The notes under the pieces are model-generated. The model was given only the letters and a program-made list of their open reading frames with translations. It searched no databases and had not been told where the DNA came from. From a virus, in IMG/VR virus record IMGVR_UViG_3300025543_000044, positions 1 to 49,347 of that record: a DNA stretch of 49,347 nucleotides; one strand, 5' to 3'. Within the stretch, counting starts at the first letter, position 1. The number at the start of each line of letters is the position of its first letter. Below are positions 1-49,347 of this stretch, piece by piece. Both the position numbers and the translations under genes were made by a program.

Positions 1-32
1 GGTATCAATCCACCCGGCACAAAATCCGGGCG

Positions 33-56
33 AAAAAAAACCCGCCGAAGCGGGTT
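33..56 (-). terminator. Intrinsic terminator, minus strand
   Basis: A CCCGC-CGAA-GCGGG hairpin (41-54), extended by AA/TT pairs, is followed on the minus strand by eight T (33-40 are A on plus). The stop codon of the minus-strand gene 55-264 lies in the base of the stem, so this ends that transcript. Confidence 0.85.
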
Positions 57-264
57 AAGACAAACCACAAATAACGCAGTTCGCGTAGTCTATTGCTTTC
101 TGCTCCGTAGTAAATGCTTGAGAGCGTATTACGTGTTCGACGAAACCACGTTTATCGGTTGAGCACAGTTGAACTGTAGCGACTGTGCCATATGCGGATA
201 CCGAATGCCCGATAACTACCACGTAGTAGGGGCCGTGCGGTAAAAAGGCTAAGATGTTAACCAT
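55..264 (-). CDS. Small unknown phage protein (69 aa)
   Basis: This 69-residue protein is not recognised. It has a hydrophobic N-terminal half rich in Val, Tyr and Gly and a C-terminal segment with two cysteines (CVIC). The start is supported by a GAGGG ribosome binding site just upstream of the ATG at 264. It lies between two minus-strand terminators, so it is probably transcribed separately or by read-through from the gene at 324-989. Such single small genes outside the structural operon often encode early or host-takeover functions in phages, but nothing in the sequence proves that here. Confidence 0.6.
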   Translation of the reverse strand: MVNILAFLPHGPYYVVVIGHSVSAYGTVATVQLCSTDKRGFVEHVIRSQAFTTEQKAIDYANCVICGLS

Positions 265-281
265 TGTTATACCCTCGAATT

Positions 282-305
282 AAAAAAACCGCCCCGAAGG
301 GCGGC
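282..305 (-). terminator. Intrinsic terminator, minus strand
   Basis: CCGCCC (289-294), a CGAA loop and GGGCGG (299-304) form a 6-bp GC stem; the minus strand then reads seven T (282-288). It sits 19 bases after the stop of the minus-strand gene 324-989 and just before the gene 55-264. Confidence 0.88.
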
Positions 306-323
306 AAAATTAGTAGCGTTGCA

Positions 324-989
324 CTACTTGGTTTCTTCCATGATATTTTCTAACCAGCCTTGGACTTTACGGACTGAAAAATCCGCATCCTCCAACTTGC
401 CACCAAACTCGTGGAGTTTTTTGGCTTCTTCGTAGAAGCGTTGGCGAGCAGGTCGAACAACTTGCGGGCCACGGTCCTGCTTTTTGCCAGCGCCTTCCGC
501 GCGTTCTAGCGCGAGGCGCAGGTCACGCAGCCGACTAGTCGGCTGTTGGCAAGCATAGCGGTAGGCTTCTTTATCCGCATCAGCAACAGACTTGACTGGG
601 GTAGCAATCCAGTCCTGCTCCTCCTGTGAACAGCGAGCGGTAGCATACGCCACCATCTCGTCGTATAACGCGCCCAGTGGCACTTCATACTGGGGCTTGC
701 GCGGCCCGGCCCGAAGCAGGACTTCCGTATCTGCGCCATGACCTGCCGCCTTTGCCACCTTAGTGCGCGGTGAGCGAAGCATCCATGAGATGATGCCGAC
801 CTTTTTGCAATGGTCGGCGAAGCCTACCTTGCTTTTAGTTGCCACATCCTGCGCAGCAAATACCGAGTCTGCCGCATCAACAAAAACACGGGGCAGGATA
901 GCCGACTCGAAAGTCGGAAATACAGCCGCCATAGTGGCGACCGTGGGAGCCGCAGCGGGGCTGCGGGTAGAACGCTTTGATGCAGTCAT
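324..989 (-). CDS. Unknown protein (221 aa), minus strand
   Basis: The product is not recognised. The N-terminal 30 residues are rich in Ala, Thr, Ser and Pro; the C-terminal 100 residues are charged and look alpha-helical, with an FYEEAKKLHEF segment and a WLENI segment near the end. The reading frame stays open to 1079, but the ATG at 989 is chosen because it alone has a good ribosome binding site (GGAGAA, about 7 bases upstream); the upstream extension has a different, Arg/Asn-rich composition. The gene runs opposite to the structural genes and is closed by a strong terminator, so it belongs to a different, perhaps early, transcription unit. Confidence 0.65.
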   Translation of the reverse strand: MTASKRSTRSPAAAPTVATMAAVFPTFESAILPRVFVDAADSVFAAQDVATKSKVGFADHCKKVGIISWMLRSPRTKVAKAAGHGADTEVLLRAGPRKPQYEVPLGALYDEMVAYATARCSQEEQDWIATPVKSVADADKEAYRYACQQPTSRLRDLRLALERAEGAGKKQDRGPQVVRPARQRFYEEAKKLHEFGGKLEDADFSVRKVQGWLENIMEETK

Positions 990-1512
990 AATAGTTCTCC
1001 AGTTATGACGTACTCGCCGAAGGTTTACCGAAATGGTTCCCTTCCGACTTGCAACCAGATTACCATAACCGGTTACCATTACAATAGATAAACTGATAGT
1101 TTGGGGTAGCGCATAGCAATATCTGATAGGCTGTTAGGGACGTCCCCTAACATGGGAACCGGGCCGGGCGGGGTAACCCACTACACCCCCACCCCCCGCG
1201 ATGCGTTCAGGGACTCCGCGCCCCTATAATTACTAGTCCAGACGAACAATGCCGCCAAATCTGGTTTACGGTACGTCTTGCGCCCAAAACTTTACACCTT
1301 CCCCCTAAGTTATTACACGGAAACACCCCCCACCCGATAGTTTTCGGCTGACCAAAAAATTTTAGTACCAAAAATGCTTACGTTTGACAGCGTGCCCAAA
1401 CCCGCGTAAAACCTTACCCAGTGGTGTCAGGTTGCTCCCTAGGTAGTGGTTGCATCCTGCTCCATCACCAATAGTGGCCTGATGCCACACCCACAAAAGC
1501 AGGAATAAGATT
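990..1512. other. Non-coding divergent intergenic region
   Basis: About 520 bases hold no supportable gene. They separate minus-strand genes from the plus-strand structural operon, so promoters for both directions are expected. Visible elements are a TTACCAT direct repeat (1060-1066, 1073-1079) around a TAACCGGTTA palindrome (1066-1075), an AAACT-GAT-AGTTT inverted repeat (1090-1102), a GTTAGGGA/TCCCCTAAC inverted repeat (1133-1151), a C-rich run (about 1184-1198), a TATAAT hexamer without a good -35 (1225-1230), a plus promoter candidate (1384-1412) and a small stem-loop GTGGC/GCCAC (1474-1488) in the presumed leader of the first plus gene. Confidence 0.6.
1384..1412 (+). promoter_or_regulatory. 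Sigma70-type promoter for the plus-strand operon
   Basis: A perfect -35 hexamer TTGACA (1384-1389) is separated by exactly 17 bases from TAAAAC (1407-1412), which matches 4 of 6 bases of the -10 consensus. Transcription would start near 1419, about 95 bases before the first plus-strand gene at 1513. Its position at the head of the whole structural block supports the call; no phage RNA polymerase is visible in this window. Confidence 0.6.
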
Positions 1513-2058
1513 ATGGCTGAAAAAGAAGTAGACCTCGGCGTATTAGCCGTTGATAACGACAAGACTGAAATTAATAATGCAGACATTATTCACTCTGTAT
1601 CCCTGATCGACAACGGACTGTATCAGTTTGGACAGTGCCAGTCGGCCAACATGAACGACACCCATGCTGAAGATATCAATATCGCGGAAAACTGGCTCAA
1701 TCGTTTTGAAAAGCAGGTGACTGGCGCGGCGAGCATCCCATTGCAGTTCATGCCAAATGCGACTCCGATGAACAAGCCAATACCGCAAGTAATTGGGCTG
1801 AAAGTAGTTCAGAACTCAGCCTTGGCTGCTCTTATGAATGAGTTGACGCAGATGCGCAGTCAGTTGCTGTACAACGAAGACTCTACCAAGATGAATGGCT
1901 TTCATCCTGAACATTTTCGTACCTCAATTGTGCCGTGGATTTCTAAGTTTCGGTCGCATATTGCGTTGATGCGGGAGATGCAAGCTGACCCAAAGCTGAC
2001 GTGGACACCGGAAGTGGACATCCAGCCCGGCCCGGTCAACGCCGGAACCCCGCGCTAA
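1513..2058 (+). CDS. Unknown protein (181 aa), first gene of plus operon
   Basis: The product is not recognised. It is a soluble, slightly acidic protein with no clear membrane segment or motif; the middle part (about residues 95-150) looks helical and the C-terminus ends in a Pro/Gly-rich tail. The ATG at 1513 has an AGGAA ribosome binding site seven bases upstream, and an N-terminal MAEKE start is typical. It is the first gene downstream of the promoter at 1384-1412 and lies two genes and a stem-loop ahead of the terminase module. Its function cannot be told from position alone. Confidence 0.7.
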   Translation: MAEKEVDLGVLAVDNDKTEINNADIIHSVSLIDNGLYQFGQCQSANMNDTHAEDINIAENWLNRFEKQVTGAASIPLQFMPNATPMNKPIPQVIGLKVVQNSALAALMNELTQMRSQLLYNEDSTKMNGFHPEHFRTSIVPWISKFRSHIALMREMQADPKLTWTPEVDIQPGPVNAGTPR

Positions 2059-2074
2059 AGCGGCACCGGTACAT

Positions 2075-2100
2075 AGCCCCTAGGCGTAGGTTTAGGGGCT
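2075..2100 (+). terminator. Stem-loop between genes, possible weak terminator
   Basis: AGCCCCTA (2075-2082) and TAGGGGCT (2093-2100) form an 8-bp perfect stem with a 10-base loop, 17 bases after the stop of the preceding gene. The following bases are not a proper T run, so it may attenuate transcription or stabilise the RNA 3' end rather than terminate. Confidence 0.4.
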
Positions 2101-2123
2101 TCACACGTTTCAGGAGATAAAGA

Positions 2124-2333
2124 ATGGCAAAGCAAAAGTTTGGGCTTAAAATCACGCTGGAGTCTACCGGCGAAGATGGCACCTACCAGCGCACCACGCT
2201 GGAGCAGAACTACAGCAACCACCAAGATCAGGTACGCGACCAGCGGGATATGTTCCCGGCAGTCATCGCTATGGTTGGTGGTAAGCTGGTAGAACAGAGT
2301 AAGAAAGACTTCCCGCCAGAACAAAGTGATTAG
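2124..2333 (+). CDS. Small unknown protein (69 aa)
   Basis: A 69-residue hydrophilic protein of unknown function. It begins with MAKQKFGLKI, carries a short Gln/Asn/Asp-rich middle and a Val-Ala-Met-Val-Gly-Gly segment near residue 50, and has no transmembrane segment. The start at 2124 has an excellent ribosome binding site (AGGAGA, 8 bases upstream). Its stop codon overlaps the GTG start of the next small gene. The pattern of several tiny genes ahead of terminase is usual for phages, but the role is not deducible. Confidence 0.65.
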   Translation: MAKQKFGLKITLESTGEDGTYQRTTLEQNYSNHQDQVRDQRDMFPAVIAMVGGKLVEQSKKDFPPEQSD

Positions 2334-2517
2334 CAAAACCCGTCAGGTACTAGCCCCGCTGCTGTTACTAGCAATGGGGTTTTTTATTGCCGTATATATA
2401 ACAGCGATGTTCCACGCCATTCTAGATACCCCCGAGCCGGGTTTCGAGTGGGTTTTGGCGTGGGAATATACCAAAAGTATACTGTTGTACTATTGGGGGT
2501 TTATAGTTCAGTGGTAG
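2326..2517 (+). CDS. Small membrane protein candidate (63 aa)
   Basis: GTG-initiated ORF overlapping the previous stop by 8 bases. The protein has one clear hydrophobic stretch (about residues 9-32, Leu/Ala/Ile/Phe-rich) and a second aromatic hydrophobic segment at the C-terminus (about 42-62), so it would be a small inner-membrane protein with one or two passes. Its stop overlaps the GTG start of the next gene, which supports translation. Against it, a terminator-like hairpin with six T lies inside the reading frame (2354-2385). Holin-like activity is possible but not shown; better holin candidates lie at 19016-19910. Confidence 0.5.
   Translation: MISKTRQVLAPLLLLAMGFFIAVYITAMFHAILDTPEPGFEWVLAWEYTKSILLYYWGFIVQW
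2354..2385 (+). terminator. Intrinsic terminator-like hairpin inside an ORF
   Basis: CCCC-G-C-TGCT (2354-2363) pairs with AGCA-A-T-GGGG (2370-2379), a 10-position stem with one mismatch and one G-U pair, followed by six T (2380-2385). It begins 21 bases after the stop at 2333, the normal position for a terminator, yet lies within the small ORF 2326-2517. It could partly terminate the short operon ahead of terminase. Confidence 0.55.
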
Positions 2518-2840
2518 ACTGGGAGTTCCTAGCTCGTGGCGTATGGGCTGTACGAAGCATACCCAGTGGGACATATGGGGAACGTACGCAGTGGACTGCT
2601 GTAATAGTCGCGCAGGGGGGTACCGCCCGTATTGTGTTGGGAGAGAGACTTGATACCCGCGCCAAAGCTAAACAACTTTTACAGTCCATATCAAATCACC
2701 ACTTCGATAAGGCGTTCGCAGTACGCAAAAGGGGTGTAAAGTGGTATAAACTACCAAACCCCACTACGGGAGCGACCAGTGGATATACAACCCCACGCAC
2801 ACGAGATAGTTCTAGTACCAGAAATTGGGGTGCCATTTGA
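2511..2840 (+). CDS. Unknown protein upstream of terminase (109 aa)
   Basis: The reading frame is open from 2448, but the GTG at 2511 is preferred: it overlaps the previous stop by 7 bases (GTGGTAG), has a GGGGG ribosome binding site upstream, and the preceding codons overlap another gene. The protein is basic, with beta-rich segments in the first half (WTAVIVAQGG, ARIVLGE) and a Ser/Thr/Arg-rich C-terminal tail. It is not recognised. Its last 62 bases overlap the terminase small subunit gene in another frame, and this dense overlap suggests a tightly coupled block feeding into terminase. Confidence 0.5.
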   Translation: MVDWEFLARGVWAVRSIPSGTYGERTQWTAVIVAQGGTARIVLGERLDTRAKAKQLLQSISNHHFDKAFAVRKRGVKWYKLPNPTTGATSGYTTPRTRDSSSTRNWGAI

Positions 2841-3369
2841 TCTGGATTGCGATTATCTAGACCTCAAGGCGCGGGCAGAAGCTGCCTGTAGCACGGCGTT
2901 AATGCTGGAGCCTTACGGACTTGACCTTACACCTGAAGATGCCGATAACACTACGGCAGCAGTGCTTACTTCATCTTACGCAGCAGACCCGGCGGGGACA
3001 TCGGCCAAAGCGACCGAACGTAGGCTTGCTAAGTTACGCCCCGCTGCACTAGTACAGGTTAGCAATATGTTGGGACAGTTTGGGCAGATGGTGGTGCAGG
3101 ACTCCATCCAGATACGCCACCTAGTCACTAACAAGTTATTGGTTGAAGTGGAGCATGATGACGCCCGCATACGTCTACGGGCGCTGGAGATGCTGGGTAA
3201 GATATCAGACGTCGGGTTGTTTACAGACAAAAAAGAAATCACTGTAGCTCATACAACCACAGATGATCTTAGGGCGCGGCTCAAGTCGAAACTACAGCGA
3301 CTAATAGGGGACGATAAACCAGAAGAAGCCGAATACGAAGTAGTGCAAGATACTCCTGATGCCGGTTAG
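2779..3369 (+). CDS. Terminase small subunit (TerS-like)
   Basis: This 196-residue protein should recognise phage DNA and deliver it to the large terminase subunit. The call rests on its position directly upstream of, and overlapping by 11 bases, the terminase large subunit, and on its architecture: a mainly helical middle region (about 75-145) including RALEMLGKISDVGLFTDKKE, a stretch common in small subunits of aquatic phages, followed by a charged helical tail. The start is a GTG at 2779 with a GGGAG ribosome binding site nine bases upstream. No helix-turn-helix can be pinned down by eye, so the family is inferred partly from context. Confidence 0.72.
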   Translation: MDIQPHAHEIVLVPEIGVPFDLDCDYLDLKARAEAACSTALMLEPYGLDLTPEDADNTTAAVLTSSYAADPAGTSAKATERRLAKLRPAALVQVSNMLGQFGQMVVQDSIQIRHLVTNKLLVEVEHDDARIRLRALEMLGKISDVGLFTDKKEITVAHTTTDDLRARLKSKLQRLIGDDKPEEAEYEVVQDTPDAG

Positions 3370-4990
3370 ACCCTATACGCCGGGGGGGAAAGTTGATCTG
3401 GATCAACTAAAACCCCTAGTGCCCATCAAGGAAGATAAGTTTGACTTCACGGAAGAAGAACTCCAGAAGATGTTGGCAAATATAGATGCCTACACCGATG
3501 AGGAAGTCGTTGAGATACACGCTCTCGTTGAGGAGTTAGCCACCCGCAAGCGCGTTGCCGCAATCCATGATGACTTGATTGAGTTCTGCAAACACATGCA
3601 GGAGGACTATATAGTAGGAAGACACCACCGCATCCTTGCAGACCTGTTAATGGCAATTGAGCGGGGTGACGAGGACAGGATATGTGTAAACATACCACCC
3701 CGTCACGGGAAATCACAATTAGTATCAATTTATTTCCCCGCATGGTTCCTCGGTCGCAACCCCAACAAGAAAGTAATGATGGTGTCTCACACCACGGACC
3801 TCGCGGTGGACTTCGGACGGAAAGTACGTAACCTGATATCTGAAGCTAAGTACAAAGAGGTATTCCCTAACGTGTCACTATCTATCGACTCCAAGTCTGC
3901 CGGGCGGTGGAACACTAACATGGGTGGTGAGTATTACGCCTGTGGTATTGGTTCCAGTATTGCTGGCCGGGGTGCTGACCTGTTATTGATTGATGACCCA
4001 CACTCCGAGCAGGATGTTATCAATGGTAACTTCGAGGTGTTTGCCAAAGCGTATGAGTGGTTCACGTTTGGTGCACGTACCCGCCTGATGCCCGGTGGTC
4101 GGGTAGCAATCATCCAGACCCGGTGGCACCTCGACGACCTGACCGGGCGCGTTGTCCGCGACATGGGTATGAATGAGAAAGCCGACCAGTACAACGTGGT
4201 GGAGTTTCCCGCGATACTGACCGTGACAGACCCCAAGGATGAGACCAAGGATGTAGAGAAACCACTATGGCCTGAGTTTTTTGACTTAGAAGCCCTACAC
4301 CGCACTCAAGCATCTATGCCACTGTTTCAGTGGAACTCTCAATATCAGCAGAACCCCACGGCGGAAGAAGGGTCCATCGTCAAGCGGGATTGGTGGAACT
4401 CATGGGGTAAAGATGAGCCGCCCAAGTGCGATTACATCATTATGACTTTGGACGCGGCGGCAGAGACCCACAACCGTGCCGACTTCACTGCTATCACAAC
4501 GTGGGGAGTTTTTCGCAACGAGGAGGACCAGCTATACAACATCATTCTGTTGGATAGTGTTAAGGCGAGGTATGAGTTTCCCGAGCTAAAAGAGAAATCT
4601 TTAGCTCACTATAAAGAGTGGGAGCCAGATTCCTTTATAGTGGAAAAAAAGTCTGCCGGTGCAGCCCTTTACCAAGAATTGCGGCGGATGGGGATACCTG
4701 TACAAGAGTACACACCCCACCGTGGGTCTGGTGATAAGATGGCACGGTTAAATTCAGTTACTGATATTGTGAAATCTGGGTTAGTATGGGTACCACAAAC
4801 ACGTTGGGCGGAAGAACTCGTTGAAGAAGTGGCCTCATTCCCCTTTGGTAGTAATGATGACCTTGTGGACACCACGGTAATGGCCCTGATGCGCTTTCGC
4901 TCCGGGGGCTTTATACGCCTTCCCTCTGATGAGGTAGATGATGTACGCTACTTCAAACAGCGACGTGGTACGGGTAGGGGATATTATTAA
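3359..4990 (+). CDS. terL: Terminase large subunit (ATPase-nuclease)
   Basis: The 543-residue motor protein packages DNA into the prohead and cuts the concatemer. The ATPase domain shows Walker A PPRHGKSQ (113-120), Walker B LLLIDD (208-213) and a coupling motif IIQTRWH (251-257). The C-terminal RNase H-like nuclease shows the first catalytic Asp in IMTLDAAAE (D365), a VEKKSAG motif (E429) and a final acidic cluster NDDLVD (499-504). Length is normal for the family. The ATG overlaps the terminase small subunit stop, and the TAA overlaps the portal ATG (TAATG), so the three genes are translationally coupled. This is the most secure annotation in the window. Confidence 0.97.
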   Translation: MPVRPYTPGGKVDLDQLKPLVPIKEDKFDFTEEELQKMLANIDAYTDEEVVEIHALVEELATRKRVAAIHDDLIEFCKHMQEDYIVGRHHRILADLLMAIERGDEDRICVNIPPRHGKSQLVSIYFPAWFLGRNPNKKVMMVSHTTDLAVDFGRKVRNLISEAKYKEVFPNVSLSIDSKSAGRWNTNMGGEYYACGIGSSIAGRGADLLLIDDPHSEQDVINGNFEVFAKAYEWFTFGARTRLMPGGRVAIIQTRWHLDDLTGRVVRDMGMNEKADQYNVVEFPAILTVTDPKDETKDVEKPLWPEFFDLEALHRTQASMPLFQWNSQYQQNPTAEEGSIVKRDWWNSWGKDEPPKCDYIIMTLDAAAETHNRADFTAITTWGVFRNEEDQLYNIILLDSVKARYEFPELKEKSLAHYKEWEPDSFIVEKKSAGAALYQELRRMGIPVQEYTPHRGSGDKMARLNSVTDIVKSGLVWVPQTRWAEELVEEVASFPFGSNDDLVDTTVMALMRFRSGGFIRLPSDEVDDVRYFKQRRGTGRGYY

Positions 4991-7473
4991 TGGCGATTGA
5001 CAAGAGTTTATATGAAGCCCCACTCGGGATGGATGACGAGGCAGAGGAGGGTGAGTTAGGGGTTGAGATTGAAGTTGAGGGGCTAACTCCGGCGTCCATA
5101 GTCGAGTCCGAAGATGGTTCCGTAGAGATAACCTTCGGGGATGAAGAAACCGACGAGGCTGATATACCTTTTGAAGCCAACCTTGCGGAACACCTTACCG
5201 AGGACGAGCTAAACCTCCTTTCTAACGACCTTAAAGAACTGATTGATACTGATGTATATAGTAGGAAGGATTGGGTAGACAACTATGTTGCTGGCCTAGA
5301 TGTACTTGGTTTGAAGTATGAGACCCGCACTGAGCCGTGGCAGGACGCCTGCGGGGTGTACTCTACAGTACTTGCTGAGGCTGTTATCCGGTTCCAAGCG
5401 GAAACAATGAGTGAGACCTTTCCCGCCGCTGGCCCAGTAAAGACCAAGGTGTTGGGTAAGGAGACCCCCGAGAAAGAAGAAGCCGCTGCCCGCGTCAAGG
5501 CAGATATGAACTACGAACTAACGGAGACCATGATTGAATATCGTCCGGAGCACGAGCGGATGCTGTTCAGTCTGGGCCTATCCGGGTCTGCGTTCAAGAA
5601 AGTGTATTTCGACCCCACGCTAGACCGCCAAACAGCCGTGTATATCCCCGCTGAAGACGTCATCGTGCCCTACGGTGCTTCTCATATATGGTCCGCAGAA
5701 CGTGTTACCCACGTAATGCGTAAGACAGAAAATGAAATCCTCAAATTACAGGCACTAGGGTTCTACCGAGAGGTCGATTTAGGTGAGCCGGGGGTGTTCC
5801 GGACTGATATTGAGGAGCGAAAGGCTGAGGAAGAAGGGCAAACCATCACCGACGATGACCGATATGCCCTGTACGAAAGTCACGTCGACTGGATTTTACC
5901 CCAATTTGATACTGATTCGACCTTAGCTAAGCCTTATGTGGTAACTCTAGACCACTCCTCTGGCAAAATACTCTCCATCTACCGCAATTGGGATGCAGAC
6001 GACCCTAAAAAGACCCGAAATAACTACTTTGTACATTATGTGTACGTTCCGGGCTTTGGTTTTTATGGTTTAGGGCTAATAAACATCGTAGGTGGCTATG
6101 GCCGCGCTGGAACAAGCCTGATTCGTCAGTTGGTTGATGCTGGGTCGCTGGCAAACCTCCCCGGCGGGTTGAAAACACGCGATTTGCGGATAAAAGGGGA
6201 CGATGCTCCCATTGGGCCGGGGGAATGGAAGGATGTCGACGTACCTTCCGGGTCTATCAGGGACAACATTATGCCCCTGCCCTACAAAGAACCTAGCCAA
6301 ACCCTGTTAGCCCTGCTGGCTAACATTACAGATGAGGGTAGGCGGTTAGGTGCTATCAGCGACATGAACATCAGTGATATGTCTGCTAACGCCCCCGTAG
6401 GCACCACCCTAGCGTTGCTGGAACGCACGCTGAAACCAATGGCAGCAGTACAGGCGCGGGTCCACTACGCTATGAAGCAGGAGTTTAAGCTGCTCAAGGG
6501 GATAATGGCGGAGTATGCTGACGAGGACTACGACTACGAACCCCTTCACGGGGGCGTGCGGGCACGTCGGGCGGACTACGCACTAGTAGAAGTTATTCCC
6601 GTAAGTGACCCCAACAGCTCTACTATGGCCCAGCGGGTTGTTCAGTACCAAGCGGTTATACAGTTGGCAGAAAAATCCCCCCAGATATACAACCTGCCAC
6701 AGCTCCACCGGCAGATGATTGATGTGCTTGGGGTTAAGAATGCCGACAAGTTAATCCCGATGACCGAAGATGCTAAGCCTGTAGACCCGGTAACGGAGAA
6801 CATGGCTGCGCTGGTTGGGAAGCCAATGAAGGCATTTATCTACCAAGATCACGAGGCACACATGACGGCGCACGGCGCGTTCATGCAAGACCCTATGATT
6901 ATGCAGGCGATAGGGCAGAACCCCCAAGCGCAACAGATTATGGGGTCATTGCAAGCGCACATGGCTGAGCACTTGGCGTTTGCCTACCGCCGCCAGATAG
7001 AGGACAAGTTGGGGGTAGAACTCCCACCGATGAGCCAAGAGCTGCCAGAAGAAATCGAGGTACATTTGGCGAAGCTGGTGGCCGACGCTGGGAAACAGCT
7101 CCAGCAACAGCACCAACAGCAGGCCGCACAACAGAAGGCCCAGCAGCAAGAGCAAGACCCCATGTTGCAGTTGCAGCGCACCTCTGAAGAAACAAAACGT
7201 AAGGAGGTTGAACGTAAGTCCCTGAAAGATCAGGCCGATGCCAAACTCCGGGCTGATGAGCAGAACCGGAAAGCGAATAAGGACTATGTGGACGCACAGC
7301 TTACCAAAGAGGAGATTGCTGCTAAACGTAGAGCAACTGACCTTGAAGCGCAGCGAGCGGGTAAACAGCTTGATAACCAGCGTACAGAGATGGATAACAG
7401 GGTTAACCTTGACCTGTTAAGGGAACTTGCTAACCAACGTAACAAGCCTCCGGAGAACCCTAACAATGGCTGA
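4990..7473 (+). CDS. Portal protein (827 aa)
   Basis: The dodecameric portal forms the DNA entry and exit channel at one head vertex. It follows terminase immediately, and its length and organisation fit the P22-like portal class (P22 is about 725 residues): an acidic N-terminal stretch (1-75), a core whose most typical part is around residues 370-490 (SLIRQLVDAGSLANLPGGLK, then the ANAPVGTTLALLERTLKPM stem region), and a long C-terminal part. From about residue 700 the protein becomes Gln-rich and then a long charged coiled coil to the end, as in portals with a helical barrel or crown. The last codons overlap the next gene by 8 bases. Confidence 0.9.
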   Translation: MAIDKSLYEAPLGMDDEAEEGELGVEIEVEGLTPASIVESEDGSVEITFGDEETDEADIPFEANLAEHLTEDELNLLSNDLKELIDTDVYSRKDWVDNYVAGLDVLGLKYETRTEPWQDACGVYSTVLAEAVIRFQAETMSETFPAAGPVKTKVLGKETPEKEEAAARVKADMNYELTETMIEYRPEHERMLFSLGLSGSAFKKVYFDPTLDRQTAVYIPAEDVIVPYGASHIWSAERVTHVMRKTENEILKLQALGFYREVDLGEPGVFRTDIEERKAEEEGQTITDDDRYALYESHVDWILPQFDTDSTLAKPYVVTLDHSSGKILSIYRNWDADDPKKTRNNYFVHYVYVPGFGFYGLGLINIVGGYGRAGTSLIRQLVDAGSLANLPGGLKTRDLRIKGDDAPIGPGEWKDVDVPSGSIRDNIMPLPYKEPSQTLLALLANITDEGRRLGAISDMNISDMSANAPVGTTLALLERTLKPMAAVQARVHYAMKQEFKLLKGIMAEYADEDYDYEPLHGGVRARRADYALVEVIPVSDPNSSTMAQRVVQYQAVIQLAEKSPQIYNLPQLHRQMIDVLGVKNADKLIPMTEDAKPVDPVTENMAALVGKPMKAFIYQDHEAHMTAHGAFMQDPMIMQAIGQNPQAQQIMGSLQAHMAEHLAFAYRRQIEDKLGVELPPMSQELPEEIEVHLAKLVADAGKQLQQQHQQQAAQQKAQQQEQDPMLQLQRTSEETKRKEVERKSLKDQADAKLRADEQNRKANKDYVDAQLTKEEIAAKRRATDLEAQRAGKQLDNQRTEMDNRVNLDLLRELANQRNKPPENPNNG

Positions 7474-7666
7474 TACAATCTGGAATACCCTAATAGAGAA
7501 GTACGAGGTGGAGGTGGAAACTCTACAGAAGCACTTAGCTGGAGGTAGGGCGAAGGATTTTGAGGAGTACAAAGATTTGTGCGGTGCTATTCGGGGTCTA
7601 CGCATCGCTCAAAAATTAACCGACGACCTCTCGCGTGCTTATATGGAAGATGATGATAATGAGTGA
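7466..7666 (+). CDS. Small helical protein after portal (66 aa)
   Basis: The product is not recognised. It is a charged, probably all-helical protein of 66 residues ending in EDDDNE. The frame is open from 7427, but the ATG at 7466 is chosen: it overlaps the portal stop by 8 bases and has a CGGAG site upstream, whereas the earlier start lies deep in the portal gene. Its own stop overlaps the start of the co-chaperonin-like gene. Small helical proteins at this place are common in phages with this portal type; a role in head assembly is an inference only. Confidence 0.65.
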   Translation: MADTIWNTLIEKYEVEVETLQKHLAGGRAKDFEEYKDLCGAIRGLRIAQKLTDDLSRAYMEDDDNE

Positions 7667-8069
7667 GGCAGCAAAGATAGACTTACCTGTAGTGTCAAAA
7701 GAAGCCTTGGAACAGGTTAGCGATGACTCTATGGAGCGAATGATACCTAAACCGGTGGGATACCACCTGCTAATAGCAATGCCGGAAATTGAGGAGACCT
7801 TTGGAGACTCAGGTATCGTCAAAGCCGCAAAGACCGTCCAACACGATACCCTCCTATCTATGATAGGGCTTGTTTTGGATATGGGCGGGCAAGCATACGC
7901 CGATAAGGACCGGTTCCCTACGGGTCCGTGGTGCGAAGTTGGACAATACGTCATGTTCCGAATGAACAGTGGCACGCGATTTAAAGTTGGTGGGCAGGAA
8001 TATCGCCTACTTAATGACGACAGTATCGAAGCTGTCGTTGACGACCCCCGTGGCGTTACACGAGTGTGA
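7659..8069 (+). CDS. GroES-like co-chaperonin
   Basis: The 136-residue product looks like a GroES (Cpn10) fold: PKPVGYHLLIAMPEIEE (30-46) corresponds to the first strand and roof of GroES, SGIVK (51-55) matches the IVL-type tip of the mobile loop that docks on GroEL, and GLVLDMGGQAY (70-80) with GQYVMFRMNSGTRFKV (95-110) match the later strands. A 29-residue N-terminal extension and short C-terminal tail are extra. Phage co-chaperonins such as T4 gp31 replace GroES so that host GroEL can fold the capsid protein; placement between portal and scaffold fits this. The start at 7659 overlaps the previous stop by 8 bases; GGAAG lies upstream. Confidence 0.75.
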   Translation: MSEAAKIDLPVVSKEALEQVSDDSMERMIPKPVGYHLLIAMPEIEETFGDSGIVKAAKTVQHDTLLSMIGLVLDMGGQAYADKDRFPTGPWCEVGQYVMFRMNSGTRFKVGGQEYRLLNDDSIEAVVDDPRGVTRV

Positions 8070-8083
8070 TGGAGTAGAAAGCT

Positions 8084-9076
8084 ATGCCGATGGAAAAGAT
8101 TGAGTTTGAGTTCCCAGATGATGGGGATGAGGCCCAACAAGTTGAAGTAGAGGGTTCCAGTGCTGTTCCTTTGGGGGAAGAACCCAAACCCAAAAAGGAA
8201 GAAGATGAGCTGGAAGTAGAAGTTGTTGACGATACTCCCGAAGCTGACCGTGGTAGGGAACCGTCTGACCCCCCAGAAGATGTTACTGATGACGAGCTTC
8301 AAGATTACTCTGAAAAAGTCCGTAAGCGTATCCAGCATTTTAGTAAGGGGTACCATGATGAGCGCCGGGCCAAAGAGAAAGCGGAACGCGAGCGGGCGGA
8401 GTTAGAGCGGGTTGCCAAGAAACTTTACGACGACAACCAACGGCTAAATACGTCTGTAGGCCAAAGTCAGGCGGCTATATACGATCAGGCGACCAAAGCG
8501 GTAGCTACGGAGTTAGCCAGTGCAAAAGTGGCATACAAAGAAGCCTATGAATCAGGTAGTGCTGACGGGGTACTCGAAGCTCAAGATAGGCTCACTACGG
8601 CACGTATGCGGGAGGAGCAATTAAAGAATATAGGTGCCAAGGCTTTACAACGGCAGACACCTGATGTACAACAAGAGACACAGGCGGAAAAGCCCGCACA
8701 AGCGCCGGTAACTCCGGACAAGAGGTCTCAGGAATGGGCTAAAGAAAATACATGGTTCGGCCAATCCGGTAAGGACGAGATGACCGCCCTTGCGCTTGGG
8801 TACCATACCAAGATGGTGAATGACGGGGTTGACCCAACTAGTGATGATTACTACGAGAAGTTAAACGCTCGTATGCGAACGGTCTTCCCAGAGGAATTTG
8901 GGGGGCAAGAAACAAGGCAAAAAAGGCCAAATGTGGTTGCACCCGCTACGCGGAGCACATCACCTCGCAAGGTGAAACTAACGCAAACACAGGTAGCCAT
9001 TGCCAAACGCCTTGGGGTACCACTAGAGTTGTATGCCAAACAGGTTGCTGAAGATATGAGGAAAGAAAATGGCTGA
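8084..9076 (+). CDS. Capsid scaffolding protein
   Basis: The 330-residue protein should template procapsid assembly from inside and then leave or be degraded. Features seen are a strongly acidic N-terminal third (Glu/Asp/Pro-rich, 1-75), a central long charged helix or coiled coil (about 80-195, with a KAERERAELERVAKKLY stretch), a Gln/Pro linker, and a basic C-terminal helix (about 285-330), the part that usually contacts the capsid protein. Position between portal and major capsid protein is standard. GGAG lies nine bases upstream of the ATG. Its last codons overlap the next gene by 8 bases. Confidence 0.82.
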   Translation: MPMEKIEFEFPDDGDEAQQVEVEGSSAVPLGEEPKPKKEEDELEVEVVDDTPEADRGREPSDPPEDVTDDELQDYSEKVRKRIQHFSKGYHDERRAKEKAERERAELERVAKKLYDDNQRLNTSVGQSQAAIYDQATKAVATELASAKVAYKEAYESGSADGVLEAQDRLTTARMREEQLKNIGAKALQRQTPDVQQETQAEKPAQAPVTPDKRSQEWAKENTWFGQSGKDEMTALALGYHTKMVNDGVDPTSDDYYEKLNARMRTVFPEEFGGQETRQKRPNVVAPATRSTSPRKVKLTQTQVAIAKRLGVPLELYAKQVAEDMRKENG

Positions 9077-9518
9077 AAACAGAATCGCTCGCGGTGCGGA
9101 AACCCGCGAGAAAGATACTCGTAAGAAGTCTTGGGCGCGCCCCGAGCTACTACCGAGTCCCGAACCCGAAGAAGGGTATAAGTACCATTGGGTACGTGTA
9201 GCTACTCTGGGTAACGTTGATGCCATGAATGTCTCCTCAAAATTACGTGAAGGCTGGGTTCCAGTCAGGGCTAAAGACCACCCCGAAATTGAGCTTGTAG
9301 CTATTGAACAAGAACGGTTTAAGGATAATGTGGTTATCGGGGGGTTGATGTTGTGCAAAGCCCCGGTTGAAATGGTGAATGAGCGTAATGAATACTACGA
9401 CCAGCAAGCCAAGTCCCAGATTAGCTCAGTTGACAACAACTTAATGCGCGAAAATGACCCCCGTATGCCCCTGTTTAACGACAGGAAAACGAAGGTTACT
9501 TTCGGGTCTGGAAATTAA
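9069..9518 (+). CDS. Head-module protein upstream of capsid (149 aa)
   Basis: The family is uncharacterised but looks typical of aquatic phages, where it lies just before the capsid genes. The sequence has a basic N-terminus (about 1-22), then WARPELLPSPEPEEGYKYHW, a REGWVPVRAKDHPEIEL segment (60-76), GGLMLCKAP, and a C-terminal NDPRMPLFNDRKTKVTFG stretch. The start has a GAGGAA ribosome binding site and overlaps the scaffold stop by 8 bases. It could be a minor capsid or assembly factor; no enzymatic motif is visible. Confidence 0.72.
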   Translation: MAENRIARGAETREKDTRKKSWARPELLPSPEPEEGYKYHWVRVATLGNVDAMNVSSKLREGWVPVRAKDHPEIELVAIEQERFKDNVVIGGLMLCKAPVEMVNERNEYYDQQAKSQISSVDNNLMRENDPRMPLFNDRKTKVTFGSGN

Positions 9519-9533
9519 TCTCAGGAGCTTATC

Positions 9534-10139
9534 ATGGCTACTACCGCTGCACCTTATGGGCTACGGCCTGTAAAACGCGCTGACGGCTTGCCGTATTCAG
9601 GCGCAGTTACACACTACCTTATTGACCCTGCCGGGGTTGCCAACAATATATTCAACGGTTCAGTTGTACAATTGACTGCCGCTGGTTATATTGAGTTGGC
9701 CGACGGTACAGGTAAAGATATTACGACTAACAACTTCGGTGGTTCCAGTATTGGCGCTGCTGGTGTGTTTGTTGGTTGTGAGTATGTTAATGCCCAAGGT
9801 CAGGTCATTCACAGTCAATATTACCCTACCGGCACCACGGGTGTTGTGAAGGCATATGTTGTAGACGACCCCAACGTGCTTTTCCAAGCGCAACTTGATG
9901 CTGTAAGTGGTCAAGATGATCTTGGTACTGTTACCGGGTTCCCCGCAGCACAGAACGCTACTACGTCAGGTAATACCGCTACCGGTAATTCTACTATGGC
10001 TCTGGATGCTACCGTCCAGACTACCGTAGGCGGACTACTGATTTGTGGGTTCGTCTCAGCAGTAGACGACACTTACCCTGATGTGTTGGTTAAATTCACT
10101 ACTGGTGGACATCGTATGACGATGAACACTGGCGTTTAA
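9534..10139 (+). CDS. Putative head decoration/structural protein
   Basis: This 201-residue, Gly/Thr/Val-rich, beta-type protein begins MATTAAPYGLRPVKRADG, an opening seen in structural proteins placed next to the major capsid gene of aquatic podoviruses. It contains a FVGCEYVNAQGQ segment (about 80-91) and an AYVVDDPNVLFQAQ segment (about 107-120). Composition and neighbourhood suggest a capsid decoration or cement protein. A clean AGGAG ribosome binding site precedes the ATG, suggesting high expression. It is separated by only 13 bases from the major capsid protein gene. Confidence 0.72.
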   Translation: MATTAAPYGLRPVKRADGLPYSGAVTHYLIDPAGVANNIFNGSVVQLTAAGYIELADGTGKDITTNNFGGSSIGAAGVFVGCEYVNAQGQVIHSQYYPTGTTGVVKAYVVDDPNVLFQAQLDAVSGQDDLGTVTGFPAAQNATTSGNTATGNSTMALDATVQTTVGGLLICGFVSAVDDTYPDVLVKFTTGGHRMTMNTGV

Positions 10140-10152
10140 GGGGTAATCTGAC

Positions 10153-11055
10153 ATGGCTATTTCAAGAGCACAGCTACTCAAGGAACTCCTGCCGGGGCTT
10201 AACGCGCTGTTTGGCATGGAGTATAAAAAGTACCCGGATGAGCACGCGGCGATTTTCGATACAGAATCGTCTGACCGCTCTTTTGAGGAAGAAACGAAGC
10301 TGTCGGGCTTCGGTTCTGCACCGGTTAAGGCTGAAGGTTCCGCCATCGCGTATGACAACGCGCAGGAAGCATGGACCGCACGCTACACCCACGAGACCAT
10401 CGCAATGGGTTTCTCTGTTACTGAGGAAGCTATCGAGGATAACTTGTACGACTCCCTGTCGTCCCGTTATACGAAGGCGTTGGCACGGGCTATGGCTTAT
10501 ACCAAGCAGGTGAAAGGGGCGGCTATCCTCAATACCGCGTTCACGGCAACCTACGGTGACGGTGTGGCCTTGTGCTCCACTTCACACCCGTTGGTAAGTG
10601 GTGGGGTGAACTCTAATACCCCGGCAGTTGCATCTGATCTGAACGAGACTTCTCTGGAAGCCGCAGTCATTCAGATTTCAGCATGGACGGATGAGCGTGG
10701 TCTCCTGATCGCGGCACGGCCCAAAAAGCTAATCATCCCCCCAGCGTTGCAGTTTGTTGCCACACGCCTGTTGGAAACTGAGCTTCGTGTCGGTACCGCC
10801 GATAACGACCTGAATGCCCTGAAGACTAACGGCTCTATCCCTGACGGGTATACAGTGAACCATTACCTGACGGACACCAACGCTTGGTTCCTCAAAACTG
10901 ACTGTCCTAATGGTCTGAAGCACTTCAAACGTGCCGCACTGACCACTTCTATGGACGGTGATTTTGATACAGGAAACAGCCGCTACAAGGCTCGGGAACG
11001 TTACTCCTTCGGAGTGTCTGACCCGCTGGGTATCTTCGGTTCGCCGGGAGCGTAA
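10153..11055 (+). CDS. Major capsid protein, Mu gpT-like
   Basis: The 300-residue main head subunit presumably adopts the HK97 fold. The sequence resembles the Mu gpT family of major head proteins: an N-terminal helical region, then GFSVTEEAIEDNLYDSLSSR (about 86-105), an AMAYTKQVKGAAILNTAF segment, DGVALCSTSHPLVSGG (about 136-151), and a C-terminal domain with RYKARERYSFGVSDPLGIFG. It has AGGGG before the ATG, follows scaffold and decoration genes and is followed at once by a very strong terminator, as expected for the most abundant structural transcript. Combined with a P22-like portal it suggests a mosaic head module. Confidence 0.85.
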   Translation: MAISRAQLLKELLPGLNALFGMEYKKYPDEHAAIFDTESSDRSFEEETKLSGFGSAPVKAEGSAIAYDNAQEAWTARYTHETIAMGFSVTEEAIEDNLYDSLSSRYTKALARAMAYTKQVKGAAILNTAFTATYGDGVALCSTSHPLVSGGVNSNTPAVASDLNETSLEAAVIQISAWTDERGLLIAARPKKLIIPPALQFVATRLLETELRVGTADNDLNALKTNGSIPDGYTVNHYLTDTNAWFLKTDCPNGLKHFKRAALTTSMDGDFDTGNSRYKARERYSFGVSDPLGIFGSPGA

Positions 11056-11076
11056 TCCTGCTACTTGGGATGTGAG

Positions 11077-11099
11077 AAAGGGGCTTCGGCCCCTTTTTT
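11077..11099 (+). terminator. Strong intrinsic terminator after capsid gene
   Basis: AAAGGGGC (11077-11084), a TTCG tetraloop and GCCCCTTT (11089-11096) form an 8-bp stem running into six T (11094-11099). It lies 21 bases after the major capsid stop and marks the end of the head operon. Confidence 0.95.
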
Positions 11100-11100
11100 G

Positions 11101-11129
11101 TTGACAAGTTATGGGCTGTGAGCTACAAA
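11101..11129 (+). promoter_or_regulatory. Sigma70-type promoter for the tail/accessory block
   Basis: A perfect TTGACA (11101-11106) follows directly after the T run of the capsid terminator; 17 bases later TACAAA (11124-11129) matches 4 of 6 bases of the -10 consensus. It has the same layout as the candidate at 1384-1412. It would restart transcription for the genes from 11223 on, with a leader of about 85 bases. Confidence 0.6.
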
Positions 11130-11222
11130 GTAAGTTCAACTGGGAACATCCAGTTATGGTGACCGACCCAGCGGACGTTTACGAGACACCATAATAAACC
11201 CTTCGTAAAAAGGTAACATGTT

Positions 11223-11432
11223 ATGGGTCAATCTACTTTTTCTGGGCCAGTAGCCGCGACAAACGGTTTTATCCTCCCCACTTATACTGTAGCTACGGCT
11301 CCCGCAGCAAATAGTGTTACTGCGGGCACAATCGTTTATGTATCAAACGGTGAGGCAGGGTCTCCTTGTGTTGCTGTATCTGACGGTACTGATTGGTACG
11401 CAGGTACTGGTGCTGTTATAGCCGCATCCTAA
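11223..11432 (+). CDS. Small virion-type protein (69 aa)
   Basis: A Gly/Ala/Val/Thr-rich, probably all-beta protein. PTYTVATAPAAN followed by AGTIVYVSNGEAGSPCVAVS and DWYAG resembles short domains attached to phage tail fibre and virion proteins. It is the first gene after the terminator and promoter behind the capsid gene. The ATG at 11223 has AAGG nearby. Its stop is followed by a strong AGGAGA site for the next tiny gene. Function is unknown; a small surface or fibre-associated subunit is the most reasonable guess. Confidence 0.6.
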   Translation: MGQSTFSGPVAATNGFILPTYTVATAPAANSVTAGTIVYVSNGEAGSPCVAVSDGTDWYAGTGAVIAAS

Positions 11433-11443
11433 AGGAGAACACT

Positions 11444-11569
11444 ATGACATACGTTCCACCCAGTAAAGAGGAGCTGGCCCGCAGGGGTATTGGTGTTACA
11501 CCGCCAAAAACAACTCCCCCCAAGAAAGCTACGAAACCAAAAACCAAGGTACGGGGGGATAAACCATGA
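11444..11569 (+). CDS. Tiny basic Pro/Lys-rich protein (41 aa)
   Basis: ATG at 11444 with AGGAGA located seven bases upstream opens a 41-codon frame ending in TGA at 11569, which overlaps the ATG of the next gene (ATGA). The N-terminal half (MTYVPPSKEELARRGIGVTP) is followed by a Pro/Lys/Thr tail with three repeats of the kind PPK/KKATKPK. The strong ribosome binding site and stop-start overlap make it a likely real gene despite its size. Function is unknown; such basic tails suggest contact with DNA or an acidic partner protein. Confidence 0.6.
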   Translation: MTYVPPSKEELARRGIGVTPPKTTPPKKATKPKTKVRGDKP

Positions 11570-11871
11570 GCAATTATGACGCTTATGGGACGGTCTCCAC
11601 AGCCACCACAACTGACGAATCCTCCTGCCGGGGGACTGTTACCCTGTCGGCGCACCTGACCTCCGGGTCTGGTACATTGACTTGGCAGTTTAAAGGGATT
11701 GACGGTACGTGGCGGAGTATCTATGGCGGTGCGGACGGCACCACGGCGCAGGCGTTCACAGCTAGCCATATGGTTAACGTGTTATTCGGGGGGGATGTAC
11801 GTGTACGTGGCAGTTCTTCCGGGGGTACATGGGATTGGCAGGTAATTGGTAATTACCGCAGGGATGCGTAA
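11566..11871 (+). CDS. Small beta-type structural protein (101 aa)
   Basis: The 101-residue product is rich in Thr, Ser, Gly, Val and Trp with alternating beta-strand patterns (TVTLSAHLTSGSGTLTWQF, DVRVRGSSSGGTWDWQV). This resembles a single Ig- or carbohydrate-binding-like sandwich domain of the sort used as virion decoration, but no family is recognised. Start at 11566 has GGGGGA upstream and overlaps the previous stop. Its neighbours are other small structural-type genes. Confidence 0.6.
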   Translation: MSNYDAYGTVSTATTTDESSCRGTVTLSAHLTSGSGTLTWQFKGIDGTWRSIYGGADGTTAQAFTASHMVNVLFGGDVRVRGSSSGGTWDWQVIGNYRRDA

Positions 11872-11873
11872 CT

Positions 11874-12452
11874 ATGCCCGCTATTCTGCTGGTCAAGGTC
11901 GCTGACGCACCCGTAGCCGAGTCTCCAACTCGCTGGAAGGGTGGGCAGGTTGTTGACGCATTCTCTGTAGACCATGTGTTTGGTGACCCTGAGCTGCCTG
12001 CGGCTGGTAAGTTCTATCACATCACTATCACAAACCCCGGTATAGGCGTCGATGAGGCCCGAGAATATTTGGAGGAGTGGCGGCACAAGCCCACTTATGA
12101 AGTCCTTGGGCGGCAGGGTAATGTGCGCCGTATCCGGGTGACAAGCAGCATGGTATCTGTCTCTGGTAAAAACGCGTTTGAGCGCGCACCGATTGAGGCG
12201 TTTTTTGGTCGATGGAATGCCACCTATGTATCGCACAACCAAAACTCCTTCACGATGGATGCCGACATTGATGATGAGTATTTTGATGAAGCCAGAGCCG
12301 ATATGGACAAGACCATAATGGATATGCAATATGCCCGCCGCCGATGGTATATCACGCCAGCGGGTATGACATTCTTGGCAAACAACAGCGGCTCGATAGA
12401 GCGCACAGCCTCCCAGATTCAGCCTTTCTTGCGCGACGGGTTATTGGACTGA
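11874..12452 (+). CDS. Unknown protein (192 aa) in virion gene cluster
   Basis: The product is not recognised. The N-terminal half resembles a small alpha/beta protein (MPAILLVKVADAPVAESPTRWKG, DAFSVDHVFG, FYHITITNPGIGVDEAREYL); the second half is charged with a DADIDDEYFDEARADMDK acidic helix and ends in FLRDGLLD. Start ATG has AGGGATG upstream, and the stop overlaps the next ATG (TGATG). Composition suggests a soluble, folded protein, possibly a minor virion component, without a visible enzymatic motif. Confidence 0.6.
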   Translation: MPAILLVKVADAPVAESPTRWKGGQVVDAFSVDHVFGDPELPAAGKFYHITITNPGIGVDEAREYLEEWRHKPTYEVLGRQGNVRRIRVTSSMVSVSGKNAFERAPIEAFFGRWNATYVSHNQNSFTMDADIDDEYFDEARADMDKTIMDMQYARRRWYITPAGMTFLANNSGSIERTASQIQPFLRDGLLD

Positions 12453-12775
12453 TGATTACTATCGAGGTGAAGCGCTACACAGATAGCAAAATTGGGGTGT
12501 TCGTAAAAGAGGACGGCGAGCTGCACGCCACATACCAACTGGTAAAGGGTGATGACGGTGATGTGTTTGGTGTCTTGACAGGCCAAAACTCCATGACCCA
12601 TGCGCGCAATATGGCGTTTTTGCTGAAACTACGCGAGCTGGGGTTCAAGACATTGACATTTGAGTCCGCTCCGGGTCAAAGAGTAGCACGCTCGACAAAG
12701 CACATAGGCACCAACCCAATGACGGGTGTAAAAAAGCATCGTGTATATCTGGACGAGATAGATCAATGGCTGTAG
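12452..12775 (+). CDS. Unknown protein (107 aa)
   Basis: The ATG at 12452 is preferred over upstream starts because it overlaps the previous stop codon (TGATG) and the protein from there is compact: ITIEVKRYTDSKIGVFVKED begins a beta-hairpin, followed by a helical middle (ARNMAFLLKLRELGFKTLTF) and a basic segment with RVARSTKHIG. The last 10 bases overlap the beta-helix gene. No family is recognised. The coupled arrangement with 11874-12452 suggests the two products work together. Confidence 0.58.
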   Translation: MITIEVKRYTDSKIGVFVKEDGELHATYQLVKGDDGDVFGVLTGQNSMTHARNMAFLLKLRELGFKTLTFESAPGQRVARSTKHIGTNPMTGVKKHRVYLDEIDQWL

Positions 12776-13719
12776 TCACTAGATATTTAAAACCTGTTGG
12801 TGGGGTTGATACTTACACAAGTATTGATGCATGGCAGGCGGGAGAGCAGACCGACCTTGTGACCCCCGGCGATACGCATGTGCTGGAGTGCCACACCGGG
12901 ACTTATGAGGGGAGTACTTTAATTAGTGGCTGGACGACTAGCCCCTCTAATAACATCACGATAAAAGCTGCGGCGGGGCATGAGCATAACGGTGTTTTTG
13001 GCGCTGGTGTATTACTGCAAAGCTCCATGGTTTCCGCTGGTGTGTTTACCCTGCAAAACGATGTTGGCCTAACGGGCCTTTGTCTAGAGAGTCGTGGGGC
13101 CACAAATGGCTCTTGCTTGCTGGTCTCGATAGGATCGACGCATAGGTCTCTACTTGTGCGCAGAACCGGTGCAGCGGATAGTGTGGCCGGGTTCAGTGGT
13201 TTCCAACCTGCGGCTTTCTATAACTGTATTTTCGAGAACTTTTACAAGAACTTTAATTTAGGGAATACCACAACTTGTTATAACTGTACATCTATTGGTG
13301 GGGTGTACGGGGGGTTTGTCCTAGATGTTGCTAATACTCCACTCACCAACTGTGTAGCATTTGGGTCTAGTGGGGGCGACTTTCTGTTAAATAAGGCACC
13401 AGCCACCATAATTGGTTCTGGTAATGCTTCCGAAGATGGCAGCGCGGGGGGAACAGCCCCCATAACTGGGGTTACTACTGCTGACTTCTATAACTACGCG
13501 GGCGGAGACTATAGGCCGGTTATAGGCGGTGTATTGGATGGCGTGGGTACTGATTTGAGCGGCACGTTTACCGATGACGTATCCGGGGCGACTCGCGCAA
13601 CGTGGGATATTGGTGCGTGGATCGCTGTGGCTGCTCCTCCATCCGGTGGTGGCGGTGGGCCTTCCCGCGCTGTAGCGTACTCTTTGGTTACTCGCGTAGC
13701 CGCCGATATTATGAGTTAA
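12766..13719 (+). CDS. Beta-helix-type virion protein (317 aa)
   Basis: The protein looks like a right-handed parallel beta-helix: residues about 35-255 show short strand-turn units with recurring N/C/G ladders (FYNCIFENFYKNFNLGNTT, TTCYNCTSIGG, LTNCVAFGSSGGDF), typical of pectate-lyase-like folds. The first 30 residues form a capping segment and the C-terminal region carries a GGGGG linker followed by a short SRAVAYSLVTRV tail. Phages use such folds for tail fibres, spikes and decoration proteins that bind or cut glycans. No catalytic residues can be assigned. Its start overlaps the previous gene by 10 bases. Confidence 0.62.
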   Translation: MAVVTRYLKPVGGVDTYTSIDAWQAGEQTDLVTPGDTHVLECHTGTYEGSTLISGWTTSPSNNITIKAAAGHEHNGVFGAGVLLQSSMVSAGVFTLQNDVGLTGLCLESRGATNGSCLLVSIGSTHRSLLVRRTGAADSVAGFSGFQPAAFYNCIFENFYKNFNLGNTTTCYNCTSIGGVYGGFVLDVANTPLTNCVAFGSSGGDFLLNKAPATIIGSGNASEDGSAGGTAPITGVTTADFYNYAGGDYRPVIGGVLDGVGTDLSGTFTDDVSGATRATWDIGAWIAVAAPPSGGGGGPSRAVAYSLVTRVAADIMS

Positions 13720-13730
13720 TAGGAGGATTT

Positions 13731-13940
13731 ATGGACGACCCAAATGAACCACTAACACCAAAGCAGAAAGAAGCTATCCGTAAGGCTAAAGAAGCTGAGA
13801 TGGATAGCAAGATGCGGGGGAAGGTTAATAAGGATTTCCCAACGTACGGGAGTAAAAAACCCAAGGGTATGAAAGCCGGAGGGCGGGTACGTGGTTGTGG
13901 TATAGCCAAACGGGGTCTTGGTATGGGGAGGAAAGGGTAA
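13731..13940 (+). CDS. Small basic protein with M-K-x-GG-x-V-R-G tail (69 aa)
   Basis: ATG at 13731 has an AGGAGG ribosome binding site. The protein has a charged helical N-terminal half (LTPKQKEAIRKAKEAEMDSK) and a glycine/arginine C-terminus GMKAGGRVRGCGIAKRG (46-62). The next protein ends in a closely similar MKKGGKVRG segment, so the two genes share a C-terminal module. Similar small basic proteins lie near head-tail genes of aquatic podoviruses. Function is unknown; an internal, DNA-contacting virion component would fit the charge. TAATG overlap joins it to the next gene. Confidence 0.66.
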   Translation: MDDPNEPLTPKQKEAIRKAKEAEMDSKMRGKVNKDFPTYGSKKPKGMKAGGRVRGCGIAKRGLGMGRKG

Positions 13941-14251
13941 TGGCAAAAGAATCGCCCCTTGAAAGGGCAAAAAAGGCTATGAGTGGTAAAACTACTGCTA
14001 GTCGTGTTGCCGCAGCCGAAAATTACTCCCCGAAGCCGGGGGTAAAACCCCAACCCGAAACAAAAGCGGGGCCAGCCTATGCACCCGCCGCCAAGTACGT
14101 AGAGGACCGCAAAGCTCAGATTGAGGCTGCGCGCCGAGCTGATGAGCGGGCTATCGCCGCAAGGCGTAAGGCGAAAGGCATGAAAAAAGGTGGTAAAGTA
14201 CGTGGGGCCGGGTGCTGCAAGCAGGGTATCCGCAAGGCCAAGATGTACTAA
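13940..14251 (+). CDS. Basic protein with M-K-K-GG-K-V-R-G tail (103 aa)
   Basis: The ATG at 13940 sits in a TAATG overlap with the previous stop and has GGGGAGG upstream. The 103-residue protein is strongly basic: MAKESPLERAKKAMSGK, a Pro/Ala linker, a charged helix rich in Arg/Ala (about 55-80) and a C-terminal MKKGGKVRGAGCCKQG (81-96). The tail resembles the end of the preceding protein. Not recognised as an enzyme; likely a small structural or DNA-associated virion protein. Confidence 0.66.
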   Translation: MAKESPLERAKKAMSGKTTASRVAAAENYSPKPGVKPQPETKAGPAYAPAAKYVEDRKAQIEAARRADERAIAARRKAKGMKKGGKVRGAGCCKQGIRKAKMY

Positions 14252-14262
14252 CGGAGTAAAAC

Positions 14263-14943
14263 ATGGCTACTACGGGCACAACTGCGTTCACTATGGACTT
14301 CACGGATATAGCCGAGGAGGCGTGGGAGCGTGCTGGGCGTGAGATGCGTTCAGGATATGACCTCGCTACGGCTCGCCGGTCTATGAACCTGATGACCATT
14401 GAGTGGCAAAACCGGGGCATTAACATGTGGACGATAGACTCCGCTGTTATCGCCTGTGTTGCTGACCAAGCGGAGTATGATTTACCAGCGGATACGATTG
14501 ACCTGTTAGAACATTCTATCAGAACAGGTTCTGGTACGACCCAGACGGATACGAGTTTGTCACGGGTGAGTGTGAGTACGTACGCGTCTATCCCTAACAA
14601 GTTAATCACTGGTAGACCGACTCAAATATGGATAAAGCGCGAAGTTGTCAACCCTATAGCGGTCTTGTGGCCTGTGCCGAGCAGCACAGACTATTCTATC
14701 GTTTACTGGCGTATGCGTCGTATAGAGGACGCGGGTAACGGGGTAGAAACCCCAGATATGACGTTCAGGTTCCTCCCGGCAGTTGTTGCGGGGCTGGCGT
14801 ACCATATAGCCCTTAAGATGCCTGATCTGGCCCAGCGTATCCCCATGTTGAAAGAGGTATATACTGAGCAGTTCAATATGGCTGCTTCTGAGGATCGGGA
14901 GAAGGCAACGTGGCGTTTGATTCCTAGAGGTATGCGGGTGTGA
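14263..14943 (+). CDS. Head-tail adaptor/connector protein
   Basis: The 226-residue product matches the style of connector proteins that bind under the portal in short-tailed phages: DIAEEAWERAGREMRSGYDL and ARRSMNLMTIEWQNRGINMW (about 15-56), then YDLPADTIDLLEHSIRTGSG, and a C-terminal half with PTQIWIKREV and a long helix before RLIPRGMRV. This pattern is widespread in aquatic podoviruses, functionally like P22 gp4 or T7 gp11. A GGAG site precedes the ATG. The next gene begins within its stop codon. Confidence 0.75.
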   Translation: MATTGTTAFTMDFTDIAEEAWERAGREMRSGYDLATARRSMNLMTIEWQNRGINMWTIDSAVIACVADQAEYDLPADTIDLLEHSIRTGSGTTQTDTSLSRVSVSTYASIPNKLITGRPTQIWIKREVVNPIAVLWPVPSSTDYSIVYWRMRRIEDAGNGVETPDMTFRFLPAVVAGLAYHIALKMPDLAQRIPMLKEVYTEQFNMAASEDREKATWRLIPRGMRV

Positions 14944-15224
14944 CCACACAGTTTGCCGTTGGCAAACGTGCACTGGGGATGTGCGACCGGTGTGGGTTCC
15001 AGTATAAGCTCAAACAGCTAAAGAAGCTGACGATAAACCAAATAGAGGTGGATATTAAGGTGTGCCCTTCGTGTTGGGAAGCCGACCACCCGCAGAACTT
15101 ACAGGGTAAATACCCTGTTAATGATCCACAGGCGTTGCAAGATTCCCGGTCTGATTCCGCCGATAATGCAGCAAGCCGTGTACCGCTGAGTCTGGTCGAC
15201 TTAGACGCACTGAATAATGGGTAG
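14940..15224 (+). CDS. Zinc-ribbon protein between adaptor genes (94 aa)
   Basis: GTG start at 14940 overlaps the previous stop (GTGA), with GAGGT upstream. The protein carries two Cys pairs, MCDRCGF (14-20) and VCPSCW (41-46), forming a four-cysteine zinc ribbon separated by a basic beta segment (KLKQLKKLTINQIEVDIK). The remainder is polar with PQNLQGKYPVNDPQALQDSR. Small zinc-ribbon proteins of this type recur between connector genes of aquatic phages, suggesting a virion or assembly role. What it binds is unknown. Confidence 0.7.
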   Translation: MTTQFAVGKRALGMCDRCGFQYKLKQLKKLTINQIEVDIKVCPSCWEADHPQNLQGKYPVNDPQALQDSRSDSADNAASRVPLSLVDLDALNNG

Positions 15225-15227
15225 GGT

Positions 15228-15854
15228 ATGAACTACACTGAGCTTACAACAAATATAGCCGACATCTGCGAGAATACGTTTACAGCAGACCAACTTGCTA
15301 TGTTTACGATGCAGGCCGAACAAAAAATATATGAGACAGTGCAATTCCCGTCTTTACGAGCAAACGCTAGTAGTACTATGGCGGCGTCTAATAGCTTTTT
15401 AACGGTACCTACCGACTATTTATACCCGCATTCGTTAGCAGTACTCAATGGCGGCACATATACGTACCTCATACAAAAAGATTCTAATTTTATTCGTGAG
15501 GCGTACCCTAACCCTACTGTGGAGGGGGTTCCGAAGTATTACGCGCTGTTTGACGAGGACTCTTTTTTACTAGGGCCAACCCCGGATGACAACTACGTGG
15601 TAGAACTGCATTATGGATACCATCCGGAGTCTATCGTTACGGCTACAAATACGTGGCTCGGGGACAATTTTGATTCTGCCCTACTTAACGGCGCGTTAGT
15701 TGAGGCGTTACGGTTTATGAAAGGTGAGGAAGATATGGTAGCTGTGTATGACAAGCTATATCTCCAAGCGATAGGACTTCTTAAACAACTGGGAGATGGT
15801 AAGTTACGTCGTGACAGTTACAGAAGCGGGCAATTAAGAGCGAACGTCGGTTAA
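15228..15854 (+). CDS. Adaptor/tail-completion protein (208 aa)
   Basis: The 208-residue protein begins MNYTELTTNIADICENTF, followed by a helical MFTMQAEQKIYETVQFPSLR segment, a beta-rich centre (FLTVPTDYLYPHSLAVLNGG; YYALFDEDSFLLGPTP) and two C-terminal helices including ALVEALRFMKGEEDM. This architecture corresponds to phage adaptor proteins that connect the portal to the tail (SU10-type adaptors). Adjacent genes are the first adaptor and zinc-ribbon protein, so a second connector ring is the most reasonable role. Start has GGGTAGGG upstream. Confidence 0.74.
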   Translation: MNYTELTTNIADICENTFTADQLAMFTMQAEQKIYETVQFPSLRANASSTMAASNSFLTVPTDYLYPHSLAVLNGGTYTYLIQKDSNFIREAYPNPTVEGVPKYYALFDEDSFLLGPTPDDNYVVELHYGYHPESIVTATNTWLGDNFDSALLNGALVEALRFMKGEEDMVAVYDKLYLQAIGLLKQLGDGKLRRDSYRSGQLRANVG

Positions 15855-15874
15855 TCTATTCAGGAGTAACAACA

Positions 15875-16312
15875 ATGGCAACAGGTGATGTAGTATTTTT
15901 TGAAGAATCCAAAGCTCTCATGCTGACGGGCGGCTGGGCAGCGTCAGACGACATGAAAGTAGCGATCTGTGATAACACCACAGCGCCCACAGCAGCGCAA
16001 GCAACCCCCGCGTTGGGGGACTTTACACAGGTCGGCGCAGCGGGAACGTATGTGACGGGCGGTACGTCCATTGGTACGTGGACCTCTATCGTCGTAGAGG
16101 CGGCAGGAACGGTGACGTTTGATTCTGCGACTAACCCTACATGGGCACAGGATGCGAGCAACGATGTAGATGCGTACTGGGGGATCATATACAACGATAC
16201 CGACGCAGGTGATGCTGCACTGGCGTATGTTGAACTCGGTGGTCCCGTTGATATGTCTGCGGGGTCGCTCACCATTACATGGAACGCTTCAGGTATCGCT
16301 ACCTTAACTTGA
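15875..16312 (+). CDS. Tail-associated structural protein (145 aa)
   Basis: A 145-residue beta-type protein with an Ala/Gly/Thr-rich composition: MATGDVVFFEESKALMLTGG, DDMKVAICDNTTAPTA, then VGAAGTYVTGGTSIGTWT and a C-terminal SLTITWNASGIATLT. Such short proteins are commonly virion components in tail modules, often forming part of fibres. An AGGAG site sits nine bases before the ATG. The exact location in the virion is unknown. Confidence 0.66.
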   Translation: MATGDVVFFEESKALMLTGGWAASDDMKVAICDNTTAPTAAQATPALGDFTQVGAAGTYVTGGTSIGTWTSIVVEAAGTVTFDSATNPTWAQDASNDVDAYWGIIYNDTDAGDAALAYVELGGPVDMSAGSLTITWNASGIATLT

Positions 16313-16331
16313 GGTAGGTGGAGGGGGATTT

Positions 16332-16850
16332 ATGCCAGTTCAATCAATTGATGTTCGGGACGGTGATCCGACCCAGCAGGCCAGCGGCGAGTACCGGGGC
16401 ACTGTAGATGCCACCATGACCGATGGTCGGCTCATAACCAAGAACCTGCGCGCACCTACACTGGACGCATGGAACGATAAAATCGCCAATGTGCAGGACG
16501 AAATCGAAGCGCAAGTGTCCCAGCGGGACGCCGAGGACGGCATTTCACCAGATGATGAAATAACAGCCAATGGTGACGCGAGCATTGAACAGCGGGCCGT
16601 TGCCTACCTGCGAAGGGCATGGCAGGAAGAACGGCCCCGCGATGCCTTTTTACTCTTTGATAGGTTCAACGACTTCCGAAACCAGAAAGGGTGGAACTTG
16701 AACCAAGTTCAGGCTGGCCTTGCCAGCGCCGGGTTGGGTGTCGAGGAGTGGAACGACATGAGCGCAGCTTATCAGTACCTTAGCGGTGCCGGTCGCCCCT
16801 CCACCATGAATGATTACGAAGCAATACAGGGTGTATGGGAGGCGCGCTAA
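16332..16850 (+). CDS. Unknown protein (172 aa) in tail module
   Basis: The product is not recognised. The N-terminal 65 residues look like a short beta domain followed by an acidic stretch (VQDEIEAQVSQRDAEDGISP); the rest is helical and charged with EQRAVAYLRRAWQEERPRDA and an aromatic C-terminus ending EAIQGVWEAR. A GGAGGGGG ribosome binding site precedes the ATG. It is directly followed, without a gap, by the GTG of the next gene, so the two are probably co-translated. Confidence 0.6.
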   Translation: MPVQSIDVRDGDPTQQASGEYRGTVDATMTDGRLITKNLRAPTLDAWNDKIANVQDEIEAQVSQRDAEDGISPDDEITANGDASIEQRAVAYLRRAWQEERPRDAFLLFDRFNDFRNQKGWNLNQVQAGLASAGLGVEEWNDMSAAYQYLSGAGRPSTMNDYEAIQGVWEAR

Positions 16851-18185
16851 GTGGCTTATTTCTACGTTAAAAACTCCCTTGGTACGCGAACCACTGGCGG
16901 TGGTACGACAAAGCAGACGGGCACGTTTACGGCGCTGGGGGCTGCGAATGTTTACGCCACAATACAATTGGCCATTACCGATGGTGCTTCGTCCGGTGAT
17001 TTTATTTGCGTGAGTGACGCCCATTCCTATTCTTCGGCGGCAATCGACCACGATGGCCCAACAAGCGGCGACTATCTTAATATTGTGTCGGTGGCCGATG
17101 CGAACTGTGACACTTACGCGGCGGCATCGTCCGCACAAGAGACTTACACGGGGACGGGGTTTTTGTATCATACCGGCCGGATAGCCGACTATGGCATGTA
17201 CTACAAAACAAGTTACCTTATCCGGCTCGATGCCTATACGATGATTAAAGCACAGGGATGTACATGGGAGGCGGTCGCGTCGGGGGACTTTTGGATATAC
17301 TGCGGCGGCGATGGCGTTATGCTTTATGCAAGTGACTCAACATTTATAGGTGTAAGCGGCTCACTTATGCGGGCATGGTCCGGTGTAGATATTAGAATAT
17401 ATGGCGGATCATTTAGTGGCATTACGGACCTTTTTAACAGCTCAACGGGGCAGGTGGGCGGAGCTACCGCGAAACTTGTAGGCGTGGACCTGTCAAGTAT
17501 TTCCGGGTACTTGCTTCAGGATGGCGGTAGCGCACCCGCAACAGACGGCGCTATGAATATTCACTATATTGGCTGCAAGTTGAACGCGACGACGAGTTTT
17601 GCAAATGAAACATTTGAAAACTATCACCAACGGTTGCGAGTTGAAAACAGTTCATCAACGTCCGCCGGGGCGGAGTATCAATTTCATGTAACGGCCTATG
17701 GTGGAAGCGCAGACGACGACACAGCAATTTATCGGGACGGCATGACAGCATTCCCCAGCACACAGAAAATTTCGCTAAAATGCGTGACGGACGCGAACGC
17801 ACAACCCGCCGCACCATTCTGGCTTGACTTTCCAATACGCTATGCAGCGTTATCGGATACGGCAAGCGACACGCTGAGTATTTACATTTTGAGCAGTGCC
17901 ACCCTATACGATTCTGACGTATGGGCCGAAATGGTTTACCCGGACGGCACCACAAAGCAGTTATATAATTACATCTCTACCCGCCACACAAATGTGCTGG
18001 ATACAAACGGCACAGAGCTTGGAACCAATACCGAGGCATGGACCGGCAGGACCGCCGAGAACCGATACCAAATAGACATTGATACGTCTGGCGATGCGGG
18101 AGCGGACAGTGTGCCAACGATACGCCTTTTTATCGCCAAGGCATCAGCAACAATCTATTTCTGCCCCACTCTCGGATTGAGTTAA
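16851..18185 (+). CDS. Beta-helix/fibre-like virion protein (444 aa)
   Basis: The GTG start at 16851 follows the previous TAA directly. The N-terminal half is Gly/Asp/Ser-rich with short strand-turn repeats (FWIYCGGDGVMLYASDSTF, VDIRIYGGSFSGITDLF) that fit a parallel beta-helix; the C-terminal 170 residues look like a beta-sandwich (EYQFHVTAYGG, LSIYILSSATLYDSDVWAEM) as in carbohydrate-binding fibre tips. It resembles the type of protein encoded at 12766-13719 but is not an obvious copy. A role as tail fibre, spike or capsid decoration is inferred. No enzyme active site can be recognised. Confidence 0.6.
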   Translation: MAYFYVKNSLGTRTTGGGTTKQTGTFTALGAANVYATIQLAITDGASSGDFICVSDAHSYSSAAIDHDGPTSGDYLNIVSVADANCDTYAAASSAQETYTGTGFLYHTGRIADYGMYYKTSYLIRLDAYTMIKAQGCTWEAVASGDFWIYCGGDGVMLYASDSTFIGVSGSLMRAWSGVDIRIYGGSFSGITDLFNSSTGQVGGATAKLVGVDLSSISGYLLQDGGSAPATDGAMNIHYIGCKLNATTSFANETFENYHQRLRVENSSSTSAGAEYQFHVTAYGGSADDDTAIYRDGMTAFPSTQKISLKCVTDANAQPAAPFWLDFPIRYAALSDTASDTLSIYILSSATLYDSDVWAEMVYPDGTTKQLYNYISTRHTNVLDTNGTELGTNTEAWTGRTAENRYQIDIDTSGDAGADSVPTIRLFIAKASATIYFCPTLGLS

Positions 18186-18188
18186 ACC

Positions 18189-18995
18189 ATGGCCCGCACC
18201 ATTATAGTCAATGGCCGGATTTACGAGGAAACCGGTGCCCGCACTGTAATTGTCGACGGTGCGATATTTGAGGAAACAACAGCCGGGGGTGGTGGCGGAA
18301 CCGATGTAGCAACATCGCCTGACACACTTGTACTGACTGAGTACCCGGCTTCTATAGCTGTTAACGTTAATGTAGCGACTACCCTTGACACACTTGTACT
18401 GACGGAATATCCGGCAACTATCAGTACTGTTAACAATGTTGATGTAGTAACATCGCCTGACACGTTGGTATTAACAGAGTACGCCGCGAGTATAGCTAAC
18501 GACGTCAATGTAGCAACATCGCCTGACACACTTGTACTAACGGAATACGCGGCAACAATCAGTCTAGCCAATGCTGTTGACGTAGCGACTACTCCTGACA
18601 CGTTGGTATTAACAGAGTATGCAGCGAGTATAGCTAACGACGTAAATGTAGCGACTACCCTTGACACACTTGTACTAACGGAATACGCGGCCAGTATTGC
18701 GAATAATGTCAATGTGACAACCGACCTTGATACGCTGGTACTGACAGAATACGCGGCGACAATAGCCCTAAACAGTGCGGTTGATACCAACCCCGATACA
18801 TTAATATTGACTACGTACCCAGTAACATTTGGTAGGGATGTTAATGTTTTATGCAACATTGAAACGCTCCTATTAACGACTAATACTGCTACTATTAACT
18901 CGCAAACATGGGTACCTGTAGATACCACTGGCGGGAATAGCTGGGCACCTGTTGATACGGCCCAAGCTGCTGTTTGGGTGCCGATTAATGGTTAA
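18189..18995 (+). CDS. Tandem-repeat virion-type protein (268 aa)
   Basis: Three repeat types follow each other. Residues 1-31 hold two copies of an RT(I/V)IV(N/D)G-x-(I/F)-x-EET motif; a GGGGG linker follows; residues 39-237 hold nine tandem copies of a 22-24 residue unit around (P/L)DTLVLTEY(A/P)A(S/T)I, the last two degenerate; the end carries three copies of W-x-P-(V/I)-(D/N). The units alternate hydrophobic and small residues and should make a regular beta structure such as a stalk. The first seven copies are also similar in DNA, pointing to recent expansion. It probably is a fibre or decoration subunit. The ribosome binding site is weak, so coupling to the gene 4 bases upstream is likely. 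Confidence 0.65.
   Translation: MARTIIVNGRIYEETGARTVIVDGAIFEETTAGGGGGTDVATSPDTLVLTEYPASIAVNVNVATTLDTLVLTEYPATISTVNNVDVVTSPDTLVLTEYAASIANDVNVATSPDTLVLTEYAATISLANAVDVATTPDTLVLTEYAASIANDVNVATTLDTLVLTEYAASIANNVNVTTDLDTLVLTEYAATIALNSAVDTNPDTLILTTYPVTFGRDVNVLCNIETLLLTTNTATINSQTWVPVDTTGGNSWAPVDTAQAAVWVPING
18303..18899 (+). repeat. Nine-copy coding tandem repeat (66-72 bp unit)
   Basis: Within the gene 18189-18995, units of 66-72 bases repeat nine times. Stretches such as CCTGACACACTTGTACT and GACACGTTGGTATTAACAGA recur in alternating order, so higher-order pairs of units appear to have been duplicated. The first seven units keep the coding frame and consensus; the last two are degenerate. Confidence 0.9.
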
Positions 18996-19015
18996 CATTG
19001 ATGGATAAGGGTACT

Positions 19016-19363
19016 ATGACAACAGAGCAGATATCAGCCGCTGAAATTAAAATTATTCGGTGGGGCGAGAAGGTTTTAACGCCTGTGTTAGTAGCGGGGT
19101 TTATTGGGGTAGTAAGTTTCTTAATCCATGTTGGTAACAGTATGGCTCAGTTGGAAACCGAGCAACGTAAGTACAACGATAACGACCGGCACGTACAGCA
19201 AGAACTAGCATCTGTGAACGTTAAACTGGATAATACGATTAGAGCGGAGCAAAACATAGAAATTACCATACAGCGTATTGATACAACCCAACAAAACTTC
19301 AAAGAAGATATACACGAGTTGAAACGCCAAAACACCAAGATCATAGAGCTGCTAAGTAGATGA
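19016..19363 (+). CDS. Membrane protein with coiled coil, holin-type candidate (115 aa)
   Basis: One transmembrane segment (about residues 20-42, VLTPVLVAGFIGVVSFLIHVG) is followed by a 70-residue polar coiled coil rich in Gln, Asn, Glu and Lys. The ATG at 19016 is chosen because AAGGG lies five bases upstream; an in-frame ATG at 19001 lacks a ribosome binding site. The stop overlaps the start of the M15 peptidase gene (ATGA), placing it at the head of the lysis cassette. It may be a holin, antiholin or a XhlA-like helper of lysis; the sequence does not decide. Confidence 0.62.
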   Translation: MTTEQISAAEIKIIRWGEKVLTPVLVAGFIGVVSFLIHVGNSMAQLETEQRKYNDNDRHVQQELASVNVKLDNTIRAEQNIEITIQRIDTTQQNFKEDIHELKRQNTKIIELLSR

Positions 19364-19695
19364 AGTATTTCACCCAGAAAGAGTTCGCCTGTAAGTGCGG
19401 CTGTGGGTTCGACTCCATAGACCATGAACTGGTGCAGGTGCTGGACGCCATACGCGAACACTTTGACATACCCTGTAGGGTAAACTCTGGGTGTCGGTGT
19501 GAGGCCCATAACACGGCAGTGGGTGGGGCACCACGATCACAGCATTTGCTTGGGAAAGCCGCTGATATTGTATTTCAGGATATACCCCCAGCGGTTGTTG
19601 CAGAAGTAGCTATACGATTAGGTGCTACGGGGACTAAAGTATACAAAACATTTACTCATGTAGACGTACGGGATGGTAACGAATGGCACGCATAA
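19360..19695 (+). CDS. Endolysin, M15-family peptidase
   Basis: This 111-residue enzyme should cut peptide bridges of peptidoglycan at lysis. It matches the short M15 (M15_3, VanY/DD-carboxypeptidase-like) family: zinc ligands H62 and D69 in SQHLLGKAADI and H100 in FTHVDV, with the family's N-terminal FTQKEFACKCGCG and RVNSGCRCEAHNTAVGG segments. The length is normal for a single-domain phage endolysin. No signal peptide is present, so release would depend on a holin, and two membrane-protein genes flank it. Several cysteines (11, 13, 15, 39, 45, 47) are unusual in number. Confidence 0.9.
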   Translation: MKYFTQKEFACKCGCGFDSIDHELVQVLDAIREHFDIPCRVNSGCRCEAHNTAVGGAPRSQHLLGKAADIVFQDIPPAVVAEVAIRLGATGTKVYKTFTHVDVRDGNEWHA

Positions 19696-19910
19696 ACGAG
19701 TATATCCGGATATTGTTTGACGAGTGTAAATTCGCTAGGCGTTTTTCGTTGTTTTGGGCTATGGGGCTGGTAACCTACGTGGTGGTTAGTTTTTTTGAGC
19801 GGCCAGACTTTATGGAGGCTCCACAAGCATCAGTGGTTATAGCCTTTGTGGGGGTACTAACAACGGTTATTGGCTTTTACCAATGGCACAGATCAAAAGA
19901 CCTTAAATAA
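19683..19910 (+). CDS. Putative holin (75 aa, two membrane segments)
   Basis: The protein has two hydrophobic segments (about 22-37, FSLFWAMGLVTYVVVSFF, and 47-66, QASVVIAFVGVLTTVIGFYQ) linked by a short polar loop, a basic N-terminus and a charged C-terminus HRSKDLK. That is the layout of class II holins. It overlaps the endolysin gene by 13 bases and the spanin gene follows at once (ATAATG overlap), which is the standard lysis-cassette order. No holin family can be named from sequence. Confidence 0.72.
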   Translation: MARINEYIRILFDECKFARRFSLFWAMGLVTYVVVSFFERPDFMEAPQASVVIAFVGVLTTVIGFYQWHRSKDLK

Positions 19911-20272
19911 TGTGGGCAGCAACGCTGTTTCGTGCAAATTGGTTCCCCTATGCCGCTATTGGGCTGACTGTAGCTATAGCCGCTGCTACTGGGTTTGGTT
20001 ATATGAAGGGGTACGCATCCGCCAAAGATGATATGCAGAAAGCGATAAATAAGTCCCTAAAGAACCAGATGAAGGAAAACCAGAAATTAGCAGCTAGAGA
20101 CCTTACGACCCTTGAAAAGTCGTTAGCAGCAGAAGGAAAAGTTGAGGACGCGATTGATGCTATTAATCTACCAGAAATTGACCCCGCTTGTTCTGCCGCT
20201 TTTGTTGGCTGGATGCGGGCATTTAACCACGCAGTGCGAGCCTCCAACGCCCATACCGAACCAGATAACTAA
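19910..20272 (+). CDS. Putative inner-membrane spanin (Rz-like)
   Basis: The 120-residue protein has an N-terminal transmembrane anchor (about 10-32, WFPYAAIGLTVAIAAATGFGY) and a periplasmic, charged helical part (AKDDMQKAINKSLKNQMKEN and onward), the organisation of Rz i-spanins. A second gene with a lipobox lies out of frame within its 3' part (20157-20420), as Rz1 does in Rz. Together they would fuse inner and outer membranes in the last step of lysis of a Gram-negative host. Confidence 0.78.
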   Translation: MWAATLFRANWFPYAAIGLTVAIAAATGFGYMKGYASAKDDMQKAINKSLKNQMKENQKLAARDLTTLEKSLAAEGKVEDAIDAINLPEIDPACSAAFVGWMRAFNHAVRASNAHTEPDN

Positions 20273-20420
20273 GCCCCTAGAGCCACTAAAAACAGTTGGC
20301 AGCAAGGACAACCTGTTAGAGACTATACAGGTACAACTTCACAACGCCCAGCAATGCGGAGTATGCTACATAAGGTACAACAATTTGGTAAAAGCTGTTA
20401 AGAACAGGCAAGAGGAATAG
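20157..20420 (+). CDS. Putative outer-membrane spanin lipoprotein (Rz1-like)
   Basis: The ATG at 20157 is chosen because GAGGA lies eight bases upstream and the product starts with a lipoprotein signal: LVLPLLLAGC with the lipobox Leu-Ala-Gly-Cys ending at C20. The mature part is Pro-rich (CEPPTPIPNQITKPLEPL) and then polar and helical. The first 116 bases lie within the i-spanin gene in another frame, the classic Rz/Rz1 overlap. Being a lipoprotein with an outer-membrane destination it implies a Gram-negative host. An upstream in-frame TTG is less likely. Confidence 0.8.
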   Translation: MLLIYQKLTPLVLPLLLAGCGHLTTQCEPPTPIPNQITKPLEPLKTVGSKDNLLETIQVQLHNAQQCGVCYIRYNNLVKAVKNRQEE

Positions 20421-20423
20421 CAC

Positions 20424-21308
20424 ATGGCAACCGCATACAGTCCCATACTGAAACTCGCACTCCCGGTCCAAGGGGAGCTGTCTGAGACGTGGGGAGACAC
20501 GGTTAATGACAGTATAACCTCCATGCTTGAGGAGGCAATTGCCGGGTCTGCAACCATAGATACGTGGACAACGGATTCCCATACACTAACTGAAGCTAAT
20601 GGAGCTACATCGGAGGCCCGAGCAGCTATTCTGGAGCTGACGGACACAACCGTTGACTTAACAGGTGCAGGTACGCTTATTGTCCCCGATGCGACCAAGA
20701 TATACGTCGTACGTAATGCTACAGGGCAGACGATAACGGTTAAGACTTCTGCGGGTACCGGGATAGCCGTTGCTACGGCTACGGCAAACATCGTGTATTG
20801 CGATGCTACTAACGTGGTTGCTGCCATTACCGCCTCTACTACAGCTACCACTTCTACTGAGGGGATTATTCAGCTTGCTACACAAGCACAAGTTACCGCA
20901 GGGGCAGAGACAGACTTAGCGGTTACCCCGGCGACCCTCGCAGGGTTCGCGGGCAGTCTGGCGTCTATCCTGACGATCAACCCCACATATTTGACGCAAA
21001 CTGCTACCCAATTGACGGGTACTACGCCCGCTATTGACTGTGAGACGGGTAACTACTTCTACATAACTCTTACAGGTAATACGACGTTTTCGTTCTCCAA
21101 CGTCCCGGCTACAGGTACCTACTACAAGTGCGTTCTGGAACTTACCGGGGATTCTACTTATACGACAGCTTACCCAGCGGCGGTTCTTTGGGCGGGGGGC
21201 ACCGCCCCCACTACGCCCGGAGCCGCAGAGGTAGACCTCATTGAGCTGTATACACGGGATGGGGGGACAACATGGTACGGGGTGCAGACTGGGGACGCTA
21301 TGGCGTAA
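20424..21308 (+). CDS. Tail fibre-type protein (294 aa)
   Basis: The N-terminus (MATAYSPILKLALPVQGELSETWGDTVNDSIT) is the kind found on tail-associated proteins of aquatic phages. A repeat-type segment STEGIIQLATQAQV with DLAVTPATLAG (about 142-170) matches the small fibre repeat used in many tail fibres, and a C-terminal beta-sandwich (about 195-290) has YFYITLTGNTTFSFSNVP. Such proteins probably trimerise. The ATG has AGAGGAA upstream and follows the lysis cassette directly, so lysis and tail genes share an operon. Confidence 0.7.
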   Translation: MATAYSPILKLALPVQGELSETWGDTVNDSITSMLEEAIAGSATIDTWTTDSHTLTEANGATSEARAAILELTDTTVDLTGAGTLIVPDATKIYVVRNATGQTITVKTSAGTGIAVATATANIVYCDATNVVAAITASTTATTSTEGIIQLATQAQVTAGAETDLAVTPATLAGFAGSLASILTINPTYLTQTATQLTGTTPAIDCETGNYFYITLTGNTTFSFSNVPATGTYYKCVLELTGDSTYTTAYPAAVLWAGGTAPTTPGAAEVDLIELYTRDGGTTWYGVQTGDAMA

Positions 21309-21335
21309 CAGATAACGAGTTAGGGCTTAAATAGC

Positions 21336-23183
21336 ATGGCGATCACAAAAGTAGACATCGCACCGGGCGTTAACCGGGAAGATACTCGGTACGGGGGTAA
21401 GGGTACTTGGTATGAGTGCGATAATGTACGGTTCCGGCAGGGGAAACCCGAGAAAATCGGCGGCTGGACCCGCAGCGGTGTTAATACGTTCCTCGGAATC
21501 TGTCGGTCTATATGGCGCTGGTCCTTGCTTAGCGGGGAGACCTTGCGTGGGATAGGGACGGATGTGAAGTTCTATATTGACTCAGCCACTACCTATATGG
21601 ACGTTACCCCGCTACGGGCCACGACGGTATTAACCAATCCTTTTGAGACAAGTAGCGGCTCCTCTACGGTTATTGTTACTGATGCGGCTGGTGGGTTTAT
21701 CGACGGGGACTATGTAACGTTCTCCGGGGCTACAGCCGTGGGTGGTCTAACCATAGATGGTGAGTATGTAATCAGCCTCAATGTAGATGGTACCTATGAT
21801 ATAGACGCGGGTAGTAACGCGGGTTCTAGTACTACGGGTGGGGGTACGGTCACCGCTGAGTATCAGATAAACGTAGGGGAGAGCGTTGACGCCACTATGA
21901 CGGGGTGGGGTGCCGGTCCTTGGGGCGGTGCCTCTTGGGGGTCAGGCAACTCTGGCAACGTCTCCCTACGTATATGGAACCAGAGTAACTTCGGGCAAGA
22001 CCTGATTGCAGGATCACAAGGTGGCCCGCTGTACATATGGAAGGCTTCTTCCGGTCTTATGTCACGTATGACCCCTCTGGCTGACGAGATTGGTGCAGCA
22101 GATGTACCTATTATCCATGATTTGTTACTGATATCAGACGTAAGCCGGTTTGTTTTTGTGTTTGGTACCAACAATATATGCGGGGATGACTACGACCCCA
22201 TGTTGGTGCGGTGGTCTGACCAAGAGGACGCTACTGTCTGGACCCCGCTAGCGACGAACCAAGCTGGTAGCCTGCGGCTGTCTCGGGGGTCTAAGATTGT
22301 TGCTGTTAAGCAGTCACGGCAGGAAATGCTGGTGTGGACAGACCTCGCACTGTATTCCCTCCAGTACTATGGGGCACCCGAGGTTTGGGGTGCCCAGTTG
22401 GTGGGGGAAAACATCTCTATAACGAGTTCACGGTCAGTGGCCTACTCCAACGGTATTTCTTACTGGATGGGGGAGAATAAGTTCTACATGTACGATGGAC
22501 GCACTCAGCTACTCCCCTGCGACCTACGTCGGTACATATTCAATGACTTTAACCACGACCAAGAGGGGCAGTTGTTCTCTGGCACCAACGAGGCGTTCCA
22601 TGAAATCTGGTGGTTTTATTGCTCGTCTGGGTCCACTACGGTCGATAGTTACGTCATATTTAACTACGCCGAGGGGATATGGTACTACGGCAGTATGGCA
22701 CGAACTGCATGGCTAGATGCAGCCGGTGGACACGCTAACCCTATAGCCTCGACGTACAACAACAAACTTGTTCTGCATGAGGACGGTATTGACGACGCAG
22801 AGACGGGGAGTGACGTCGCTATTAGCGCGTACATACTATCTTCACAGTTCGCTATTGTTGACGGGGACCGGTTCTCCTTTATCCGAAAGGTTATTCCTGA
22901 TGTGTCATTTGAGGGGTCTACCGCTGCCTCCCCCGTTGTGGACATGACGCTGTACCCCTTACATGATTCCGGGTCAGGGCATAACAGCCCCCTGTCCGCC
23001 GGAGGGGTCGCTACGGACGACGTGACGAGGACGTCCACGGTTACGGTCGAGCAGTATACTCCGCAGTTGGATATCCGGGTTCGTGGACGGCAGTTAAGCG
23101 TACGTCTGTCATCAGACTCTATTGGCGTGCAGTGGCAACTAGGGACTCCACGGGTAGATATCCGTCCGGATGGGCGACGTTAA
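21336..23183 (+). CDS. Tail hub / DNA-stabilisation protein (615 aa)
   Basis: The 615-residue protein starts MAITKVDIAPGVNREDTRYG and contains a long beta-propeller-like region with repeated Trp, Gly and Asp (RIWNQSNFGQDLIAGSQGGP, FVFVFGTNNICGDDYDPMLV, EMLVWTDLALYSLQYYG), matching the style of P22 gp10-like packaged-DNA stabilisation or tail-nozzle proteins. Residues about 95-180 form an inserted Thr/Gly-rich beta domain. It likely closes the tail and keeps DNA inside until infection. The ATG is preceded by TTAGGG. Confidence 0.78.
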   Translation: MAITKVDIAPGVNREDTRYGGKGTWYECDNVRFRQGKPEKIGGWTRSGVNTFLGICRSIWRWSLLSGETLRGIGTDVKFYIDSATTYMDVTPLRATTVLTNPFETSSGSSTVIVTDAAGGFIDGDYVTFSGATAVGGLTIDGEYVISLNVDGTYDIDAGSNAGSSTTGGGTVTAEYQINVGESVDATMTGWGAGPWGGASWGSGNSGNVSLRIWNQSNFGQDLIAGSQGGPLYIWKASSGLMSRMTPLADEIGAADVPIIHDLLLISDVSRFVFVFGTNNICGDDYDPMLVRWSDQEDATVWTPLATNQAGSLRLSRGSKIVAVKQSRQEMLVWTDLALYSLQYYGAPEVWGAQLVGENISITSSRSVAYSNGISYWMGENKFYMYDGRTQLLPCDLRRYIFNDFNHDQEGQLFSGTNEAFHEIWWFYCSSGSTTVDSYVIFNYAEGIWYYGSMARTAWLDAAGGHANPIASTYNNKLVLHEDGIDDAETGSDVAISAYILSSQFAIVDGDRFSFIRKVIPDVSFEGSTAASPVVDMTLYPLHDSGSGHNSPLSAGGVATDDVTRTSTVTVEQYTPQLDIRVRGRQLSVRLSSDSIGVQWQLGTPRVDIRPDGRR

Positions 23184-23185
23184 TA

Positions 23186-23761
23186 ATGCCTTGCGTAGAC
23201 GTAGAAGCTAAACCCGTTGCAGAGGTTGAACGACTAGCGCCCCCCGCTATACCCGTCGTCAAAGAGGTTGAAGGTCCGCGAGCAAAAGAGCAGCATAACA
23301 ACGTACTGCGTCTGTTTTTTAACCGGCTAGTGTCTGGGATTAACAAAATAGCGGGGGCTATCGACCGAATTAATATTAGTATAACTAATATTGAGGGGGA
23401 TATAACCCAGCTACAGGGAGATGTCACTAACCTCCAGAGCGATATTACCAACATACTGGCGCTCGTTCGTCCGGGGGTCATAGAGAGCACAGCAACGCTG
23501 TACACTACAGGGGACTCTGATGAGAACAACATCGTGCGGATAACTAACGCCAACCCCATATCCGTAGTGCTTCATCTGGATGCCCCGATTGGGGTTATTA
23601 TCCACTTTCACCAAGGGGGTGCAGGGCAGATAACTGTCTCTGCTGCTAGTGGGGCTACAGTCACCTCGTCACGATCACTAATTACCGCTGCACAGTATGC
23701 TGCGTTTTCTGTGTTTAAACTCAGCTCAACCGAGTGGACGTTGGTGGGTGACCAAGAATGA
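23186..23761 (+). CDS. Coiled-coil fibre protein (191 aa)
   Basis: The ATG at 23186 follows the previous stop by two bases; the reading frame is open further upstream, but that part overlaps the tail hub gene. The N-terminus (PCVDVEAKPVAEVERLAPPA) is Pro-rich; residues about 55-95 form heptad repeats (SITNIEGDITQLQGDVTNLQ) like a trimeric coiled coil; the C-terminal 90 residues are a beta-domain (RITNANPISVVLHLDAPIG; SVFKLSSTEWTLVGDQ). This shape suggests a short tail fibre or an adaptor. Its stop overlaps the ATG of the next gene by 4 bases. Confidence 0.65.
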   Translation: MPCVDVEAKPVAEVERLAPPAIPVVKEVEGPRAKEQHNNVLRLFFNRLVSGINKIAGAIDRINISITNIEGDITQLQGDVTNLQSDITNILALVRPGVIESTATLYTTGDSDENNIVRITNANPISVVLHLDAPIGVIIHFHQGGAGQITVSAASGATVTSSRSLITAAQYAAFSVFKLSSTEWTLVGDQE

Positions 23762-25080
23762 GTTTTGGGTTCTTCACACACAACATAGACTTGGGGGTAA
23801 CCGGGCCGTGTACGTGGATACCGCCTGACCCGGACGTGCCTATTATTGCAGAGACTTTATATGTAGGGCCGAGTGCTCTCTCGCCTTCTAGGGACGGTCA
23901 CTACCATACCGGGCAGTTAGCGGTAAGCGGCGATAACATCATTGTTCACGGACTGAACCGTCTCATTGCTTTAAGCACCAACGGTGGTGACGATTTTACC
24001 GAATACCCGAGCACACTGCCCGATGATCCTAGTTACATCACCAAGGCAGGTTCTTGGTTGACGCCTACAAACTGGCAGTTTTTCAACGGCACATGGTATT
24101 CGCACATGAACCAAGTCCGACCGGATGCTACGAACTTATCCAACAACGATGCGTATGTAGTAAGCATTAGCGGGATCACGCCAACTGAAATAACTTGGAA
24201 TGTGACCTTTTACACATACAGTGACGGTAATGGTGATTTAAGAGATTTCCAAGGCAATGGTAACGGAAGGTATACAGCGAATGCTATGGTCTGGTTGGAT
24301 AACGGTAACCTAGTAGCTGATGGGCGGTGGTGTAACAGTAGAAACGTGGCAAATCAAGGGCAGACCCCACCTTCCGGTGACGAGAACGACCTGACTATAG
24401 TCAGATATGACACACCAGAAGGCAGTAGTGCGCGTTCTGGCTGGGCGGGATTGTTAGACTGGGGCAGTGCTCGCTACAACCAGAACTCCACTCAGCTATC
24501 GCCGTTGCGCGAAGGGTTTTTCCGCGCCCGCTGGAGCGGCAGCAATATGCGGTTTGATAGCGTAAATGATAGTCTGGATACCGACTATTCTAATCTTGCC
24601 TTTGCGTACGTTGAACCGTGGGACGGAAGAAACTATTTCTCTAGCGGTAACGATGTCGTGCTTATCACGCCCAGAGGCAACATCAGCGGCATCCCAGCCA
24701 AAACGGTTTTTAACGTTTGGCAGAAAGGTGCTTCCAGCCCCCTGATGCCGTACGAAATAATACCCAACATCTCGCCGGGCACTACCTCCTATCCCCATGC
24801 GGTATACTCGCCTTTGACGGGTCAGTGGGTAGTCAACAGCATATCCGCAGGCAGCTCTGAAGCCTACAGCAGTTATGCAACACAGGAAGATTTGAGCGAC
24901 ATGGTAGTCGGTCCTCAAATAGTGTTGCCTTTTCAAACTCGGATAAATAGTTCTTACAGGTTTCATAGGTCGTATTATGTAGGGGGCACTACCTACATAG
25001 GGTTCTACAACAGGGAGTCCGACAATGCGATTGTGGTTTTTCGATATACTTACGGATCGCTAACCGGGGACTGCGCGTGA
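23758..25080 (+). CDS. Putative receptor-binding/propeller protein (440 aa)
   Basis: The 440-residue product is not assigned to a family. After a short N-terminal anchor (MSFGFFTHNIDLGVTGPCTW) it has blocks with repeated Trp/Asn/Gly/Asp motifs that look like a beta-propeller (sialidase or glycosidase-like) fold, e.g. GQLAVSGDNIIVHGLNRLIAL, NAMVWLDNGNLVADGRW and PHAVYSPLTGQWVVNSIS. Located at the end of the tail module, it may be the host-recognition or glycan-cutting tip. No catalytic residues can be assigned. Its 3' end carries one copy of a 20-bp direct repeat. Confidence 0.6.
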   Translation: MSFGFFTHNIDLGVTGPCTWIPPDPDVPIIAETLYVGPSALSPSRDGHYHTGQLAVSGDNIIVHGLNRLIALSTNGGDDFTEYPSTLPDDPSYITKAGSWLTPTNWQFFNGTWYSHMNQVRPDATNLSNNDAYVVSISGITPTEITWNVTFYTYSDGNGDLRDFQGNGNGRYTANAMVWLDNGNLVADGRWCNSRNVANQGQTPPSGDENDLTIVRYDTPEGSSARSGWAGLLDWGSARYNQNSTQLSPLREGFFRARWSGSNMRFDSVNDSLDTDYSNLAFAYVEPWDGRNYFSSGNDVVLITPRGNISGIPAKTVFNVWQKGASSPLMPYEIIPNISPGTTSYPHAVYSPLTGQWVVNSISAGSSEAYSSYATQEDLSDMVVGPQIVLPFQTRINSSYRFHRSYYVGGTTYIGFYNRESDNAIVVFRYTYGSLTGDCA

Positions 25081-25088
25081 GTCAATAC
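25069..25088 (+). repeat. 20-bp direct repeat, copy 1
   Basis: GACTGCGCGTGAGTCAATAC occurs here across the stop of the gene 23758-25080 and again at 25440-25459, 371 bases on, with the same reading: the GTGAGTCAATAC part would start MSQY. Copy 1 would code only eight residues before a stop, so it looks like a leftover start of the gene now beginning at 25448. Confidence 0.9.
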
Positions 25089-25150
25089 CAGACATGGCTA
25101 TAACAAAGACCTAAAGTACTCTGGTTTTTCAATTGTATAAGGGAGAAAAT

Positions 25151-25429
25151 ATGACACAGGAAAAAAGCAACAGGGGAACAGCCGCGAGAGCAATGCGGGC
25201 AAAAGCGGCTAAAGTAAACCCGCTTAAAAAGCAGGCGACAAAAGACAGGATTGATTCCAACCAGCTTGTAGAAGCGGCAATGCTTGCAAAAACCCCGGCA
25301 GCGTGGCGTAGTAAGCCAGCTATTGCAAAAGCAAAAGCAAAGGCAAAAACGTCTACTGCTAAAGCTAAAGCCGCTGTAAAAAAGGGAACCCCTACCTCTC
25401 GTGGTCAGATGGGTAGGAAAAAGAAGTAA
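25151..25429 (+). CDS. Lys/Ala-rich basic protein, histone H1-like (92 aa)
   Basis: The ATG at 25151 has GGGAGA upstream. The first half has TAARAMRAKAAKVNPLKKQA, and the second half is a low-complexity Lys/Ala tract (KAKAKAKTSTAKAKAAVKKG, about 63-82) like the tail of histone H1 or bacterial Hc-type proteins. It should bind nucleic acid and may condense or accompany packaged DNA. The low-complexity sequence does not show a fold. The gene lies between two copies of a 20-bp repeat, suggesting that it was inserted into the operon later. Confidence 0.62.
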   Translation: MTQEKSNRGTAARAMRAKAAKVNPLKKQATKDRIDSNQLVEAAMLAKTPAAWRSKPAIAKAKAKAKTSTAKAKAAVKKGTPTSRGQMGRKKK

Positions 25430-25439
25430 CTTTACGGGA

Positions 25440-25459
25440 GACTGCGCGTGAGTCAATAC
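25440..25459 (+). repeat. 20-bp direct repeat, copy 2
   Basis: Second copy of the repeat at 25069-25088. Here its GTG (25448) is the start codon of the next large gene, preceded by a CGGGAG ribosome binding site. The two copies bracket the basic-protein gene. Confidence 0.9.
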
Positions 25460-27316
25460 ACCCCCGAGGAACTTGAGTTCTTCAAGATGATTAACGATAA
25501 CCCAACACAGTGGGGGGATTATGTCGCCTCGCAGACTCCTACTCCTGCCCCCGCCCCTGAAACTAGCCCCTATACACCCGAAGTACTTAACTTCTTTGAG
25601 CAAATAAACGACGACCCTGAAGCGTGGCAGAACTACGTTAATACCCAAAACACATCAGGGGGTGTAACTACACAGGTTGGGCCTGAAGTCACAAACATAG
25701 CACTTCCCGGTAATAGTCCCCCTACTCAAGGCGGCACACAACTAACGCTCCCGCAGTGGATAACTGAAGTGCAGAGAATAAACACTGAATACGACACTGC
25801 GCTAAACCAAGCGTATGGGAAGTACGACAGGAAAAAAGATGCTCGCCAATCGGTGTCCGGGCTTCGTGCCGATCTTGGGAACGAGATTAGCGGCTTGTTT
25901 GGTCAAACGGGGCTTAACCTAGGGGATATATACCAAGACGGGTACCAGCTTGATTTAGGGTTGGGGCAGGGTTTTGTGTACGGTGGCGGTAGTTATGAAA
26001 ATAGCACTATTGGTCGCGCCCCCGTTGGTAGTTACTCTGTTGGTAAAAATATTGATACAGATACTTTTCGGGACACCATATGGCCCACTGTCTCAACAGC
26101 CCTAAACGTAGCTGTACCGGGTTCGGGTACTGTACTGAGTGGGTTGGGGGGAGAACCAGATACTGGTTACGGGGGGTTTAAAACAGCCCTTGGTGCTGTT
26201 GGGGATGCTGTTGGTTCAGCGCAAAATAACAATCAGGAGCGACCCGAAGATGGTTACGAGACAGTTGACCCAACAGCGGGTATGACAGAGGCAGAAAAAT
26301 CCGCATTTGAGATATGGACAAGCGCTACGGACGCGCAACGAGCTGCTGTTATTGCCGGTATGGAAAGACAAACTGCCAACACTGGTAAACCCGGCCAAGT
26401 AGGTGTGCTAGATGACCCAAATGACCTGATAGAACCTTCAGACACTGCGGGAGATATTACTAAGCTACCCGGATTACCTCCACGACCAACGGATGCAGAA
26501 GGAGGCGGTGGTGGGAATGAAAGTAGCGGTGGTACTTCTAGTAACGCTGGGGGTAACACAGACACTGGGGAGGTTGGTGACGACTCCGTGGTGGACTACC
26601 AGATTTGGGAGGCTGTGGGGCGTGCTGGGTCCACTATCCTTCGGGACCGACTAATCAAGGAGTACGAGGACTATACTGGAAAGGCGTACGACCCGGATAA
26701 CGCCCCCAAACCTAACCAGACGGATACTAGTCAAGGTGAGATCGACCCCGACGCTAATGAGGGCACCCCCGAGGAACCCACAGACGACCTACCAGCACCC
26801 TATTACTGGGACTTCGTAGACGGTGAATGGACGCTAAAACAGGGGGATGCTCCCGATGGCACCGATACTGGCACAGATACCGAGAATACAGGTGGTAATG
26901 AAGGAGGTACGGGCGATACGGATACGGGTGGCACTGTTACGGTGCCGACAACTGGGACTGGTGGTACTGGCGGGGGTTCTGGTGGTGGTAATGGTGGTGG
27001 TAATGGTCGTGGTGACGGCGATGGGGATGGGGATGGCGACGGCGACGGCAGTGAGGAACTTATGCGTCTGCTGGGCTTGTTAGGGGTTAGCGGTAGGGGG
27101 GTTATCCCAGCACCAAAAGAAGACAAAGATGAAGATATTGTCCCCTATAATTTCAAGTCCAGATTCTTGGATGCCGCGCAGGAAGCCCGATTTGTACGTC
27201 CGTACGACTCAAAAGAACTTACTGCTAGACACAGTAAGATATTACACGCACTGCAAAATAGTGGTAAATTAAGCAAGAGTGACCGAGACTATATCGGGGC
27301 TTTGCTGGGGGATTGA
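25448..27316 (+). CDS. Probable internal virion protein (622 aa)
   Basis: The GTG start has CGGGAG eight bases upstream. The first 70 residues hold two copies of a module, PEELEFFKMINDNPTQWGDYV and PEVLNFFEQINDDPEAWQNYV, reused twice in the next gene. A middle part with a Gly/Ser-rich and mildly hydrophobic segment (about 215-260) follows, then an extended low-complexity region rich in Gly, Asp, Thr and Asn with a run of (D-G) repeats (about 505-540), and a C-terminal helical domain. There is no enzyme motif. The position, between tail genes and ejection-type proteins, suggests a virion-internal or tail protein. Confidence 0.62.
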   Translation: MSQYTPEELEFFKMINDNPTQWGDYVASQTPTPAPAPETSPYTPEVLNFFEQINDDPEAWQNYVNTQNTSGGVTTQVGPEVTNIALPGNSPPTQGGTQLTLPQWITEVQRINTEYDTALNQAYGKYDRKKDARQSVSGLRADLGNEISGLFGQTGLNLGDIYQDGYQLDLGLGQGFVYGGGSYENSTIGRAPVGSYSVGKNIDTDTFRDTIWPTVSTALNVAVPGSGTVLSGLGGEPDTGYGGFKTALGAVGDAVGSAQNNNQERPEDGYETVDPTAGMTEAEKSAFEIWTSATDAQRAAVIAGMERQTANTGKPGQVGVLDDPNDLIEPSDTAGDITKLPGLPPRPTDAEGGGGGNESSGGTSSNAGGNTDTGEVGDDSVVDYQIWEAVGRAGSTILRDRLIKEYEDYTGKAYDPDNAPKPNQTDTSQGEIDPDANEGTPEEPTDDLPAPYYWDFVDGEWTLKQGDAPDGTDTGTDTENTGGNEGGTGDTDTGGTVTVPTTGTGGTGGGSGGGNGGGNGRGDGDGDGDGDGDGSEELMRLLGLLGVSGRGVIPAPKEDKDEDIVPYNFKSRFLDAAQEARFVRPYDSKELTARHSKILHALQNSGKLSKSDRDYIGALLGD

Positions 27317-27318
27317 TT

Positions 27319-28938
27319 ATGGGTTGGGAAGATATATTCGAGAGTGGGAGAGAAGCTGCCAGTGGTGGGTGGGATTGGCTAACCACGGAAAAAAATGGTT
27401 CCACAGGTATTCAAGACCTACTGACCCTTGGCGGCGGTGCGGCAACTGCTGCGGGTTTATTTGACTCTGACCCACCCAAAATAGGCTATCAGGGTAAAAT
27501 TCCTGAGTACAACGCCATGCAACGAGCGGTAACGCCCAATAGCGATCCTAACCGAATGCCCGGCTCTTACGGGCAACGGTACTTCACAGACATGGTATAC
27601 GCTGGTAGTCCAGAGGAAGAAGCGGCACAGGGCACCGCTTTGGGCAATCAAAGGGCTATGCTAGAACTTGGTAACGCTGCTCAGCGAGACCGTTATGGGC
27701 CTCTCCTTAACAACTTAGGGAGTCTTTACAACAGTAATCGCGCTCCTGTATACGAAGCCCCTGCTGGAGGGATTGGTAATCTACCTTCCGGGGGAATCAA
27801 CGCGGCCTACGCTGGCCCACGCGGGACACGCCCCGCAAGTAGCTTACCCAGTAAAAACAATGATCTAATGGATTTCTACCAGAAGATCAACGACGACCCG
27901 GAAGCGTGGCAGGCGTACTTGGACTCCCAAACTGGTGGCGGTTCTGGTGGCGGTTCTGGTGGCGGTTCTGGTGACGGTTCTGCGGTAGACCCAGCATTTG
28001 CTGCGGCATACAGCGCACTTACTCCTGAGCAAAAGGCCCAGTTTGATGCCGCCACTCCCGAGCAGTGGGCTAATCTTGCACCTACACCCACCAAAAGCGA
28101 GCTGGGGTTAACTGACCGCGCACCGGGTCAAAGCTATAACGACTGGTATCAGACGCTTCCTGAGTACGGCCCTGACTTGCAGAAAGGTGACAAGTATCAG
28201 GATTACACAGGGTTCACCCGATACGCTGGCACTCCTTGGTCACAAGAAGCCCGTGACTTGCGGGATGCCCGTGACATAGCTACCAAGGGAATGTCCAGAG
28301 AAACAGACCAGTTCTATCCTACTTACATTGATGGCAACGGTCGTGAGCGACAGTACGATGGTTCAACATGGAAGGGGCCATTAGGCTCATCCGAGTTCAG
28401 CCGATTTTTGGAGTCTGAGGAAGGGCAGCAGTACAAGGGTGCTGCTAGTGGCTTGTTTGCTCCTAACCCAGACACTCAGGCTGCTGTAGATTGGCAAAAC
28501 CCTGTTGACCAACTCCGGTTAAAGCACATGGGTCTTGACCAAGCCTACGCTGAGAAAATGTGGCCCGACCAACAGACTACCCCCCAGAGCGGCACAAACA
28601 ATGATCTAATGGATTTCTACCAGAAGATCAACGACGACCCGGAAGCGTGGCAGGCGTACGTGGATTCCCAGAACAGTATGGCTATAGGTGGTATGGTCAA
28701 TGGCCCCGGTGACGGTATGTCAGACTCTGTACCCGCTATGATAGAGGGTCAGCAGCCCGCTGCTCTAGCCCGTGACGAGTTTGTAATACCCGCTGACGTT
28801 GTTGGTCATTTAGGGAACGGTAGTACAAATGCTGGTGCCAAAGAGCTTATGGCTATGATGTCGCGAATCCGTAAAGCGCGTACTGGTACGACAGCACAGG
28901 GGAAGCAAATAAACCCCAATAACTTCTTACCTAGTTGA
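27319..28938 (+). CDS. Probable internal virion protein with INDDPEAWQ modules (539 aa)
   Basis: The ATG at 27319 follows the previous stop by two bases and has GGGGGA upstream. It carries two nearly identical modules LMDFYQKINDDPEAWQAY (about 182-199 and 428-445), a Gly/Ser linker (GGGSGGGSGGGSGDGS) after the first, a long polar middle, and a C-terminal part with MAIGGMVNGPGDGMSDSVPA and LARDEFVIPADVVGHLGNG typical of aquatic-phage internal proteins. It probably belongs to the ejected core or tail lumen. The function of the module is unknown. Confidence 0.64.
   Translation: MGWEDIFESGREAASGGWDWLTTEKNGSTGIQDLLTLGGGAATAAGLFDSDPPKIGYQGKIPEYNAMQRAVTPNSDPNRMPGSYGQRYFTDMVYAGSPEEEAAQGTALGNQRAMLELGNAAQRDRYGPLLNNLGSLYNSNRAPVYEAPAGGIGNLPSGGINAAYAGPRGTRPASSLPSKNNDLMDFYQKINDDPEAWQAYLDSQTGGGSGGGSGGGSGDGSAVDPAFAAAYSALTPEQKAQFDAATPEQWANLAPTPTKSELGLTDRAPGQSYNDWYQTLPEYGPDLQKGDKYQDYTGFTRYAGTPWSQEARDLRDARDIATKGMSRETDQFYPTYIDGNGRERQYDGSTWKGPLGSSEFSRFLESEEGQQYKGAASGLFAPNPDTQAAVDWQNPVDQLRLKHMGLDQAYAEKMWPDQQTTPQSGTNNDLMDFYQKINDDPEAWQAYVDSQNSMAIGGMVNGPGDGMSDSVPAMIEGQQPAALARDEFVIPADVVGHLGNGSTNAGAKELMAMMSRIRKARTGTTAQGKQINPNNFLPS
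27855..27918 (+). repeat. 64-bp direct repeat in coding sequence, copy 1
   Basis: Sixty-four bases are identical to 28596-28659, and about 10 more match with few differences. The repeat encodes the INDDPEAWQ module. The identity extends to synonymous positions, so the duplication is recent or maintained by recombination. Confidence 0.93.
28596..28659 (+). repeat. 64-bp direct repeat in coding sequence, copy 2
   Basis: Second copy of the module repeat, 741 bases after copy 1 and in the same reading frame, so recombination between them would delete an in-frame 247-codon segment. Confidence 0.93.
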
Positions 28939-28948
28939 GGGGATAGAT

Positions 28949-30019
28949 ATGGCTAATCAAACTACTACAGACCCGTACACAGCTCCGCTGGACCCCAACG
29001 TGGGCAGTAGTATGGGTAACGAATCCTCCCTATCAAACTGGGCGGGTGACTATGTTACAGATATGTTGGGTAGGGGCGCTGCTCTGGCAGATCAACCATA
29101 CCAAGCGTACCAAGGCCCACTGACCCCCGGTATATCCTCACTACAAGACCAAGCATTTGCGGGCATTTCTGGACTATCGGTACCTGCTGGGAGTGCGGAA
29201 GCGGCCAACAATGCCGGGCAGATCGGGAACACTATGCAGGGTATGAGCTTTGACCCCAGCATGTTTAGTACTTCCCAGTGGACCGACCCCGGTGTGGCCC
29301 AGAGCTACATGAACCCGTATGTCCAGAATGCCCTCAACCCACAAATGGACGAAATGCGTCGGCAAGCCGAGATTACCCGCCTTAACGATGCTTCTAGGTA
29401 TACCAAGGCTGGGGCTTACGGGGGTTCACGGCAGGCTATTTCCGAATCTGAGGGTTGGGACAATTTGTCCCGCCTAATGAATGAAACAACTGGTAAGGGG
29501 TACTTAGATGCCTACAATACCGGGTCGGGGATATTCGCAACAGACCAAGACAGGGCGCTTAAAGCCGCTGGTATGGGCGAAGAATCTCGCCAGTTTGGTG
29601 CAAACTTCGGCCTTGATGCTCAAAAAGGGGCGCTTGATGCTGCTAAAGCGCAAGGTGCACTAAGTAGTACTCAGTTAGACGATGCCTTGCAGCTCCTACA
29701 GCAGCAGAAAAGTTTCGGGGACACTGAGCGCAGTATTCTTGGCGAGGGTATGGCGGCAGATAAAGCACAGTTTGAGCAGGAACGTGAGTACCCATATAAA
29801 CAGGTGCAGTACATGCAGTCCCTACTACAATCTATGCCCCTCGAAGCGCAGCAGAACTACTACCAAGAACCTAGCTACCTTAGCCAGTTTGCCGGGGGTG
29901 CCGGGGGTATTATGAACTTATATGACCAGATTTTTGGGGATAAGCAAGGCGGTAATGGGGGTAGTGGGGGTAATGGCACAGCGCCAGTAAATGATTTTGA
30001 AGCTGGGATAGGGCAATAA
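28949..30019 (+). CDS. Probable internal/ejection protein (356 aa)
   Basis: A helical protein rich in Gln, Ala, Gly, Met and Asn. It contains YMNPYVQNALNPQMDEMRRQ (about 130-150), an Arg/Ala/Gly-rich RYTKAGAYGGSRQAISES stretch and a long Gln-rich helix (QLDDALQLLQQQKSFGDTER), then a Gly-rich end. This pattern is common for proteins near the giant internal protein of aquatic podoviruses, where the short-tailed virion ejects proteins with DNA. No domain can be named. GAGGGG precedes the ATG. Confidence 0.65.
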   Translation: MANQTTTDPYTAPLDPNVGSSMGNESSLSNWAGDYVTDMLGRGAALADQPYQAYQGPLTPGISSLQDQAFAGISGLSVPAGSAEAANNAGQIGNTMQGMSFDPSMFSTSQWTDPGVAQSYMNPYVQNALNPQMDEMRRQAEITRLNDASRYTKAGAYGGSRQAISESEGWDNLSRLMNETTGKGYLDAYNTGSGIFATDQDRALKAAGMGEESRQFGANFGLDAQKGALDAAKAQGALSSTQLDDALQLLQQQKSFGDTERSILGEGMAADKAQFEQEREYPYKQVQYMQSLLQSMPLEAQQNYYQEPSYLSQFAGGAGGIMNLYDQIFGDKQGGNGGSGGNGTAPVNDFEAGIGQ

Positions 30020-30021
30020 TT

Positions 30022-32406
30022 ATGAACCAAGGTATCGACCAGTTAATAGCCCAACGAATGGGGAGTGCCGGGGGTAACCCGCAGGCACTACAGCAGCAAT
30101 ATAAGCAGTCAGGGGACATCGTGACCCTCATTGCTATGCAGAAAATGAAAACTGATCTGGAGAGGAAAGCGCAGGAAACGCAGCTCCAGATGCAGACCAC
30201 CCCTCAGACTATCGCCCAGCAGCGGGAACAGGAGGTGCTGGGGCTGACCAAGCAGGAGGTCTCCCAGCAGTTACAGCCGGGTATTCAACAGTTAGGCCAG
30301 CAGATGGCGCAGGCTCAACAAGCCCCCCAAGGTCCGCCACAGGGTATATCAAGTGTCCCCCGTCCTCCTATGGGTATGGCCGCAGGTGGTATTGTGGCGT
30401 TCCAAGAAGGTGGGGGTGTAGACCCCCGCGCCTTGCTAGAGGGTACGGATTCCCAATCTTGGAAGGGTAAGATCGCTAATGCGTTAAGTGCGGGTGCAAC
30501 TGCCCAAGAGATAGTAAAACTCCTTAAGGGTAACCCGTCCGGATTACGCGCACTTGCTGAGCTTACTTCAGCCAACGACAATACTGTTACGGAGGAGCCG
30601 GGAGTAACTACCAACCGCGTACCGCGTGAACCACAACGTATATACGGTGACGAGTTACCGGTAATGCCCCCTAACGGTATGGCTAGCGGTGGGATTGTTG
30701 GGTTTAAGGAGGGGGATAAAGTGCCCGCGCCTAAAGAGCGGATGTTTGGTTGGCCCACTGATACGGGCGGGTATAAGACCAACGCAAACGAAGACACACT
30801 CTACTCGACCCCCCAGATGCGCCGTAGGGCTATGCGGGAGCAGATACAGAAGGCTAAAGCGGAAGGCGCAACCCCGGAAACCGTTATAGGGCGTATTGGT
30901 AACAATCCAATAGCTATGGAGCTTGTTCGGGAGATATATGGCAGTGTCGTTGCTGATGTGGGTGTATCTGAGGGCGAACCTGCTGGGCCGGGAGTAACGA
31001 AGCCCCGTATACCCGTAGTTCCCCCAAAAGAGGGTATCAGCCCAGAACAAGCTAGAATAAACCAGTACGGCGACATAGGAGCTAGCTTAGAAAAATTAGG
31101 GCAGAACATATTGCCCGAAAGAATATTGCCCCGAACAAAGGACTATTTAGAATCGGAGCAGGGTATCGTGGATTTGATCCGGAAAGAAAACCCATCGCGA
31201 GCTACCGGCGCTAGTATCCGGAGTGCTTTGGGGGGCTTTATACCGTTGGGGCAAGATGTAGCTGCTGGCGCGTTGGGTACCTTTACGGCTGTACCCCGTG
31301 CATTGTGGGGGGCTGTAGGTGAAGATGTTAGTGATTTCGCAAGCGGGCTTTTAGGGGTAGAACAGGCACCGAAAAAGGGTACCTCCGTTACACCCGTTAC
31401 ACCCGCTAAACCAGACCTTCCCCCGGAACCAGACGCCAAGGAAGCCGCTATACAAGGTAGTGGTATAGGTGCGGTGGCTAATGCCCAAGGTACGCCTTCA
31501 GAACAGGACGCGATGCGTACCGAGATATATGACCGGCTGCGTAAACAGTGGGACACTGATCCCGAAGCGCGTAAAGCCGCTGCACGGGGTGAGTACAACG
31601 CGGACACCGCTGGGTCCAGAGGTATCGCCGCCCTGCAAGCCAGACGTGAGCGGGAAATGGAAGCTGCTATAGCCAAGCAACAAGACCCTGAGACGTTAAG
31701 GCGTAACAAGCTGAAAGCCACCCTGTTAGGTATGGGTAGTAGCCAAAGCCAGTACGCATCCAACGCGTTCAGTCGAGGTCTGGCAGGTTCTATGAACGAG
31801 CAGTCACGGCAGGATTCCGATAAGTTGGGGGGCATCGCTACGCTTAACAAAATGGCGGGTGATCGTATGGACAAACTACGTCCGCTGGAAGAAGGTGTGT
31901 TCAATGCCGGTAAAACCGCATACGACACTGCCAATGATAATGCGTACAAAGCCACTAATACGGGCGCGTTGATGTCCAACGCGGACCAAGTTGCTGCTTA
32001 TCAAGAAGAAGCCAATCGGTTGCGAGCAGACCTCAATAAAATTACTGCTTCGGGTGCTGATATGCAGCAGCTTTATGGGCGGCTTGGGGATGTGGAAAAG
32101 GAACTTGTTGGCATAGCTACTGCTAGAAAAAAGGCCGCTGATGAGGACGGTACTCTTATGACGCTTAATATGCAGAAGCAAAAAGCTATAGAAGACCAAG
32201 ATGAAAAAGAATTAAAACGTGTTCAAGATTTAATAAATATCCGAACAGCAGAAGTAAGTAGCGGTTGGGAAAAAGTTGAAACGGACCTTCGTGATGTGCA
32301 AAAGGTGTTACGAGAGAAACTAAATGTGCCAATATCACAGACTACAGGAAGTGGAACACCAGCAACGGGACTTAGCGCCAAGGCTTCCGCCTATATGGGT
32401 AAGTAA
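30022..32406 (+). CDS. Probable internal/ejection protein (794 aa)
   Basis: The 794-residue protein has a Gln-rich helical N-terminus, two copies of the short motif GM-A-(A/S)-GGIV-(A/G)-F-(Q/K)-EG (around residues 118-130 and 218-230), a middle with hydrophobic glycine/alanine stretches (LGGFIPLGQDVAAGALGTF, about 402-420) that could insert into membranes, and a long charged helical C-terminal third. Large amphipathic, helix-rich proteins preceding the giant protein fit the ejected core of podoviruses such as T7 gp14-16, but no sequence identity can be claimed. AGGG lies upstream of the ATG. Confidence 0.64.
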   Translation: MNQGIDQLIAQRMGSAGGNPQALQQQYKQSGDIVTLIAMQKMKTDLERKAQETQLQMQTTPQTIAQQREQEVLGLTKQEVSQQLQPGIQQLGQQMAQAQQAPQGPPQGISSVPRPPMGMAAGGIVAFQEGGGVDPRALLEGTDSQSWKGKIANALSAGATAQEIVKLLKGNPSGLRALAELTSANDNTVTEEPGVTTNRVPREPQRIYGDELPVMPPNGMASGGIVGFKEGDKVPAPKERMFGWPTDTGGYKTNANEDTLYSTPQMRRRAMREQIQKAKAEGATPETVIGRIGNNPIAMELVREIYGSVVADVGVSEGEPAGPGVTKPRIPVVPPKEGISPEQARINQYGDIGASLEKLGQNILPERILPRTKDYLESEQGIVDLIRKENPSRATGASIRSALGGFIPLGQDVAAGALGTFTAVPRALWGAVGEDVSDFASGLLGVEQAPKKGTSVTPVTPAKPDLPPEPDAKEAAIQGSGIGAVANAQGTPSEQDAMRTEIYDRLRKQWDTDPEARKAAARGEYNADTAGSRGIAALQARREREMEAAIAKQQDPETLRRNKLKATLLGMGSSQSQYASNAFSRGLAGSMNEQSRQDSDKLGGIATLNKMAGDRMDKLRPLEEGVFNAGKTAYDTANDNAYKATNTGALMSNADQVAAYQEEANRLRADLNKITASGADMQQLYGRLGDVEKELVGIATARKKAADEDGTLMTLNMQKQKAIEDQDEKELKRVQDLINIRTAEVSSGWEKVETDLRDVQKVLREKLNVPISQTTGSGTPATGLSAKASAYMGK

Positions 32407-35400
32407 ATGTACTCCACAGAAGAATTAAAGAAGGGGTTAAAAGCCGCTGCTGATGCGGGGGATTATGAGTCTGCCAACGAGATAGCAGAACTTCTCGACC
32501 AGCAGCTTAACGATCCGTATATACAACACATGCAGAAGTTTAAGCCCGAAGCTGGCCTGTTGGAAAACATCGGCTCTGGTCTGGGTAAGGGCTTTGTTGG
32601 GATGTTCGAGAGCGCTGCCCTTGGTGGCGCTGCGATGTTCGACGAGGAGACGGAGACCAAGCTGCGGGATATGATCCAGTCCGCTGGCGCTTGGGCCTCC
32701 CCCGAGGGCGGTAACCCTGACGACGTATCCTACCAACTATCCCAAGCCGTAGGTTCTATAGCCGCTGGACTGCCCGCCGCTGCGTTAGGCCCAGTCGCTG
32801 GCCCGCTCGCTGCCGGTGCGTTGTTTATGGGTGCCGGTGCTGGTGAGGCGAGTGAGCGTGCCCGCGCTGCCGGGGCTACGGAAGAAGAACGTACCCGCGC
32901 TGCCCTGCTGGGTATCCCCGTCGGTGCACTGGACATCATCCCCTATGGCCGCATGACCAAGGGGCTTAAGCACCCACTAATCCGAGACCTGTTTGAGAAG
33001 TTCGGCCCCGAGGAAATCAAGGGTATCGGTAGTCGTATCCGCAGCGCGGCCATTACGGGTGGTGTGGAAGCTGCACAGGAATCAGCCAGCGAGGCCGCGC
33101 AGAACCTCATCCAGAAGGGCTATGACCCCACACAGACACTGGGCGAAGGGCTTATTGGTTCCGCTGCTCTGGGTGGTGGCGCAGGTGCTATCGTCCAAGT
33201 GCTGGCTGACCTGTTTATACCGGGTACAGGTAAGGGCGGTAAAACGCCCCCTGAAGACAAAGAGGTTGAGGCGTTTCTGGGGTTTACTCCCGAGGAACAA
33301 GCCGCCCGCGATGAGGCGCAGGCACTGTTAGGTGACCCACAGGCCGACATGCTTCCCGTAGAGTTAGTCGATGCGTTAGAAGCAGAGGCACCAGAGGTAG
33401 TTACTCCAGAACAACAGTACGCACAGATAATGGAGGCTAAGCGGGCTAAAGCGGGTGCTGAGCCAGAGGTAGCAGACCCAGAACAGCTTAAGGCCAATGA
33501 AGAAGCACTGGCAGCACTCGACGTACGTATTGCTGATTTACGTGACAGGGCAAATACGCTAAAAGCGGCAGGTGCGGTAGACGGTGCGGTCCTAGCAGCA
33601 GAAATTAAGCTGGACGAGGCACTTAAAGAGCGCGAAGGGTTGCTAACCAAGGCTCCCCCCACCCCCACAACGCCCCTGTCAGTACCACAAGAACAGGAAC
33701 AAATATCAATAGAAGATGTAATTGATACATCTTTAACTACTGATATAGAACAGATGTACGCCGAAGAAGCTGATGCCAAGGAAACGGCGGATATTAATGC
33801 ACTAATAGCTGCGGAACAACAAGCGGCGGCGGAAGCAGATGCCGCAGAAACCGCCAAAATTGAACAGATGTACGCCGAAGAAACTGCTGCGGAGGAACTC
33901 AAAGCCCAGTCCTCGCAGGAGACATTGGATAACGCCCGCGCTACTGAGCAACAACAGCAGTCTGAAGCGGCCCGGCGAAAAGTTCTTGGCGATGTTATTG
34001 CGGGGAATGAAAACCCCGACCGTAACGTAGTAGCCCGTAACTTCTCAGCGGCTCTTACTGAAGCTGGGTTCGGGCGTCCTGAAGCTACCCCCGCTGAGCT
34101 GGAAGCTATTAAGCGTGCCGTAGACGTTCAGTTTGCTGTGGAGCAGGCCAAACCCATTGCCCCCGCCCCTGTTGCGCCCCCTGCTTCTACCCAGAACGAG
34201 GCAATGGAAGCGGCTATACCCGAGAAGAAGCAGCCTACGGGTCAGAGGCTACTGTTCCCTGAAATTACGCCCAAGGCTCCTCCTGTAGTCGAACGCAGAG
34301 AAGCTGCCGCACCGGAGCGGCCCAACATCCCTATAGACGACGGTCTCCTCAGTCGTATGGGCGTTGCCAAGACCGCTCCGGTGCGTAAGCGTCTGGTAGG
34401 TAAGAACCTCGGTGACGACGTTGATCTGGCGTTCACACAGAAAGAGCTTTTGGCATACGCTGAAAACCCCCGTGTGGCTAAAGCGGCCAAAGAAAACATC
34501 CAGAGCTTCGTAAAAGCCACCCAAGATACCCAGATACCTATGATGGGGCCGCGTGGTGGTATTACTACAGAAGCCAAAGCTAAGGGGGCACCCCGTGGAA
34601 CTGGAAAACCTGTTAGACCCGCCAAGCCTGATGTTAAACCGGCAGGAACTGGAGACAGCGTTCAGGGTACTGGACAGGACAGCAAGCCAAAACCCGCTAA
34701 GCCTAAAGACGCAAGTCCCGCCCGAGCTAAGCCAGCTAAACCCGCAGCAGTGGGAACACCTAGCGATGGTGCTAAACCTGCTAAAACTGGAGCAGTTGAG
34801 CAGCCGGATACACTAGACGTTGAGAGTTATATCACCCGTGCGGAGAAGGAATTGGCCCGTGAGGGCACTGCGGGTATGGACTTAGAACCAGATATTAACG
34901 CATTACGTGAAGCGCTTGAAGAAGTGGCTGAGTCTAACAGGCCCATCGGTAACCAGATTGAAGAAGCTAACGACGTATACGAACGGGAAATAGCGCCTAT
35001 TCGGGACATGGCGGATGCTCGTGAGAAGAAGTTCACGGAAGCACAAGCCGAGTTTGAAAAAACTGGCCCAGAAAAGACCGTAACAGTACCCAGTAAGAAA
35101 GCACTAAAAGAAGGTTACGAGACCCGCAAAAAACTGTGGGAGATGAAGAAGGCGGCAACCAAGTCAGCTAAGGAGACAAAAGATGAAGCAGCCGTGCCAG
35201 AGGTGCGAGAAGGCGAGACAGAAACTACGGGAACTGAAGCAAAGAGTACTCCCAAGCCTGCCGCCAAGCCGAAGAAAACCGCCGCCGAAGAACCCGTAGC
35301 TGGTTACGGTAAGGGCAACAAAGTATTCACGGAAGATCGGGCGAATAAAGCCCGTGAAATGCTGCTTAAAAAGCGGGGTACCCTACGTACCGGGGTTGAC

Positions 35401-38400
35401 CCGGAAATGATGCAGGCGGGTATAGACCTCGCGGGGTTCCATATCGAAGCGGGAGCGCGTCAGTTTGGTGCTTTCACCAAAGCTATGGTAGATGACGTTG
35501 GTGACTGGATTAGGCCATACCTGCGTGGGTGGTATGAAGCTATTAGGTACAGCCCAGAAATATCCCCAGATGTGGCAGCGGAATTGACACCCACTGCGGA
35601 GATAGATTCAGGCGAGAAAGCCCGCGCCGAAGCTGAAGCTGTAGCGGAGGAACCTGTACGTACTTTTGCCAGTGAACCTGCGCGACAGGCGGCGGAGGAT
35701 AATGATGTTACCCTTGAGGAGTTAACTGAACGTGGTTGGGAAGGCACTGGTAGAAATACTAACTGGACCAAACGTGATATAGAAGATTATGTAGCCGTGC
35801 GGTACCGGGATAACGTGACCCGCCCTGCTTCTGGAAAAGGTAAATCTTTAACTGCTGAACAACTTAAGGCAGAAAAGGTCCGTAAAGAGACGGCACCCCC
35901 AAAGGAAGATGCCGCAGCCCGTAGAGCCAAACAGAAGGAACAAGACAAGGCAGATCAAGCGGCGGCTGATAAGGCACCCAAAGGCAAAAGCACTACGTTC
36001 TCTAAGAGTTTAGGTAAGCGACCTTTCGGGTTCCTGAGAACCAAGAAGTACTTCACCGATGCAGACCTACGCAAAATTAAAACCCTGCGGGATGCTGTTT
36101 TCCCCCTCAAGCTCCCACTGGACGCTACTGATGCACGGAAACACGCGCACAAGATCGCGCTCGCTGCCCAAAAGTACCTCTATGACTATAGGGTAGCCGG
36201 GCCTGCTGATGCGTTTGCGGCAGCGGCACATGAAGTTGTGTTTGAGGCACCACAGTATCGTCGCGGTATAGGGTCGTCAGAACAGGAGATAAAGTTCTAC
36301 AGAGGTACGGGTAAAACCCCTGCTAGCATGGTGCTGGAGTGGGCGGAGAACAACCTGAGTGAGGGTGCTGGGAAGTTCATAGAAGAACAGATAGCCCTTA
36401 ATGCCAAAGGTAACGTAGGTATTAAGAACATAACGCGGGGCGACCGGATAGCTGCCCGGATAAAGCGGGAGGAAATACAGGCGGAAGCCATTCTATCTGC
36501 TCTGGATATGATTGGTAAGCTACAGGGCAAACCCAGTAGCAAGACCGAGGATGCCGCGCTTGATGCCGCCCTAGAGAAGTTGGAAGCCGCCAAAACCCGT
36601 GGCGACTCCGATGCTGTTAAGGTACTAAAAACCCAGATCGAACGTATTGAGACTGCGATGTGGCAGAATGCGAGCGGGAGTTCTAAGGACGGGAACAAGA
36701 TACTCAAGTCAGTCCTTAAGAAGTTAGGTGAACTCAACCTAGTTACCGATGCTATCTCGGCGCTGGACGTGCCCCTGCACCCAAGCGTTACCCAGCATCT
36801 GCTTCAGGGCAACCTGAAAGACGCGCTCAATGCGATGTCCCTTATCGGCCCCCATACCGAGGTGCGTAAGTTAGCCCGCAAGCTAACCGACAACATTGGG
36901 GAAACCAAGGTCGAGCTGGTAGACAACCTGAAGAACGCCGCTGGTAAGTCAGTGGCAGGGCTGTTTGACCCCAAGACCAACACGATCAAGCTGGACAAGG
37001 GTGCCGCTAACTCTACGCACGTTCTCCTGCACGAGTCTATGCACGCTGTAACGTCTCATACGCTGGCTAACAAGGGGCACCCCTTAACTATAAAGCTGAA
37101 CCGCCTGTATGAAGAAATAAAAGACGAGCTGGACAGCTATTATGGTGCCGAGTCCCTTGATGAGTTTGTGGCGGAGGCGTTCAGTAATCCGGAATTTCAA
37201 GAAAAACTGGCATCTATCTTCGGGCGTACCAAAGAGAACCAGACTGCCCTACGCCGACTTTGGGATACCATCAAGCACTTCGTCCAGAACCTCGTCGGTT
37301 ACAAGACCGTGGACAACACCAGCTATTCTGAGTTCGGTGACATGATTGAGGGGCTGATGGGTACCGCCCCGGAGACCCGGTTTGCTGGGGAACTTGCCCT
37401 GACTATAGCCGAAGGCAATGCCGAGGAGATTTTCAAAAAGGCGGGTAAGGCATACCGGCAGGGTGTGACCAAGTTGACTCGGGGTAGCCCTGAGTGGACC
37501 CGCGTTATTGACAAGGTAGCAGCGTTCTTTACGCGGGGTTTGCCGGATAACCTAACCCGTGCATTCTGGGGGTTCATGCCGTCACAGGCTATGGCCGATA
37601 CCATGATAGCTATGGGGTTCCCCGAGGAGATTTTTGATCTCCATAAGTTGCTTGAGAAACAGCACGCGGATATGCAAGCGGTTGATAACGGGCTGGACGC
37701 AGTAAAAGCTGGGCTTAGTAAGTGGCTTAAAGATAACCCAGAGAAGAAGGAACTATTCGACAAGCTCACAACCGACAGTAGTATTAAGCAGGTAGACCCG
37801 TCGCGTGGTGAGAAGTATTACAAAGACAGGGCAACATCCAACAACGCTACCGAGTGGGACCAGAAACGGTACGAGGACTTCAAAGAACTGAAGCCCCGCT
37901 GGGATGCCTTAAGAGAAGACGGGCAGAAGCAGTATAAGCTGTTACGCGACTCCTATAAGCGGCTTTACGAAGAACTGCGGGAAGCGGTGTTGTCTAAAGT
38001 TAAATCCGTGACTGACGATGAAGTTACTATTACTAAGTTACGGACTGAAATATTCGAGAAGATATTCAACGAGAACCTGATCGAACCCTACTTCCCGCTG
38101 ACTAGGGAAGGTGAATACTGGATAGCGTTTAACGCCTACCCACCCGGCAAACCTGCGGAGCGGGTTAAGATGGCGTTTGAGAACACCTACGCCCGTGACC
38201 GGTTTGTAGACGAAGTGCTTAAAACTGAGCCTAACATCGAACGTAAAGATGGTAGTGCCGTTATAGAGTACGAGTCCAGACCACAGAACTTCAAACTGGA
38301 TAAGGCACCACCTACATCGTTCGTAAACGACGCGATTAAGCTGATTACTACCAACGCTAAGAAGAACGACGATGGTTCTATGAGCGATGAGACTAAAACT

Positions 38401-40497
38401 ACTTTGGAGCAGTTAACCCGGTTGTTCGTTGAGTCCCTGCCAGAGTCCTCTTACTCACGGTCTCTGCAACGCCGTAAAGATTACGGGGGTTACACAGAGG
38501 ATGCGATAATAGGTTTTGAGCGCCGTGCGTATGACTTGGGTCGCCAAGGGGTGCAGACGCGCTTTGGGCAGACGCTCCGTAAGCAGTATGAGCAGATACT
38601 GGAGAAAATAGAGGCAGACCCGAAACTCAATAAACACCCCCGTAAGGATGCTGTTAAAGATGAGTTAGGTAAACGCGTGCAGTTTGCCGTCGGTGACAAC
38701 AACAGTGGGTTCGACCGGTGGGGACGTAGGCTTAACCGTATAGCGTTTACAGGTACTATTGGTTTTAACCCGTCGTCGGCTATTGTTAACCTGACGCAAA
38801 TACCGATGGTGGTCATGCCGTTCTTGGCGGGCAAAACAGACTACGCTACGGCCTATGCAGCATTACGTACAGCGGGTAAGTTGTTTACCGGTGCTGGGAA
38901 CGAGCATAAGATACCCGTATACGGTACCGAGGAGGAGTCGTACCTCGTAGAGGCTAATCGGTTTGTCCCGTCTATAGACAACTACTACGAAACGGAGTTT
39001 GGTAAGAAAGAAGTACTTAGCGGGAAAGATAAGGGGAAAATGGTCATTGACCGGGGTAATAGCAAGCTGAAGCTCCGTACTGATATGGACTTTGACCCCG
39101 ATGAGATTGTATGGCGCGGCTGGAAAGAAAACGGTGTACGTAAAGAGTTCACTAAAGCAGAGTTACTAGAAGAACTTACACCCTTCGTCGAGGCAATACT
39201 GAGTAGGGGACTGCTAAGCCGGTCGTTCTTCTACGATTCTCTGGGTGCCGAAACCTCGGGTAAGAGTAAAGACTTCGGGGACAAAATGAGCGCGTGGGGC
39301 GGGTTTATGTTCCACGCCGCCGAGCGTATGAACCGCCAAACGGCCCTCACTGCTTCTTATCTTAACGAGATGGTGCGCCTGAAAACAAACCCCATAGCTT
39401 CCAAAGGAGAAGTCGGGCTTACCCACGCGGAGCAGCAGAAGTTGGCGGCAGAGAACGCCATGTACGACACCCAGCAGACCAACGGTGGTGCGGTATTGGA
39501 TACCACAGCACGTTACGCACAGAACGGGCTTGGTCGCGTAGCTATGATGTACAAGATATTTGGCCTCCAGATGTACTACACCCAAGGCAAGTTACTCGTG
39601 CAGGCGCTTGGTGCTGAAAAAGACCCTGTGTTAAGGAGTCAGGCTAGGGCGCAGCTAGCGCTCATACAGGCGCATGTAGTGGCTATCGCCGGGGTAAGTG
39701 GCCTAACAGCTTACGGTATGCTCTCCAGTTTGTTTGGTATGTTCGATGACGATGATGAACTGGATACCGATAGCCGTTGGCGTACAGCTATGGGGGAGAC
39801 TGCATACAAAGGCGGTATTAACGCCCTGACGCAGTTGTTAGGTGGTGAGGGCGTTGACGTATCCAGCAGGGTGGGCCTGTCGCACTTGTTAATTGGCAGT
39901 AACCGGTACGACTTTGACCCGTCTGCGGAAAAGACCATCGTCAAGACGTTGGGTGGCCCTGCATACGGCTACTTATCCCAAGCACTGTTCCGTGGCGTGC
40001 CCGACATATGGGAGGGGGAGTACCAGCGTGGTATTGAGAACGTCCTACCTGCTGCCTTCCGTAATGCTGCAAAGGCTACGTTCCGCTACGGTCCAGAGGG
40101 TGCCAATACCCGCCGGGGAGACCCCATTATGGGGGAAATGGGCGTAGGTTTGCTTGCTGCCCAGTTCCTAGGCTTCGCACCCGCAGAATACACCCGGAAT
40201 CAGGAGCGCAACCAAGTTCTGAAGGGTATCGACCGTGCGGTTAACGAGGACCGCTCCATGCTTACCCGTAAGCTGTACATCGCTATGCGTATGGGGGATA
40301 CGATGGGGGTGCAGGAACAGTATAAGAAGATATCGGACTTTAACAAGAAACACCCGAACTTCAGGCTGGACCCGAAATCTATCAAAGCCTCACTGAAGCA
40401 GCATATGAAAACGTCGCAGAACATGCACAACGGGGTGCTGTTCTCGCCCAAGATGCGGGCAACGCTTGAGCAGTTAGGTACAGGTTGGGATAATTAA
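32407..40497 (+). CDS. Giant polyvalent internal virion protein with zincin motif (2,696 aa)
   Basis: The largest protein here has several layers. Residues about 115-180 and 248-270 are Gly/Ala-rich hydrophobic segments; 320-960 is low-complexity Ala/Glu/Lys/Pro; 975-1045 resembles a domain seen in large phage and plasmid polyvalent proteins (DLAGFHIEAGARQFGAFTKA). At 1542-1546 the motif HESMH (HExxH) with DEFVAEAF (1585-1592) looks like a zinc metalloprotease site. Residues about 2120 (FNPSSAIVNLTQIPMV) and 2422-2450 are hydrophobic, and the C-terminus is helical. It probably is packed in the head, ejected first and helps DNA cross the envelope; protease targets are unknown. It ends at the convergence hairpin. 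Confidence 0.75.
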   Translation: MYSTEELKKGLKAAADAGDYESANEIAELLDQQLNDPYIQHMQKFKPEAGLLENIGSGLGKGFVGMFESAALGGAAMFDEETETKLRDMIQSAGAWASPEGGNPDDVSYQLSQAVGSIAAGLPAAALGPVAGPLAAGALFMGAGAGEASERARAAGATEEERTRAALLGIPVGALDIIPYGRMTKGLKHPLIRDLFEKFGPEEIKGIGSRIRSAAITGGVEAAQESASEAAQNLIQKGYDPTQTLGEGLIGSAALGGGAGAIVQVLADLFIPGTGKGGKTPPEDKEVEAFLGFTPEEQAARDEAQALLGDPQADMLPVELVDALEAEAPEVVTPEQQYAQIMEAKRAKAGAEPEVADPEQLKANEEALAALDVRIADLRDRANTLKAAGAVDGAVLAAEIKLDEALKEREGLLTKAPPTPTTPLSVPQEQEQISIEDVIDTSLTTDIEQMYAEEADAKETADINALIAAEQQAAAEADAAETAKIEQMYAEETAAEELKAQSSQETLDNARATEQQQQSEAARRKVLGDVIAGNENPDRNVVARNFSAALTEAGFGRPEATPAELEAIKRAVDVQFAVEQAKPIAPAPVAPPASTQNEAMEAAIPEKKQPTGQRLLFPEITPKAPPVVERREAAAPERPNIPIDDGLLSRMGVAKTAPVRKRLVGKNLGDDVDLAFTQKELLAYAENPRVAKAAKENIQSFVKATQDTQIPMMGPRGGITTEAKAKGAPRGTGKPVRPAKPDVKPAGTGDSVQGTGQDSKPKPAKPKDASPARAKPAKPAAVGTPSDGAKPAKTGAVEQPDTLDVESYITRAEKELAREGTAGMDLEPDINALREALEEVAESNRPIGNQIEEANDVYEREIAPIRDMADAREKKFTEAQAEFEKTGPEKTVTVPSKKALKEGYETRKKLWEMKKAATKSAKETKDEAAVPEVREGETETTGTEAKSTPKPAAKPKKTAAEEPVAGYGKGNKVFTEDRANKAREMLLKKRGTLRTGVDPEMMQAGIDLAGFHIEAGARQFGAFTKAMVDDVGDWIRPYLRGWYEAIRYSPEISPDVAAELTPTAEIDSGEKARAEAEAVAEEPVRTFASEPARQAAEDNDVTLEELTERGWEGTGRNTNWTKRDIEDYVAVRYRDNVTRPASGKGKSLTAEQLKAEKVRKETAPPKEDAAARRAKQKEQDKADQAAADKAPKGKSTTFSKSLGKRPFGFLRTKKYFTDADLRKIKTLRDAVFPLKLPLDATDARKHAHKIALAAQKYLYDYRVAGPADAFAAAAHEVVFEAPQYRRGIGSSEQEIKFYRGTGKTPASMVLEWAENNLSEGAGKFIEEQIALNAKGNVGIKNITRGDRIAARIKREEIQAEAILSALDMIGKLQGKPSSKTEDAALDAALEKLEAAKTRGDSDAVKVLKTQIERIETAMWQNASGSSKDGNKILKSVLKKLGELNLVTDAISALDVPLHPSVTQHLLQGNLKDALNAMSLIGPHTEVRKLARKLTDNIGETKVELVDNLKNAAGKSVAGLFDPKTNTIKLDKGAANSTHVLLHESMHAVTSHTLANKGHPLTIKLNRLYEEIKDELDSYYGAESLDEFVAEAFSNPEFQEKLASIFGRTKENQTALRRLWDTIKHFVQNLVGYKTVDNTSYSEFGDMIEGLMGTAPETRFAGELALTIAEGNAEEIFKKAGKAYRQGVTKLTRGSPEWTRVIDKVAAFFTRGLPDNLTRAFWGFMPSQAMADTMIAMGFPEEIFDLHKLLEKQHADMQAVDNGLDAVKAGLSKWLKDNPEKKELFDKLTTDSSIKQVDPSRGEKYYKDRATSNNATEWDQKRYEDFKELKPRWDALREDGQKQYKLLRDSYKRLYEELREAVLSKVKSVTDDEVTITKLRTEIFEKIFNENLIEPYFPLTREGEYWIAFNAYPPGKPAERVKMAFENTYARDRFVDEVLKTEPNIERKDGSAVIEYESRPQNFKLDKAPPTSFVNDAIKLITTNAKKNDDGSMSDETKTTLEQLTRLFVESLPESSYSRSLQRRKDYGGYTEDAIIGFERRAYDLGRQGVQTRFGQTLRKQYEQILEKIEADPKLNKHPRKDAVKDELGKRVQFAVGDNNSGFDRWGRRLNRIAFTGTIGFNPSSAIVNLTQIPMVVMPFLAGKTDYATAYAALRTAGKLFTGAGNEHKIPVYGTEEESYLVEANRFVPSIDNYYETEFGKKEVLSGKDKGKMVIDRGNSKLKLRTDMDFDPDEIVWRGWKENGVRKEFTKAELLEELTPFVEAILSRGLLSRSFFYDSLGAETSGKSKDFGDKMSAWGGFMFHAAERMNRQTALTASYLNEMVRLKTNPIASKGEVGLTHAEQQKLAAENAMYDTQQTNGGAVLDTTARYAQNGLGRVAMMYKIFGLQMYYTQGKLLVQALGAEKDPVLRSQARAQLALIQAHVVAIAGVSGLTAYGMLSSLFGMFDDDDELDTDSRWRTAMGETAYKGGINALTQLLGGEGVDVSSRVGLSHLLIGSNRYDFDPSAEKTIVKTLGGPAYGYLSQALFRGVPDIWEGEYQRGIENVLPAAFRNAAKATFRYGPEGANTRRGDPIMGEMGVGLLAAQFLGFAPAEYTRNQERNQVLKGIDRAVNEDRSMLTRKLYIAMRMGDTMGVQEQYKKISDFNKKHPNFRLDPKSIKASLKQHMKTSQNMHNGVLFSPKMRATLEQLGTGWDN

Positions 40498-40519
40498 AAA
40501 ACCCCCACCGGAGTGGGGG
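40496..40519 (-). terminator. Terminator at convergence of structural and replication genes
   Basis: CCCCCAC (40502-40508), loop CGGA and GTGGGGG (40513-40519) form a 7-bp GC-rich stem. The minus strand then reads six T (40496-40501), so the terminator is proper for the minus-strand replication transcript. On plus the stem follows the giant gene at once but lacks a T run, so it may serve both directions imperfectly. Confidence 0.85.
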
Positions 40520-40569
40520 AAGACCATTCTACCGCGCTAAAGGAGGCATAACGCAGCAAACCCAGTCTA

Positions 40570-40806
40570 TCACGCTATTCGCCATGCGCGAATACCATAT
40601 TTACCCCCCTCTATACGTACGGCGTGTTGGAATTTCATGCCCATACGCACACCCTGATTTTTCATCTGTTTTCTAGCCTCTTGAGTGTTTATACAAGGGA
40701 TGAATATAGATGCACCCACCGCGAACCGTGCCCAATCCACATGAACCGGGACACCATCCGGAGTAAGGTATAGCGGATTTCTACGCCTTTTCTGGGACGA
40801 TGGCAT
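40570..40806 (-). CDS. Small basic unknown protein (78 aa)
   Basis: A basic 78-residue protein with TPDGVPVHVDWARFAVGASIF (14-34), CINTQEARKQMKNQ and a final KYGIRAWRIA. These blocks resemble a conserved small protein next to phage replication genes, perhaps nucleic-acid binding, but no domain is named. The ATG overlaps the end of the primase-helicase gene by 26 bases and lacks a strong ribosome binding site, so translation is probably coupled. It is the last gene of the minus-strand unit, before the terminator. Confidence 0.6.
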   Translation of the reverse strand: MPSSQKRRRNPLYLTPDGVPVHVDWARFAVGASIFIPCINTQEARKQMKNQGVRMGMKFQHAVRIEGGKYGIRAWRIA

Positions 40807-43636
40807 GGGTTGGTAAGTTTGGTATGTTGGTATTAGGTGGTAAGTCTATCTGTAATACACTAGTGGCTGGTGTACCTGCTAAGGGGGTGCCACGGAGTAG
40901 CCTTACCTTAACGTCTTTTGCTTTAAAATCCTCTGTAAGCCCCTCCACAAACGCGCCGTAGTCGGTCTGGCGACCAACACACCACTCTCTTAGGGGTTTT
41001 TTCCTGAGATATACTGTAGACGCGCCATCAGGTAGGGGGTCCACGCGGGCAAATAGCTTCTGGTATGGGTCACGTAACGGAACCGAGAGTGTATCCAGCC
41101 CGTTACCATGCACGGAGCTATCCATCACCAACGTATTCCCCCGTATATCGGCTAAGTATGCGTTAAACGTGTCCTCTGTGGACTCCCGCATTTCCCGCCC
41201 ACGCTGTTTGGCTTGCTTGGTAACCCCGTTCATATGGTCAAGCACTCGACCGCTATTAAATGGCAGCAACTCACATAGGTTGGCAATACGTATACCTGCT
41301 ATTACACACCCAATCTGCGCTATCCAGAACCTGTTCTGCTCTGTTAACTTACATACAGCAATAACCTCGTCGATAGTGTCAAAAAGTATCTTCTGGCACT
41401 TCTCGGGGTTCTGCATAAGGTACTGTACGTACACTGGCCCCGCGTGTCCGTAGTTCTCAGACAGCGCGTTATTAAACTCCCACGTAGTTGTTTCGATACC
41501 CTCGAAGTCAAATTTGGTTACTCGCGCTTCTAGTACCCGCTGTAACTCAGCAAGTGGACCTTCTTTGTAGTTAGATACCCGGTCTATAACACTCGTGTTG
41601 CCCGTGCTGACGGCTATAAAACTCCAAGGGTTACCCCTAGCGCGTTCGACGTTGGTTCCATTACCCATACGCCCTTTCTGCTGCCCTTCGGGTATTTGGT
41701 ATGCCAGCGAACTTAGGCTTTCAGGGTCGTTATTAGTTACCTCGTCTATGCACAGTGTAATGTTCTTATATACATCAGCCCGGTTAAATAGAAAGTTAAC
41801 TGTGTCGTTTGCAGATACGGTAAGTAGTTTATAGTTCCCCCATACAGAGTTAGCTGCCCACATAGCAGTAGTCTTACCTAACCCGGTATCCTTACTGTGG
41901 ATATGTAGCATAGCTGCGGGGACGTTTGTGACGAAATCCATCAGTGGGGAGCCAAACGCACACCCTATGACGTATTGGTATAACTCCATACCGGGGCGGT
42001 CGTAGAACTTTATCATATCTTTCCACCCCTCTAACGTGCCGCGCTGTTGGAATGCAGGAGTATATTGGGCGGTAGCCGCTGAAGGGGGGTTATCCAGTAT
42101 CTTATCTGCGGTGTACTCTTTATTACCTATCAAGAACGACTTGTGGTCCTCCGTCCAGCCAAATTGGTTATGGGCGTTACTAGCGGGGAGTCGTGCTTGT
42201 AATTCTGCTATCCAGTCTGTTACATAGGGCATAATCAGCTTCCATGATGTTGGTACAATACCCTGCCTAGACAAGGAGTCCCTTAACTTATCAGGAGATG
42301 TTACCGCTGTGAGTGGGATTGTAAACTCTCGCATACCATCTTGGGGCAGGTGTACACGCATAACGACACACTCTCCATCATGCACCGGGTCATAGATACG
42401 TTTGGTGGCATATAGGTTGTGCATATACACCTCCATGTTTATCTCCGATGTTTCGCCTGTACTGTCGTCGGTAACCAAACAGCGCTTGAATATGCCCCCG
42501 CCTTGACCCCGGCGGTAACCCTTCGGCAGCGCCGATATTTCGGTAATCTGCTCATCAAGTACCTTTAACTTCCTATCGGGTAGAAACTCACCTTCCAGAA
42601 CCTCAGCGAACTCTTTGCCGAGCACAATAGGCGACTTTATCCTCCCATAGTTTGGGCACTTCTCGCATACGCCGGGGTTAAATTCGTTAAACCGTTCGCA
42701 CAAGTATGGCCCCTGTATGCGGCGCATCTTAGCTAAAGTCTCGTCCTCGTCGTACTGGGGATGCTTACTGGATATAAGTCGGGCAGCGTCCTCCCCATCA
42801 ACACAGGCATTAGCGATAGATAGTCCAGCACGCCACATAGGTTCGTCTATGGTGGCCTGCTTCTTGTAAATAACCTTGATCTGTTCGCAGCCCTTACCAG
42901 CCTTAGTTTTTTGCAAAATATTCTTAAACACACCACGAGTGTTACCTGACAGTATGTCCATGACCGCACTGCTTCCTGCTAAGGTAGAAAAAGATTGGCC
43001 CGCTAAGTGTGGAACTGGTGTCGCGCCCTCCCCCAGCAGCGCATAAAACCCGTCTAGGTTTACCGGGGGTTTCGGGGTGCCTACTATAAACACCTTATTC
43101 GGTGGGTTGTCTTTATAGTTGTGGGTGCCCGGTACCCGCAATACTCTAGCCGCGTCTGCTGTAACCGCAGGGTCAACGTTAAATCCTAACTCAGTACACT
43201 TACGCTTAAGCTGCTCTGCTACAGGTAGCCACTCTGTTAGGCTTACGGGGTGAGAGAGTACCCAATAGGCATGAATGCCACGCCCTGAATCAACTAAATT
43301 GGGTGAGGGTAGGGTTAGTTTATTGCAGAACTGTTGCAGTGCTTTAATACCCGACTCTTTATCGGGGTAGTCCTTACTAGGTCCGCAGTCTATATCTAGA
43401 AACAGGGACTTTGTTTGTTTTACGTTGTCTACCTTACGTGACCCACGTTCATTGAACGTGCTCAATGCGAAATAGGTATCAAACCCCTTGGCATCAAATG
43501 CTTTAGCATCCTCGTAGAGTTCTCCCGCAGTGTCGTAGAATGTCTGTATTATCTTTTTTGGCTTGGTTTGGGCAGCGAACAAACAGTAAATACCGCCGTC
43601 GCTTAAGACCGACTCCAAGAATCGTAATGCGTCCAT
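40781..43636 (-). CDS. Primase-helicase (AEP primase fused to ATPase)
   Basis: The 951-residue replication enzyme combines two activities. Residues 75-180 show an archaeo-eukaryotic primase-type core: FLDIDC with D81 and D83, SGRGIHAYW (117-125, H122) and DAARVLRVPGTHNY (161-174). Residues 310-340 carry a Cys motif (C313, C324, C327) with SPIVLG, as in zinc-binding primase regions. The C-terminal half is an ATPase/helicase with Walker A SKDTGLGKTT (581-590) and Walker B TLCIDEVTN (627-635), and a sensor-like VSTGN (676-680). It should prime and unwind at the fork together with the phage polymerase. A GGGGG site precedes the ATG. Confidence 0.85.
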   Translation of the reverse strand: MDALRFLESVLSDGGIYCLFAAQTKPKKIIQTFYDTAGELYEDAKAFDAKGFDTYFALSTFNERGSRKVDNVKQTKSLFLDIDCGPSKDYPDKESGIKALQQFCNKLTLPSPNLVDSGRGIHAYWVLSHPVSLTEWLPVAEQLKRKCTELGFNVDPAVTADAARVLRVPGTHNYKDNPPNKVFIVGTPKPPVNLDGFYALLGEGATPVPHLAGQSFSTLAGSSAVMDILSGNTRGVFKNILQKTKAGKGCEQIKVIYKKQATIDEPMWRAGLSIANACVDGEDAARLISSKHPQYDEDETLAKMRRIQGPYLCERFNEFNPGVCEKCPNYGRIKSPIVLGKEFAEVLEGEFLPDRKLKVLDEQITEISALPKGYRRGQGGGIFKRCLVTDDSTGETSEINMEVYMHNLYATKRIYDPVHDGECVVMRVHLPQDGMREFTIPLTAVTSPDKLRDSLSRQGIVPTSWKLIMPYVTDWIAELQARLPASNAHNQFGWTEDHKSFLIGNKEYTADKILDNPPSAATAQYTPAFQQRGTLEGWKDMIKFYDRPGMELYQYVIGCAFGSPLMDFVTNVPAAMLHIHSKDTGLGKTTAMWAANSVWGNYKLLTVSANDTVNFLFNRADVYKNITLCIDEVTNNDPESLSSLAYQIPEGQQKGRMGNGTNVERARGNPWSFIAVSTGNTSVIDRVSNYKEGPLAELQRVLEARVTKFDFEGIETTTWEFNNALSENYGHAGPVYVQYLMQNPEKCQKILFDTIDEVIAVCKLTEQNRFWIAQIGCVIAGIRIANLCELLPFNSGRVLDHMNGVTKQAKQRGREMRESTEDTFNAYLADIRGNTLVMDSSVHGNGLDTLSVPLRDPYQKLFARVDPLPDGASTVYLRKKPLREWCVGRQTDYGAFVEGLTEDFKAKDVKVRLLRGTPLAGTPATSVLQIDLPPNTNIPNLPTHAIVPEKA

Positions 43637-43690
43637 ACATGCCCCCGTTATGATGTGCAGCGGGGGTTATCCCCGCTGCGGTGTAGCGTC

Positions 43691-44611
43691 CTACGCGTCC
43701 TCGTCGTTGTCATCCCATTCGTCTACGAGGCTACTAAGGTCACTATCATCATCTACGGGTGCGGGGGTAGATTTCTTGACTACCTTGGTGGGTTCTTCAA
43801 CCACCTCGGTTTCTTCTTTGGCGGGTTTAGCTTTAGCAGGTTTCTTAGCCGCTGGCTTAGGTGCCTCCTCTAACACCTTAATGGCCTGCACTCCGTCTGT
43901 TTGAGATACGGTAAAAGTAATTGCGTGCTTGGTATCCTCGTGATCGCGCAGAGCAACTGCTTCGTCTAACTCCACCTCGTTGAGGGGGCGTATTGGGCGA
44001 AAAAACAACTTTGGTACTTCAGCATCATCGTCAAACCGCATCTCGGTAACAACCGCAATAGCTGGCGTATTGTGTGCCTTAAGAAACCGGGCGTAGCCCT
44101 GCATAGGCATAGCACCTTCTTTAGAGTCGCCAAATATGCTGGTTGCTGCAATCTGGAGTTGGTATACCTTCTCCATGTCACCTTCGATAACAACCGCAAG
44201 GCGTTGAGAGTACCGGCAGGCACGACTGTTACCTTGCCCAGACCCTTTTACATTCTGGGGACAGTCCCCGCAGTGGGGCGCTTGCGGTTCGGCTACATCG
44301 CTGGAAGGTCTTTGTGTGTCAGCAGACCAGCAGGTAGGGGGCGCGGCCACATCCGGGTCGTAGGCACCAGCGTAATAAGTCCGGGCAACCGGTGCAGCAC
44401 CAATAATGATGATGTTCATGGTGTCTGACTTACTTACGCTAACCTGCTCCCCATTAACTATTTCACGGAACTTCATACCCTTAAGACTTATGCGCCTAGT
44501 GGTGCCGAAGCTACCACCAATAAGGGTGTCGTTTACGTCCTGTAATGCTTTAAACAAATCACTGTTGGCTAGGGGGTTACCGTCGCCGAATAAAGATACG
44601 CCATTTGTCAT
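43691..44611 (-). CDS. SSB-like replication protein with acidic tail (306 aa)
   Basis: The protein has an N-terminal beta-rich domain (about 35-85), a cysteine cluster (C94, C114, C117, C132) that could bind zinc, an extended beta/alpha region, and a Lys/Pro/Ala linker before a highly acidic tail (DDDSDLSSLVDEWDDNDEDA). The acidic tail is typical of phage and bacterial single-stranded DNA-binding proteins, which use it to recruit partners, and the gene sits between primase-helicase and helicase genes. The call is by architecture; the family is not named. AGGAGA lies eight bases before the ATG. Confidence 0.62.
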   Translation of the reverse strand: MTNGVSLFGDGNPLANSDLFKALQDVNDTLIGGSFGTTRRISLKGMKFREIVNGEQVSVSKSDTMNIIIIGAAPVARTYYAGAYDPDVAAPPTCWSADTQRPSSDVAEPQAPHCGDCPQNVKGSGQGNSRACRYSQRLAVVIEGDMEKVYQLQIAATSIFGDSKEGAMPMQGYARFLKAHNTPAIAVVTEMRFDDDAEVPKLFFRPIRPLNEVELDEAVALRDHEDTKHAITFTVSQTDGVQAIKVLEEAPKPAAKKPAKAKPAKEETEVVEEPTKVVKKSTPAPVDDDSDLSSLVDEWDDNDEDA

Positions 44612-44622
44612 GTTATGTTCTC

Positions 44623-44853
44623 CTAAAGGTCATCGTCAGTTTCAAGTTCCAGCTCACCTTGTAGGGGTGCCGGTTCCGAGGGGTTAACAAGTGCTGCGGT
44701 TACTGCCGGGAGGTTAAACCGGTATGTATTCCCCAGCTTAATAAAAGTGTTGCGGGGTATCTTCCCCTGCTTTACCCACGCACGGCAGGTAGATATAGAG
44801 ACAGCAAAGTGCCTCGCAACTTTATCAATCGGCACAAAATTATCATCTGCCAT
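44623..44853 (-). CDS. Small helix-turn-helix DNA-binding protein (76 aa)
   Basis: Residues 7-45 (VPIDKVARHFAVSISTCRAW and on to NTFIKLGN) fit the excisionase/MerR-type winged helix-turn-helix used by small phage DNA-binding proteins: a first helix, a turn, then the recognition helix STCRAWVKQGKI. The C-terminus is acidic (ELELETDDDL). It could act as a regulator or replication accessory. The ATG has AGGAG upstream, and the gene lies between SSB-like and another small replication gene. A role in excision is unlikely as no integrase is seen here. Confidence 0.75.
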   Translation of the reverse strand: MADDNFVPIDKVARHFAVSISTCRAWVKQGKIPRNTFIKLGNTYRFNLPAVTAALVNPSEPAPLQGELELETDDDL

Positions 44854-44862
44854 GTTCAGCTC

Positions 44863-45270
44863 CTAACGCTTCTTGGTTGGTTTACGGATGGATACAACGT
44901 ACTCAGAATCAACATTCAACCCCGGAGGTAATTCCTCTGGGTGTTCTTCCAGATAAGCCTTTACGTTGGTTTGGTTCAAGCTCTTGGTGAAGAACTCAGG
45001 TACCTCGTTGTCGACCACGAACCGGTACATAGACTCCCAATCGCTCGTCCAGTACTTGGTCGTTATGCTACGTATAACAGTCCCTGCGGGGGTATTAATA
45101 CTGTTAGCGTTTTCCACCTTACAGTAATCTAGCAGGGCGGCTTTAATCTTGTCTTGCTGGGCGACTAACACTGTGTCCTCGGCCTTGAACGCGGCAGATA
45201 GCTCTGCCCGTTTGTCCCTTATTTTGATATAGACCTTGGTTAACTTCTCAATAGGTATGCTGGATGCCAT
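44863..45270 (-). CDS. Unknown replication-cluster protein (135 aa)
   Basis: The ATG at 45270 is chosen because GGAGA lies seven bases upstream. The 135-residue protein has an N-terminal long charged helix (LTKVYIKIRDKRAELSAAFK), then AGTVIRSITTKYWTSDWESM and a C-terminal ELPPGLNVDSEYVVSIRKP. The pattern occurs in uncharacterised phage proteins linked to replication genes; the first helix resembles the coiled coil of nuclease inhibitors, but this is only a resemblance. It is the first gene after the candidate promoter at 45311-45339. Confidence 0.65.
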   Translation of the reverse strand: MASSIPIEKLTKVYIKIRDKRAELSAAFKAEDTVLVAQQDKIKAALLDYCKVENANSINTPAGTVIRSITTKYWTSDWESMYRFVVDNEVPEFFTKSLNQTNVKAYLEEHPEELPPGLNVDSEYVVSIRKPTKKR

Positions 45271-45291
45271 ATGTATCTCCTTTTCGCACCG

Positions 45292-45331
45292 ATTTAGTAT
45301 CGGGGAACTCAATCTAGTACCATTTAGTATC
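45292..45331 (-). promoter_or_regulatory. Three decamer repeats, possible operator
   Basis: ATTTAGTATC occurs exactly at 45292-45301 and 45322-45331, and ATCTAGTACC (two changes) at 45312-45321. One copy lies in the spacer, one overlaps the -10 box and one is downstream of the start point of the promoter at 45311-45339, the usual places for repressor sites. Confidence 0.5.
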
Positions 45332-45339
45332 TTAGTCAA
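45311..45339 (-). promoter_or_regulatory. Sigma70-type promoter inside helicase 3' end
   Basis: On the minus strand TTGACT (45339-45334) is followed after exactly 17 bases by TAGATT (45316-45311), matching 5 of 6 and 4 of 6 consensus bases. It would drive the HTH, SSB-like and primase genes from within the end of the helicase gene. Confidence 0.55.
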
Positions 45340-46867
45340 GTATTTCTTTGTATAGGTCGATCATTTTTGTGTGAACATCTATTCTGTTATCAAGCAGCGT
45401 GTATATATACCTTTCTACAAACGAACCCGCGAGCTGCACGACCGTGCATTTATGCTTTTGGCCTGATCGGTGGATACGTGCGTTAGCTTGCAAGTAGGTC
45501 TCAAGCGATGATGTTGGCCCCCACCACACGACGGTATCCGCCGCAGTCAGGGTAACACCGTGCGCCGCCGCTTGGGGTTGGATAAGGAGCACCTTGGGGT
45601 CGTCCTGCTCTTGGAACCGTTTGAATATGTCTGTGCGCTTGCTCGCAGGTACATCCCCCCTAATAACTTCAGCGCTGATGCTATCTGCGCGTAATTTGTC
45701 ACTTAGCATGTCGATAGTGTGTTTGAACGGTACAAACACTAGGGTCTTTTGGGTGGTCTCCTCCATGACCTCCCGCAGCACCTTGTACCGGTTCTTAATA
45801 TCGAAGTGCAGTACCTCATGGTCGTCGGTGTATACCGCCCCACTGGATAGTTGGAGTAACTTGTTAAGGGATATAGCCGCGTTCGCCGCCGTGACAGTCT
45901 CACCAGCCGCTTCTACAATCATCTGGCTTTTAAGTATCTTGTAATACTTGTTCTGCTGGGCTGTAAGCTCAATATCCCGTTTGGTGTAGACCATTTCCGG
46001 CAGGTCTAGGCACTCATCCTTGGTGTACCGTATCGCGGGCTGGAGGACGTTATACACGGTCTCTGTGGCGGTCGGTTTCGGTGCCCACTTGAACTGCGTC
46101 ACCCGGTACATAACCTGATCCCTGAAGGTGCCGAAGAACCGGGGTACTGTGTTGGGGTTCATCATCTTGGCAAGCCCGTAGGCATCTAGGGGGGTCTGGG
46201 CAGCGGGCGTACCCGTCATCATCCACAACCAAGTTTCGGGTTTTATGATGGAATTAAGCACCTTCCAGCGGTCGGTCTTAGGGTTCTTATAGTGGGTAGC
46301 CTCATCGACTATGACAAGATCGAAACCCCCCGCAGCCACTTCGTCTATAACAACCTGTAACCCATCATAGTTAATGATGACAAACTCCGACCCCTGCTCT
46401 ATCAGTTTCTTCCGTTTGGGGGCCGCGCCGTGGGCCACATCTACTGTCCGGTGCATGGCAAAGGTGAACAGGTCGTTACGCCACGCGGAGTCCATAATAG
46501 ACAGGGGGCATACCACGAGTACCCGTTTAATAATACCTTGCTTCATCAGGTAGTCAGCCGCCCAGATAGCACTGGCAGTCTTGCCCGTACCCATCTCAGA
46601 AAAGCAGAAGCTGCGGGGGTTAAGAGTCAGGAAGGCAGCGGTAGTTTTCTGGTGTTCAAACGGTGGGTGGCACCCGGTCCACTGATACCGCCCCAGAATG
46701 GGTGACGGTGCCTTGATGTTTAGGTTACGTAGGACACGGGATTCTTCGACACCCCACTTTACCAGTACTTTGTTATCGGGAAGCCCCTTACTCTTGGGGA
46801 TTACCGTAGTGATCTGTGCCGGGTTCTTGACCCGTAGTAGTAGGGCTTTGTTGTCGATTATTTGCAT
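45332..46867 (-). CDS. SNF2-family DNA helicase/translocase (511 aa)
   Basis: The motifs are Walker A SEMGTGKT (90-97), motif Ia VVCPLS, DEAT box IVDEATH (186-192), motif III MTGTP (217-221), a C-terminal helicase lobe with motifs V (QAAAHGVTLTAADTV) and VI (QANARIHRSGQ). This is a SNF2-like superfamily 2 enzyme of the short phage type. It could move along double-stranded DNA during replication or recombination. It has no visible SD sequence; its ATG lies 3 bases after the stop of an 18-codon leader ORF with a strong ribosome binding site, so coupling is likely. Confidence 0.9.
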   Translation of the reverse strand: MQIIDNKALLLRVKNPAQITTVIPKSKGLPDNKVLVKWGVEESRVLRNLNIKAPSPILGRYQWTGCHPPFEHQKTTAAFLTLNPRSFCFSEMGTGKTASAIWAADYLMKQGIIKRVLVVCPLSIMDSAWRNDLFTFAMHRTVDVAHGAAPKRKKLIEQGSEFVIINYDGLQVVIDEVAAGGFDLVIVDEATHYKNPKTDRWKVLNSIIKPETWLWMMTGTPAAQTPLDAYGLAKMMNPNTVPRFFGTFRDQVMYRVTQFKWAPKPTATETVYNVLQPAIRYTKDECLDLPEMVYTKRDIELTAQQNKYYKILKSQMIVEAAGETVTAANAAISLNKLLQLSSGAVYTDDHEVLHFDIKNRYKVLREVMEETTQKTLVFVPFKHTIDMLSDKLRADSISAEVIRGDVPASKRTDIFKRFQEQDDPKVLLIQPQAAAHGVTLTAADTVVWWGPTSSLETYLQANARIHRSGQKHKCTVVQLAGSFVERYIYTLLDNRIDVHTKMIDLYKEILD

Positions 46868-46870
46868 GGG

Positions 46871-46927
46871 TTAGTGCTTAGGCTCTTTACTAGCGAGCAG
46901 AGTTTCTATTTCTTCCCATTTTTTCAT
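46871..46927 (-). CDS. 18-residue leader ORF upstream of helicase
   Basis: ATG at 46927 with AGGAGAA six bases upstream opens an 18-codon frame (MKKWEEIETLLASKEPKH) whose stop ends three bases before the helicase ATG at 46867. The helicase lacks its own ribosome binding site, so translation through the leader probably recruits ribosomes. The peptide is too short to assign a function. Confidence 0.5.
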   Translation of the reverse strand: MKKWEEIETLLASKEPKH

Positions 46928-47001
46928 GGTACTTCTCCTTTTTCAGCGGTGCCGAAACAGGCCCAACACTACGTGCTGGACTCTACCGGACAACCTTAGA
47001 C

Positions 47002-47019
47002 GTTAGGGAACTCCCTAAC
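47002..47019. repeat. Inverted repeat GTTAGGGA-AC-TCCCTAAC
   Basis: A perfect 8-bp inverted repeat with a two-base centre overlaps the 3' end of the minus-strand gene 47015-47299. It resembles the near-inverted repeat GTTAGGGA-CG-TCCCCTAAC at 1133-1151. Both sit in intergenic or gene-end positions. It may be a protein-binding site; as a hairpin it has no T run. Confidence 0.55.
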
Positions 47020-47299
47020 TTGTTTTCTTCTTGCCTTTCTTCTTGTAGTTACGTGCGCGGTTCTTACTGGGGGACTCTAGCTTATACCCATCCTTGTTGG
47101 AACCACCTTTAGACAAAGCCTTGTTGTGGCTTACGTCCTTACCCTTACGTTTTGGGGACTTCTTTGTGACTGTCCCTGTGTCAGCTTTATCTACGGCCCT
47201 ACGGGCACGTTGCCGCTCCATCCGGTCGGGGTGTTCACCCCGTTCTTTCTGCTTTGCGTACTCCTTTTTATAGGGTCGCGGCGACTTTGTATACGGCAT
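47015..47299 (-). CDS. Small basic HNH-like protein (94 aa)
   Basis: The first half (MPYTKSPRPYKKEYAKQKER, EHPDRMERQRARRAVDKA) is strongly basic; the second half has VSHNKALSKGGSNKDGYKLE followed by SPSKNRARNYKKKG, resembling the H-N-N arrangement of an HNH nuclease hairpin with the usual GG turn. Many phages have such small proteins near nuclease or replication genes. The cysteines that would bind a structural zinc are absent, so the activity is uncertain. The start has a strong AGGAGGG site. Confidence 0.6.
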   Translation of the reverse strand: MPYTKSPRPYKKEYAKQKERGEHPDRMERQRARRAVDKADTGTVTKKSPKRKGKDVSHNKALSKGGSNKDGYKLESPSKNRARNYKKKGKKKTS

Positions 47300-47347
47300 G
47301 ATGCCCTCCTGCTCAGTCCCTAGAATATACCCGGTATTTGTTTTTGT

Positions 47348-48013
47348 CTAGCGCCTCCCGTTATGGGGGCATTCAGTAACGGGGCAGTGCCTACGACATA
47401 GGCCGCTGGGGTGCTTGTTCCAGATATCATGCTCAAACGCGGCCTCCATTTTGGAGAACTTACTTAACCACTTAGTCCACAACTTCGGGATATCTTCGCG
47501 GGTGTAGCTTGCTTTTATAAACGCTTTGGCAACTACGAATAGTAACCCTGCCTTAACACGTTCCACGTCAGAGTACTTAGCAAATGTACCCAGCGCCATA
47601 AGCTCTAACTGCCCAGTGTCAGCGTACTTGGCATTGGCCCCTGTCTTATAGTCAATCACACGGGCATAAGTAGGCTCCATCACGTTCAGGTCAGAAATCC
47701 CCCGCCACCATACATCCTCATCGTCAAACTCGCACGCAGTCAGGTCGGCTTTTACACCCATCTTTATTTCGCATAACTTGTCACCGGGGAGCGCATTAAG
47801 TTTATCCAGCGCGTCCTTACTATATAAAAACGCTTTGGGGAGTGGCGTACTGTCACGGATATACTCCTCCGCTGCCTCGTGGAACCGGGTGCCGTATAGC
47901 ATAGCCTCCGACTCCACTTGGGGGTAACGCTTAAGCACCTTCTCGTTGTAGAACTGGAAGGGGCACTGCTCAAACGCCTTGAGCTTACTAAACGACCACG
48001 GAAACGGATTCAT
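47348..48013 (-). CDS. Cas4/RecB-like PD-(D/E)xK nuclease (221 aa)
   Basis: The sequence shows an N-terminal SFSKLKAFEQCPFQFY (C17), GTRFHEAAEEY (H45), the nuclease core ISDLNV (D108) and VIDYKTG (D121, K123), TGQLELMALG (Q135) and C-terminal cysteines C206, C210 and C215, forming with C17 a probable 4Fe-4S cluster as in Cas4 and AddB. A single-strand exonuclease role in recombination or replication is usual for this family. It lies upstream of the helicase and HNH-like genes. Upstream candidates for its promoter are at 48057-48084. Confidence 0.85.
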   Translation of the reverse strand: MNPFPWSFSKLKAFEQCPFQFYNEKVLKRYPQVESEAMLYGTRFHEAAEEYIRDSTPLPKAFLYSKDALDKLNALPGDKLCEIKMGVKADLTACEFDDEDVWWRGISDLNVMEPTYARVIDYKTGANAKYADTGQLELMALGTFAKYSDVERVKAGLLFVVAKAFIKASYTREDIPKLWTKWLSKFSKMEAAFEHDIWNKHPSGLCRRHCPVTECPHNGRR

Positions 48014-48056
48014 ATACTCAACAACCCCTATTAAACTTTTGTAGATAGTGTGCTAT

Positions 48057-48084
48057 TTTATATTCGTGGCTGCTGTCACCACAA
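48057..48084 (-). promoter_or_regulatory. Promoter candidate for the nuclease gene, minus strand
   Basis: On the minus strand TTGTGG (48084-48079) is followed after 16 bases by TATAAA (48062-48057), 5 of 6 in the -10 box but only 3 of 6 in the -35. The region also has a TATAGT hexamer (48091-48096) and a TACTATAGTA palindrome (48089-48098) for the divergent plus-strand gene. The 110-base region 48014-48123 otherwise has nothing. Confidence 0.4.
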
Positions 48085-48123
48085 AAATACTATAGTAGGC
48101 AGCGCAACTAAAAGGAAGCAACT

Positions 48124-48360
48124 ATGACTAAATTGCAAGAAGAAGCAGCGCGTAAAGAAGATGCAAGGCATGAGCGATTTATCCGCCGCGTAAGAAACAT
48201 AACAATTGCTTTGTGCGTAGTAATTGTTGGCGGGTTCGCTACTATACTTACACCTGTCGCATCTGCTGGCCCAGTTTTATCGCCAGTGATCTCAACTGGT
48301 GAGCCTTGTAGCCAAGTGCACGTCAACTGCTCAAGGCGCGTAAAATCAACGAGGTGGTAG
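48124..48360 (+). CDS. Small membrane protein, lone plus-strand gene (78 aa)
   Basis: The protein has a charged N-terminal helix (MTKLQEEAARKEDARHERFI), a transmembrane segment (about 26-50, ITIALCVVIVGGFATILTPV) and a short C-terminal part with two cysteines (C59, C66). It could be an inner-membrane protein or have an uncleaved signal anchor. AAGGAA precedes the ATG, and a hairpin follows the stop. It is the only plus gene in the minus replication block, with its own start region and terminator, so it looks like a moron; superinfection exclusion or host change is a possibility, not a proof. Confidence 0.66.
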   Translation: MTKLQEEAARKEDARHERFIRRVRNITIALCVVIVGGFATILTPVASAGPVLSPVISTGEPCSQVHVNCSRRVKSTRW

Positions 48361-48370
48361 CCTCCTAATA

Positions 48371-48392
48371 ACTCCGGCATCCGTGCCGGAGT
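48371..48392. terminator. Hairpin between converging genes, bidirectional terminator
   Basis: ACTCCGGCA (48371-48379), TCCG loop and TGCCGGAGT (48384-48392) form a perfect 9-bp stem in the 37 bases between the converging stops of the plus gene 48124-48360 and the polymerase gene. Neither side has a long T run, so efficiency is uncertain. Confidence 0.62.
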
Positions 48393-48397
48393 CGTTC

Positions 48398-49347
48398 TCA
48401 TACCAACAACTCCTTACTATGTTCGTGGCAGTCGCCATACCGTACCGCTGTAAACGCCTCACAATCTACGGGCAGTCCTTCAGCCCACTTGGGTAGCCAC
48501 CGCATTGCTTCTTCCATTGTTTTCTGTGCAACCTGTACCTCATCCAGTGGGGCAATAGCCGCTAATGAGTCATGCACAGTAAGCACGGGGCGATAGTGTT
48601 TGGCTACCCTCAGAGCTTGTTCCCCGATGATGCAGCGGGCTATACCTTGCGTCCAGTTTTCCACAGCTTTTCCACCGTATATGCGCGGGCGACCACGGCG
48701 AGTCTTGTAAGTGTACTCCCGCCCATCCTCTGTGGTTTCCAGCTTAAGGTCGTCATACCGCAGTATCAGCCCGGAGGGTAGCCGCACACCACATTCTTCT
48801 GGTACGACTTCAAGCACACCGGGCCTACCAACAGTCGTAAACTGCCCATGAGATAGTGCCTCAATAACTTTGCCCGCCTGCTTCCAAAGTGCAACGATCT
48901 TGGGGTTAGCTGCGCGATACACGGACACGATGCGACGGCACTCGTTAATGTCTACTTCTACACCGAAGGTCTTAAGCTGTTCTTGGAAGCGTACAGCCCC
49001 CATACCGTAGCCACACCCAAGTATAGTTGTCTTGCCGACAAACCGCTCCTCCTTGGTAACGTCATCCAGCTTCTTAGCATATATAGTCGCTGCCATTATG
49101 CTGTACACGTCCTCGCCCTTGGCGAACGCTTCTACCAAGTTAGTCTGCCCTGCTAACCATGCGAGTACCCGCGCCTCTATCTGCGAGGAATCGGCATCAA
49201 CGATGGCATAACCCTCGGGGGCCATAATAGCTCGCTTAAGTGTCTTGGCATTGGGGCCACGGCTAGGCAGGTTCTGTAGGTTGATCTTATCGTCACCGCC
49301 CCAGCGTCCTGTGTGTGCCGCGTAGTATCGTATCGGAACTGGCATCG
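48398..49347 (-). CDS. DNA polymerase, family A (C-terminal part)
   Basis: The reading frame continues beyond the window end, so only about 315 C-terminal residues are seen. They hold the polymerase palm and fingers: HTGRWGG with NLQNLPSRG, motif A DADSSQIEARVLAW, motif B around KTTILGCGYGMG, and motif C VHDS. The exonuclease domain, if present, lies outside. The methionine at 49345 is internal. The gene converges with the small plus-strand gene and is the phage replicase together with primase-helicase and SSB-like protein. Confidence 0.93.
   Translation of the reverse strand, partial: MPVPIRYYAAHTGRWGGDDKINLQNLPSRGPNAKTLKRAIMAPEGYAIVDADSSQIEARVLAWLAGQTNLVEAFAKGEDVYSIMAATIYAKKLDDVTKEERFVGKTTILGCGYGMGAVRFQEQLKTFGVEVDINECRRIVSVYRAANPKIVALWKQAGKVIEALSHGQFTTVGRPGVLEVVPEECGVRLPSGLILRYDDLKLETTEDGREYTYKTRRGRPRIYGGKAVENWTQGIARCIIGEQALRVAKHYRPVLTVHDSLAAIAPLDEVQVAQKTMEEAMRWLPKWAEGLPVDCEAFTAVRYGDCHEHSKELLV

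Follow-up and report, generated by a model that had tools for sequence, protein, structure and literature searches.

Few phage components are as poorly conserved, or as poorly understood, as the virion proteins of the ejection type. In scaffolding of the cohesin-dockerin type, small repeated docking units carried by several proteins bind one common scaffold. Within the T7-type ejection proteins, as outlined in one account, a peptidoglycan-hydrolase domain can sit in either the gp16 or the gp15 homologue (PMC8954989), while the polyvalent proteins of phages have been located close to late virion genes, with injection as their predicted fate (PMC5512222). The sharing of fragments between otherwise unrelated phage proteins has been well surveyed, with the strongest cases of mosaicism in receptor-binding proteins, endolysins and polymerases. 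The main text of that survey uses neither "ejection" nor "internal virion" as a term (PMC10684548).

The window, that is, the whole 49,347-base stretch of DNA analysed here, is a single virus record from an uncultured bacterial virus. Genes for terminase, portal and capsid and genes of tail type can be recognised, and after them come P0001 (25448-27316, plus strand, 622 aa), P0002 (27319-28938, plus strand, 539 aa), P0003 (28949-30019, plus strand), P0004 and a giant protein of 2696 aa (32407-40497, plus strand). The giant protein contains the large polyvalent protein domain LPD39 (PF18858, E 2.1e-12), which scores 47.6 bits against a curated cut-off of 27. P0001, the upstream partner, comprises two N-terminal modules, a Pro/Ala linker, Gly/Asp-rich stretches and a C-terminal family motif, the last being matched by a regular expression in 82 of 113 upstream neighbours from related loci. 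Neither P0001 nor P0002 has an informative family match in PHROGs or Pfam: the PHROGs matches of P0001 correspond to its C-terminal Gly/Asp-rich stretches, P0002 has zero PHROGs matches, and both proteins lack a polyvalent-protein domain match in Pfam as well as similarity to known ejection protein families in PHROGs, Pfam or among solved structures. In addition, P0001 to P0004 have no dockerin or cohesin match in Pfam at E values up to 1. Gene order, with the pair lying between tail-type genes and the LPD39-containing giant protein, suggests that P0001 and P0002 are virion-associated proteins, probably belonging to the set ejected with the DNA.

P0001 and P0002 are connected by a 23-residue module that the first-pass annotation had described as a motif occurring twice at the start of the former and twice in the latter, and all four copies indeed fit that motif exactly, two per protein. 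Copies 1a (FFKMINDNPTQWGDYV, 25466-25534, plus strand, 23 codons) and 1b (FFEQINDDPEAWQNYV, 25580-25648, plus strand, 23 codons), both matched by profile and motif, lie near the beginning of P0001 as described. Copies 2a (FYQKINDDPEAWQAYL, 27862-27930, plus strand, likewise matched by profile and motif) and 2b (FYQKINDDPEAWQAYV, 28603-28671, plus strand) begin mid-protein, at P0002 residues 182 and 429, and 2b stands immediately ahead of the conserved C part. The two P0002 copies belong to a 75-nt direct repeat (27855-27929 and 28596-28670, plus strand) with 97% identity, within which an exact run starting at 27855 and 28596 accounts for the 64 identical bases reported earlier. Their spacing of 741 nt equals exactly 247 codons, placing both copies in the same frame. 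BLASTP aligns P0001 with P0002 at the modules (E = 4e-8 and 5e-7, above chance), and elsewhere yields short or low-complexity matches only; the two proteins share a fragment while being otherwise unrelated, as in phage domain mosaicism. The module itself is acidic rather than basic and retains a conserved IND-P-W core.

The predicted fold of each module is a helical hairpin. In the partly confident P0002 model (49 homologues aligned, mean pLDDT 62.7, pTM 0.30), hairpins are predicted at residues 176-192/194-205 for module 2a (pLDDT about 81-87) and 428-439/441-454 for module 2b (pLDDT about 79-84), with poorly predicted stretches between them. The P0001 model, folded alone and without an alignment, is poor (mean pLDDT 38), and its helices at residues 6-17 and 19-28 for module 1a and 44-55 and 57-69 for module 1b are of low confidence. 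Neither model provides a readable arrangement of the modules relative to each other. Foldseek comparison with viral models gives query TM-scores of 0.10 or less among the matches listed, and searches of solved structures give only weak matches (E 0.0037 or worse), judged to reflect linkers or composition.

Analysis of the copies indicates that the modules are maintained at the protein level. Between 1a and 1b, synonymous sites are saturated (pS 0.99, pN 0.30), and yet 12 of 23 residues are identical against a neutral mean of 6.2, a value reached in none of 2,000 simulations; the protein sequence is therefore under selection. The partner copies in two related loci, L022 and L131, likewise show an identity that 0 of 2,000 neutral simulations reach in either case, and the comparison of 1b with the copy in a further contig, L005, is matched by 3 of 2,000. 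The 1b/2b pair is less clearly constrained and is unconvincing on its own, since 91 of 2,000 neutral simulations attain the observed identity.

The window module is rare. The strict pattern [FY]xxINDxPxxWxxY, scanned as a DNA pattern over 2.9 million viral contigs, matches 15 stretches, and only L005, a 4.3-kb contig, has a related-looking protein and the sole further convincing module copy; the remaining matches fall in frames that are short or unrelated, and a single unrelated protein accounts for seven of these. A variant pattern matches 5 stretches, none related on inspection. L007, fetched by the pattern itself, scores a profile E of 0.0039 over an alignment of 14 of the 23 positions, its protein being otherwise without resemblance. 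A five-row module profile, run on the 10,426 frames that the fetched loci of the family contain (leaving out L006-L019 and L100-L104, fetched by pattern only), scores clearly for the four window copies and L005 alone, and thus no other fetched family locus has the module by this profile. A protein scan with P0001 finds no related contig, and the region holding both modules has no tblastn match in 50,697 phage records. Together, two pattern scans and two protein scans lead to one related contig, L005, and a widely conserved phage motif is rejected for the window module. A cellular origin is also rejected: the genome-collection scan for a cellular protein with the module returns two matches, both in frames of 26-34 codons and both judged to be chance. 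A candidate further copy, LTQDDLEFFEEIGQDPAEF, occurs in L061, L093 and L096, which carry the same upstream family, and has a module profile E of 42; of 2,030 frames, the one with the L061 stretch comes next after the true members, with a seemingly composition-driven match scoring nearly equally, and the regular expression that picks out this stretch was composed after it had been noticed. Earlier annotation had raised the possibility that the unit is a common low-complexity pattern without conservation in related phages. The low-complexity part of this does not hold, as the strict motif is rare and the BLASTP match survives low-complexity filtering, whereas the lack of conservation stands, the profile finding the module in the window and L005 only. 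Related phages carry other modules, or none.

The P0002 family consists of conserved N and C parts flanking a variable middle. Related loci were fetched with P0003 as the query, the best 80 of 195 confirmed candidates being kept. Caulobacter phage GB2A is one cultured relative in which P0002-like and P0003-like genes are paired. The conserved N part (27319-27843, plus strand, residues 1-175) matches 78 ORFs and the conserved C part (28669-28935, plus strand, residues 451-539) matches 81 of the 6,705 searched, and the middle (residues 206-425) matches the window and L005 only among the same 6,705 frames. Across relatives, the conserved parts are separated by anything between about 0 and 563 residues, and by 275 in the window. 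The insert there starts with module 2a and ends with module 2b; between them lie, in order, a Gly/Ser linker, a predicted helical hairpin that is the third in the protein, and a cassette of 169 codons. Gly/Ser and Pro linkers adjoin the modules. The third hairpin (27991-28068, plus strand, residues 225-250, pLDDT 79-91) may be related to the module as a shortened form. The cassette (28069-28575, plus strand, 507 bp) shares 95.5% DNA identity with positions 137-643 of L005, an identity that ends abruptly at both edges, and the compared window and L005 regions contain no other extended DNA match. At this identity, the 507-bp cassette represents a recent exchange between genomes of the kind recognised in mosaicism, and its dN/dS is about 0.56, from 7.5 synonymous and 15.5 nonsynonymous changes. 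In L005 a module copy directly precedes the cassette, with a DNA identity of 52-55% to the four window copies, compared with 95.5% for the cassette, so that cassette and module have separate histories. Moreover, because the insert is bracketed by two near-identical in-frame modules, recombination between these two copies could insert or remove the cassette and leave the gene intact.

Sharing of segments between the two neighbours extends to related loci. A second scan with the family alignment added loci (best 80 of 150 confirmed kept), giving 163 loci with a P0002-like frame, reduced to 121 unique ones after dropping those with identical last 150 residues; 113 of these have an upstream frame. 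The P0002-like proteins were searched against the same-strand frames of their own loci, 1,070 in all with a minimum length of 100 residues (E<0.01, low complexity masked), and matches appear in four loci, namely the window, L022, L108 and L131, each solely to the immediate upstream neighbour. A shared segment is thus present in 4 of 113 P0002-like/upstream pairs, the other 109 sharing nothing at E<0.01. In an all-against-all comparison of 2,994 same-strand protein pairs from the 121 unique loci, five share a segment, and outside the gene pair this amounts to 1 of about 2,880, the exception being the L067 upstream protein, which shares a segment with the product of a gene three positions away. 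For the excess of sharing between P0002 and its neighbour, Fisher p is 9e-6, a value without correction for shared ancestry. Own pairs match in 4 of 113 cases versus 11 of 12,656 pairs mismatched by taking the partner from another locus (E<0.01), and of these eleven, eight derive from two fused proteins and three from module matches.

The shared segments comprise three unrelated types: the window module, a unit of 50-59 residues of the VTPEQVAxATG type in L022 and L108, and a 48-residue unit of the NPDxQLAEAQ type in L131. Since L022 and L108 share one module family, the independent cases number three rather than four, and three families in 113 loci form a modest base for recurrence. A profile of the second family, built from seven rows (L022, L106, L108 and L109), gives scores under 1e-3 for no searched frames other than those of P0002-like or upstream proteins; outside its own rows it matches L131 and L144 (upstream), L117, L115 and L124 (P0002-like), and duplicate or near-duplicate records. 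This family lies in the N part of the L109 protein and ahead of the C part in the orthologous L108 protein, showing that module position is not fixed, and the L131 upstream protein contains both the second and the third family. Furthermore, L133 and L173 each have a single frame, of 927 and 998 codons respectively, in which the N and C parts of P0002 come after sequence of the upstream type; this apparent fusion, seen in 2 of 121 loci on contig sequences in which assembly error could mimic it, suggests that the two proteins work together. The earlier description of the module as mobile accords with the sharp-edged movement of the adjacent cassette between phages and with the differing location of the second family in L108 and L109, and its description as shared between partners is borne out by the concentration of sharing on the neighbour pair and by the single-frame loci. 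Collectively, selection, mobility and partnership of the modules are supported, and what recurs is a pair of genes between and within which small helical units are exchanged and duplicated, while selection acts on their protein sequence.

A role as an interaction unit that sets assembly or docks both proteins on one target, as proposed at first pass, is plausible, the predicted hairpins and the selection being in keeping with it. The explanation we favour, at roughly even chances, is that interchangeable helical-hairpin docking modules bind partner virion proteins, probably ejected ones, either mutually or to a common surface. Each module would be a helix-turn-helix hairpin set between flexible linkers, acting as a docking unit swappable across lineages. 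Through these hairpins, P0001 and P0002 would be attached to each other directly or next to each other on a common surface such as the portal, the core or the giant ejected protein, with module copy number conferring avidity, and the variable middle of P0002 would serve as the insertion place for such units and for larger cassettes. Docking would account for the restriction to the pair, the repeated copies, the flexible linkers and the fusion. A bolder extension, which we regard as unlikely, is a matched key: each lineage would fit both partners with the same replaceable hairpin for recognising its own kind or a lineage-specific scaffold, phages would change the key by replacing the module in the two genes alike, and the in-frame P0002 repeats would form a built-in switch for loading or dropping the cassette.

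Several features of the insert could also arise by recombination alone. Disordered Gly/Pro-rich stretches may tolerate inserts and duplications, and neighbouring genes may swap segments by proximity, with no function attached; the range of middle lengths among related proteins, the linkers beside the modules, the near-identity of 2a and 2b (97%, resembling a recent duplication) and the recent movement of the cassette are all compatible with such a by-product. The old copies have nevertheless kept their residues despite saturated synonymous sites, and segments are shared by 4 of 113 P0002/neighbour pairs against about 1 of 2,880 others, which leaves this explanation a small chance. A somewhat different possibility retains function and places the target outside the virus, the module of both proteins binding the same host or envelope component at DNA entry. 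Host-facing parts are expected to differ among related phages, as the module families do, the cassette dN/dS of 0.56 points the same way, and domain shuffling in phages is described as strongest in host-facing proteins (PMC10684548). Against this, the two short-frame matches of the genome-collection scan reveal no cellular protein with the module, although a target need not share its sequence, and we consider a host target improbable.

Binding of nucleic acid has been considered because one alternative family resembles a DNA-binding helix-turn-helix and the proteins may be in contact with the packaged genome. In L108, one module of the P0002-like protein gives a DprA winged helix match at E 0.011, below the cut-off, and the sequence resembles helix-turn-helix motifs. 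The window proteins, however, have no DprA-type match in Pfam, and their module is acidic with its IND-P-W core conserved, making this highly improbable. Descent of P0001 and P0002 from a common ancestor, with the module as its remnant, would fit their adjacency and the shared module, but similarity outside the modules is limited to short or low-complexity matches, the modules are N-terminal in one protein and in the middle of the other, and the family cores differ; diverged paralogy therefore has a barely appreciable chance. Small replaceable modules recurring in one fixed gene pair offer a sequence-level handle on assembly partners, and swapping or deleting the module in one or both partners is a simple experiment. 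The pattern also points to protein shuffling within one genome, between partners, which surveys of large domains would miss.

Comparison with the known systems places the gene pair as follows. Like the podovirus ejection proteins T7 gp14, gp15 and gp16 (PMC8954989), described as several adjacent and highly variable proteins, P0001 and P0002 are adjacent and variable; unlike them, they have no sequence similarity to these proteins, and the shared units are short repeats rather than an enzyme domain. The giant protein downstream relates the locus to phage polyvalent proteins through its LPD39 (PMC5512222), whereas Pfam reveals no domain of this class in P0001 or P0002. Small repeated units on several proteins would dock on one scaffold as in the cohesin-dockerin system, but here no receptor domain is identified and no Pfam dockerin match is present. 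Lineage-specific small modules common to one fixed neighbour pair appear to be unreported, no description of them having been found in the open-access literature searched. The sharing in the P0001/P0002 pair is a variant of known phage protein mosaicism: like the mosaicism surveyed in PMC10684548, it combines a fragment common to otherwise unrelated proteins with recent exchange, and unlike the cases described there, it operates within one genome, between two fixed neighbours, through very small units that differ from lineage to lineage.

The short motif [AS]xGGx[VIAL] lies near residue 455 of P0002 (27319-28938), the downstream member of the module-bearing pair, and is present again in P0004 (30022-32406) and in related viral loci, with AAGGIVAF, ASGGIVGF and YAQGGLASL as examples. 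Counted with a regular expression that was picked only once the motif had been seen, it is enriched in P0002-like proteins (103/120), P0004-like proteins (95/111) and upstream proteins, the products of the genes directly preceding P0002-like genes (78/114), versus 51 of 281 other proteins.

The upstream proteins of three loci (L061, L093, and L096) contain LTQDDLEFFEEIGQDPAEF, a stretch resembling the window module, a 23-residue predicted helical hairpin of the INDDPEAWQ type, with a profile match that is not significant. In locus L067, the upstream protein shares a 22-residue segment, at 77% identity, with the product of a gene three positions away, the two frames spanning 5190-9098 and 10762-12120. 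The upstream protein fragment at L109 2-727 is occupied mostly by a very long Pro-Thr dipeptide run. Additionally, the upstream and P0002-like genes are apparently joined as single reading frames at L133 3806-6586 and L173 1213-4206.

Phage records OQ594354, OL906435, and PP438419 all yield an identical match to P0002. All are 65,014 bases long, yet they carry three phage names and differ in their stated hosts; they may represent a single genome deposited three times.

Follow-up and report, generated by a model that had tools for sequence, protein, structure and literature searches.

A predicted zincin metallopeptidase domain in a giant polyvalent phage protein and its possible role in cargo delivery

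Genomic Setting of the Giant Protein

Does the giant protein that closes the late operon of this virus contain a zinc peptidase, and what could such an enzyme do within so long a chain? The window, i.e., the whole stretch of DNA analyzed here, is a virus record of 49,347 bases with genes for terminase, portal, and head on its left side and, on its right side, genes for primase, helicase, and DNA polymerase in convergent orientation. The following features define the locus:

27313–32406, plus strand: three syntenic genes directly upstream of the giant gene (541, 356, and 794 residues), in an order kept in relatives
32407–40497, plus strand: giant PLxRFG/polyvalent protein of 2,696 residues, closing the late (virion) operon
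37030–37044, plus strand: HESMH (residues 1542–1546), two predicted zinc-ligand histidines and the predicted catalytic glutamate
37159–37182, plus strand: DEFVAEAF (residues 1585–1592), with Glu1586 as the invariant predicted third ligand and Glu1590 conserved in at least 90%

The giant gene is an uninterrupted ATG-to-stop reading frame, and both motifs have the positions and spacing given in a first-pass annotation of this DNA. Any HExxH occurs in 1.9% of random shuffles of the protein, and HExxH followed 20–60 residues later by E[FLM]xAE occurs in none of 5,000, so the motif pair is hardly a chance product. The mixed layout described in the same annotation was also seen: an Ala/Gly-rich N-terminal part is followed by stretches rich in A, E, K, P, T, and Q up to approximately residue 1200. 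The three upstream genes probably encode further virion proteins. In the 541-residue protein (27313–28938), the C-terminal 87 residues (455–541) are 63–67% identical in relatives, and the rest far less so. Residues 918–2696 of the giant protein are also encoded, with 100% identity, by a second contig, IMGVR_UViG_3300007540_000244.

Conservation and Sequence Matches of the Zincin Domain

Conservation, profile, and model place the domain as follows:

36769–37386, plus strand: zincin metallopeptidase domain (residues ~1455–1660)

Five columns are invariant in an alignment of 47 homologues, namely His1542, Glu1543, His1546, Thr1549, and Glu1586, and all but Thr1549 belong to the predicted zinc site. 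The first homologue search was biased for counts of HExxH because one seed contained this motif. A bias-free repeat used the seed T[IL]G[FA]N[VPI]S[ST][AV], located in the C-terminal module several hundred residues downstream of the zincin. Among the 80 best loci of 328 relatives, with the near-identical copy of the window set aside, 66 had at least 230 in-frame upstream residues; all 66 showed a zincin profile match directly upstream, with HExxH intact and then an E-F-x-[AS] motif. Thr1549 is not kept throughout this set.

Pfam gave only sub-threshold zincin matches over the HESMH region (Tox-MPTase4, E 0.001), and the whole giant protein had no direct match among PDB sequences. The zincin profile, however, matched solved virion proteins: 9sfn, annotated as ‘Internal virion protein’ (3.8e-23), PhiM1 gp48 in 8vb2 (3.7e-14, with residue alignment), and gp10 in 23sg (1.3e-13). 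Among annotated phages, tblastn located the zincin region in Cellulophaga phi14:2 gp76, other crAss-like phages, and Parlo, and weakly (E 0.02–0.5) in virion RNA polymerases of Schitoviridae and in internal core proteins of phiKMV-like phages. HExxH and a later E-[F/L] were present in seven of the seven tblastn relatives examined. The site had been described as metzincin- or gluzincin-like; the gluzincin assignment stands, with a glutamate as third ligand, whereas the metzincin one fails, since the motif reads HESMHAVTSHT, in which threonines replace both the glycine and the third histidine of HExxHxxGxxH/D.

Predicted Structure of the Zincin Domain

Structure prediction, which the first-pass annotation had proposed as a check, returned a confident zincin core. 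The AlphaFold model of residues 1406–1688 has pLDDT values above 90 across most of this core, which comprises (in model numbering) an N-terminal helix (79–91), three strands (96–100, 113–116, and 121–125), and two C-terminal helices, one carrying HExxH (132–149) and the later one the third-ligand glutamate (179–188), with an extra helix (154–169) between them. This is the arrangement of the zincin MPTase core. The best fold match in the PDB was the PhiM1 ejectosome protein (8vb2, residues 289–517), with a Z score of 9.3 (141 residues, 3.7 Å), followed by C1 of the N4 virion RNA polymerase (vRNAP), residues 2124–2367, with a Z score of 7.7 (168 residues, 4.3 Å). Further matches were SPRTN (Z 5.7), lethal factor, small gluzincins, and toxin-type zincins (Z ~5), with the antirestriction protein ArdC and the HExxH oxygenase domain of ChlB lower (Z 3.5 each). 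Foldseek by itself ranked these proteins weakly (8vb2, E 0.28), whereas their sequence-profile matches were strong. A zinc ion may be bound at HESMH and Glu1586, as the fold alignment to zincins and the residue alignment to 8vb2 would allow.

Domain Organization and Virion Location

Four further regions describe the chain:

32542–32757, plus strand: residues 46–117, the sole part of the N-terminal region that BLAST aligns with close relatives (38–42% identity)
35284–35655, plus strand: residues 960–1083, a module without a Pfam family, found in DarB-like giants and Bacteroides phage BS-TP4
37663–38028, plus strand: LPD39, large polyvalent protein associated domain 39, residues 1753–1874 (Pfam E 2.1e-12, above cut-off)
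38086–40458, plus strand: PLxRFG domain, residues 1894–2684 (NCBIfam NF032893, E 3.4e-85, 286.9 bits against a cut-off of 100)

The PLxRFG motif at residue 1894 reads PYFPLTREGEYW, and LPD39 was matched in 22 of 29 aligned members. Finding both domains bears out the earlier assignment to the polyvalent proteins, a class in which zincins are the most frequent domain (Iyer 2017, PMC5512222). The last 1,250 residues, which hold the zincin and the C-terminal module, are collinear in close relatives at 25–38% identity, and there is almost no conservation across the first 1,400, save for 46–117. Thus, the zincin–PLxRFG pair is constant and the N-terminal part variable, an observation that is new here. 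The 960–1083 module is 44–49% identical to its counterparts in Parlo and Skulduggery. It also occurs in gp3 of phage BS-TP4 (5,391 residues) and partly accounts for the PHROG labels ‘endolysin’ and ‘DarB-like’.

DarB-like giants carry another zincin motif at a distance of 218–338 residues ahead of PLxRFG, compared with 228 for the motif of the window protein; it is either HExFH with EE[FL]xAY or HExxxH with EEV; HExxxH forms were also described by Iyer et al. (PMC5512222). No HExxH lies 60–330 residues before the PLxRFG region of PBC5 orf23. This stretch shows HNHPSGGPLSPYD, which is similar to the JAMM/RadC motif. The slot before PLxRFG thus usually holds a metallopeptidase, of changing type, which is likewise a new observation. 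Parlo gp81 has two zincin motifs of different clades, at residues 1195 and 2557, and the window-like one is far from PLxRFG.

By analogy, the window protein would be located in the virion, because phi14:2 gp76, which has the same domain, is structural by mass spectrometry, PhiM1 gp48 and N4 gp50 have been solved as virion structures, the DarB-like gp69 of JC1 was detected in virions by mass spectrometry (PMC9144972), and the gene occupies a late-operon position. The best solved relatives of the zincin, PhiM1 gp48 and N4 vRNAP, are ejected virion proteins, in agreement with the ejection role suggested at first. The best explanation is a polyvalent protein of the virion interior that is ejected, and HESMH very probably marks a zincin domain within it.

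Proposed Role of the Zincin and Alternatives

The chain may be built as a variable N-terminal cargo, a zincin of the N4-vRNAP-C1/PhiM1-gp48 family, and an LPD39–PLxRFG carrier module. At the border between carrier and cargo, the zincin could cleave its own chain or ejection proteins packaged along with it, and such cleavage would either prepare the chain for passage through the narrow tail channel or liberate the cargo after entry. That the protein is an ejected polyvalent protein whose zincin cleaves its own chain or co-ejected proteins, thereby releasing cargo, has in our judgment an even chance of being correct. We infer proteolysis, its substrate, and its timing; the exact conservation of the zincin beside the carrier region suggests a role in cargo delivery or unloading. 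Cis cleavage has been proposed for polyvalent MPTases by Iyer et al. (PMC5512222). Yet N4 vRNAP shares the domain and enters the virion without being cleaved (PMC5512222), and the virion model of PhiM1 gp48 comprises 1,103 residues, zincin included; therefore, cleavage before packaging is not general. The C-terminal region of N4 vRNAP acts as a repressor of transcription by this enzyme (PMC12633501); on this ground, freeing the cargo at a later stage would be plausible. Virion maturation, as raised in the first-pass annotation, or cis processing is possible. No conserved cleavage site was noticed, short of a systematic motif search.

The same zincin might instead act as an effector, cleaving proteins of the host after injection, e.g., DNA-bound, defence, or transcription proteins, an option listed by Iyer et al. 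(PMC5512222). SPRTN, a cutter of DNA-bound proteins, is among its fold neighbors, as are the toxin-type zincins and ArdC. Strict pairing with PLxRFG across diverse phages, however, fits a carrier-tied role better than a host target, and no evidence was found for a substrate, nor for the earlier idea that envelope or defence proteins of the host are cut; we regard this reading as rather unlikely. It is unlikely that the domain is no longer a peptidase and serves as a metal-stabilized structural unit or catalyzes a different HExxH reaction, for example 2-oxoglutarate-dependent oxidation. The intact packaging of N4 vRNAP, the mention of HExxH in other enzymes by the N4 authors (PMC12633501), and the ChlB match speak for it, but the oxygenase ranks below peptidase folds, and the catalytic glutamate is kept with the ligands in all 66 proteins from the 80 best loci, beyond what metal binding alone needs. 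Finally, HExxH could have arisen by chance in so long a chain, as it did in 1.9% of the shuffles, but conservation, fold, and solved relatives contradict this reading, and its probability is negligible.

For cleavage of the chain itself or of co-ejected proteins, a broader scheme is offered tentatively: PLxRFG could be a general ejection carrier, and the preceding metallopeptidase (several zincin clades, perhaps JAMM-like in PBC5) would bring about self-release, setting the exchangeable cargo of the N-terminal part free after entry. The prediction that ejected phage proteins contain proteases dates from 2017 (PMC5512222), and the literature searched held neither an assay of this zincin clade nor a report of proteolysis for any of its members. 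The obligate zincin–PLxRFG pairing and phiKMV-like ejectosomes of known structure provide small, well-defined targets for a protease assay.

Comparison with Known Systems

The domain class itself is already known (PMC5512222; for Cbunavirus vRNAP also PMC8472413). The window protein resembles polyvalent proteins with zincin-like MPTases (PMC5512222) in HExxH with a glutamate on a later helix, a three-strand core, and a giant LPD-bearing chain; its zincin differs in being tied to a PLxRFG carrier, with no DNA-modifying or ADP-ribosylating domain recognized. Phage P1 DdrB is likewise a virion protein with an MPTase domain, and it is cleaved to 76 kDa before packaging (PMC5512222). The podophage giants of the DarB-like/PLxRFG type (Parlo, Skulduggery, SopranoGao, and Bcep22-like) share PLxRFG and/or the 960–1083 module and giant size, although most have another zincin clade before PLxRFG. 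Pfam and NCBIfam recognized neither an SNF2 helicase nor an adenine methylase in the window protein, which rules out a DarB function, and the PHROG label reflects shared modules.

N4 vRNAP C1 (9pnr/9pnt) is alike in fold, HExxH, place before a large helical C-terminal region, and ejection, but the window protein has no RNA polymerase. A 22% BLAST alignment to the N4-like CB3 vRNAP beyond the zincin was not trusted, and hhalign found no similarity between the C-terminal module and the C-terminal regions of CB3 vRNAP, VP93 gp34, or Villemi gp40. A PDB fold match of this module (best Z 6.8) spans just 57 residues and was not accepted as a relationship.

Neither the whole protein nor its N-terminal part had a Pfam match to a lytic transglycosylase of the T7 gp16 type. 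The first-pass annotation had set polyvalent proteins against T7 gp16; the polyvalent class holds, but the contrast was too sharp, as the zincin is found in phiKMV-like gp16 equivalents and the C-terminal module may be similar too, its predicted structure matching those predicted for ‘internal virion protein D’ from CRP-4/CRP-5 (E ~4e-8, TM 0.37–0.41). PhiM1 gp48 (8vb2), the tetrameric ejectosome protein, and these equivalents are internal virion proteins of half the window protein’s length in which profile and fold predict the same zincin, a finding that is new here; no paper in the literature searched names it there. Residues 268–528 of the PhiM1 protein, overlapping the match at 289–517, were published as endolysin/exotransglycosidase-like (PMC11440229). 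In 8vb2 chain A, profile and fold place a zincin in 268–528, where the sequence contains HEAAH and, further downstream, HEF. Homologues carry the label ‘peptidoglycan lytic exotransglycosylase’ in some phage records. A Pfam search of the VP93 and Villemi relatives yielded no transglycosylase. A zincin in the phiKMV-like ejectosome suggests that the published endolysin-like label should be corrected.
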